DNA from: Bacillota bacterium | GTDB lineage: Bacteria; Bacillota; Dethiobacteria; Dethiobacterales; Dethiobacteraceae | DNA: 36,694 nucleotides | Reading direction: 5' to 3' | Assembly (NCBI GenBank): GCA_018725565.1 | Contig: QLUR01000027.1 | Location: forward strand, 1 to 36,694 | Shown: positions 1 to 36,694 of the stretch, in pieces | Position numbering within the stretch: position 1 is the stretch's first letter | Layout: every line of letters starts with the position of its first letter | Notes under the pieces: generated by a model | Told to the model about the DNA's origin: nothing | What the model saw: the letters and a program-made list of their open reading frames with translations, nothing else | The model's database searches: none | Position numbers and translations under genes: made by a program

Positions 1-8
1 AGTGGTAG

Positions 9-37
9 TTGACAGGAGTTGTTGTTTATGATAAAAT
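9..37 (+). promoter_or_regulatory. Candidate sigma-A promoter of carD
   Basis: TTGACA at 9-14 is followed after 17 nt by TAAAAT at 32-37. A second TTGACA lies at 48-53 with the AT-rich stretch TATGATAATAT downstream (66-76), so two start sites in tandem are possible. Both lie upstream of the carD ribosome site at 93-99. The assignment rests on consensus match only. Confidence 0.5.
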
Positions 38-106
38 TCAATTTTATTTGACAGAATCGTTTAATTATGATAATATCAACGAGTATAGGTGCAAGGAGGA
101 TCGTTG

Positions 107-583
107 ATGTTTAATATCGGTGATAAAGTTGTTTATCCTATGCATGGCGCAGGCATAATTGAAGCCATCGAGGAGAAAGAGATTCTTGGCACCAAAAAAC
201 GATACTATGTCATGAGCATACCTGTCGGAGATATGAAAGTAATGATTCCCCTCGATAATGTGCGGCAAGTCGGCTTGCGCGAAATAATTGACGGGGAGGA
301 AGTGGAGCAGGTTTTCAGCGTTCTCCGAGATAATCACAGCAAACTGTCAACCAATTGGAACCGGCGCTACAGAATGAATATGGAGAAAATCAAAAGCGGC
401 GATATTTTTAAGGTAGCGGAAGTGGTCAGCAGTCTGATGAGCAGGGAGAAGGATAAGGGTCTTTCCACCGGGGAGCGCAAAATGCTGGAAAATGCCCGCC
501 AAATATTAATATCTGAGCTTGTTTTAGTCCGGAACTGCTGTGAGGGTGAAATAGACGAAATAATCCAGCGCTTTTTTCAGTAA
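107..583 (+). CDS. carD: CarD/CdnL-family RNA polymerase-binding transcription regulator
   Basis: A 158-residue protein of the CarD_CdnL_TRCF family, whose members bind the RNA polymerase beta subunit and stabilise open promoter complexes. The N-terminal RNA polymerase-interacting fold is recognisable: it opens FNIGDKVVYPMHGAG and continues with a YYVMSIPVGDMKVMIP stretch. The C-terminal ~100 residues are helical and basic, as in the DNA-binding half of CarD. The length is normal for clostridial members. I chose ATG 107 because AAGGAGG (93-99) is well placed for it; an upstream in-frame start at 89 lacks such a site. It is a single-gene unit, with its own promoter and a terminator directly after the stop. 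Confidence 0.88.
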   Translation: MFNIGDKVVYPMHGAGIIEAIEEKEILGTKKRYYVMSIPVGDMKVMIPLDNVRQVGLREIIDGEEVEQVFSVLRDNHSKLSTNWNRRYRMNMEKIKSGDIFKVAEVVSSLMSREKDKGLSTGERKMLENARQILISELVLVRNCCEGEIDEIIQRFFQ

Positions 584-606
584 CATCACGTAAAGTGATG
601 TTTTTT
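582..606 (+). terminator. Rho-independent terminator after carD
   Basis: The arms AACATCAC (582-589) and GTGATGTT (595-602) form an 8-bp stem with loop GTAAA. A run of six T residues (601-606) overlaps the 3' end of the stem. It starts within the carD stop codon, so carD is transcribed separately from the next operon. Confidence 0.85.
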
Positions 607-669
607 ACTTTTGTGGAAAAACAGTGGTTTTGGGTATATGGAGAATTTAATGACGCAAGCGCGACATCC

Positions 670-699
670 TTGTATTGAAGGGAAGATATCAGGTATAAT
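670..699 (+). promoter_or_regulatory. Candidate promoter of the yacL-ispD-ispF operon
   Basis: TTGTAT (670-675), an 18-nt spacer and a perfect TATAAT (694-699) lie about 28 nt upstream of the yacL start, after the carD terminator. Confidence 0.55.
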
Positions 700-726
700 T
701 GATTTAAAACACAGGAGGTGAAGACA

Positions 727-1824
727 ATGCTGCAAAAATCTTTGCGGGTCTTGTCTTTTGTCGTGGGGTTTGCCAGCGGCTATCAGCTGGGCCACGCCAG
801 CTTTGCTACATTTGCCGCTTTTACCAACCTGGAAGTTACACCAACCGCTGAAATTGGTTTCTCTATTCTGGGGGGCTCGGTTTTTGGACTTATTTTTTAT
901 TCTTTTGCCCCTATGTTCATCCGGGAAGCAAAAGCGGCCAACGACTGGGCGGTTAACGCTCTCAAGGCCATTCCCACACAGGATATCGCCGTCGGGATAT
1001 TCGGCCTGACTATCGGCCTGTTGGTTGGTTCGCTCCTCGGTCTGGCACTGTACAGAATTCCCTTTGTGGGGCGTTACCTTACAATCGTGGCGACACTGCT
1101 GCTAGGCTATCTGGGAACGAGTGTGATGCTTAACCGCAAGGAAGAAATGACTTTTTTGACCGGTATTTTCTCCCGACAGGGCAGGGCTGCGGAGCGCGGC
1201 AATTATCGCAGCGCCAAAATCCTTGATACCAGTGTCATCATTGATGGGCGCATAGTGGACATCTGTGCCGCCGGCTTTCTCGAAGGTGTGGTAATTGTAC
1301 CGGGCTTTGTCCTGGAAGAGTTGCGTCATATAGCCGATTCACCGGATACGCTGAAACGAAACAGGGGAAGGCGCGGGCTTGATATCCTGAACAGAATGCA
1401 AAAAGAGGCGAAAATCCCGGTGCAGGTTGTCGATCAGGACTTTGAGGATATCCCGGAAGTCGACAGCAAGCTGGTGAAACTGGCCAAAACAATGAAGGGC
1501 AGTATTATTACAAACGATTATAATTTAAATAAAATCTGTGAACTGCAGGGCGTGCCGGTGCTCAATATCAACGAGTTGGCTAACGCCGTCAAACCGGTTG
1601 TTCTTCCGGGAGAGGAAATGGTGGCCCAGATTGTCAAAGATGGCAAGGAGCCTGGTCAGGGAGTAGCCTACCTCGATGACGGCACCATGGTGGTAGTGGA
1701 AGGCGGCCGGCGCTACATGGGCGACACGGTAGAGGTGATTGTGACGAGTGCGCTGCAGACGGCGGCAGGAAGGATGATTTTTGCCCGGCCTAAACTGTCT
1801 GAAAAAGCTAGCGGAGTGCGTTAA
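727..1824 (+). CDS. yacL: Membrane-anchored PIN/TRAM-domain protein (YacL family)
   Basis: A 365-residue protein with about four N-terminal membrane segments (near residues 5-30, 43-62, 87-107 and 113-134). A PIN nuclease-like domain follows, beginning ILDTSVIIDGRIVDI near residue 165, where D167 and later acidic residues would bind metal. A TRAM-like RNA-binding domain occupies the last ~60 residues (PGQGVAYLDDGTMVVVEGG). This is the architecture and length of B. subtilis YacL. The product is probably a membrane-tethered RNase or RNA-binding protein; its substrate is not known to me. ATG 727 lies 8 nt after AGGAGG (713-718). The stop codon overlaps the ispD start by one base, and yacL-ispD-ispF is a conserved Firmicute order. 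Confidence 0.85.
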   Translation: MLQKSLRVLSFVVGFASGYQLGHASFATFAAFTNLEVTPTAEIGFSILGGSVFGLIFYSFAPMFIREAKAANDWAVNALKAIPTQDIAVGIFGLTIGLLVGSLLGLALYRIPFVGRYLTIVATLLLGYLGTSVMLNRKEEMTFLTGIFSRQGRAAERGNYRSAKILDTSVIIDGRIVDICAAGFLEGVVIVPGFVLEELRHIADSPDTLKRNRGRRGLDILNRMQKEAKIPVQVVDQDFEDIPEVDSKLVKLAKTMKGSIITNDYNLNKICELQGVPVLNINELANAVKPVVLPGEEMVAQIVKDGKEPGQGVAYLDDGTMVVVEGGRRYMGDTVEVIVTSALQTAAGRMIFARPKLSEKASGVR

Positions 1825-2516
1825 TGAACGCGGCGCTTATTGTGGTTGCGGCCGGCCGCAGCTCGCGGATGGGGAAACAGGTCAATAAACTTTATTTAGA
1901 TCTTAACGGGAAGCCTTTGTTGTACTATACGCTCCGCGCCTGTCTGGCGTCAGGCTGCTTCGGGCAGTTTATCATTGTGCTTTCTCCCGGCGAAGAAGAA
2001 CTTTTTCGTCGGGAGATTCTTTTACCCTGCTTTACAGGGTTTGATCCGGTAATTGCGGCCGGAGGCAGCGAACGGCAGGATTCGGTGTTTAACGGGCTGC
2101 AGGCTGTGGACCCGTTATGCCGGATTGTTTGTGTCCATGACGGAGCGCGGCCGCTCGCCAGGCCGCCGCTTTTTGACAGGGTGCTGCAAGAGGCTGCCCG
2201 TAAGGGTGCGGCCCTGGCCGCGGTTCCAGTCAAAGATACTGTTAAACGGGTAAACGAAGACGGCGTTGTGGTTGAAACACCGTCCAGAAACAGTCTGTGG
2301 CTGGCTCAGACTCCCCAGGCCTTCCGCCGTGACTGGCTGCTGGATGCTTACCGGCGGGCCGCCGCGGAAAACTTTTGTGCCACCGACGATGCAGCGCTGC
2401 TGGAACGTTACGGCTATGCGGTACATGTGGTCGAGGGTGATTACAGCAACCTGAAAATAACTACACCAGAGGACCTGATTATTGCAGGATCGCTGTTAAT
2501 GGAGGCGGGAAAATGA
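1824..2516 (+). CDS. ispD: 2-C-methyl-D-erythritol 4-phosphate cytidylyltransferase
   Basis: A 230-residue enzyme of the MEP isoprenoid pathway. It joins CTP to methylerythritol 4-phosphate, giving CDP-methylerythritol and pyrophosphate in the cytosol. The N-terminal nucleotide-binding loop AAGRSSRMG, the internal VHDGARPL motif and the C-terminal ATDDAALLERYG and EGDYSNLKITTPEDL stretches are typical of IspD, and the length matches. The start ATG overlaps the yacL stop (TTAATG), and the end overlaps ispF by 4 nt (ATGA), so the three genes should be translationally coupled. Confidence 0.95.
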   Translation: MNAALIVVAAGRSSRMGKQVNKLYLDLNGKPLLYYTLRACLASGCFGQFIIVLSPGEEELFRREILLPCFTGFDPVIAAGGSERQDSVFNGLQAVDPLCRIVCVHDGARPLARPPLFDRVLQEAARKGAALAAVPVKDTVKRVNEDGVVVETPSRNSLWLAQTPQAFRRDWLLDAYRRAAAENFCATDDAALLERYGYAVHVVEGDYSNLKITTPEDLIIAGSLLMEAGK

Positions 2517-2995
2517 GAATCGGAACCGGTTTCGATGTGCACAGGCTGACTGCGGGTCGGCCGCTGATCCTGGGCGGTGTGGTTATCCCTTACGCGATGG
2601 GTCTGGATGGCCATTCGGACGCGGATGTGCTGGTCCATGCAGTGATGGACGCTCTGCTCGGCGCATTGGCGCTGGGCGATATCGGCACACATTTTCCTGA
2701 CAGCGACCCAGCATACGCGGGTATTTCCAGCCTGAAGCTGCTTGGACAAGTCGGACGCCAGATATCAGACAGAGAATACGTTGTGGCAAACCTTGATACC
2801 GTAATAATTGCCCAGCAACCAAAACTGGCCCCGTACATAGGGCAGATGCGTGATAATTTTGCTGCCGTTCTTGGCATTGCAGGTGACCTGGTAAGCGTCA
2901 AAGCCACTACTACCGAAATGCTGGGCTTTTGCGGCCGTGGTGAGGGCATAGCCGCCCAGGCGGCGGTGTTGCTGGCCCGTCTCCGGCAGGACTGA
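2513..2995 (+). CDS. ispF: 2-C-methyl-D-erythritol 2,4-cyclodiphosphate synthase
   Basis: A 160-residue MEP-pathway enzyme that cyclises CDP-ME 2-phosphate to MEcPP with release of CMP; the family is trimeric with a zinc site between subunits. The metal ligands D8, H10 (GTGFDVHRL) and H42 (HSDADVLVHA) are all present, as is the family's TTTEMLGFCGRGEGIAAQA end. The length is standard. It overlaps ispD by 4 nt and ends 10 nt from the convergent nadE gene. The 4-kinase ispE is not in the window. Confidence 0.96.
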   Translation: MRIGTGFDVHRLTAGRPLILGGVVIPYAMGLDGHSDADVLVHAVMDALLGALALGDIGTHFPDSDPAYAGISSLKLLGQVGRQISDREYVVANLDTVIIAQQPKLAPYIGQMRDNFAAVLGIAGDLVSVKATTTEMLGFCGRGEGIAAQAAVLLARLRQD

Positions 2996-3005
2996 GAGAA
3001 AACTC

Positions 3006-5057
3006 TTACTCGTTAGGAATCTGTTCCAGCCCCGCCAGCCAGGGGGTTGCTTCGCTGTCGCTCGGCGCCCGCCAGTCGCCGCGCGGGGAGAGGGAGCCTC
3101 CGGAACCCACTTTGGGGCCATTAGGCATTACGCTGCGCTTAAATTGGCTTTGCGAGAAAAATCGCCTGACAAATACCTGGAGCCAGTGCCTGATTTCACT
3201 TATGGTGTACTGATGCCGTTTCCCGTCCGGAATATCCGGCCAAAAACCTCTTGCTTTATCATGCCAGGCGCAGTAAGCCATGAAGGCAATTTTCGCCGGG
3301 CGGTAACCGAAGCGAGTGGTGAAGTAAATATTAAAATCCTGTAATTCGTATGGCCCGATAATCTCCTCCGTTCGCTGGGCAGGCTGCTCTTTTTCGTTGT
3401 CCCCCGGTATCAATTCAGGGCTTATTTCCGTGTCCAAAATATCCAGCAACACCGGGCTCGTTTCTTTGTCAACCGGCTCCAGGCCTGCCTGCCAGCGCAG
3501 CAGGTGTTGGATTAAGGTTTTCGGCACACCGGCATTGACATTGTAATGGGACATGTGATCGCCGACCCCGTAAGTACACCAGCCCAGGGCCAGTTCGCTT
3601 AAGTCGCCTGTGCCCAGCACCAGTCCATTGTGCAGGTTGGCGAGCCGGAACAGGTGAGAGGTGCGTTCTCCGGCCTGGACATTTTCATAAGTGACATCGT
3701 AGGCGCCTGCAGCGCATGTGAGCGGATGGCCGATACTCTCCAGCATACGACGGCAGCTCTCCCGGATATCCAGTTCATCCCCGCGGACGCCAAGAGCGCG
3801 AATCAGGCGCCAGGCATTTTCCCGTGTCCGGGAGGAAGTGGCAAAACCCGGCATAGTGTAGGCCAAAATACGGCTTCGCGGCCAACTCAGCAGAGAACAG
3901 GCCCTGACCGCCACCATCAGCGCTTGGGCGGAGTCCAGTCCGCCGGAAACACCGATAATAATGTGCTGTGCGCCGGAAGTTTCCAGCCGCTTGACAAGGC
4001 CGTGAACCTGGATGTTAAAGGCTTCATAACAGCGCTTGTCCCTGTTTCTGGCGTCGGACGGTACATAAGGGAAGCGGGGAAATTCCCGCTCCGGCAACAA
4101 TCTCCCGGTGGGGAGGTGTATGTCACAGTCTATGGTCCGGTAGGGAGGCAGAAACTTAAGCAGGGCGCTGGCGTTTTCGGTAAAGCTGTTTTGGCGCAGC
4201 CGCTCCTGAACCAGCCTGTCTAGGTCGATTTCCGCGCAGAGCAAACTTGGCTGCAGATTGAAACGGCCGGATTCGGCAAGCAGCTGACCGTTTTCGTAAA
4301 TCAGGGCGTGCCCGTCCCAGGCCAGGTCAGTAGTAGATTCACCCGGGCCCGCCGCTGAATAAAGGTAAGCGGCCAGGCAGCGGGCCGACTGAGTGGCGGC
4401 CAGGGTCCGGCGATAGTCGGCTTTGCCGACCGTGGCGTTGGAAGCCGAAAGATTGGCGATTACAGTGGCTCCGGCCAAGGCGGCGAAACTTGACGGCGGC
4501 ACCGGCACCCAAAGGTCTTCGCAAATTTCCAGCGCCAGGGTGAAATGGGGCACAGAGGCGACACGGAACAGCAGGTCCGTGCCGAAAGGCACTCCCTGCT
4601 GCCCGGCGAAATCAAGTGTGGCAGGCAGCGGCGGCTTTGCGCCGCGAAACTGCCGGCCCTCGTAAAACTCGCGGTAATTAGGCAGGTACGTCTTGGGGAC
4701 AATGCCAAGAATCCGTCCGCGGTGCAGGACCAGAGCGCAGTTGTACAGCGCCTGGTTCGCCTGCACCGGCGCGCCTGCTACCAGCAGTATGTCCAGGGCG
4801 GCCGTCTCGCGCAGCAAGCGGGCCAGCTCTGCTTCTGTCTCTTCCAGCAGCGCCTGCTGGTGAAAAAGGTCGTCGTTGCTGTAAGCGGAGAGTCCCAGCT
4901 CCGGGAACAGGACAAGCACGGCCTTCCTGTCGGCCGCCTGCCGCACCAGTTCGAGTGTACGCGTAACATTATAGCAGGGGTCGGCCACTTTTACCGCCGG
5001 CATGGCCACGGCCACGCGGATAAATCCGTGCCGGTAAAGGTTGAAATAATCGTCCAT
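3006..5057 (-). CDS. nadE: Glutamine-dependent NAD+ synthetase
   Basis: A 683-residue two-domain enzyme making NAD+ from deamido-NAD+, ATP and glutamine-derived ammonia. The N-terminal nitrilase-type glutaminase keeps its Glu-Lys-Cys triad: E53 (FPELGLSAYS), K122 (KTYLPNYREF) and C179 (LEICEDLWVP). The C-terminal synthetase carries the ATP pyrophosphatase loop SGGLDS (371-376) and later GTGDLSELALGW. The length fits the long, glutamine-using class. A GGGAGAG ribosome site precedes the ATG. It is transcribed against ispF and, with the hydrolase gene, interrupts the usual ispF-gltX adjacency, so it is probably a separate insertion into the block. Confidence 0.94.
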   Translation of the reverse strand: MDDYFNLYRHGFIRVAVAMPAVKVADPCYNVTRTLELVRQAADRKAVLVLFPELGLSAYSNDDLFHQQALLEETEAELARLLRETAALDILLVAGAPVQANQALYNCALVLHRGRILGIVPKTYLPNYREFYEGRQFRGAKPPLPATLDFAGQQGVPFGTDLLFRVASVPHFTLALEICEDLWVPVPPSSFAALAGATVIANLSASNATVGKADYRRTLAATQSARCLAAYLYSAAGPGESTTDLAWDGHALIYENGQLLAESGRFNLQPSLLCAEIDLDRLVQERLRQNSFTENASALLKFLPPYRTIDCDIHLPTGRLLPEREFPRFPYVPSDARNRDKRCYEAFNIQVHGLVKRLETSGAQHIIIGVSGGLDSAQALMVAVRACSLLSWPRSRILAYTMPGFATSSRTRENAWRLIRALGVRGDELDIRESCRRMLESIGHPLTCAAGAYDVTYENVQAGERTSHLFRLANLHNGLVLGTGDLSELALGWCTYGVGDHMSHYNVNAGVPKTLIQHLLRWQAGLEPVDKETSPVLLDILDTEISPELIPGDNEKEQPAQRTEEIIGPYELQDFNIYFTTRFGYRPAKIAFMAYCAWHDKARGFWPDIPDGKRHQYTISEIRHWLQVFVRRFFSQSQFKRSVMPNGPKVGSGGSLSPRGDWRAPSDSEATPWLAGLEQIPNE

Positions 5058-5266
5058 TTTGCTTCTCTCCCAAGGCGGCTGCCGCCAGGAAATGATAAAG
5101 CTCTACCCTGATATTGGCACACTAAGCGGCCGAAGTCAAGACATGCCGGCCGCCTGCGGGGCTTATCAGCAAAAATGTGTAAGCTGCGTGAATGCCGGAG
5201 CGGTCAGGTCTAGATATTTAACATTTTCAAAGGGAAAAGGCGCCTCTGCGGAGAAGATGCTATAGC
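5058..5266. other. Divergent intergenic region, nadE / hydrolase
   Basis: A 209-nt gap between divergent genes. It must hold promoters for both, but I see no strong sigma-A consensus. It contains the first copy of the ~60-bp repeat listed separately. Confidence 0.4.
5113..5175 (+). repeat. Intergenic repeat, copy 1
   Basis: Shares ordered blocks with the segment at 8599-8656: TTGGCACACT, then GAAGYCAAGACATGCCG, then GGCTTATCNGCAAAAA, and in both cases a TCTAGA about 50-60 nt further on. The blocks are far more alike than the spacers between them, which fits a structured RNA leader or a small mobile repeat. The middle block faintly recalls the 3' box of cobalamin riboswitches, but the other boxes are missing. 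Function unknown. Confidence 0.55.
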
Positions 5267-5929
5267 ATGAAGGTGAAACAGGAAAAAATAACTTTTGACA
5301 GTGGAAGGCTGACGTTGGAAGGGCGGCTGGTTATGCCCGGGGCAGGCACAGAGGTCCCCGGTGTAGTTCTCTGCCATCCCCACCCCCTCTACGGAGGCAA
5401 CATGAGCAACAACGTTATTTACGCTGTAGCCAGAGCTTTGACGGGCAAAGGGATGGCCTCTTTGCGCTTTAACTTCCGCGGCGTGGGGCTGAGCGAAGGC
5501 GCCTACAGCGAAGGAGTGGGGGAAGTCGATGACGCCCTGGCCGCCGTCGCCTTTTTAGCGGATTGCGCAGGTGTCGACAACACTGCCATAGGGCTGCTTG
5601 GCTACTCCTTCGGCGGTGCCGTAGCCCTGAAAGCGGCGATGCGCAGCGATACTGTTAAAGCCGTGGCCGCCGTGTCCCCGGCGGAAATACCTTTGCTCCC
5701 TATCGATAAGCCCCGCCTGGTTATCAGCGGCTCCAAAGATGACCTGATTCCCCCTGCCAGGATAACCGGCGTAGAAAATAGCATCGTCTCCGGCGGTATT
5801 GGCACCTTGAAAATCTTCCCCGGAGCGGATCATTTCTGGCATGGGTACGAACAGGAAATGGCTGAGAGTATAGCTTACTTTTTTACTCAACACCTGGGGT
5901 GGGAGCGACAGCCCCTTGACGCAGTGTAA
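5267..5929 (+). CDS. Alpha/beta hydrolase, small dienelactone-hydrolase-like
   Basis: A 220-residue cytosolic alpha/beta-hydrolase with no signal peptide. The nucleophile elbow GYSFGG gives the catalytic Ser, the acid is probably the Asp of SGSKDDLIPP, and the His lies in GADHFWHGYE. The N-terminal HPHPLYGGNMSNNV and FNFRGVGLSEG motifs are typical of this subfamily (YfhR/COG2945-like serine hydrolases). The substrate cannot be predicted. The ribosome site is weak (GGAGA at 5250-5254, 12 nt from the ATG). It stands alone between nadE and a decayed gene. Confidence 0.8.
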   Translation: MKVKQEKITFDSGRLTLEGRLVMPGAGTEVPGVVLCHPHPLYGGNMSNNVIYAVARALTGKGMASLRFNFRGVGLSEGAYSEGVGEVDDALAAVAFLADCAGVDNTAIGLLGYSFGGAVALKAAMRSDTVKAVAAVSPAEIPLLPIDKPRLVISGSKDDLIPPARITGVENSIVSGGIGTLKIFPGADHFWHGYEQEMAESIAYFFTQHLGWERQPLDAV

Positions 5930-6085
5930 TTATGGTTACCTCGCGCCGGGATGAAGAAGCGAAATGCCAAACCCGCCTTGTCTCAACCCGCGGTTGATGT
6001 AAAGCCACATAAGCAGCCTGCTTTTTCTTTGCATTTTTTAGTTTTCGGAATAATTACCGGAGCCTGTACAGGAAGGAGCGAATAG

Positions 6086-6213
6086 ATGGATAGCAGTGAA
6101 CTTGTGCATAAAGCCTAAAAAGGTGACGCAGCGGCTTTCGACGGGCTGATGAAGACCTGCCAGGAAAAGCTTTACAGAATTGCTGCAGCTATGTGAATAA
6201 CCGTGAAGATACG
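6086..6213 (+). pseudogene. Decayed 5' fragment of an ECF-type sigma factor gene
   Basis: Behind a good ribosome site (GGAAGGAG, 6071-6078) the frame from ATG 6086 reads MDSSELVHKA, a stop, then KGDAAAFDGLMKTCQEKLYR-IAAAM and another stop. Shifting frame near 6187 continues as SYVNNREDT. Together this matches the usual N-terminus of ECF sigma factors (ELV.KAqkGD..AFd.L...yq.klYRiA...v.nrEDa). One nonsense mutation, one frameshift and loss of everything downstream mark it as dead. It may still be transcribed towards gltX. Confidence 0.65.
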
Positions 6214-6227
6214 CCACGGGAGTCCGG

Positions 6228-6256
6228 TTGTTTTGCCGGCCGGCAGGTGGTATAAT
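6228..6256 (+). promoter_or_regulatory. Candidate promoter of gltX
   Basis: TTGTTT (6228-6233), a 17-nt spacer and a perfect TATAAT (6251-6256) lie 32 nt before the gltX start. No T-box or other leader fits between. Confidence 0.6.
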
Positions 6257-6288
6257 GGGGAAAATTCAGGCAACGGGAGGCTTCTTCA

Positions 6289-7770
6289 TTGGCAAAAGTT
6301 CGGGTTCGCTTTGCGCCAAGCCCTACAGGTCCGTTACATATCGGCGGGGCACGCTCCGCTTTGTTCAATTGGCTGTTTGCCCGTCATTACGGCGGAGAAC
6401 TGATTGTCCGCATTGAAGACACCGACCTTGAAAGGTCGGCGCCCGAGTACGAGGCCATGATTCTGGACTCGCTGCGCTGGCTGGGGCTGGACTGGGACGA
6501 AGGGATAGATGTGGGGGGAGCGAACGGTCCTTACCGGCAGCGGGAGCGGCTGGAGATTTACCGGCCGTTCGCGGCACAGCTGCTAAGCAGCAACGCGGCT
6601 TATCACTGTTTTTGCAGTGAGGAAGAATTGGAAGCGGAACGCCGGGCCCTTTCGGCCGCCGGAGAACTGCCGCGCTATCTCGGCAAGTGCCGCAGTCTGA
6701 CGGCGGCGGAGCGGGAGCGTCTGTGTGCCGCCGGCCGGCAGCCGGTGGTGCGTTTTCGTGTCCCGGAGGGACGCGTTTTGTTGGTCGATGACTTGGTTCG
6801 CGGCCGGGTGGAATTTGCCAGCGACGGGATTGGCGACTTTATCATTGTCAAGTCGGATGGTATCCCCACTTATAATTTTGCTGTGGTACTGGACGACGCC
6901 CTGATGGGGATTACCCATATATTGCGTGGTGAGGAGCACCTTTCTAACACACCGCGCCAGCTTTTGATTTATCAGGCACTCAACTTTCAGGTGCCGGAGT
7001 TTGCCCATATCTCCCTGATTCTGGGCGAAGATCGCAGCAAGATGAGTAAGCGGCAGGGCGCTGTTTCCGTCGTCCAATACCGTGAAGACGGCTACCTTCC
7101 GGAAGCACTGGTTAATTTTTTGGCCCTGCTGGGCTGGTCGCCGCCGGGGGAGCGGGAAATTCTTGACCGCCGGGAGCTGGTCAGCCTGTTTTCCCTGGAG
7201 CGTGTCTCCAAAAGCCCCGCCGTCTTTAATCTGGAAAAATTGCAATGGATGAACATGAATTATCTGAAAAACGCGCCTTTGTCAGTCATCTTTGAGCTGT
7301 GCCTGCCGCATCTGGTGAGGGCCGGCCTGATAGAAGACAGGCTTTCGCCAGGGCGCCGGGCCTGGCTGGAAAAAGTGGTGGACTCGGTCCGCGCTAAACT
7401 GTCGTATTGTGCGCAGGCAACGGAGGTGGCCGCCGCTTTTTTTGGTGAGACGGCGGAACTGGCGGACGGAGATGAGGAGGCGCGCCTGGCGCTGGCGGAA
7501 AAGACAGCTCCTGCCGTAATCAGTTCATTGCGGGAAAAGGCGCGGCAATTTGCGGAATGGGACGAAGAAACGGTCCGCCAGGTACTGAAGGAGGTCGGCA
7601 AAGAACTGAACGTAAAAGGAAAAGCGTTGCTGATGACGGTGCGGGTCGGCGTTTCCGGCCGCTCACACGGCCCGGACCTGACTGCGCTGCTGGTGCTGCT
7701 TGGCCCGCAAATGGCAGCCCGGCGCCTGGACTATGCCCTGAAGAACTTTCTGAACCGCGAAGATGATTGA
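6289..7770 (+). CDS. gltX: Glutamyl-tRNA synthetase
   Basis: A 493-residue class I aminoacyl-tRNA synthetase charging tRNA-Glu, and probably tRNA-Gln in a Firmicute using the amidotransferase route. It has the HIGH-type motif in RFAPSPTGPLHIGGARSALF (residues 8-27) and the KMSKR motif near residues 251-255 (DRSKMSKRQG). The full length is normal and the C-terminal anticodon-binding region is present. The start is TTG at 6289, supported by GGGAGG (6275-6280) 8 nt upstream and by the family N-terminus. In related genomes cysE-cysS follows directly; here the ~23 kb island begins after the stop. A near-identical 35-nt piece of this gene (6777-6811) recurs at 30022-30056. Confidence 0.96.
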   Translation: MAKVRVRFAPSPTGPLHIGGARSALFNWLFARHYGGELIVRIEDTDLERSAPEYEAMILDSLRWLGLDWDEGIDVGGANGPYRQRERLEIYRPFAAQLLSSNAAYHCFCSEEELEAERRALSAAGELPRYLGKCRSLTAAERERLCAAGRQPVVRFRVPEGRVLLVDDLVRGRVEFASDGIGDFIIVKSDGIPTYNFAVVLDDALMGITHILRGEEHLSNTPRQLLIYQALNFQVPEFAHISLILGEDRSKMSKRQGAVSVVQYREDGYLPEALVNFLALLGWSPPGEREILDRRELVSLFSLERVSKSPAVFNLEKLQWMNMNYLKNAPLSVIFELCLPHLVRAGLIEDRLSPGRRAWLEKVVDSVRAKLSYCAQATEVAAAFFGETAELADGDEEARLALAEKTAPAVISSLREKARQFAEWDEETVRQVLKEVGKELNVKGKALLMTVRVGVSGRSHGPDLTALLVLLGPQMAARRLDYALKNFLNREDD

Positions 7771-7876
7771 CGCGCAGGCAGTCGGGATTAAACCTGAACA
7801 TGAAGATTTAGTGCGTTGTTAAGATTGTCCCCGCCAGCTCATTGGCAATAACAGCTTAAGCCTAAAAGAACTGCAC

Positions 7877-7903
7877 CCTGCCGATTACACAGAAATCGGC
7901 AGG
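7877..7903. repeat. 10-bp inverted repeat downstream of gltX
   Basis: CCTGCCGATT (7877-7886) and AATCGGCAGG (7894-7903) form a perfect stem with loop ACACAGA. No T run follows on either strand, so it is not a convincing intrinsic terminator. It sits between the convergent gltX and toxin genes. Confidence 0.5.
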
Positions 7904-7929
7904 ATTGACCGGAATACGCAACCAATGCG

Positions 7930-8247
7930 TCATTTTATGATTTTGCCCGCATCTCTGCCGCTATATAATACTCTTCTAACCTCCATTAGATTGTGAATAA
8001 CTACATAATAGACAGTAAAATTATCCACATATATTCGATAATAAGGGTTCTGCCTTTTTCTGTTTGACTGAAACGGTTCAAAAGATAACGGGCAATTCAG
8101 CCTTTCTTCTATTGCTTTTTCCATTTTTTTTACCAACTTCATTGCACTCTCCGGGGTATGAAGCTTAAATGTAATATAATTTACAATTTCATTTAGATCT
8201 TCCTCGAACCTGGGAAGGTATGTTAAGCGAAATTTACCGCCCGGCAT
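7930..8247 (-). CDS. RelE/ParE-family toxin (TA module 1)
   Basis: A 105-residue basic protein of the RelE/ParE fold, opening KFRLTYLPRFEEDLNEIVNYI and ending in the family's YYRIYVDNFTVYYVVI...VRRVLYSGRD pattern. Relatives cleave ribosome-bound mRNA or poison gyrase; which applies cannot be read here. ATG 8247 was chosen over a TTG one codon upstream. It overlaps the antitoxin gene by 14 nt, as is usual for coupled TA pairs. Module 1 faces away from brxF and marks the left side of the island. Confidence 0.82.
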   Translation of the reverse strand: MPGGKFRLTYLPRFEEDLNEIVNYITFKLHTPESAMKLVKKMEKAIEERLNCPLSFEPFQSNRKRQNPYYRIYVDNFTVYYVVIHNLMEVRRVLYSGRDAGKIIK

Positions 8248-8500
8248 CAACCCTGGTCCTCACTCTCGAGAAGACTTCATCATGTGTATATCTTACATCG
8301 GTCAAATTTGCCTCTCGATCAGCCAGATCAAGTTTTAGTTCGAGGTCATCCGTTAACTGCGCATAGTTTTCAAGGCTTAACACGACCATAGACCCATAAC
8401 CGTTTTTTGTTAAGTACACCGGTTGTCCTTCCCTGACGACAATATCCTCAATCTCCGGAAACTTATTCCTTAAATCAGAAACAGGTCTGATTTGAATCAT
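8234..8500 (-). CDS. Phd/YefM-family antitoxin (TA module 1)
   Basis: An 88-residue antitoxin. The N-terminal MIQIRPVSDLRNKFPEIE and PVYLTKNGYGSMVVLS segments are the DNA-binding and dimerisation core of the Phd/YefM fold; the C-terminal acidic helix would wrap the toxin. ATG 8500 has AAGGGAGTG upstream; a longer start at 8527 would leave that site unused. It shares the IRP-S-DLR-...-LTKNG signature with the antitoxins at 18252 and 30964, so three of the four modules here use related antitoxins. It probably represses its own promoter. Confidence 0.85.
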   Translation of the reverse strand: MIQIRPVSDLRNKFPEIEDIVVREGQPVYLTKNGYGSMVVLSLENYAQLTDDLELKLDLADREANLTDVRYTHDEVFSRVRTRVDAGR

Positions 8501-8585
8501 AACGATCACTCCCTTGTATATTATCATAATTATATCTCAATTTTATCGTTGCGGCAATAGGATGTCTGGTGAGCTTTTGGGCGAT

Positions 8586-8656
8586 GTGCCAATTTGCTTT
8601 GGCACACTCAGAGACTGAAGCCAAGACATGCCGACTAACGGCTTATCCGCAAAAAA
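8586..8656 (+). repeat. Intergenic repeat, copy 2, with 5' hairpin, upstream of brxF
   Basis: The blocks TTGGCACACT, GAAGCCAAGACATGCCG and GGCTTATCCGCAAAAA match those at 5113-5175. In this copy GTGCCAA (8586-8592) and TTGGCAC (8599-8605) form a 7-bp hairpin with a 6-nt loop. The element lies 94 nt upstream of the brxF start with no clear sigma-A promoter in between, so it may lie in the brxF leader RNA. Confidence 0.55.
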
Positions 8657-8749
8657 TTCCCTTTGCCAAAAACAGGACAACCTCGGCCGGAAATCGAATC
8701 TAGAAAAGGAATTGCGAGCGAAAGGGCCTGTTTCAGGAGGAGAGCGGTA

Positions 8750-9226
8750 ATGGCGGAACCACTCGCTGATAAAGTCATTCGCAACATCGGCCAAGCCGGG
8801 GAGCTGTACCAACGCCTGGTCTTGCTGGTTGCCCCGGCCGGCGCCGGCAAAACCGCCGCGCTTCAGGTCGTTCATGAGCGCACATCAGTCCCTTTGCTTA
8901 ATGTCAACCTTGAGTTGTCCCGGCGTATGCTCGACCTTACCGAGCGTCAGAGGGTATTAAAGTTGCCACGCCTTCTCGCGGAGAGCGTAGGGGTAGGGGT
9001 GCCTGATGTGGTGTTACTGGACAACATCGAGGTTCTTTTTGACGCCTCGCTCAAGCAAGATCCGTTGCGGCTCCTGCAGGGCCTTTCCCGAAATCTAACG
9101 GTGGTTGCGGCCTGGAGCGGTACTGTTGACGGTGAGCATATGGTTTACGCTACGCCGGGCCATCCCGAATACAGGCGATATCCAGTTCGGGATTTCCTGG
9201 CGGTGAAACCGGAGGCCATCGTATGA
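8750..9226 (+). CDS. brxF: BREX type 3 small P-loop protein BrxF
   Basis: A 158-residue single-domain ATPase with Walker [12 protein letters not shown] (residues ~28-38) and Walker [14 protein letters not shown] (~86-98). Length, motifs and position as first gene before a large BrxC fit BrxF of BREX type 3; its exact task in defence is not established. ATG 8750 lies 9 nt after AGGAGG (8735-8740), which rules out upstream in-frame starts. It is the first gene of the + strand defence operon, with 34 nt to brxC. It could be another small STAND-like ATPase, but the context argues for BrxF. Confidence 0.78.
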
Positions 9227-9260
9227 AGACACGGCAGATAAACACGAGGGGGCATACGCG

Positions 9261-12200
9261 ATGAAATACGGGGAGCTAATCCAATTCGAGCCTCTCGAAT
9301 CTGTAGTGCAGTTGCGGGACGCTGACGAGACCATTGCCGCCCGGCAACTTATCCAGACCTATGTCATCTCCGGGGAGATGGCCGAAAAGCTGGTCAACCT
9401 CGTTGTTCCGCAACTTCAATTCGCTCAGCCCATGGATAACAAGGGGTTGCTGGTTGTCGGTAACTATGGCACCGGTAAGTCACACCTCATGTCCGTAATA
9501 TCCGCTTTGGCTGAAAACGGCGACCTGGCTGCCAGCCTGAACGACAAAAGCGTGGCGGCCGCCGCCAGCAAAATCAGCGGGCGCTTTAAGGTGGTGCGCA
9601 CCGAGATCGGGGCCACCATCATGTCTTTGCGTGACATCCTCGTAGCCGAACTGGAGGAGCGTCTGGCTGCGATGGGCGTGTCCTATTCCTTTCCGCCCCC
9701 AGACAAGGTCCCCAATAACAAGCGGGCCTTCGAGGAAATGATGACCGCCTTTCACCAGGAATTTCCTGATCAAGGACTGCTCCTCGTGGTGGACGAGCTG
9801 CTCGACTATCTGCGCTCTCGCAAGGACCAGGAACTGATCCTCGACCTCAACTTCCTGCGTGAGATTGGCGAGGTCTGTAAAGACCTGCGCTTCCGTTTCG
9901 TCGCCGGCGTGCAGGAAGCCATTTTTGACAGTCCGCGTTTTTCCTTCGTGGCTGACAGCATCCGCCGCGTGAAGGACCGCTTCGAGCAAATCCTTATTGC
10001 CCGCAAAGACGTTAAGTTCGTGGTAGCCGAGCGTCTGCTTAAAAAAACCGCTGACCAGCAGGTGAAAATCCGCGAATACCTTACCCCCTTTGCCAAGTTC
10101 TACGACCGCATGAATGAGCGCATGGACGAGTTTGTGAGCCTTTTCCCAGTGCATCCGGACTACATAGACACCTTCGAGCGGGTCACCGCCGCCGAAAAGC
10201 GGGAGGTACTCAAAACCCTGTCGCAGGCCATGAAAAAACTGCTGACACAAGACGTGCCCGGGGACCGGCCTGGCGTTATCGCCTATGACGGCTACTGGAC
10301 TACCCTGCGAGAAAATCCGTCCTTTCGCGCCGTCCCGGACATCAAGGCAGTCATTGACTGCAGCCAGGTGCTCGAATCCCGCATCCGGCAGGCCTTCACC
10401 CGCCCCGCTTACAAACCTATGGCCTTACGGCTCATCCACGCCTTGTCAGTCCATCGCCTCACCACAGGCGAGATCTACGCCCCACTGGGCGCGACGGCGG
10501 AGGAGCTGCGCGATAGCTTATGCCTCTTTCAACCGGGAATCGAGGAACTGGGCGGCGACCCGGCCGATGACCTGCTTTCCCAGGTGGAGACTGTCCTGCG
10601 GGAAATCCACAAGACGGTCAGCGGCCAATTCATTTCTTACAATCCGGACAACCGCCAGTATTACCTGGACCTCAAGAAAACCGACGATTTTGAAGCCTTA
10701 ATCGAAAAAAGGGCTGAAAGTCTCGACTCCTCGCAGCTAGACCGTTACTACTACGAAGCCCTGAAACGGGTTATGGAATGCACAGACCAGACTTATAAAA
10801 CCGGCTATAAGATTTGGCAGCACGAGCTTGAATGGCTGGAGCGCAAAGCCGCGCGCCAGGGCTACCTCTTTTTTGGCGCGCCCAACGAACGTTCCACGGC
10901 GGTGCCGCCGCGGGACTTCTACCTCTACTTCATCCAGCCCTTCGACCCGCCGCACTTCAAAGACGAAAAAAAGCCCGACGAGGTGTTCCTGCGTCTAGTG
11001 AGTGCTGACGAGCAGTTCCGCACCGCGCTCCGCAATTACGCTGCGGCGCTCGACCTGGCCTCCACCGCTTCTGGTCATGCCAAGTCAGCTTATGAATCCA
11101 AAGCCTCTAAATCCTTGCGTGACCTTGTGCAGTGGCTGCAGAAGAACATGGTCTCTGCCTTTGAGGTCACCTGCCAGGGACGCTCCAAGCCGCTCATCGA
11201 GTGGGTCAAGGGGCAAAGAGTGGAGCCTGCTTCCAGCAGGCTTAAGCTCCGGCAAGATGCCGGCGCCGCATTCAACTTCCGCGACCTTGTTAACACCATT
11301 GCCAGTGTTTGTCTTGGAACCTATTTCCAGGAACAGGCCCCTGAATACCCGTTTTTCCCGGTTTTAATCACCGGGGCAAACCGGGCTCAAGCCGCACAGG
11401 ATGCCCTGCGAGCCATCGCAGGCCTTAGCCGCACCAAGCAGGCTACCGCAGTTCTCGACGCTCTTGAACTGCTCGATGGCGAACGGCTCGATCCCTACCG
11501 CTCCAAATACGCCAGGCACATCCTTGGCGTGGTCAAGAAGAAAGGCCACGGCCAGGTGATCAACCGCGCCGAACTAATCCAGGAGGTCTACGGCATCGAG
11601 TACCTGGCGCCGGACAAGGGCTACCGACTGGAGCCCGAATGGGCTGTCGTGGTCCTGACTGCCCTTATCTATTCCGGCGACCTGGTCCTTTCCATTCCGG
11701 GTAAGAAGTTCGACGCTGCCGCGCTTTCCCTGCTGGCCGGCGTCAGCATCGCTGAATTGGCCCAGTTCAAGCACATTGAGCAGCCTAAGGACTGGAACCT
11801 TCCGGCGCTTAAAAGCCTCTTCGAACTGCTCGAACTCACGCCGGGCATGGCCATTCTCGTCACCCAGGGCAAGGACGAGCCGGTCCAGGAACTGCAAGCC
11901 AAGGTCATCAAATACGTTGAGGAGTTTGTTAAAACCCAGCAAGTTCTACGCGACGGCTTGTATTTTTGGGGACAACGTCTTTATTCTGATTCGGAACTCG
12001 CGACTTTAAGCTCACAACTGGAAGCGACGAAGTTGTTTCTGGAATCCCTGCAAGCTTATACGACAACCGGCAAACTCAAGAACTTCCGTTATGACGCCAC
12101 GGAAGTAACAGCGCACCGCAGCGGGCTCGAAACGCTTTCCGCAATCAAATCGCTCGAGGAACTAACGGTGGACTTTGGGTCCACCGCATCGTACCTCTCC

Positions 12201-13007
12201 ACCGCCGAAGCAGTCCTGCCCACCGGGCATGAGTGGATCGACAAGATGAAGGCGGCGCGGGACGAGGTGCTTGTCCAGGTAAGCGATCCGGACAAGCGGA
12301 ACGTGTCCGTCTTTCGCCAGCAAACTAAAGCAAAGCTCAGCGATCTAAAGAAAGGCTTCCTGCTAGTCTACCTCTCCTTGCACGTCAAAGCACGCCTGGG
12401 TGTTAGCGAGGACAAACGCAAATCCCAGCTCATGGGCGACGAGCGGCTCAAAAACTTACAGAAGCTCTCCACCATCGACCTGATGCCGCGCCAGCACCTC
12501 TTGGACTTCCAGAACCGGCTTGCGAGCCTGAAGAGTTGCTTTGCGCTCACCGAGCAGGAACTGGAGGCGTTTCCTGTCTGCCCGCACTGTAACTTCAAGC
12601 CGGGCCCCGAGACTTCTGCGGCGACCGCAACGACCATGCTTCAGACACTGGACGAAGAGCTTGACAAACTGGTTGATAACTGGACCCAGACGCTGCTTAC
12701 CAACCTCGAAGACCCGACCACGAAAGGGAACCTGAGCCTGCTCAAGCCCGAGCCACGCACGCTGGTAGACGGCTTCATCAAGAAGCGGGCCCTGCCTGAT
12801 AAGCTGGACCAGGACTTCATCTGCGCCGTGCAGGAGGCGCTCTCCGGACTCACTAAAGTCACGGTCAAGATTGGCGACCTGCGCGACACCCTGCTGGCGG
12901 GCGGCTCTCCGGTCACCCCAGCGGAGATGCGCAAACGTTTCGAGGAATACCTGGATGTCCTGACCAAGGGCAAAGAGCCCGGCAAAGTAAGAATAGTGCT
13001 GGAGTAG
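9261..13007 (+). CDS. brxC: BREX ATPase BrxC/PglY (DUF6079-like)
   Basis: A 1248-residue P-loop ATPase, the large ATP-binding subunit of BREX. Walker A is GNYGTGKS (residues 67-74) and Walker B LLLVVDEL (173-180). The long remainder is helical, with a CPHC pair near residue 1108. In BREX systems BrxC is needed for phage exclusion and works with PglX and PglZ. The start has GAGGGGG upstream. A REP-like palindrome is embedded in frame at 11220-11242, adding VEPASSRL (residues 654-661). The 3' end is partly echoed after the HD/YwgA pair (14941-14957), as though pglX once followed directly. Confidence 0.82.
11220..11242 (+). repeat. REP-like palindrome element 1, inside brxC
   Basis: GTGG (11220-11223), then arm AGCCTGC (11224-11230), loop TTCCA and arm GCAGGCT (11236-11242): a perfect 7-bp stem. 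It is read in the brxC frame as V-E-P-A-S-S-R-L. The same core occurs five more times, all inside pglX. Confidence 0.8.
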
Positions 13008-13012
13008 ATAAT

Positions 13013-14332
13013 ATGGGGAAAATCACCGAAATCAGAGACCCTATTCACGGCTTCATCACTTTAAACGAGTGGGAACGGGATATCGTTAATCATCCAGTTT
13101 TCCAGCGGCTTAGACGCATCCGTCAACTTGGTTTTACGGATATGGTCTACCCGGCAGCAATGCATAACCGTTTTGAACATTCTCTTGGTGTGATGCAAGT
13201 AGCTACACGTATGTTTGACCATATCCACGAAAGGCGTGGTAACTTTCTAAAAGCAGAGTTGGACTTCAAAGAGGACGAGTTAGGGCGTGATAGGGTTTTA
13301 GTTCGAATGTCGAGTTTGTTGCATGATTTGGGTCATGCACCTTTCTCTCATGCGGCTGAAGGTCTTATGGATAAAGACTCCTCTACGGAAAAACCATTCA
13401 AACACGAGCATTATTCTGCTGTAATCGTGTGCATGCTGATGCAGGACGTTATTGAAAATCATCCGTTCAATCAAAAATATGATATTAAAGCAAAAGACAT
13501 CTCGGATTTCCTAAATGGAGAGGCCTCTCTCGGACGTTCGCTGCTTTGGCGCAGCTTAGTATCCGGTCAGCTTGATGCCGATCGAGCTGATTACCTTCTC
13601 CGTGACTCACATCATATCGGTGTAGCCTATGGCAGCTATGACCTCCATCGTCTGATTGCGACGCTTACAGTGGCGATTGACCCCGAGACATCGTCCGCCG
13701 TTCTTGCAGTTGAGGAAGGTGGTGAACATGCGGCCGAAGCGCTCATCATAGCGCGATACATGATGTTTACTCAGGTCTATTTTCAGCGCACTCGCCGTGC
13801 CTACGACCAACATTCAGTTGAAGCCATTAAACATCTTCTTTATGACCACCAAAAACAAAGCAATCTCGCAAATAAAAACGCTTTCCCGCCTCCGACATGT
13901 AAAGTGCACGTCGATGATTATCTCAAGTGGGATGATTGGCGAGTTTTTGGCCTGATTAACGAAGGCAAGGCCGGCGATCACGGGTCAATACTCATGGAGC
14001 GAAAGCACCATCGTGCCGTTTTTGAAACGCCGGAGATCCCTAGCGCGGCTGATCAGGAATTAGCACAGGAAATCCAGGAGGCCTTGGGAGATGATGTCGG
14101 GTTCGTAGATTGCGCATCTAACTCTTGGTACAAGTTCGATTCTGCAGATGTTCCCCTCCTATTGCGCCCCGGAGAGAGGGATGAAAAATTGACAGCTCTT
14201 TCGACTTGTTCCTCGGTTGTCAACGGACTCAAAGCAGTTGAACGCACCCGCATCTATGTCCCGCTGGACAAGAAAGAGAAAGCGCGGGATACTGTCGCTA
14301 ATACACGATATGAAAAGGAGAAATCACTATGA
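13013..14332 (+). CDS. HD-domain phosphohydrolase (dGTPase/SAMHD1-like, YwfO family)
   Basis: A 439-residue HD-superfamily protein of the COG1078 type. It opens EIRDPIHGFITL, followed by VFQRLRRIRQLG and HNRFEHSLGV (H56). The metal-binding HD pair is H104-D105 in SLLHDLGHAPFSH, and the later Asp lies in QLDADRADYLLRD. Relatives hydrolyse dNTPs or other nucleotides, so nucleotide depletion during infection is a plausible role but only inference. It starts 5 nt after the brxC stop and overlaps the next gene by 4 nt. The pair matches the ywfO-ywgA neighbours of B. subtilis. It looks more AT-rich than flanking brxC and pglX, suggesting a separate origin. Confidence 0.82.
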   Translation: MGKITEIRDPIHGFITLNEWERDIVNHPVFQRLRRIRQLGFTDMVYPAAMHNRFEHSLGVMQVATRMFDHIHERRGNFLKAELDFKEDELGRDRVLVRMSSLLHDLGHAPFSHAAEGLMDKDSSTEKPFKHEHYSAVIVCMLMQDVIENHPFNQKYDIKAKDISDFLNGEASLGRSLLWRSLVSGQLDADRADYLLRDSHHIGVAYGSYDLHRLIATLTVAIDPETSSAVLAVEEGGEHAAEALIIARYMMFTQVYFQRTRRAYDQHSVEAIKHLLYDHQKQSNLANKNAFPPPTCKVHVDDYLKWDDWRVFGLINEGKAGDHGSILMERKHHRAVFETPEIPSAADQELAQEIQEALGDDVGFVDCASNSWYKFDSADVPLLLRPGERDEKLTALSTCSSVVNGLKAVERTRIYVPLDKKEKARDTVANTRYEKEKSL

Positions 14333-14904
14333 ACATTACTGTTGATATTCCGTGGAAACGTTACGCCCTGATAGCTGAACTTACAAAACGGCTTGATTCG
14401 GTTAGTCTGCATTTTGGAAAGACCGCCTTACAGAAACTCGTTTTCTTTCTGCAAGAAATCTACCAAGTTGATTGTGGTTATGATTTTGAACTTTATACTT
14501 ACGGCCCTTATGATTCGCAATTAGTGAGTGACCTTGACCTGATAGAACATTGGGGATGTGTTTCCGTCACGCATGTCAATGACATGCTGGGGGGATACCG
14601 AATTCGACCCACAGAGGCTGTTGATTCTATTCGTGGTAAAGCAGCAGAATTTCTAGATCACGAGAAAACAAAGCAAGCGTTGGAAGATCTTGTTTTGACT
14701 TATGGCTCCATGACTGCAAGAGACCTGGAACTGCGTGCTACCACTGTTTATGTAGCGCGTAATTTTCAGAGGAAGGGAGAAACAGCTACTATAGAGAAAA
14801 TTTGCCGGCTGGTGGCGCAGATTAAGCCCAAGTTCACAGCAGATGAAATTAAACAGGCTGTGGTTGAACTGAGCGAGAAACGGCACATACAATTCACCGA
14901 ATGA
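14329..14904 (+). CDS. YwgA-like protein, partner of the HD phosphohydrolase
   Basis: A 191-residue soluble protein. Residues 23-60 read FGKTALQKLVFFLQEIY...YDFELYTYGPYDSQL, the KLQKLVYLL...Y.F..Y.YGPYS pattern of YwgA and of DUF4065/Panacea-type antitoxin domains. The 4-nt overlap with the HD gene and the same pairing in B. subtilis (ywfO-ywgA) suggest the two proteins work together, perhaps as effector and regulator. No catalytic residues are evident. The family assignment rests on recalled motifs, not an alignment. Confidence 0.6.
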   Translation: MNITVDIPWKRYALIAELTKRLDSVSLHFGKTALQKLVFFLQEIYQVDCGYDFELYTYGPYDSQLVSDLDLIEHWGCVSVTHVNDMLGGYRIRPTEAVDSIRGKAAEFLDHEKTKQALEDLVLTYGSMTARDLELRATTVYVARNFQRKGETATIEKICRLVAQIKPKFTADEIKQAVVELSEKRHIQFTE

Positions 14905-14940
14905 TCAAAAGAGCCAAGCCAATGAGAGCCAGGATTCACA

Positions 14941-14957
14941 GGATACCTGACCAAGGG
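14941..14957 (+). repeat. Short echo of the brxC 3' end before pglX
   Basis: CCTGACCAAGGG (14946-14957) is identical to brxC 12959-12970. The bases just before it (GGATA) match brxC with a few bases deleted. It lies in the 62-nt gap between the YwgA-like gene and pglX. It reads as a leftover of an original brxC-pglX junction displaced by the HD/YwgA pair, but at 12 identical bases chance is not excluded. Confidence 0.4.
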
Positions 14958-14966
14958 GTGTGATTC

Positions 14967-17900
14967 ATGAGTATGAAGGACGCACAGCAGTCACAGCAGA
15001 CCATTTTGGAAATGGACCAACCCGCAACCCGTAACTCAGGCGCCGTGACCTGCTTAGGTCTAGTCTTCCCGAACGAAGAGGAGCGCCGCAGGTATTTCCT
15101 CAACCTGTTGCGCGAGAAGCTGCAGGACCCCGAGTTTCGCAAGATCGAGGGCTTCCCCATCGGCTCGGATGAGGACATCCTGGCGCTGTCCGACCCGCCT
15201 TACTACACTGCCTGCCCGAACCCGTTCATTGCGGACTTCATTAAGCATTACGGCACGCCCTACGATCCGGAGACCGATAATTATCGCCGCGAGCCCTTTG
15301 CCGCAGACGTGAGCGAGGGGAAGAATGACCCCATCTACAATGCCCACTCTTACCACACCAAGGTGCCGCACAAGGCGATCATGCGCTACATCCTGCATTA
15401 CACTGAGCCGGGCGATGTGGTCTTTGACGGGTTCTGCGGCACGGGCATGACAGGGGTAGCGGCGCAATTATGCGGAGACCGCAAAACGGTGGAATCACTC
15501 GGCTACAAGGTGGACGACCAGGGTATCATCTACCAGCAGGAACCTGAGGTGTCTTCTGCATCCAATATAAGCCTGCTGGAAGCAGGCGCCACAGACCTTG
15601 CTCTAGTTGGGCCAATTTCCAATGTAGGTTCAACATTAAATGTGGGGCCGGCTTCCAGCAGGCCAAAATCAAACTGGCAGCCCTTTTCCAAGCTCGGCGC
15701 CCGCCGCGCCATCCTAAACGACCTCTCCCCAGCCGCCACCTTCATTGCTTACAACTACAACACGCCGGTAGATGTAGCAGCGTTCGAGCGCGAAGCCAAA
15801 CGCATCCTCAAAGAGGTGGAAGACGAATGCGGCTGGATGTATATTACGATGACGCCTAAGATACGCAGGGATGGGTTGCAGAGATCTCCTGATGAGCAAA
15901 TCTCTGAACTGGCCGCTAGGCTTCGCCTGGCCAAATCGGCTGACGAAGCTCGTAAGACTATTGATGAGCTTGGAACCGGAGATCAGAACTCACCAATTAC
16001 TGGGTTTGGCATTGGCAAAATCAACTATACCGTCTGGTCCGATGTTTTTGTTTGCCCGGAGTGCGCCAAAGAAGTGGTCTTCTGGGAAGCGGCGGTGGAC
16101 AAGGAAGCCGGCAAAGTCCACAGCGAGTTTCCCTGCCCGCACTGCGGCGCCACGCTTACCAAGCGCAACATGGACCGCGCCTGGATAACCCGGTATGACA
16201 AGGCCATCGGCCAGACCATCCGCCAGGCCAAGCAGGTGCCGGTGCTGATCAACTATACAGTAGTGGAGCCGGCTTCCAGCCGGCTGCAAAGATATGAAAA
16301 AAAACCCGACGCCTTCGATCTGGCGCTCATCGAGAAAATTGAGCAACTGGACATCCCCTGCTGGTTTCCGACGGACCGCATGCCAGAGGGGGATGAGTCA
16401 CGGCGCAACGATGGCATAGGCCTCACCCACGTGCACCATTTTTATACCAAGCGGAATTTGTGGGTATTGGGGGCGATTAGTAAACGTCTTAATGCAAGAA
16501 CACGTCTTGTATTTCAGTCTATAGTGGTCACACTTTGTTCCCGGCTAGTCCGATACAACATGGGCAATCGCGGTAATGGTCCACTGTCTGGAACGCTGTA
16601 TGTCAGTTCGCTTATAGCCGAGACACGCCCCACATGGGTTATGCCCAGCAAAGCCAAAGACTTTGCCAAAGCGTTTGTTGCTCCGTCTTATACTTACATC
16701 GATACTCAATCAACATCGGTCCTGAAACCTGAGAAATGCGACGTTGACTACATCTTCACCGACCCCCCCTTTGGCGGTAACCTGATGTATTCTGAGCTGA
16801 ATTTCCTGTGGGAAGCTTGGCTCAAGGTCTTCACCAACAACAAGCCGGAAGCCATCGAGAACAAGGTTCAGGGCAAAGGTCTGGTTGAATACCAATGGCT
16901 GATGACCGAGTGCTTCAAGGAATACTTCCGGGTTTTAAAGCCGGGCCGGTGGATGACGGTGGAGTTTCACAACTCCAAAAACAGCGTTTGGAACGCCATT
17001 CAGGAGGCGCTCCAAACCGCGGGCTTTGTCATCGCCGATGTGCGCACACTGGACAAGCAGCAGGGCTCTTTTAAGCAGGTCACCAGCTCAGGCGCCGTCA
17101 AGCAGGACCTCGTTATCTCCTGCTACAAACCCAACGGCGGCCTGGAGGAACGCTTCAAGCTGACCGCCGGCACCGAGCAGGGCGTCTGGGATTTCATCCG
17201 CACCCACCTGAAGCAACTCCCAGTCTTGGTAGTAAAAAGCAGGAACAGCCGGCTGGAAGCCGGCTCCACACAGAATTCCACGCAGAATTCCGGTTCCGCA
17301 ACCCTTGAAGTCATCGCCGAACGGCAAAACTACCTGCTTTTTGACCGCATGGTAGCCTTCCACGTCCAGCGTGGGGTGACCGTTCCGCTGTCTGCGGCAG
17401 AGTTTTATGCCGGACTTGTCCAGAGGTTCCCCGAACGGGACGGCATGTACTTCCTCCCCGAACAGGTGGCTGAATACGACAAAAAGCGCATGACCGTCCG
17501 CGAGGTGCTGCAACTGCAAATCTTTGTCACCGACGAGTCCTCGGCTATCCAGTGGCTTAAGCAGCAGCTTGCCGGAAAACCGCAGACCTTCCAGGAACTC
17601 CATCCGCAGTTCATGAAAGAGCTCGCCGGCTGGCAGAAACACGAGAAACCGCTTGAGCTGTCCGAGCTGCTGGAACAGAACTTCCTGCGCTATGACGGCA
17701 AAGGAGAAGTGCCAAACCAGATACACAGTTACCTTTCGACAAACTTCAAGGACCTGCGCAACCTGCCCAAGGACGACGAGAATCTTCGCGCCAAGGCAAA
17801 GGACCGCTGGTATCTGCCCGACCCGAACAAGGCCGGCGACTTAGAAAAACTGCGTGAGCGGTCGCTGCTAAAAGAGTTTGGGGAATATGTGGCCTTGGTT

Positions 17901-18110
17901 TCCAGCGTGACGCCTGCTTCCAGCCGGCGAAAGCTAAAAGTCTTCCGCCTCGAGGCCGTCCGTGCCGGCTTCAAGAAAGCCTGGCAGGAGCGCGACTACG
18001 CCACCATCATCACCGTGGCCCGCAAGATTCCCGAAAACGTCCTCCAGGAAGACCCGAAACTTTTAATGTGGTACGATCAGGCGGTAACACGCTCAGGGGA
18101 GGGCAAATGA
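14967..18110 (+). CDS. pglX: BREX type 3 adenine-specific DNA methyltransferase PglXI (DUF1156)
   Basis: A 1047-residue DNA methyltransferase. The N-terminal DUF1156-like part has SDPPYYTACPNPF; the SAM-binding motif is DGFCGTGMTG (~153-162). A four-cysteine zinc ribbon spans C363/C366/C390/C393 (CPEC...CPHC). The catalytic motif IV DPPF lies at 599-602 (FTDPPFGGNLMYSELNF). PglX methylates host DNA at a non-palindromic site and takes part in exclusion. Five REP-like palindromes are read in frame (residues near 202-233, 433, 761 and 981), apparently in surface loops; the first two lengthen the linker between motif I and LGARRAILNDLSP. The reading frame is intact, so the gene is likely functional. 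ATG 14967 is preceded by AAGGGGTG. Confidence 0.85.
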   Translation: MSMKDAQQSQQTILEMDQPATRNSGAVTCLGLVFPNEEERRRYFLNLLREKLQDPEFRKIEGFPIGSDEDILALSDPPYYTACPNPFIADFIKHYGTPYDPETDNYRREPFAADVSEGKNDPIYNAHSYHTKVPHKAIMRYILHYTEPGDVVFDGFCGTGMTGVAAQLCGDRKTVESLGYKVDDQGIIYQQEPEVSSASNISLLEAGATDLALVGPISNVGSTLNVGPASSRPKSNWQPFSKLGARRAILNDLSPAATFIAYNYNTPVDVAAFEREAKRILKEVEDECGWMYITMTPKIRRDGLQRSPDEQISELAARLRLAKSADEARKTIDELGTGDQNSPITGFGIGKINYTVWSDVFVCPECAKEVVFWEAAVDKEAGKVHSEFPCPHCGATLTKRNMDRAWITRYDKAIGQTIRQAKQVPVLINYTVVEPASSRLQRYEKKPDAFDLALIEKIEQLDIPCWFPTDRMPEGDESRRNDGIGLTHVHHFYTKRNLWVLGAISKRLNARTRLVFQSIVVTLCSRLVRYNMGNRGNGPLSGTLYVSSLIAETRPTWVMPSKAKDFAKAFVAPSYTYIDTQSTSVLKPEKCDVDYIFTDPPFGGNLMYSELNFLWEAWLKVFTNNKPEAIENKVQGKGLVEYQWLMTECFKEYFRVLKPGRWMTVEFHNSKNSVWNAIQEALQTAGFVIADVRTLDKQQGSFKQVTSSGAVKQDLVISCYKPNGGLEERFKLTAGTEQGVWDFIRTHLKQLPVLVVKSRNSRLEAGSTQNSTQNSGSATLEVIAERQNYLLFDRMVAFHVQRGVTVPLSAAEFYAGLVQRFPERDGMYFLPEQVAEYDKKRMTVREVLQLQIFVTDESSAIQWLKQQLAGKPQTFQELHPQFMKELAGWQKHEKPLELSELLEQNFLRYDGKGEVPNQIHSYLSTNFKDLRNLPKDDENLRAKAKDRWYLPDPNKAGDLEKLRERSLLKEFGEYVALVSSVTPASSRRKLKVFRLEAVRAGFKKAWQERDYATIITVARKIPENVLQEDPKLLMWYDQAVTRSGEGK
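15571..15664. repeat. Head-to-head pair of REP-like palindromes (elements 2 and 3) in pglX
   Basis: Element 2 is in minus orientation: GCCTGC, loop TGGAA, GCAGGC (15571-15587), then CCAC (15589-15592). Element 3 is in plus orientation: GTGG (15642-15645), GGCCGGC overlapping it, loop TTCCA and GCAGGCC (15658-15664), with one mismatch. The ~50 nt between are AT-richer. The layout resembles a BIME (paired inverted REPs). The pair encodes about 31 extra residues of PglX, read as SLLEAGAT ... NVGPASSRP. Confidence 0.75.
16263..16285 (+). repeat. REP-like palindrome element 4, inside pglX
   Basis: GTGG (16263-16266), AGCCGGC, loop TTCCA, GCCGGCT (16279-16285): a perfect 7-bp stem, the cleanest copy in plus orientation. 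It is read as V-E-P-A-S-S-R-L, as in brxC. Confidence 0.8.
17247..17269 (-). repeat. REP-like palindrome element 5, inside pglX, with tandem 12-mer
   Basis: AGCCGGC (17247-17253), loop TGGAA, GCCGGCT (17259-17265), then CCAC (17266-17269), the complement of GTGG. It is read as SRLEAGST. It runs into a tandem repeat of a 12-nt unit, CCACACAGAATT / CCACGCAGAATT (17266-17289), coding S-T-Q-N twice. Confidence 0.8.
17907..17928 (+). repeat. REP-like palindrome element 6 (degenerate), inside pglX
   Basis: GTGA in place of GTGG (17907-17910), then GCCTGC (17912-17917), loop TTCCA and GCCGGC (17923-17928), with one mismatch in the stem. It is read as V-T-P-A-S-S-R. It is the most decayed of the six copies. 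Confidence 0.65.
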
Positions 18111-18189
18111 TAAAAACGAGTAGCAAGGCCCATCATGTTGAGTGCTCGGAGGATTAATAAGCTATAACGAATGGTAGCAAAACTGCCGG

Positions 18190-18218
18190 TTGATATCATA
18201 GCATGAAAGAAATATAAT
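18190..18218 (+). promoter_or_regulatory. Promoter of TA module 2
   Basis: TTGATA (18190-18195), a 17-nt spacer and TATAAT (18213-18218), placed 34 nt before the antitoxin start. The TA pair thus carries its own promoter inside the defence operon. Confidence 0.7.
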
Positions 18219-18251
18219 ATGGATAGAATTTTACTACAAGGAGTTGATATC

Positions 18252-18518
18252 GTGCAGATTAAACCGTCCGCAAGCATCCGGCAAAATTATAATGAGATAG
18301 CGAATCTGTGCAGGTCTACAGGTGAGCCGGTGTATCTGACCAAAAACGGCGAGGGCGATCTTGTGGTTATGGATATAAAGGCGTTTACCCGCCGAGAAAA
18401 AATGCTTAAGCTGCGTGAAGAGTTGCTGGCCGTTGAGGAAGACCGACTGGCCGGCCGTGCCGGAACGACGCCGGATGAACTGGACAGCTATCTGGAAAGC
18501 ATCATTGATGAGGTTTGA
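18252..18518 (+). CDS. Phd/YefM-family antitoxin (TA module 2)
   Basis: An 88-residue antitoxin starting QIKPSASIRQNYNEIANLC, with the PVYLTKNGEGDLVVMD core shared with modules 1 and 4, and an acidic C-terminal toxin-binding tail (DELDSYLESIIDEV). I chose GTG 18252 because AAGGAG (18238-18243) lies 8 nt upstream; an ATG at 18219 overlaps the -10 element region and has no site. It should neutralise the toxin that follows and repress the promoter at 18190. Confidence 0.85.
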   Translation: MQIKPSASIRQNYNEIANLCRSTGEPVYLTKNGEGDLVVMDIKAFTRREKMLKLREELLAVEEDRLAGRAGTTPDELDSYLESIIDEV

Positions 18519-18520
18519 AC

Positions 18521-18838
18521 ATGGAAAAGAAGACTCAGTATAAGGTGGTTGTTTCTGACCGCGCCCGTCATATGCTGGCGGGCCATGTGCGTTTTCTGGC
18601 AAAGACTTGCCCTGTAGCGGCCCGGAAAATGAAAGATGAGCTGATGGCCTCGATCCGTTCCCTGTACCAAATGCCGGAGCGGTTCACATATCTTTCAGCG
18701 GAGTTTATTCCGCCAAACAAAAATCACAAGATGTTCGTTGAGAAGTGGTATCTCATTTTATACCAAGTCAAAGAGCAAACGGTGTACGTTGATTACATCG
18801 TGGATTGCAGACAGGATTACGGGTGGTTGGTGCGGTAG
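18521..18838 (+). CDS. RelE/ParE-family toxin (TA module 2)
   Basis: A 105-residue protein of the RelE/ParE fold: YKVVVSDRARHMLAGHVRFLA at the start and KMFVEKWYLILYQVKEQTVYVDYIVDCRQDY at the end. ATG 18521 begins 2 nt after the antitoxin stop. The pair lies between pglX and brxHII, where loss of the operon would release the toxin; an addiction role for the island is inference. The exact target (mRNA or gyrase) cannot be read from the sequence. Confidence 0.82.
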   Translation: MEKKTQYKVVVSDRARHMLAGHVRFLAKTCPVAARKMKDELMASIRSLYQMPERFTYLSAEFIPPNKNHKMFVEKWYLILYQVKEQTVYVDYIVDCRQDYGWLVR

Positions 18839-18880
18839 ATTTCAATGGGTTCACTCATTATTTCGGGAGGAAATGTGCAG

Positions 18881-19459
18881 ATGCATCAGATGGAGATATT
18901 TACTATTGGGCATTCGAACCACTCTATGGAGAGCTTTATCAGCCTGATAAAGAAGTATGCAGTGCAGGTAGTAGTCGATGTCCGCTCATACCCTTATTCC
19001 AAATATGTGGCACAGTTCAATGCAAACCACTTGGAGCAGAAGCTGGCCTTGGCCGGAATCAAGTATCTGTTTATGGGCAAAGAGTTGGGTGGGCTGCCGG
19101 ATGGAGATCAGTTTTATGATCAAGACGGTCATGTCCTTTATTCCAGCATTGCACAAACAACCGCCTTTCAGCAAGGTATTTCCCGTCTTGAAGCGGAGCT
19201 TGAGAAGTTTCGGATGGCTATAATGTGCAGTGAAGAAGACCCTGTAGCCTGCCACCGCCGCCTTCTCGTGGCACGTATTTTAGAGGAGCACAATATCCGG
19301 GTAAACCACATCCGCGCCGGTGAGCATGTTCAGTCAGAGGCTTCCTTACGTCAACCAGAACAACAAATGGAGTTATTCAAAAGTCAGGAGGTGGATGAAT
19401 GGAAGTCTACACGATCGGTTTTGCGCAAAAAACAGCGGAGGAGTGCCTCATCGCTCTAA
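18881..19459 (+). CDS. DUF488-family protein
   Basis: A 192-residue protein with the DUF488 hallmarks: EIFTIGHSNHSMESFISLI at the start, VVDVRSYPYSKY, then FMGKELGGLP and the C-terminal CSEEDPVACHRRLLVARIL segment. The CxxxxxxxCHR motif is conserved in the family; its function is unknown, though these genes are often found near defence and restriction genes. ATG 18881 follows GGGAGG (18865-18870). The last ~20 residues run over the start of a second DUF488 reading frame, and a TGA in another frame (19395) would end the protein more naturally, so the true C-terminus may have been lengthened by a frameshift. Confidence 0.75.
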   Translation: MHQMEIFTIGHSNHSMESFISLIKKYAVQVVVDVRSYPYSKYVAQFNANHLEQKLALAGIKYLFMGKELGGLPDGDQFYDQDGHVLYSSIAQTTAFQQGISRLEAELEKFRMAIMCSEEDPVACHRRLLVARILEEHNIRVNHIRAGEHVQSEASLRQPEQQMELFKSQEVDEWKSTRSVLRKKQRRSASSL

Positions 19460-19470
19460 GGTCGGATTAA
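19399..19470 (+). pseudogene. N-terminal stump of a second DUF488 gene
   Basis: Behind a strong AGGAGGTG (19387-19394), ATG 19399 opens MEVYTIGFAQKTAEECLIAL, a typical DUF488 N-terminus, but the frame stops after 23 codons (TAA 19468-19470) and no further family sequence follows. Tandem DUF488 genes are common, so this is best read as a second copy cut off during rearrangement just before brxHII. Confidence 0.65.
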
Positions 19471-19582
19471 AGCAGAGTGACAGAGTGCTGTTTACTATTA
19501 GCCTGGGGGAACCCTTCAATGGTTATTGCTATAAATTGGTAGCGGCGATAATCGTATTCCCTGAAAGCTGGAGGGGCTTTTT

Positions 19583-22507
19583 TTGAACCAAGGGGATTGG
19601 GTGTGTCTACAAAAAGATGATGTCGGCAAGGTTATCGAGGTGGAGACCCTCTGGGGCGAGACTACCTGCCGCGTCTGGCTGCCCGGGCGCGACTGTGTGG
19701 TTAGAGTTCCGGTCACGCGGCTCAAGCCTCTAGAGAGCTCCGGCGCCAACTCACCGGATAAAATTGCTTATATCGCGGCCGCTGCACGGGTGGCTGACGC
19801 CCTGACGCAAGACCTCTCTGCCTGCGACGCACAGGCAGGCGTTTTGCTAGCACCCATCGAATCTTCGGTCATCCCGCTCCCGCACCAGATCTGCGCCCTT
19901 TCCCGCGCCATAGCGGGCGACCGGGTGCGCTATCTCCTGGCCGATGAGGTGGGTCTCGGCAAGACCATCGAGGCCGGCCTTATTTTACGGGAACTGAAGC
20001 TGCGCGGGCTGGTCAGGCGGACGCTGGTCATTGCTCCAAAGGGGCTAGTGAGCCAGTGGCAGGCTGAAATGCGGACCCACTTCGGGGAAACCCTCCAACT
20101 TGTGCTCCCTGAGGACATCAAAACACTGAAGCGGATCGCCCCGGCAAACGTTAACAAAGGGAATAATGACCCCGGGGAGGTGTCTGCCAACGCCTGGCGG
20201 ATGTTCTCTCAGGTGGTCGTGCCCATGGACTCGTTCAAGCCGCTGGAGAAGCGCCGTGGCTGGAGTGCGGCCCAGGTAGGCGAATACAATCGTGAAAGAT
20301 TCGAGGATTTAATTTCCGCAGGCTGGGACCTGGTCATCGTGGACGAGGCGCACCGGCTTGGAGGCAGCACGGACCAAGTGGCTCGCTTCAAGCTGGGTCA
20401 GGGGCTCGCCGAGGCTGCTCCTTATTTCCTGCTGCTCTCGGCTACTCCGCACCAAGGGAAGACCGATGCATTTCAACGGCTGTTGTCTTTGCTTGACCCC
20501 CGGGAGTTTCAGGATATCAGCAGCGTTACCCGTGAGCGGGTCCGGCCTTATGTGATCCGCACCGAGAAACGCCGTGCCATAGATGCCGAGGGGAAGCCGT
20601 TGTTCAAGCCGCGGCGCACACAACTTACTCCGGTCTCCTGGGATGAACGTCACCGCAGCCAGCAACTCCTCTATGAGGCGGTGACCGAATATGTACGGGA
20701 AGGCTACAACCAGGCAATACGGGAGAAGCGCAGCTATATTGGCTTCCTGATGATTTTGATGCAGCGATTGGTGGTTTCCAGCACAAGCGCCATTAAGTCT
20801 ACGCTGAAGCGTCGCCTGGAAATTCTGGCTTCCGAGTCCAATGTCCCGAATCTTATCGAAGAACTTCAGACATTGGACATTAGATCAGAAACCTTTTACG
20901 ACCAGGATGGCCAGGAGCAGGTGGACATGCTGCTCCGTACCCGCCTTAAGGCACTGAAGAACGAGCGGGCGGAAGTCAAGCTGCTGTTGGAAACTGCCAA
21001 CCGTTGCGAACAGGTCGGACCGGACGCCAAGGCCGAGGCGCTGCTCGATTGTCTTTATCGCCTCCAGTCAGAGGAGGGGGATCCGGAACTAAAGGCGCTG
21101 GTGTTCACTGAATTTATTCCTACCCAGGAGATGTTGCGGCGGTTCCTGACCGAGCGCGGGTTCTCGGTGGTTTGCCTGAACGGTTCCATGGACATGGAAG
21201 AACGCAAAGAGGCTCAGGAGTGCTTCGCCAGGGATGCCCGCATTCTAATCTCCACCGATGCCGGCGGCGAGGGTTTGAACCTGCAGTTCTGCCACGTGGT
21301 AATCAACTACGACATCCCCTGGAACCCGATGCGCCTGGAACAGCGAATCGGCCGGGTGGATCGCATCGGGCAATCCCATACTGTCCGCGCGGTCAATTTT
21401 GTTTTCGAGGGCTCGGTCGAGCACCGGGTGCGGGAGGTGCTGGAACAGAAGCTTGCGGTTATCTTCGAGGAGTTTGGCATCGACAAAACCGGCGATGTCC
21501 TCGACTCAGCTCAAGCGGGTCAAATGTTCGACGAGATGTATGTCGAGGCGATTCTCAACCCCGAGAATGTGGAAGAATCCGTGAAGAATGTGGTCACCCG
21601 CTTGCAAGAGCAGGCCCGCGCTGCCCGAACCACGGCAGCCGTGCTTGGCGCAACTGAGGCCCTGGACCCTGGCCAAGCCCAGCGGCTGCTGACCCACCCT
21701 TTGTCCCATTGGGTCGAGCGCATGACCGTAAGCTATCTTAAGGCGCATGGCGGCCAAGCTGAGAGAAAAGGCCAGAGTTGGACGCTTACTTGGCCGGACG
21801 GCAAAACCCACGAAAACGTGGTTTTCACCGTCAAGGAGGCCGAAAGACTTCCGGCCGCGCGGCATCTTACTCTGGAAGAACCAAAGGTACGCGTGTTGGC
21901 CGTGCGGCTTCCCCGTTTCGTTCCGGGCCAGCCGGTCCCGTCGGTATCGATCCCCGGTATCTCTGCCGAAGTTAAAGGGCTCTGGTCTTTGTGGCAAATA
22001 TCTGTCGTGATTCACGAGTTCCGAGCCGCTAGTCGCTGGGACGGACCCGTGACTCTGGATTTAGGACCCGAGAACCGCCGCAGGCGCATCATGCCTCTCT
22101 TCCTTGCTGACAACGGCATGGTCTACAAACCGACGGCCAGGCACGTATGGGATCAGCTCCTTGCGGAAAGCGCGCTAGTCCGCTTTGTTCTGGAAGCCCC
22201 GTTCTCGCAAGATTCCTTCGCGAAGTTGCGGTACGTTGCGGAGGAACATGGAAGGCCCATTTACGGGGCTCTTGTTCATGAGCACCGGGCCCGTATTGCT
22301 CGTGAACGTGAAAAGGCTGACTATGCTTTTGCCGCCCGCCGCAGAACCACCGGACGGATCGGTCTGCCCCAGGTCAAAAACTTCCGCCTGAGCCTGTTAG
22401 CCCAGGAGGAGCGAAACTTTCAGGAACAGCTTGACCAGCAGGCCCATGCTTATCCCGAGATGGCGCCGCTGCTTATTTTGCGTGTGGAGGGTGGCAGCCA
22501 TGACTAG
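19583..22507 (+). CDS. brxHII: SNF2-family helicase BrxHII of BREX type 3
   Basis: A 974-residue superfamily 2 helicase/translocase. The N-terminus has a small beta-rich domain (DWVCLQKDDVGKVIEVETLW). The motor follows: motif I DEVGLGKTIEAGLIL (from residue 121), motif II DEAH (254-257), motif V STDAGGEGLNL (~557) and motif VI QRIGRVDRIGQ (~587-597). A long C-terminal extension follows. It resembles BrxHII and the related DISARM helicase DrmD; the neighbours decide for BREX. The start is TTG 19583 with GAGGGG 6 nt upstream. Its stop overlaps by 8 nt an ATG that once began pglZ (22500), so the two genes were formerly coupled. Confidence 0.82.
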   Translation: MNQGDWVCLQKDDVGKVIEVETLWGETTCRVWLPGRDCVVRVPVTRLKPLESSGANSPDKIAYIAAAARVADALTQDLSACDAQAGVLLAPIESSVIPLPHQICALSRAIAGDRVRYLLADEVGLGKTIEAGLILRELKLRGLVRRTLVIAPKGLVSQWQAEMRTHFGETLQLVLPEDIKTLKRIAPANVNKGNNDPGEVSANAWRMFSQVVVPMDSFKPLEKRRGWSAAQVGEYNRERFEDLISAGWDLVIVDEAHRLGGSTDQVARFKLGQGLAEAAPYFLLLSATPHQGKTDAFQRLLSLLDPREFQDISSVTRERVRPYVIRTEKRRAIDAEGKPLFKPRRTQLTPVSWDERHRSQQLLYEAVTEYVREGYNQAIREKRSYIGFLMILMQRLVVSSTSAIKSTLKRRLEILASESNVPNLIEELQTLDIRSETFYDQDGQEQVDMLLRTRLKALKNERAEVKLLLETANRCEQVGPDAKAEALLDCLYRLQSEEGDPELKALVFTEFIPTQEMLRRFLTERGFSVVCLNGSMDMEERKEAQECFARDARILISTDAGGEGLNLQFCHVVINYDIPWNPMRLEQRIGRVDRIGQSHTVRAVNFVFEGSVEHRVREVLEQKLAVIFEEFGIDKTGDVLDSAQAGQMFDEMYVEAILNPENVEESVKNVVTRLQEQARAARTTAAVLGATEALDPGQAQRLLTHPLSHWVERMTVSYLKAHGGQAERKGQSWTLTWPDGKTHENVVFTVKEAERLPAARHLTLEEPKVRVLAVRLPRFVPGQPVPSVSIPGISAEVKGLWSLWQISVVIHEFRAASRWDGPVTLDLGPENRRRRIMPLFLADNGMVYKPTARHVWDQLLAESALVRFVLEAPFSQDSFAKLRYVAEEHGRPIYGALVHEHRARIAREREKADYAFAARRRTTGRIGLPQVKNFRLSLLAQEERNFQEQLDQQAHAYPEMAPLLILRVEGGSHD

Positions 22508-22534
22508 CTGGCGGGACCAGATCTCAGAGAGTTC
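22500..22534 (+). pseudogene. Orphaned 5' end of pglZ
   Basis: ATG 22500 with GGAGGG (22486-22491) reads MTSWRDQI and then diverges, ending at TGA 22562. The DNA matches the start of the intact pglZ (26983-27018): 18 identical bases AGCTGGCGGGACCAGATC, 22 of the first 24 identical, and similarity continuing to GAGTTC with one gap. It is a relic of the ancestral brxHII-pglZ junction, now separated from pglZ by the NurA-HerA-methyltransferase block. Confidence 0.85.
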
Positions 22535-22554
22535 TCATATGGGGGGGAGCGCAA

Positions 22555-23697
22555 GTGATTGATCCGGAATCCTATGCTCTGATTAAAGAGGCTATTGCGG
22601 GATGTATCGACACCGATCAGAGTGTTCTGGACACCTTGTGCGAAGAGATTAGGCCGATAAAAGGTGCTACCCGCAGAATCCAACCGCGAGTCACCACATC
22701 GATTTCGTTGGTTGGTACGGACGGTGGTAACAATCAACTCCAGTTCGATCCTTTTCTCATCCAACTTGTTCGCGTTGTGGACAGCAGCAACAACGAGTAT
22801 TGTTTAGAGGCTGTTTCTCCCACCACGCCAATAGATAGGCTTGGCGAGCGCCAGTTCAATGAGGATGGTTCGCCCCGTACGGCACTGGGAGAGATGATGA
22901 CCTTACTTGGCGTAAACAGCCTGCCCGCGCTTTCGCACATGATCCGCCCCGGAAATAAAGGCAAGCCGATGTCGCCCAGCTGGGTCCAGGTGTATCGCGA
23001 ACTAATCGAGTGGGCAGTCCTTTTATCAATTCTCAAGAAGGACTTTGGCACGGATTCCTTAATCGTCTGCGATGGCTTATTGCGCAGCAAGGTATTCGCC
23101 AAGGAACTGTTCCAGCACCTACTACAAGAGATGAAAAGGCGCATCGAAGCGCAGTTTAAACGTAACCGTCGACACATTTACTTAGTTGGGGTAGCTAAGC
23201 ACAGCAAGGTGCTCTCGCGTTATCGGTTGGCGATGTCATTAGAGGGCGTGCTCCAGACCGACTATCCAGCTTACGTCGAGGTGCCACGCGAGGTTGAAGA
23301 GCGGGCTTATGTCTGGTCCGAGTTTGCTCGTGGCGACGACCGCGTCGCGGAAGGAGGTGAGATTAACAGATTCGTAGGCGGAAAGATGTTTCTGGTGAAG
23401 TTTGGTTCCCACCGGCGTGATCCAGTGTGGCCGGTGGATATTTTCTTGCCACAGGTGAGCGAAGCTCAGTTGATACTGGGATCGATGCTGGCTGATGCCA
23501 TTAACGGTTTTCCAATTCCAAACTACCCGCTATGCCTGCAAAAGGCACATGAGAATGCCGCGGTTGTTGATTTCGACTTAGATATTTTACAGAATTTTAT
23601 TTATGAGGGACTGCGCAGAAGTCTTGGCACCCAGGCCTCAACGTTGGATGTATTCCAACTACAAGATGCTGACCCGGCTCAACGCCGGTACGGATAA
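22555..23697 (+). CDS. nurA: NurA-domain nuclease
   Basis: A 380-residue NurA-family nuclease; NurA proteins degrade DNA ends with Mn2+ and work with the HerA hexamer. Motifs in order: SLVGTDGGNNQL (first metal Asp), SLIVCDGLLRSK (second Asp), LVGVAKHSKVLSRY (Lys), GGKMFLVKFGS and the C-terminal PNYPLCLQKAHENAAV. All expected catalytic positions seem present. The GTG start at 22555 follows GGGGGGAG and lies inside the orphaned pglZ frame. herA follows 12 nt later, the usual partner order. It is not part of standard BREX. Confidence 0.8.
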   Translation: MIDPESYALIKEAIAGCIDTDQSVLDTLCEEIRPIKGATRRIQPRVTTSISLVGTDGGNNQLQFDPFLIQLVRVVDSSNNEYCLEAVSPTTPIDRLGERQFNEDGSPRTALGEMMTLLGVNSLPALSHMIRPGNKGKPMSPSWVQVYRELIEWAVLLSILKKDFGTDSLIVCDGLLRSKVFAKELFQHLLQEMKRRIEAQFKRNRRHIYLVGVAKHSKVLSRYRLAMSLEGVLQTDYPAYVEVPREVEERAYVWSEFARGDDRVAEGGEINRFVGGKMFLVKFGSHRRDPVWPVDIFLPQVSEAQLILGSMLADAINGFPIPNYPLCLQKAHENAAVVDFDLDILQNFIYEGLRRSLGTQASTLDVFQLQDADPAQRRYG

Positions 23698-23709
23698 GGA
23701 GAAAATGAC

Positions 23710-25818
23710 ATGACAGATATCCAGCTGTTTCCCAGGGAAAAAGTCGTCGGTATCTTTAGGGGGTTTCAACAGGGTGGTCTGGAATTCTATGCCGACTTGG
23801 TGCTGCCCTACAGGAACGAGTTTCAAAATATCCCTATGCACGGGCAATTTATACTGGTACAACTGCAGACGCCAGATGAAGCAGTTCTTGGTCGCATTGC
23901 CTCTTTTTCATCAGAAGGCAAGCTTTCCTTCGGTTCGGGAGAGGAGTTTAACATCCGCGCCTTGCGTGAAGACCGGCAAATCCCCGAAGATTTGCGGGAG
24001 CAGTACCTTAAGTATCGTGTTAATATACGCGTTTTAGGTGTGCTCCGCAACAATGGAAAGGACCTGACCTTCGTGGCGTCCCATAGGCGACTGCCACATG
24101 TAGGTAGTCGGGTAGCATTCCCTTCAGATGATGTGCTGCGCGAAATTGCCGGGCATAACATAGACGGTGCGATGATCGGTCACCTCGCCTTCGGTGAATA
24201 TATCTATGCGGGAAGTAACCCCAAGCTCGAAGCCCAAGAATGGATGCAGGTTTTGCAGCCGGAGGTGATGGTCCGCTTTGCTATCGAATCTCTCGTCTCG
24301 CGACGCAGTTTCATCTTTGCCCGGGCTGGCTTCGGTAAGTCCAACTTAAACAAGCTGCTGTTCTCCAGGCTTTACGAAACCACGCCTCATGTTACTAAGC
24401 GCAGGGACAAGCGAGTGCCCGTCGGCACAATTATTTTTGATCCAGATGGCGAATACTTCTGGCCGGACGACAAGGGGCGGCCAGGCTTGTGTGACGTGCC
24501 TGCCCTTGAAGACAAGCTGGTGGTGTTCACTGGGCGCAAAAATCCGAGCCCGTTCTACCAGTCGTTTGTTGCGGGCGGTATCCGACTTGATGTCCGCCGC
24601 CTGCGTCCCAGCGATGTCATTGCGATTGCCTTGGGGCCTGAACGTCAGGAACAGCAGAACGTCCGCAAGCTGCGCGGATTGTCCCAAGACCGCTGGGAGT
24701 CGCTGGTCAATTTGATCGATATCAATGGAAATGCGGCACCGCTGGACGAGGTCAGAAAACTCCTCGATCTTGAAGCGAATCAGGAGGCAGAAGCTCTAGC
24801 CGCAAGAGGCAATATGACGGCTATTGTGAAGATGCTCCACGATAAAAGCAGCCAGCTGATGGATATGCTTATCCATGCGTTGTCGGAAGGAAAGCTTTGC
24901 GTTATTGACGTTTCCCAGATGCGCAGTGGCCAATCGTTAATGCTCTCGGGATTAATCTTAAGGCGAATCTTCGACCGCAACCAGCAAGAATTTACTGCTG
25001 CTGAACCAAAGACCATACCTACTATCGCCGTGGTGGAGGAAGCTCAAGCAGTGCTGAATGAAAATGCCCCTGCGTCCGAGCCTTATGTGACGTGGGTAAA
25101 AGAGGGCCGAAAGTACGACCTAGGTGCGTTACTCATTACCCAGCAGCCGGGCAGCATTCCAGTAGAAATCTTGAGCCAGGGGGACAACTGGTTCGTCTTC
25201 CACTTGCTATCTGCAGCCGATCTCAACACCTTGAAAAAGGCAAACGCGCACTTCAGTGAAGATTTGCTGAGTTCGCTGCTTAACGAACCGATTCCAGGCC
25301 AAGGTGTTTTTTGGAGTTCCGTGGGTGGCAAGCCCTACCCGGTCAGTCTTCGCGTCCTTTCGTTTGAAAAGATGTTTTCAATGCGTGATCCTGACTACAA
25401 CCAGCCTGTTGGCCATACTTACGCAGAGGTGTTACGCAATACCTTTTCTAGTACGATTCAGCTGAACAACAATATTCGTACTCCGGACACCGATAGTACG
25501 GTCACACTATTCCCCCCTGAACGAGAGGACGACGATTCCGTAGATATCATGGCGAACATTGAGCAGCAGGCAATTAAGGCGCTGCAAGCTGAAGCCAATC
25601 TGATAAGCAAGGTCGAGTCATCAGAGGGCACCGCGTGGGGTTCAATAAAGGCTTTCTTTCTCAGGCATCTGCCAGACCATTTGGACAATAAAGATACGCT
25701 AGCCTACAATCTTGTAAGGAAGGCACTGGAGTATATGTACGGACCTCAAAATCAGGGATGGGAGACTTATAAAAATGAGGCGAAGAATAACACAACCTAT
25801 GTTCGAAGGAGAGGCTAA
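23710..25818 (+). CDS. herA: HerA-like DNA translocase ATPase
   Basis: A 702-residue HerA/FtsK-like ATPase (DUF87 type). It has a beta-barrel-like N-terminus, Walker A ARAGFGKS (204-211), Walker B TIAVVEEAQAVLNE (~437-450) and the following LGALLITQQPGSIPVEILSQ sensor region. HerA forms hexameric rings pumping DNA into NurA; similar HerA proteins pair with nucleases in several defence systems. Start ATG 23710 lies after AAGGAGAAAATGAC. The methyltransferase gene begins 3 nt after the stop, so the three genes form one cassette. Confidence 0.82.
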   Translation: MTDIQLFPREKVVGIFRGFQQGGLEFYADLVLPYRNEFQNIPMHGQFILVQLQTPDEAVLGRIASFSSEGKLSFGSGEEFNIRALREDRQIPEDLREQYLKYRVNIRVLGVLRNNGKDLTFVASHRRLPHVGSRVAFPSDDVLREIAGHNIDGAMIGHLAFGEYIYAGSNPKLEAQEWMQVLQPEVMVRFAIESLVSRRSFIFARAGFGKSNLNKLLFSRLYETTPHVTKRRDKRVPVGTIIFDPDGEYFWPDDKGRPGLCDVPALEDKLVVFTGRKNPSPFYQSFVAGGIRLDVRRLRPSDVIAIALGPERQEQQNVRKLRGLSQDRWESLVNLIDINGNAAPLDEVRKLLDLEANQEAEALAARGNMTAIVKMLHDKSSQLMDMLIHALSEGKLCVIDVSQMRSGQSLMLSGLILRRIFDRNQQEFTAAEPKTIPTIAVVEEAQAVLNENAPASEPYVTWVKEGRKYDLGALLITQQPGSIPVEILSQGDNWFVFHLLSAADLNTLKKANAHFSEDLLSSLLNEPIPGQGVFWSSVGGKPYPVSLRVLSFEKMFSMRDPDYNQPVGHTYAEVLRNTFSSTIQLNNNIRTPDTDSTVTLFPPEREDDDSVDIMANIEQQAIKALQAEANLISKVESSEGTAWGSIKAFFLRHLPDHLDNKDTLAYNLVRKALEYMYGPQNQGWETYKNEAKNNTTYVRRRG

Positions 25819-25820
25819 CG

Positions 25821-26939
25821 GTGTTGTCGGAACCGAACGTTCAAACTGCTCTTAACGGGATATGCCCGTACTTCACCATGTTTCCGCTTGACTTTCCTTT
25901 TGGCATTCTTAAAAAGCAAGCGAAGAAGGGCGACCATGTGCTTGATCCCTTCTGCGGACGAGGTACGACCAACTTTGCCGCCCGGCTCCTTGGGCTCTCA
26001 TCCTTAGGGGTGGATTCCAGCCCTGTCGCGGCTGCAGTAACTGCCTCCAAACTGGTGAGTACAAATGTTGAAGAAATTATGGCAGAGGTACGTCACATCC
26101 TTAATGCCCGTGAATCTTGCGATGTGCCATCCAGTGAGTTCTGGCGCTTAGCTTATCATCACGAAGTGCTGGACGCGCTGTGCCGACTGCGCGAAGCATT
26201 CCTTGCGGATTGCTCGACCGCGGCACGAATAGCGTTGCGCGGTATCATTCTAGGTGCGCTACATGGCCCGAAGCAAAAGACTTTCCAGAGCTATTTCTCG
26301 AACCAGTGTCCCCGGACTTATGCCCCGAAGCCTGCCTATGCCACGCGGTTTTGGAGAAAACGAGGACTTATGCCTGAGCAGGTGGACGTTTTGGCTATAA
26401 TTGAACGTCGAGCAAGACGTTATTTCGGAACGTTACCAGATGCCGACGGAACAGCTAGGTTAGCAGACAGTCGTAAACGAGAGTCCCTACTGCCAACGTC
26501 TTCTGATGAACGGTTTGATTGGGTAATCACATCGCCGCCATACTATGGTATGCGCACTTATATACCGGACCAGTGGCTTCGCAACTGGTTTCTGGGCGGC
26601 TCCGATGTAGTAGACTATACTATCCGTAACCAAATCGCACACAGTAACACGGGAGACTTTGCGGCAGATTTGAGGCAGGTCTGGCGTAACGCTGCTGCTG
26701 TGAGTAGCGGTGATGCCAAGCTGGTAGTTCGCTTTGGTGGCATTGCAGATCGGCAGGCTAACCCGCTCGACCTTCTCGAGAACTCTTTTGCAAATAGTGG
26801 ATGGCGTGTTTTCGCAATTCGTGATGCGGGCTCTGCCGTGGAAGGCAAGCGTCAAGCAACTACCTTTCTCCGCAGCGATACCAAGCCAATGGCTGAATAT
26901 GATTTTTGGGCTTTGAAGGATGATGGTTCACGCCATTAG
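25821..26939 (+). CDS. DNA methyltransferase, SPPY type (N4-cytosine or N6-adenine)
   Basis: A 372-residue DNA methyltransferase. It begins with the SAM motif VLDPFCGRGTTNFAARLLG (DPFCGRGT at 42-49) and has the catalytic motif ITSPPYYGMRTYIPDQW (TSPPY at 237-241) in the second half: the DPF-first, SPPY-later order of beta-class enzymes. SPPY favours N4-cytosine methylation but does not exclude adenine. It has no separate endonuclease, so NurA-HerA may be the nuclease that its marks hold back. The start is GTG 25821 (a TTG at 25824 is possible). It differs clearly from PglX (DPPF), giving the island two methylation activities. Confidence 0.8.
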   Translation: MLSEPNVQTALNGICPYFTMFPLDFPFGILKKQAKKGDHVLDPFCGRGTTNFAARLLGLSSLGVDSSPVAAAVTASKLVSTNVEEIMAEVRHILNARESCDVPSSEFWRLAYHHEVLDALCRLREAFLADCSTAARIALRGIILGALHGPKQKTFQSYFSNQCPRTYAPKPAYATRFWRKRGLMPEQVDVLAIIERRARRYFGTLPDADGTARLADSRKRESLLPTSSDERFDWVITSPPYYGMRTYIPDQWLRNWFLGGSDVVDYTIRNQIAHSNTGDFAADLRQVWRNAAAVSSGDAKLVVRFGGIADRQANPLDLLENSFANSGWRVFAIRDAGSAVEGKRQATTFLRSDTKPMAEYDFWALKDDGSRH

Positions 26940-26982
26940 TCTTCTATAGCCCTGAGGAAATCGAAAGACGGTGGTGTCGTTA

Positions 26983-28989
26983 ATGAACAGCTGGCGGGAC
27001 CAGATCCTCAAGGAGTTCCCCCCGAAGGTGGCCCGGCTTACTTTGGTGGCCGACCCGGATGGGCTTTTGCTTGAGGAAGGAATTCTCGAAGGTATCCGTG
27101 AACGGGGCTTCGAGCTGATTCCCTTCGAAGACCACATTTCTTTCCGCTATGTCTATGAATCGCAGTTTCGTTCCCGCTGGGACCGGGGAGAACATACGGA
27201 GTTGGTAGTCGTCCTACGATCCGAGACCGGCGACCTCGGGGGATTGCCCTTCGATCTGCTCCAGGCCGGTCGAAAGCTTTCGTTCAACCTCGGTGATATC
27301 TTTCCAAACCTCAGTTATCCGGTCGTGACCGCACTGGATCGCGGCGAACTTGATGCCTTGTATGAAGCCCAGAGAGGGCATGCTCCGGGCCAGTTAGGCG
27401 ACAACGCCACCAAGGAGTTTGTTCTCCGGCATGTCTTTGAAATTGCGCCGGAGTTGATCAAACAACCCTCGGACCTTTTGCGCGTGCTGCTTCGTCGCCA
27501 CTACCGCGGTCAACGTATCCCACAGGCGCTTGATGAACGGTTCATTAAACTGCTGCGACAGAGCGCTCATTTCAACGAATGGCCGCTCGAAAGATTGGCG
27601 GCGGACCGAGAGGCTTTTTTTACCTTCCTACAAGAACGATGGCCAATCTTCCTTGACCGCGAAGCAAGCAAGGGAACATATAGTGTTCGTGAAAATGGGA
27701 AGCCCTACGGGATGACCATTGAGGGGCCGATCGATCTGCCTTTTGACCACCACGACATTCGCGTCTACGTTGATAATCTCTTTACCGAGGGCTTGTTGCA
27801 TTCTGTGCAACATGACCACGCGGATGCCTTGTCCAAGACCTGGGTTGGCATCGGCATCCGGACTGCACCTAACGAAGACAGGGCCCGCAGGGTGGGCAAG
27901 CTCATAGAGAACCTGCGGGCGGCTCTTCCGGCTGACGACGCCAAGCACACGGAGTGGTTCCATTTTGCCCGCGGTTGGGCGGAGTTGATTGTGCTCTTGC
28001 ATGAGCAGTCCGAAACTGCAGCAGGGGAATTGCTTGCGCAGATTAAGGCCTTGCGGTCACGAGTGGATAACGGATTTACCGCTTGGCTTTTAAAGCGATT
28101 CGCGGGATTGATCAACCTGCCGCCGGCGCCGCCGGTGATGCTGCATCATCTACCGCGCTTTCTTGCCCGACAGGCGGAGGAGAACCGTCAAGCGAAGATT
28201 GCTTTGATCGTGGTGGATGGCCTGGCCATGGATCAGTGGCTGGTGATCCGTGATGCGCTCGTGTCAAAAAAGCCCGGCTTCCGGTTCCGTGACCAGGCTG
28301 TCTTTGCCTGGGTTCCTTCCCTTACCTCCGTTTCACGCCAGGCCGCCTTTGCCGGCAAGGCCCCCGTCTTTTTCCCGGACAGCATCCTTACCACGGACAA
28401 AGAAGCGGTGCTGTGGTCACAGTTCTGGTTGGACCACGGCTACACAACCGATCAGGTGGTTTACATCAAGGGGGTGGACGCCGCGAGCTTGGAATCTGTG
28501 GTGGAAGCGCTTTCTTATCCGCAGGTAAGGATTGCCGGGCTGGTAGTCGACAAGGTTGATAAGATCATGCACGGGATGGAAATGGGCGCCGCCGGGATGC
28601 ACAACCAAGTTGCCCAATGGGCCAAACAGCCGTATCTTACCAATCTGCTTGAGGTACTTTTGGACCGCGGATTCTGGGTTTATCTAACATCTGATCATGG
28701 CAACATCGAGGCAGAAGGTTGTGGCCGTCCGGCGGAAGGGGCTGTCGCAGACCTGCGCGGAGAGCGGGTTCGTGTTTATCCGGATACAATCCTTCGCCGC
28801 AAAGTAAAGGAGCAATTTCCAGCTGCGCTCGAATGGGGCTCCATCGGTCTTCCCGAGGATTACCTGAGCCTCTTGGCCCCTCCCCGCCAAGCCTTTGTTC
28901 AACATGGGAAGCGCTCCGTCGTTCACGGCGGAATTTCTATCGAAGAACTCATCGTCCCTCTGGTCCGGGTCGAGAGGATGGACGAATGA
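26983..28989 (+). CDS. pglZ: BREX alkaline-phosphatase-superfamily protein PglZ
   Basis: A 668-residue PglZ, the hallmark BREX protein. It opens MNSWRDQILKEFPPKVARLT. The phosphatase-superfamily core lies in the C-terminal half: ALIVVDGLAMDQW (~407-419), a PSLTSVSRQAAFAG stretch likely holding the nucleophile Ser/Thr, LTSDHGNIEAEG (~568-579) and HGGISIEELIVP. PglZ is needed for both methylation and exclusion. ATG 26983 is set by homology with the orphan copy at 22500; GTG 26971 is also in frame. The site before it is poor compared with GGAGGG before the orphan, so translation may have dropped or changed. It overlaps the next gene by 4 nt. Confidence 0.85.
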   Translation: MNSWRDQILKEFPPKVARLTLVADPDGLLLEEGILEGIRERGFELIPFEDHISFRYVYESQFRSRWDRGEHTELVVVLRSETGDLGGLPFDLLQAGRKLSFNLGDIFPNLSYPVVTALDRGELDALYEAQRGHAPGQLGDNATKEFVLRHVFEIAPELIKQPSDLLRVLLRRHYRGQRIPQALDERFIKLLRQSAHFNEWPLERLAADREAFFTFLQERWPIFLDREASKGTYSVRENGKPYGMTIEGPIDLPFDHHDIRVYVDNLFTEGLLHSVQHDHADALSKTWVGIGIRTAPNEDRARRVGKLIENLRAALPADDAKHTEWFHFARGWAELIVLLHEQSETAAGELLAQIKALRSRVDNGFTAWLLKRFAGLINLPPAPPVMLHHLPRFLARQAEENRQAKIALIVVDGLAMDQWLVIRDALVSKKPGFRFRDQAVFAWVPSLTSVSRQAAFAGKAPVFFPDSILTTDKEAVLWSQFWLDHGYTTDQVVYIKGVDAASLESVVEALSYPQVRIAGLVVDKVDKIMHGMEMGAAGMHNQVAQWAKQPYLTNLLEVLLDRGFWVYLTSDHGNIEAEGCGRPAEGAVADLRGERVRVYPDTILRRKVKEQFPAALEWGSIGLPEDYLSLLAPPRQAFVQHGKRSVVHGGISIEELIVPLVRVERMDE

Positions 28990-29738
28990 CAGGGGCGCGA
29001 TTCTCCCAGGTCGGAATTGACCGCCTCGTTCGTCTTGATTGGCTTGAGAGAGTTGCCTCCCTAGCATTAGCTGGTAATGACACAAAGGCCGTTAAGGGAG
29101 TTCTGCAGCATGATCTGAAACAGTTATTTCGATCTGAAAGGACAGACGTACGCGGATCGCTGGACAAGACAATCACCATTCTCTTGAAAGTATGGGTGAC
29201 TACTCCGCCTTTGCTCGAATCGTTGCGGACAGAGGGGCTCGAATTACTTAAATATCTTCCTCAACAAGATAAACTGGCAGTTCATTGGGGCATGGTCATG
29301 GCGGTCTATCCTTTCTGGTCTAGTGTAGCTATGCAGGTTGGGCGACTATTGAGGCTTCAAGGCACAGTGACAGCAGCCCATGTGCAACGTCGTGTGCGTG
29401 AACAGTATGGGGAGAGAGAAACCGTTTCCCGTCGTACTCGCTATGTTCTGCGGTCATACCTGGACTGGGGTGTGCTGCAGGAGAGCGGGACAAAGGGTAT
29501 TTATGCCTGCGGGAGAGTTCTTTTCATTGAAGACCCTCGGCTCATTACTTGGCTGACCGAAGCCGTGCTTCATGCCCGTGCCAACGGGGCGGCTCCGCTT
29601 AAGGCGCTGCTTGACAGCCCAAGCGTCTTTCCTTTCAGATTCAAACCCATTCAGGCTGCAAGCATTAGCGCGGCTTCCCCCAGGCTAGACATTATCCGCC
29701 ACGGGCTGGATGATAACCTTATCATATTTAAGAAGTGA
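28986..29738 (+). CDS. Terminal BREX gene, BrxA-like winged-helix protein (tentative)
   Basis: A 250-residue soluble basic protein. ATG 28986 overlaps the pglZ stop by 4 nt; longer in-frame starts lie inside pglZ and are rejected. The middle (HVQRRVREQYGERETVSRRT, then RYVLRSYLDWGVLQESGTKGIY) looks like a winged-helix domain. In BREX type 3 the last gene is brxA (DUF1819), a small DNA-binding protein, and position and helix content fit. I see no diagnostic DUF1819 motif, so a different wHTH subunit is possible. It ends the co-directional operon. Confidence 0.5.
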   Translation: MTGARFSQVGIDRLVRLDWLERVASLALAGNDTKAVKGVLQHDLKQLFRSERTDVRGSLDKTITILLKVWVTTPPLLESLRTEGLELLKYLPQQDKLAVHWGMVMAVYPFWSSVAMQVGRLLRLQGTVTAAHVQRRVREQYGERETVSRRTRYVLRSYLDWGVLQESGTKGIYACGRVLFIEDPRLITWLTEAVLHARANGAAPLKALLDSPSVFPFRFKPIQAASISAASPRLDIIRHGLDDNLIIFKK

Positions 29739-29825
29739 CATTTAATATTGCCTTATTTTTGCGTTGAACTAAAAGGGCCGAAAGCTGATGGTATGCCTGA
29801 CCGCAGATTCTTTTAGAAAGGAAGA

Positions 29826-29877
29826 GCGCCCCCGTTTTTGATGTACTACTGCGGAAGCAGCAGTACCCAGGGGCGCC
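29826..29877 (+). terminator. Long imperfect hairpin after the BREX operon
   Basis: The outer arms GCGCCCC and GGGGCGC enclose an inner stem GTACTACTGC / GCAGCAGTAC (one mismatch) with loop GGAA. No T run follows, so it may be a processed 3' end, an insertion-element end or chance structure in the remnant gene rather than an intrinsic terminator. Confidence 0.3.
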
Positions 29878-30020
29878 CCTACACATGTGGTCATTGTAAC
29901 AGACTATGAGCTGGTTGAGAACCCTGGAAATCGAAGACTCCGGTGTTCTCCCTGCAACAAGATCCACCATGAGCTTCCGGATCGGTTGGTGCCCTACAAG
30001 CGCCACGGCAGCAAAAGCAT
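29841..30020 (+). pseudogene. Frameshifted zinc-finger gene remnant (DUF6431-like)
   Basis: ATG 29841 reads a cysteine-rich start (MYYCGSSSTQGRPYTCGHC), with a stop at 29907. In the next frame, from about 29905, the sequence continues as ELVENPGNRRLRCSPCNKIH and then HELPDRLVPYKRH. The C-x2-C / HHELPD / PYKR pattern resembles DUF6431 proteins, which I recall near transposase genes. The frameshift and loss of the 3' part make it a remnant, probably of a mobile element. Confidence 0.5.
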
Positions 30021-30021
30021 C

Positions 30022-30056
30022 TTTGTTGGTCGAGGACTTGGTCCGCGGCCGGGTGG
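30022..30056 (+). pseudogene. 35-nt gltX fragment at the island's right edge
   Basis: Matches gltX 6777-6811 at 33 of 35 positions, in the same orientation. In frame it reads LLVEDLVRGRV against LLVDDLVRGRV in GltX, and is stopped 5 codons later. No other gltX sequence is seen nearby. It implies that a gltX copy or duplication once stood at this end of the island. Confidence 0.7.
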
Positions 30057-30076
30057 CGCAGAAGCCGTAGGAGTTG

Positions 30077-30112
30077 TTGACCAATGTATATATGTGCGCT
30101 ATAATGTACATT
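30077..30112 (+). promoter_or_regulatory. Promoter and palindromic operator of TA module 3
   Basis: TTGACC (30077-30082), a 17-nt spacer and TATAAT (30100-30105). The perfect palindrome AATGTACATT (30103-30112) overlaps the -10 element, and a half-site AATGTA lies at 30083-30088. This is a likely site for autorepression by the antitoxin. Confidence 0.65.
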
Positions 30113-30129
30113 GACAGGAGGTGACCAAA

Positions 30130-30378
30130 ATGCTTAATACAAATATAACCAATTTCAGGAAAAATGTTTTTAAATTGCTTGAGCAAACCATAAAGTATAA
30201 TGAGCCAGTTAATATTAGCACAAAAGATGGAAATGCTGTGATTATCAGCGAGGAAGATTACAAAGGCTTAATGGAAACAGTGTATCTTTGCTCTATTCCC
30301 AATATGAAAGAGCGAATTATAGAGGCGATGAAAACACCCATTTCCGAGTGTATACCCGAAAATGAGGTGGAATGGTAA
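30130..30378 (+). CDS. Phd/YefM-type antitoxin (TA module 3)
   Basis: An 82-residue antitoxin of the YefM type: NTNITNFRKNVFKLLEQTIKY, then PVNISTKDGNAVIISEEDYKGLMETVYL, and a C-terminal tail NMKERIIEAMKTPISECIP of the kind that binds YoeB. ATG 30130 lies 8 nt after AGGAGG (30116-30121); an upstream GTG (30121) overlaps that site. The stop overlaps the toxin start by one base. Its base composition is more AT-rich than the BREX genes. Confidence 0.88.
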   Translation: MLNTNITNFRKNVFKLLEQTIKYNEPVNISTKDGNAVIISEEDYKGLMETVYLCSIPNMKERIIEAMKTPISECIPENEVEW

Positions 30379-30641
30379 TGTACTCGATAGTCTATGACAA
30401 AAAGACAATAAAAGAAATTCCAAAACTAAAGGCAGCAAAACTTGATAGAAAAGCAAAAGCGCTTATAGACCTAATTCGAGAGAATCCATTTCAATCTCCG
30501 CCACCGTATGAAAAGCTGCAAGGCGATTTGCATGGCGTGTATTCCCGCAGAATCAATATCAAACACAGGCTTGTCTATGAGGTTGTCGAAAATCAAAAAG
30601 CAGTAAAAATAATTAGTATGTGGACACATTACGATTTTTAA
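30378..30641 (+). CDS. YoeB/Txe-family mRNA interferase toxin (TA module 3)
   Basis: An 87-residue toxin with the YoeB/Txe signature: PPPYEKLQGDLHGVYSRRIN, then IKHRLVYEV and a C-terminal SMWTHYDF like the family's .HY ending. YoeB cleaves mRNA on the ribosome. ATG 30378 has GAGGTGG 7 nt upstream; ATG 30372 is too close to it. The pair is complete and probably active. Confidence 0.88.
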   Translation: MYSIVYDKKTIKEIPKLKAAKLDRKAKALIDLIRENPFQSPPPYEKLQGDLHGVYSRRINIKHRLVYEVVENQKAVKIISMWTHYDF

Positions 30642-30662
30642 ATAAGCCGTGTCTGTTTTGTT

Positions 30663-30977
30663 TTATAAGATATCCTGCCACTCTCTGCGGTTATAGAGGA
30701 TACGCAGAACGTGGACTTCACACTTTTCTTCATTAGCAATATAGAATACGATATAGTTTTCAACCAACAGCTTGCGGACTCCCGCTACGGCATACGGTTG
30801 ATCCTGAACTACACTGTGTCGCAACGGCATTTGCCTTAATGTCAGAATCTGCTCCTTGACTGATGTGTAAATTCGCCTGGCAATCACAGGTTCTTTCAGC
30901 GTGTCCGTTATATAACTGAGAATGCCATGCAAATCCCTCTGGGCAGGGAGTTCGATGATAACCTTATACTCTGTCAA
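30663..30977 (-). CDS. RelE/ParE-family toxin (TA module 4)
   Basis: A 104-residue protein: TEYKVIIELPAQRDLHGILSYI at the start, VIARRIYTSVKEQI in the middle and VRKLLVENYIVFYIANEE...VLRILYNRREW at the end, the standard RelE/ParE pattern. The TTG at 30977 is favoured because AAGGAA (complement of 30985-30990) lies 7 nt before it and the overlap with the antitoxin is 14 nt, as in module 1; a longer TTG start at 30995 is possible. It converges on module 3. Confidence 0.82.
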   Translation of the reverse strand: MTEYKVIIELPAQRDLHGILSYITDTLKEPVIARRIYTSVKEQILTLRQMPLRHSVVQDQPYAVAGVRKLLVENYIVFYIANEEKCEVHVLRILYNRREWQDIL

Positions 30978-31236
30978 AGCCGAATTCCTTCTCAATCTCA
31001 GAAAATACTTCCTCTGCCGGACGGCCTGTTCCTTTTTTCATGGAGGCCAGACCTTCGTAAAGTAGACGGCGCAGTTCATGTTTTCCGCTCAAACGCTCAA
31101 ACTCTGCATTTGACAAAACAACCAGATCGCCTGTTCCGTTCTTGGTAATAAACACCGGTTCATTGTATTTGTTGCAAAACTCTGAGATTTCATTGTATTT
31201 ATTGCGCAAGTCTGAACTTGGCCTAATAGTCGCCAT
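30964..31236 (-). CDS. Phd/YefM-family antitoxin (TA module 4)
   Basis: A 90-residue antitoxin starting ATIRPSSDLRNKYNEISEFC, with PVFITKNGTGDLVVLSNAEFERL, clearly of the same family as modules 1 and 2. The ATG at 31236 follows a strong GGAGGTG on the minus strand. Its gene is the last of the island before the cysE leader and is read away from it. Confidence 0.86.
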   Translation of the reverse strand: MATIRPSSDLRNKYNEISEFCNKYNEPVFITKNGTGDLVVLSNAEFERLSGKHELRRLLYEGLASMKKGTGRPAEEVFSEIEKEFGFDRV

Positions 31237-31265
31237 AATAACACCTCCATAAATTTTATGTTCAT

Positions 31266-31294
31266 ATTATATCAAAATATTGATATGTTGTCAA
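31266..31294 (-). promoter_or_regulatory. Promoter with internal palindromic operator of TA module 4
   Basis: On the minus strand TTGACA (31294-31289), a 17-nt spacer and TATAAT (31271-31266) form a consensus promoter. The perfect palindrome ATATCAA / TTGATAT (31269-31286, 4-nt centre) fills the spacer and touches the -10 element, the natural place for antitoxin autorepression. Confidence 0.75.
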
Positions 31295-31406
31295 AATTAA
31301 CATGTGAGGCGCGTGCTGTACAGCCGGCAAGCGGGCGCGACCACCCGCCCTCGTTTAAGGAAACACCGTCTTCGGACGACAGGAGATGATATCAATACGG
31401 AGAAGA

Positions 31407-31435
31407 TTGACACAACAGGCAGCCGAATCTATAAT
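31407..31435 (+). promoter_or_regulatory. Consensus sigma-A promoter of the cysE operon
   Basis: TTGACA (31407-31412), a 17-nt spacer and TATAAT (31430-31435): a perfect match to the consensus. Transcription would start near 31442, at the 5' end of the T-box leader. Confidence 0.85.
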
Positions 31436-31441
31436 ATGGGT

Positions 31442-31690
31442 TAAGAACTAAATATAATAAAAGCGATGAAGGAGAAGAGTAAGGCTGTTTCCGTGACAGA
31501 GAGGTGTCCCCGGCGGCTGTAAGGGGCACCCGGTCAAGCAGTCCGAAGTGCGCTCCGGAGCTCAATTCCTGAAGGACAGTAGGGGATTGCGGTATGGCCG
31601 TTAGCCAATGTGAGCGGGACAGCAACAGCTGTCCAAACAGGGTGGAACCGCGGCGCGAAGCCGTCTCTGGTGAGGCGGTTTTTTTATTTA
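31442..31690 (+). promoter_or_regulatory. T-box leader (tRNA-Cys responsive)
   Basis: Contains the T-box signature AGGGTGGAACCGCG (31639-31652). A stem III-like hairpin GGACAGC / GCTGTCC lies just upstream (31617-31634), and a terminator follows. A candidate specifier codon TGC (Cys) lies at 31549-31551 inside the Stem I region, fitting the downstream cysE-cysS genes. Uncharged tRNA-Cys should pair with specifier and T-box and allow read-through. The specifier choice is by eye; no fold was computed. Confidence 0.9.
31661..31687 (+). terminator. T-box regulated terminator
   Basis: CCGTCTC (31661-31667), loop TGGT, GAGGCGG (31672-31678) and a run of T residues. The T-box sequence just upstream would form the competing antiterminator. 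Confidence 0.85.
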
Positions 31691-31728
31691 TCCGCGGGGT
31701 GACAGATTTAGCTACGGAGGGTATTAGG

Positions 31729-32379
31729 ATGAAATGGCTGAAACGAGAAATTAATGCTATCTTTGAGAGGGACCCGGCCGCTAAAACCCTGCTGGAGGTG
31801 CTGCTCTGTTATCCCGGGCTGCATGCCCTTATTTTTCACCGGGTTGCTCATGCGTTGCACAGGCGCGGCCTGGTTTTGCTGCCGAGACTGATTTCCCAGT
31901 TCTCCCGCTTCCTGACCGGTATTGAAATCCATCCCGGGGCCAAAATAGGGGCAGGCCTGTTTATTGACCACGGTATGGGCGTAGTAATCGGCGAGACTGC
32001 GGAAGTCGGTGATAATGTGACGATCTACCAGGGAGCGACCCTGGGGGGCACCGGCAAGGAAAAAGGCAAGCGTCATCCAACGGTGGGAGACAATGTTGTG
32101 ATCGGCACCGGCGCCAAGATTCTTGGCCCTATAGTTATTGGGGAATCTGCCAGAATCGGGGCCGGGTCAGTAGTGTTGAACAACGTGCCGTCCCATACCA
32201 CTGTGGTCGGCGTACCCGGTCGTATCGTCATCTATGACGGTGAGCGCGTTCCGTCGGTAGATTTAAATCATGTCAGTCTTCCGGACCCGGTGGCGGAAAT
32301 GCTGTACTGCCTGCAAAAGCAAATTGATGACCTGCGCTTCCAGCAGGAACGGTGCCTGAAGGAGGGGAAAGCAAGATGA
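31729..32379 (+). CDS. cysE: Serine O-acetyltransferase
   Basis: A 216-residue enzyme making O-acetylserine from serine and acetyl-CoA, the first committed step of cysteine synthesis. The short N-terminal helical domain and the left-handed beta-helix of hexapeptide repeats ([20 protein letters not shown], then [20 protein letters not shown] and [20 protein letters not shown]) are typical, including the active-site DHG. The length is that of the short Firmicute form. ATG 31729 follows GGAGG (31716-31720); an open frame extends upstream to 31594 but lies in the T-box and is not used. It overlaps cysS by 4 nt. Confidence 0.95.
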
Positions 32380-33779
32380 CTATTCGCGTATATAACACGC
32401 TGACCCGCAAAAAGGAAGAATTTGTGCCGGTTAGAGAAGGAAAAATCGGTATGTACGCCTGCGGCCCCACGGTTTATGATTACTTTCACATTGGCAACGC
32501 CCGGGTATTTATTGTCTTTGACGTTATCCGGCGCTACCTGCGCTACCGGGGCTATGACGTTACTTTTGTGCAGAATTTTACCGATATTGATGATAAAATG
32601 ATTAAGAGAGCCCAGGAGCTGGGCATCACAGTTGCCGAACTGGCAGACCGCTACATCGAAGCATATTTTCAGGATGCCGCAGCCCTAGGCATCGAGAAGG
32701 CTGATGTCCACCCCAAGGCGACCGAACATATTCCGGGAATGATTGCCCAGATTCAGCAGTTGATGGACAAGGGGCTGGCTTATGAAGCCGAGGGGGATGT
32801 CTATTTTCGGACAGCCGCTTTTCCGGACTACGGCCGGTTATCCAATCAACCGCTGGAGGAATTGGTGGCCGGTGCCCGCGTGGAAGTGGACGAACGGAAG
32901 AAGGACCCGCTTGATTTTGCCCTGTGGAAGAAGCAAAAGCCTGGGGAGCCGGCCTGGGACAGCCCCTGGGGTAAAGGTCGTCCAGGCTGGCACATCGAAT
33001 GTTCGGTGATGTCCATGCAATACCTTGGCGAAACAATAGATATTCACGGCGGGGGCCCTGACCTTGTTTTTCCCCACCACGAAAATGAAAAGGCGCAGGG
33101 TGAAGGCGCTACGGGAAAGCCGTTTGCCAGGTACTGGCTGCATGCGGGCTATCTGAACATCAACCAGGAGAAAATGTCGAAATCTCTCGGTAACTTTATG
33201 ATGGTACGCGACATACGGGAAAAATACGACCCGCAGGCGGTCCGCTTTTTTATGCTCTCCGCCCATTACCGCAACCCGGTTAATTTTTCCCCCGACCTGC
33301 TGGAGCAGGCGCAAAGCGGCCTGGAAAGGCTGAACAACGCCGTTTATAACCTGCGCGATATGCTGTACAAACTGGCGCCGGACGGCACCGGCGCAACAGA
33401 ACTCCTGGAGAAGCTCACCGCCTGCCGGCAACGTTTTATCGCCGCAATGGATGATGACTTTAACTCCGCGGAAGCGTTGGCAGTGCTTTTTGAGCTGGCC
33501 CGCGATGCCAATATTTACCTGCAGGAGATGGCTCCTTCGCGATTTGTGGTGGAGAAGGCACTGTCCTTTTTTGAGGAAACGGGTGGGGTGCTGGGCTTTT
33601 TTGCCGATAAAGCCAGAGGGTCACTTGATGCGCAGGTGGAAGAATTGATAACCAGACGGGAAGAAGCCCGCCGCCGCAAAGACTGGACGGCAGCGGATGC
33701 TATCCGTGATGAACTGCAGACCAAAGGCATAGTCCTGGAAGACACTCCGCAGGGTGTACGCTGGCGCAGAAAGGCATGA
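32376..33779 (+). CDS. cysS: Cysteinyl-tRNA synthetase
   Basis: A 467-residue class I synthetase charging tRNA-Cys. The N-terminal zinc ligand C29 and HIGN motif (residues 38-41) lie in [20 protein letters not shown]; a further Cys is in WHIECSVMS and the KMSKS motif is at ~267-271 ([11 protein letters not shown]). The C-terminal DALR-type and anticodon regions are complete. ATG 32376 overlaps the cysE stop (ATGA) and has GGAGGGG upstream. It overlaps mrnC by 4 nt. With cysE it is controlled by the tRNA-Cys T-box, linking cysteine supply to charging. Confidence 0.96.
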
Positions 33780-34156
33780 CCGGACCGGAAACGCTGCCGC
33801 CCCTGTTGCTGGCCTATGTGGGTGACGCGGTCTATGAACTGTATGTCCGCTGTAAGCTGGTCAGCAGCGGGGCAAAACCGTTGCGGCGCCTGCACAGGGA
33901 AACGGTGCGCCATGTCGGGGCTGCCGGGCAGTCCGAGGCCTTACGTCTGCTATTGCCCCATCTTACAGAGCAGGAGGCGGCGATGGTGCGTTATGGGCGC
34001 AACAGTAAAAGCCGGGTGCCGAAAAGTGTGTCAATGTCTGCTTATCGCCAGGCCACGGGCCTCGAAACTCTGTTCGGCTACCTGTACCTGAAGGGGGACT
34101 TGCCAAGGATTGTAACGCTGCTGGAGTTGATTAACCCTGAGGAGGAGCAGAAGTGA
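33776..34156 (+). CDS. mrnC: Mini-ribonuclease 3
   Basis: A 126-residue Mini-RNase III: an RNase III catalytic domain without the dsRNA-binding domain, which matures 23S rRNA in Firmicutes. The variant signature [19 protein letters not shown] carries the catalytic acidic residues; [28 protein letters not shown] is the family's basic loop and second active-site region. The length is normal. It overlaps cysS and thyX by 4 nt each, so translation is coupled. Confidence 0.92.
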
Positions 34157-34839
34157 AGGTTACCTTGCTGGCCTTTACCCCGGAGCCGGAAAAAATTGTA
34201 GCCGCCGCAGCCCGCCTGTGCTATTCCCCTGACGGAGCAGACGTCCTGCTGGAAGGGTTAACCCAGGAAAAGATACGCGCCTTTCTGGCGAGACTCATGG
34301 AACTGGGGCACCTGTCCCCGGTTGAGCATGTCTCTTTTACCTTTGCGGTGGAAGGCGTCAGCAGGGTTTTATCGCACCAGCTTGTCCGTCACCGTATCGC
34401 CTCATACTCCCAAAAGTCGCAACGTTATGTGCGGGAGGATAACTTTACCTACGTTATGCCCCCGGCTGTTGCCAAAGATAAGGACGCCAGCCGCCTTTTC
34501 AGGGAACAGATGGAGAACATCCGACAGGCGTACCGGACCTTGCGTGACATGGTCCATCACGAAGATGCGCGTTACATTTTGCCCGGTGCCTGTGAAACCA
34601 AACTTGTTTTTACGATGAACGTAAGGAGCTTGCTTAATTTTTTCCGCCTGCGCTGCTGCGAACGGGCCCAGTGGGAAATCAGGGCTTTGGCCGAAGCTGT
34701 GTACAGAGAAGTTAAAAGAGCAGCGCCGCTCCTGTTTGCCGCCGCCGGCCCGGCCTGCGTGAGCGATGGTTCCTGCCCCGAGGGGGCGATGAGTTGCGGC
34801 CGTACTGAGGAAGTCCGGCTAAGGTTCCGGGAGATGTGA
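34153..34839 (+). CDS. thyX: Flavin-dependent thymidylate synthase
   Basis: A 228-residue ThyX, which methylates dUMP to dTMP using methylenetetrahydrofolate and FAD/NADPH. The ThyX motif [13 protein letters not shown] (79-91) is clear, as are [19 protein letters not shown] and [18 protein letters not shown]. subtilis has no gene here, but several clostridial relatives place thyX in this operon. It starts on the mrnC stop (4-nt overlap) with GGAGGAG upstream. Confidence 0.95.
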
Positions 34840-34843
34840 CGGG

Positions 34844-35584
34844 ATGGGCGAAAAGCTGCTGGTCGGGGGGAGACAGCCGGTCCTGGAAGCATTGCGTGCC
34901 GGAACGGAAATCAGTCGTCTTTTCTTGCAGAAAGGTACGCATGGAAATGTAGTGGATGAAATCCTGAGACTGGCGCGGCAGTCCGGCATCCCGGTTGAAC
35001 TGAAGGACAGGCAGACCCTGGAGCGGTTGGCGCCGGCACACAACCATCAGGGGGTGCTGGCCGAAACTGTTGCTTTCGGCTATACTCCTTTCCACCGGCT
35101 GTTGGAGCAACAAGACGACCGGCCGGCTTTTCTCCTTGTCCTTGACCACCTGCAGGACCCCCACAATTTGGGCGCCCTGATACGCACGGCATATGCGGCC
35201 GGCTGCCAAGGCCTGGTTATTGCGGAGCGCAGGGCCGCTCAGGTTACGGCTGCAGTCGTCAGGACGGCTTGCGGGGCGACCTTGCATCTGCCGGTAGCGC
35301 GGGTCGTCAACGTAGCCCGCTGCCTGGAAGAGTGCAGGGAAGCCGGCTGGTGGATTTACGGCGCTGACATGGCCGGTGAGACTCTTTATACTGCAGCGGA
35401 CTACCGGGGAAATACTGTTCTGGTGCTGGGCAGCGAAGGAAAGGGCCTGAGCCGCCTGATCAAAGAAAAGTGCGACCTGCTGCTTAGAGTGCCAATGAAA
35501 GGCCAGTTGGCCTCTCTTAATGTCTCGGTAGCCGGAGCCTTGCTCCTTTACGAAGTGTTGCGACAACGGGAGGAGCGGCTTTGA
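34844..35584 (+). CDS. rlmB: 23S rRNA 2'-O-ribose methyltransferase RlmB (SpoU/TrmH family)
   Basis: A 246-residue SPOUT-class methyltransferase, probably modifying a ribose in domain V of 23S rRNA (YacO/RlmB group). It has the N-terminal substrate-binding domain (LLVGGRQPVLEALRAG) and the knotted SAM domain with motifs LDHLQDPHNLGALIRTA, LVLGSEGKGLSRLI and VPMKGQLASLNVSVAGALLL. It starts 4 nt after thyX. The yacP/rae1 gene that follows in B. subtilis is absent. Confidence 0.92.
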   Translation: MGEKLLVGGRQPVLEALRAGTEISRLFLQKGTHGNVVDEILRLARQSGIPVELKDRQTLERLAPAHNHQGVLAETVAFGYTPFHRLLEQQDDRPAFLLVLDHLQDPHNLGALIRTAYAAGCQGLVIAERRAAQVTAAVVRTACGATLHLPVARVVNVARCLEECREAGWWIYGADMAGETLYTAADYRGNTVLVLGSEGKGLSRLIKEKCDLLLRVPMKGQLASLNVSVAGALLLYEVLRQREERL

Positions 35585-35590
35585 AAGTTC

Positions 35591-35620
35591 TTGACGCTTT
35601 CAGTTTTCCTGCGATATAAT
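35591..35620 (+). promoter_or_regulatory. Promoter of sigH
   Basis: TTGACG (35591-35596), an 18-nt spacer and TATAAT (35615-35620), placed 47 nt before the sigH start. Confidence 0.75.
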
Positions 35621-35666
35621 AGCAATGGACTAGCGCTCTGAACTTCAAGTTGTGGAGGCGATGCCG

Positions 35667-36326
35667 ATGGGTGTAATGGCCCAGGAACTGTATTGTAAAG
35701 TCTGGCCTGTGGACAGTTACGATGTGAAGACCGATGAGGAAATCGCCAATATGGCGAAAGACGGCTCAGAGATTGCGCTGGAGTACCTGATTAATAAATA
35801 CCGTAATTTTGTAAAAGCTAAGGCCAGGTCTTATTTCCTGATTGGAGCTGACCGGGAAGACATTATCCAAGAAGGAATGATTGGGCTGTACAAGGCCATC
35901 CGCGACTTTAAAGGGGACAAACTTTCCTCATTTCGAGCTTTTGCCGAACTTTGCATCACGCGGCAAATTATTACGGCCATCAAGACAGCTACCAGGCAGA
36001 AGCACATCCCCCTTAATTCATATGTTTCGTTAAACAAGCCTATTTATGATGAGGATTCAGATCGGACGCTGCTGGACATCCTTTCCGGTGCTAAAATAAC
36101 TGACCCTGAAGAATTGATGATTAACCGTGAAGAGTATGACAATATTGAAATAAAGATGAGTGAAATACTGAGTGATCTGGAATGGAAAGTGCTGACATAT
36201 TACCTGGAAGGTAAGTCGTATCAGGAAATCGCCCTGGAACTGGACCGTCATGTCAAGTCGATCGATAATGCCCTGCAGCGGGTAAAACGCAAGCTGGAAA
36301 GGTATCTTGAGGTAAGGGAAAATTAA
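35667..36326 (+). CDS. sigH: RNA polymerase sporulation sigma factor SigH
   Basis: A 219-residue sigma-70-family factor of the SigH group, which directs early sporulation genes. Region 2 is clear (ALEYLINKYRNFVKAKARSY, then GADREDIIQEGMIGLYKAIRDF), followed by RAFAELCITRQIITAIKTATRQKHIPLN and a region 4 helix-turn-helix (LEGKSYQEIALELDRHVKSI). ATG 35667 is 8 nt after GGAGG (35654-35658); an earlier GTG at 35652 overlaps that site. It marks the organism as a likely endospore former. Confidence 0.94.
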   Translation: MGVMAQELYCKVWPVDSYDVKTDEEIANMAKDGSEIALEYLINKYRNFVKAKARSYFLIGADREDIIQEGMIGLYKAIRDFKGDKLSSFRAFAELCITRQIITAIKTATRQKHIPLNSYVSLNKPIYDEDSDRTLLDILSGAKITDPEELMINREEYDNIEIKMSEILSDLEWKVLTYYLEGKSYQEIALELDRHVKSIDNALQRVKRKLERYLEVREN

Positions 36327-36358
36327 ATTAAGCGACAGGTAACCGTCTTACAGACAAA

Positions 36359-36385
36359 AGGGAAGCGTTCGCGCGCTCCCTTTTT
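36359..36385 (+). terminator. Terminator after sigH
   Basis: The arms GGGAAGCG and CGCGCTCCC pair around TTCG with small bulges, followed by TTTTT (36381-36385). It separates sigH from the tRNA genes. Confidence 0.75.
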
Positions 36386-36392
36386 GGCCTTC

Positions 36393-36421
36393 TTGACACG
36401 CTTAAATAGTTATTGTATAAT
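36393..36421 (+). promoter_or_regulatory. Consensus promoter of the tRNA cluster
   Basis: TTGACA (36393-36398), a 17-nt spacer and TATAAT (36416-36421): a perfect consensus 24 nt before the first tRNA. Confidence 0.88.
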
Positions 36422-36445
36422 CAGGAGGCTGAAAGCGGGAAACAG

Positions 36446-36519
36446 GCGGGTGTAGCTCAATGGCAGAGTTCCAGCTTCCCAAGCTGGCTACGTGGGTTCG
36501 ATTCCCATCACCCGCTCCA
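36446..36519 (+). tRNA. tRNA-Gly (anticodon CCC)
   Basis: The acceptor stem GCGGGTG / CACCCGC, anticodon arm CCAGC-TTCCCAA-GCTGG, T arm with GTTCGATTC and an encoded CCA end are all present. The 7-nt loop gives anticodon CCC, reading GGG. Confidence 0.92.
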
Positions 36520-36540
36520 ATGTTTGTCTTCAGTATGCGT

Positions 36541-36616
36541 CGCGGGGTGGAGCAGTTGGCAGCTCGTCGGGCTCATAACCCGGAGGTCGCAGGTTCAAGT
36601 CCTGCCCCCGCAACCA
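36541..36616 (+). tRNA. Initiator tRNA-fMet (anticodon CAT)
   Basis: It begins with C facing A at the end of the acceptor stem (CGCGGGG / CCCCGCA), the unpaired 1-72 position of initiators. The anticodon stem has the three G-C pairs (CGGG-CTCATAA-CCCG) that mark initiator tRNA. CCA is encoded. Confidence 0.93.
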
Positions 36617-36620
36617 ATTT

Positions 36621-36694
36621 GCTCACGTAGCTCAGTCGGTAGAGCACATCCTTGGTAAGGATGAGGTCACCGGTTCAATCCCGGTCGTGAGCTC
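36621..36694 (+). tRNA. tRNA-Thr (anticodon GGT), cut by the window end
   Basis: Acceptor GCTCACG / CGTGAGC, anticodon loop TTGGTAA (GGT, reading ACC and ACT) and a normal T arm. The window ends inside the 3' terminal nucleotides. Confidence 0.92.

Follow-up and report, generated by a model that had tools for sequence, protein, structure and literature searches.

Evidence for insertion of a nurA-herA-methyltransferase module between brxHII and pglZ in a type III BREX operon

Analysis of the window (the whole stretch of 36,694 nucleotides of DNA) revealed brxF, brxC, pglXI, brxHII, pglZ and brxA in one operon, with strong matches to their family models, which identifies the operon as a type III BREX system. 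Genes for a NurA-type nuclease, a HerA-type translocase and a methyltransferase are positioned between brxHII and pglZ. The features are as follows.

8663..9226, + strand: brxF, type III BREX ATPase (PADLOC BrxF, E 1.5e-71)
9261..13007, + strand: brxC, DUF6079 ATPase (Pfam PF19557 over its full length, 1832 bits)
14967..18110, + strand: pglXI, methyltransferase of type III BREX (PADLOC PglXI, 1519 bits)
19583..22507, + strand: brxHII, helicase (a single PADLOC model for BrxHI/BrxHII, 1500 bits)
22500-22534, + strand: pglZ-start stub, reading MTSWRDQI and then out of frame
22555..23697, + strand: nurA, TdpB-like nuclease with a GTG start and without promoter space of its own (AlphaFold2 and Foldseek)
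23710..25818, + strand: herA, TdpA-like translocase
25821..26939, + strand: gene for an SPPYY amino-methyltransferase
26983..28989, + strand: pglZ, BREX-3 phosphatase/nuclease (NCBIfam BREX_PglZ_3, E 1.2e-253)
26983-27018, + strand: working pglZ start, the second copy of the repeat (from the alignment)
28986..29738, + strand: brxA (PADLOC BrxA, E 6e-96)

The BREX operon is flanked by core genes, namely, ispD, ispF and gltX on the left and cysE and cysS on the right, in a draft assembly of 112 contigs. Among the 97 further genomes of the class, none had a comparable pglZ, so BREX itself was probably acquired. The C terminus of BrxHII is native (VEGGSHD, as in its relatives). Two more cargo inserts are located in the same operon, at 13013-14904 and 18515-19459; one pairs an HD phosphohydrolase with a protein like the DarG C terminus, the other a ParE-like toxin with a DUF488 protein. 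The GC3 of the HD/DarG-like pair is markedly below that of its BREX neighbours. Six in-frame insertions of the palindrome GCCkGCTTCCAGCmGGC are present, one in brxC and the other five in pglX (window positions 11225, 15571, 15647, 16268, 17248 and 17912). The extra residues are absent from relatives, the genome has only three other exact copies, and the palindrome is similar to in-frame palindromic elements like those known from Rickettsia. A transposase-like remnant to the right of brxA contains, at 30022-30056, a second copy of 35 nt of gltX (6777-6811; 33/35 identical), and two putative type II toxin-antitoxin pairs occupy 30128-31240, between brxA and the cysE T-box leader.

The NurA protein matched none of the Pfam, PADLOC and NCBIfam models. 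Searching with its AlphaFold2 model (pLDDT 86.8) in Foldseek revealed TdpB as the best match (E 2e-12, TM 0.65), followed by the Sulfolobus NurA; at the sequence level the similarity to TdpB is weak (E 0.0036). HerA matched the Pfam HerA central domain (E 3e-20), and its nearest solved relative by profile is TdpA (E 1.8e-26), with the archaeal HerA behind it (7e-16). Tdp is a phosphorothioation defence system in which TdpA and TdpB form the restriction pair and TdpC is the phosphorothioation enzyme. Alignments revealed invariant acidic residues in NurA (D56, E149 and D173) and an invariant Walker motif in HerA. By modelled fold and by sequence, the nuclease and the translocase resemble TdpB and TdpA more closely than they do the classical repair proteins NurA and HerA. 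The third protein was assigned to Pfam N6_N4_Mtase (E 8.7e-12), and its motifs I (DPFCGRGTT) and IV (TSPPYY) are invariant among 39 homologues. A fold search revealed a class I methyltransferase fold, with matches including DAM and also RNA and small-molecule methyltransferases. Its substrate is likely DNA, as suggested by the (D/S)PPY motif and the company of its gene; RNA is also possible.

Local alignment of the stub at 22500-22534 (ATGACTAGCTGGCGGGACCAGAT-CTCAGAGAGTTC) with the pglZ start at 26983-27018 (ATGAACAGCTGGCGGGACCAGATCCTCAAGGAGTTC) revealed 31 identical columns out of 36, with one gap and 18 identical bases in a row. The similarity stops at GAGTTC, and an extension of the repeat 5' of the stub ATG found no support. 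No other exact repeat of 18 nt exists in the window, and across the 2.67 Mb of the genome the 18-mer has only these two exact sites and one further site with 2 mismatches. The alignment score was 45; 5000 dinucleotide shuffles reached at most 30, and random window positions 23. Chance similarity was ruled out by the shuffles together with the genome-wide 18-mer count. The brxHII stop codon (TAG, 22505-22507) lies within the stub (ATGACTAG) and overlaps the ATG at 22500, which is preceded by GGAGG. The stub frame (MTSWRDQISESSHMGGSASD*) has departed from the pglZ frame through a 1-nt deletion and terminates within the first nurA codons (GTG at 22555). The first-pass annotation had described a helicase stop overlapping an ATG with a ribosome site, a near-identical pglZ start further downstream with similarity continuing to GAGTTC, and nurA, herA and an SPPY methyltransferase gene between the two copies. 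The alignment bears out this description and refines it by the loss of the stub frame.

Type III BREX operons of the same phylum reveal the earlier state of the junction. Three of them, L133 (...GGAGGGTGGTAACCATGACTAGCTGGCGTGACCATATCCTCAAGGAGTTT), L130 (...CATGAGTAGCTGGCGC) and L140 (...ATGGCTAGTTGGCGC), represent empty sites with the same overlapping junction, in which the brxHII stop is located within the pglZ start (ATGACTAG, ATGAGTAG and ATGGCTAG, respectively). These empty sites identify the stub as the native start of pglZ and the trio as the insert. In all of the approximately 18 sampled type III BREX operons that show both genes, brxHII and pglZ are adjacent and mostly overlapping, and none holds the trio at this junction; two (L102 and L131) have a gap of about 190 nt without genes. 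By their absence from these junctions, the three genes are probably not components of type III BREX. Cargo in the relatives is found between pglX and brxHII instead. The GC3 of the trio is 0.50 to 0.57, compared with 0.60 to 0.72 for brxF, brxC, pglX, brxHII and pglZ, with brxA at 0.51. Insertion of nurA, herA and the methyltransferase gene between brxHII and pglZ, as had been proposed from the window, is thus strongly supported by sequence comparison. A horizontally moving module appears to have entered the overlapping junction, through a crossover or a duplication that fell among the first ~12 codons of pglZ. As the empty sites show, the native start was left on brxHII as a stub, and pglZ now runs from a second start past the module.

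Comparison with L133 also bears on how the second start arose. The stub retains the ancestral ATGACT, including the brxHII stop, and has lost the pglZ frame. The working pglZ start retains the ancestral CTCAAGGAGTT and has lost the brxHII stop (ATGAAC). Both copies have in common three bases that differ from L133. Each copy is altered only where the old sequence is no longer needed. Such a pattern is consistent with plain duplication of the pglZ start during an illegitimate insertion, followed by drift in the parts freed from constraint: the second copy could dispense with the brxHII stop, the stub with the pglZ frame. The similarity over 36 columns, which exceeds the exact core, and the duplicated druE start of another trio locus (L084, described below) agree with this account, whereas the 18-nt core was spared by all changes although it is mostly unconstrained in the stub. 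We regard plain duplication as a plausible origin that falls somewhat short of being probable.

An intact 18-bp core with polarised arms would also be expected of a crossover at the core. The trio may have arrived on a circular element that recombined with the 5' end of pglZ through the 18 identical bp and brought a replacement start with it, with the integrase acting in trans or since lost. This route can be held only tentatively. The copies differ only outside the exact core, and, judged against L133, it is the outer arm of each copy (left in the left copy, right in the right copy) that is native. SXT/R391 integrative elements provide a precedent: their integration site, 17 bp long, lies in the 5' end of prfC, where they replace the gene start and restore a hybrid gene (PMC7251087). 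The 18-bp identical core with a replaced gene start corresponds to the ~17-bp core of such elements; unlike them, this insert has no integrase, and no recombinase ORF was found between the repeat copies. A tyrosine recombinase is located near some other trio copies (L014; L018, L045 and L060 by motif only), and the L036 copy adjoins an integron integrase. Against a crossover, the similarity runs past the core, which simple duplication explains, and L084 has no long exact core.

Flanking repeats were tested at 75 loci. Clear start duplication was found only in L084 and in the window, with L014 as a weak case (thus 2-3 of 75), and flanking repeats were rejected as a general trait of the trio. 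A repeat in L024 was set aside as a cassette flank; it lies far from the cassette in GC-rich coding sequence. In L084, the trio interrupts a Druantia-like operon in antisense orientation. A partial druE start of about 130 bp (75% identical) directly follows the upstream gene, and an intact druE start lies beyond the trio. In druE relatives the upstream gene usually abuts or overlaps druE; the empty-site case is moderate because upstream gene B of L084 matches the upstream genes of those relatives weakly (E 3.7e-4). Since L084 splits its operon as the trio splits the BREX operon, a start left behind is not unique to the window, but it is rare. L014 has a 23-nt flanking repeat at the start of a recombinase gene. 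In L036 (8476-14623, Desulfacinum infernum), the trio has an integron integrase next to it and attC-like repeats on its flanks, and is apparently a three-gene integron cassette. Integrases are present near some of the trio copies. The differences among L084, L014 and L036 indicate that the trio is mobile by several routes.

NurA relatives are encoded at 76 loci among 84,980 scanned species genomes, spanning Pseudomonadota, Chloroflexota, Acidobacteriota, Verrucomicrobiota, Bacillota, an archaeon and others; the closest copies (83% identical) are from Pseudomonadota. A methyltransferase homologue adjoins NurA in 47 of 66 loci with a readable neighbourhood (41 called adjacent and 6 of the other 25 on recheck), almost always without BREX. 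Some of the 66 come from a survey of 398 phylum genomes; L013 and L073 denote one and the same contig. The layout is mostly NurA-HerA-methyltransferase on one strand; some loci have the methyltransferase first, and three have it on the other strand. About 19 of the 66 NurA-HerA loci lack this methyltransferase, which suggests that the methyl mark may not be essential. Among the 398 phylum genomes, the distribution is patchy (12 genomes); close NurA relatives (E < 1e-100) were found in 7 and close methyltransferase relatives in 8, with 7 genomes in common, an overlap with a chance probability of ~3e-14 by hypergeometric estimate. The distance correlation is 0.94 between NurA and HerA and 0.58-0.73 for the methyltransferase, which indicates that the nuclease-translocase pair is a fixed core and that the methyltransferase is swapped more often. 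No copy of this NurA was found in 72,556 plasmids, 50,697 phages and IMG/VR.

Trio copies neighbour DISARM-like genes, type I restriction-modification genes, MADS and BREX. In L025 (1-14364, Methylococcus capsulatus Texas) and L033 (775-14368, Burkholderiaceae), the trio is divergent beside type III BREX. In three loci, the NurA-HerA pair lacks the methyltransferase, and a conserved 248-aa DUF3223 protein is encoded after it (L037, 3549-4292; L038, 7073-7816; L056, 13295-14038); in L038 and L056, a divergently encoded 297-aa protein, WYL-like by eye, is located 5' of nurA. The trio is a real, widespread module that moves horizontally between distant bacteria. Two findings that would have spoken against the proposed insertion, a trio shared by related BREX operons and a trio never occurring as a unit elsewhere, were looked for, and the opposite was observed in both cases.

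The adjacency of methyltransferase and nuclease genes in 47/66 loci is what a restriction-modification system would display, and by analogy the trio is probably a mobile module of this kind, with a translocase-nuclease and a methyl self-mark. The HerA hexamer would pump DNA to the nuclease NurA in the manner of the homologous TdpAB pair, and the SPPYY methyltransferase would mark host DNA and so spare it from NurA. Gating of the nuclease by methylation is most likely on the analogy with TdpAB. The role of a self-contained modification and restriction unit, predicted by the first-pass annotation, fits the gene anatomy. Stand-alone trio copies have a conserved leader 5' of nurA, which the copy in the window has lost, and the spacing between brxHII and nurA is only 47 nt; the trio should therefore now be co-expressed with BREX. 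Translation of nurA may be coupled via the stub frame.

The 47-nt spacing also makes co-transcription likely and raises the question of whether the trio has become a functional set of BREX subunits, an auxiliary effector with a second mark, rather than an independent system. The two copies divergent beside type III BREX (L025 and L033) and the frequent occurrence of auxiliary nucleases inside BREX loci (PMC12839542) point in this direction. The majority of copies, however, occur without BREX, and the trio is missing between brxHII and pglZ in every type III BREX relative sampled, which makes conversion into BREX subunits unlikely. It is highly improbable that the trio serves DNA repair rather than defence: the classical archaeal HerA-NurA resects DNA ends (PMC12977600), but the nearest solved relatives here are TdpAB, mre11 and rad50 are absent from the window, and the trio is patchy (12/398), has a methyltransferase partner and has been transferred across phyla. 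The account that we consider probable as a whole is that the module was inserted at the junction, is most likely a restriction-modification system and is now transcribed with BREX. A bolder proposal, rather doubtful as it stands, is that the trio represents an undescribed widespread class of restriction-modification, in which a TdpAB-like translocase-nuclease is gated by base methylation, not phosphorothioation, and whose cassette enters the first codons of defence-operon genes (pglZ, druE), where the old start stays in place and the effector gene remains functional through a second start.

No NurA-HerA-methyltransferase defence system was found in the open-access literature, and the module, although widespread, is unnamed as a system in Pfam, NCBIfam and PADLOC. 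Foreign defence genes nested in BREX loci are known, e.g., BrxU/GmrSD and PARIS (PMC12839542, PMC8565348), and NurA is not mentioned in PMC12839542. The present cargo differs from them in its position in the tight brxHII-pglZ overlap and in the gene-start stub left there. The locus provides a sequence-level record of one defence system built into another, with the empty site, the occupied site and the fossil stub. The HerA-anchored defence systems SIR2-HerA (Nezha) and DUF4297-HerA have HerA models in PADLOC and NCBIfam that match the trio HerA weakly (54 bits with the HerA_antiphage model, below its curated cut-off of 800), and the partners in the trio are instead a NurA nuclease and a methyltransferase. 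The HerA-NurA end-resection complex has both protein folds (4d2i for HerA and 2ygk for NurA are the next matches), whereas the trio includes a methyltransferase, is horizontally spread and patchy, and has no Mre11-Rad50. Tdp (TdpAB; PDB entries 8wet, 8wfd and 8y1k) comprises the nearest solved relatives and likewise has a HerA-type translocase beside a NurA-type nuclease. Beyond the translocase core the sequences have little similarity, and the operon place of the phosphorothioation enzyme TdpC is held here by a base-amino methyltransferase. If the nuclease is gated by methylation, Tdp-like translocase-nucleases can pair with quite different self-marks. The trio is best classed as a BREX-nested variant of HerA-NurA/TdpAB-like defence.
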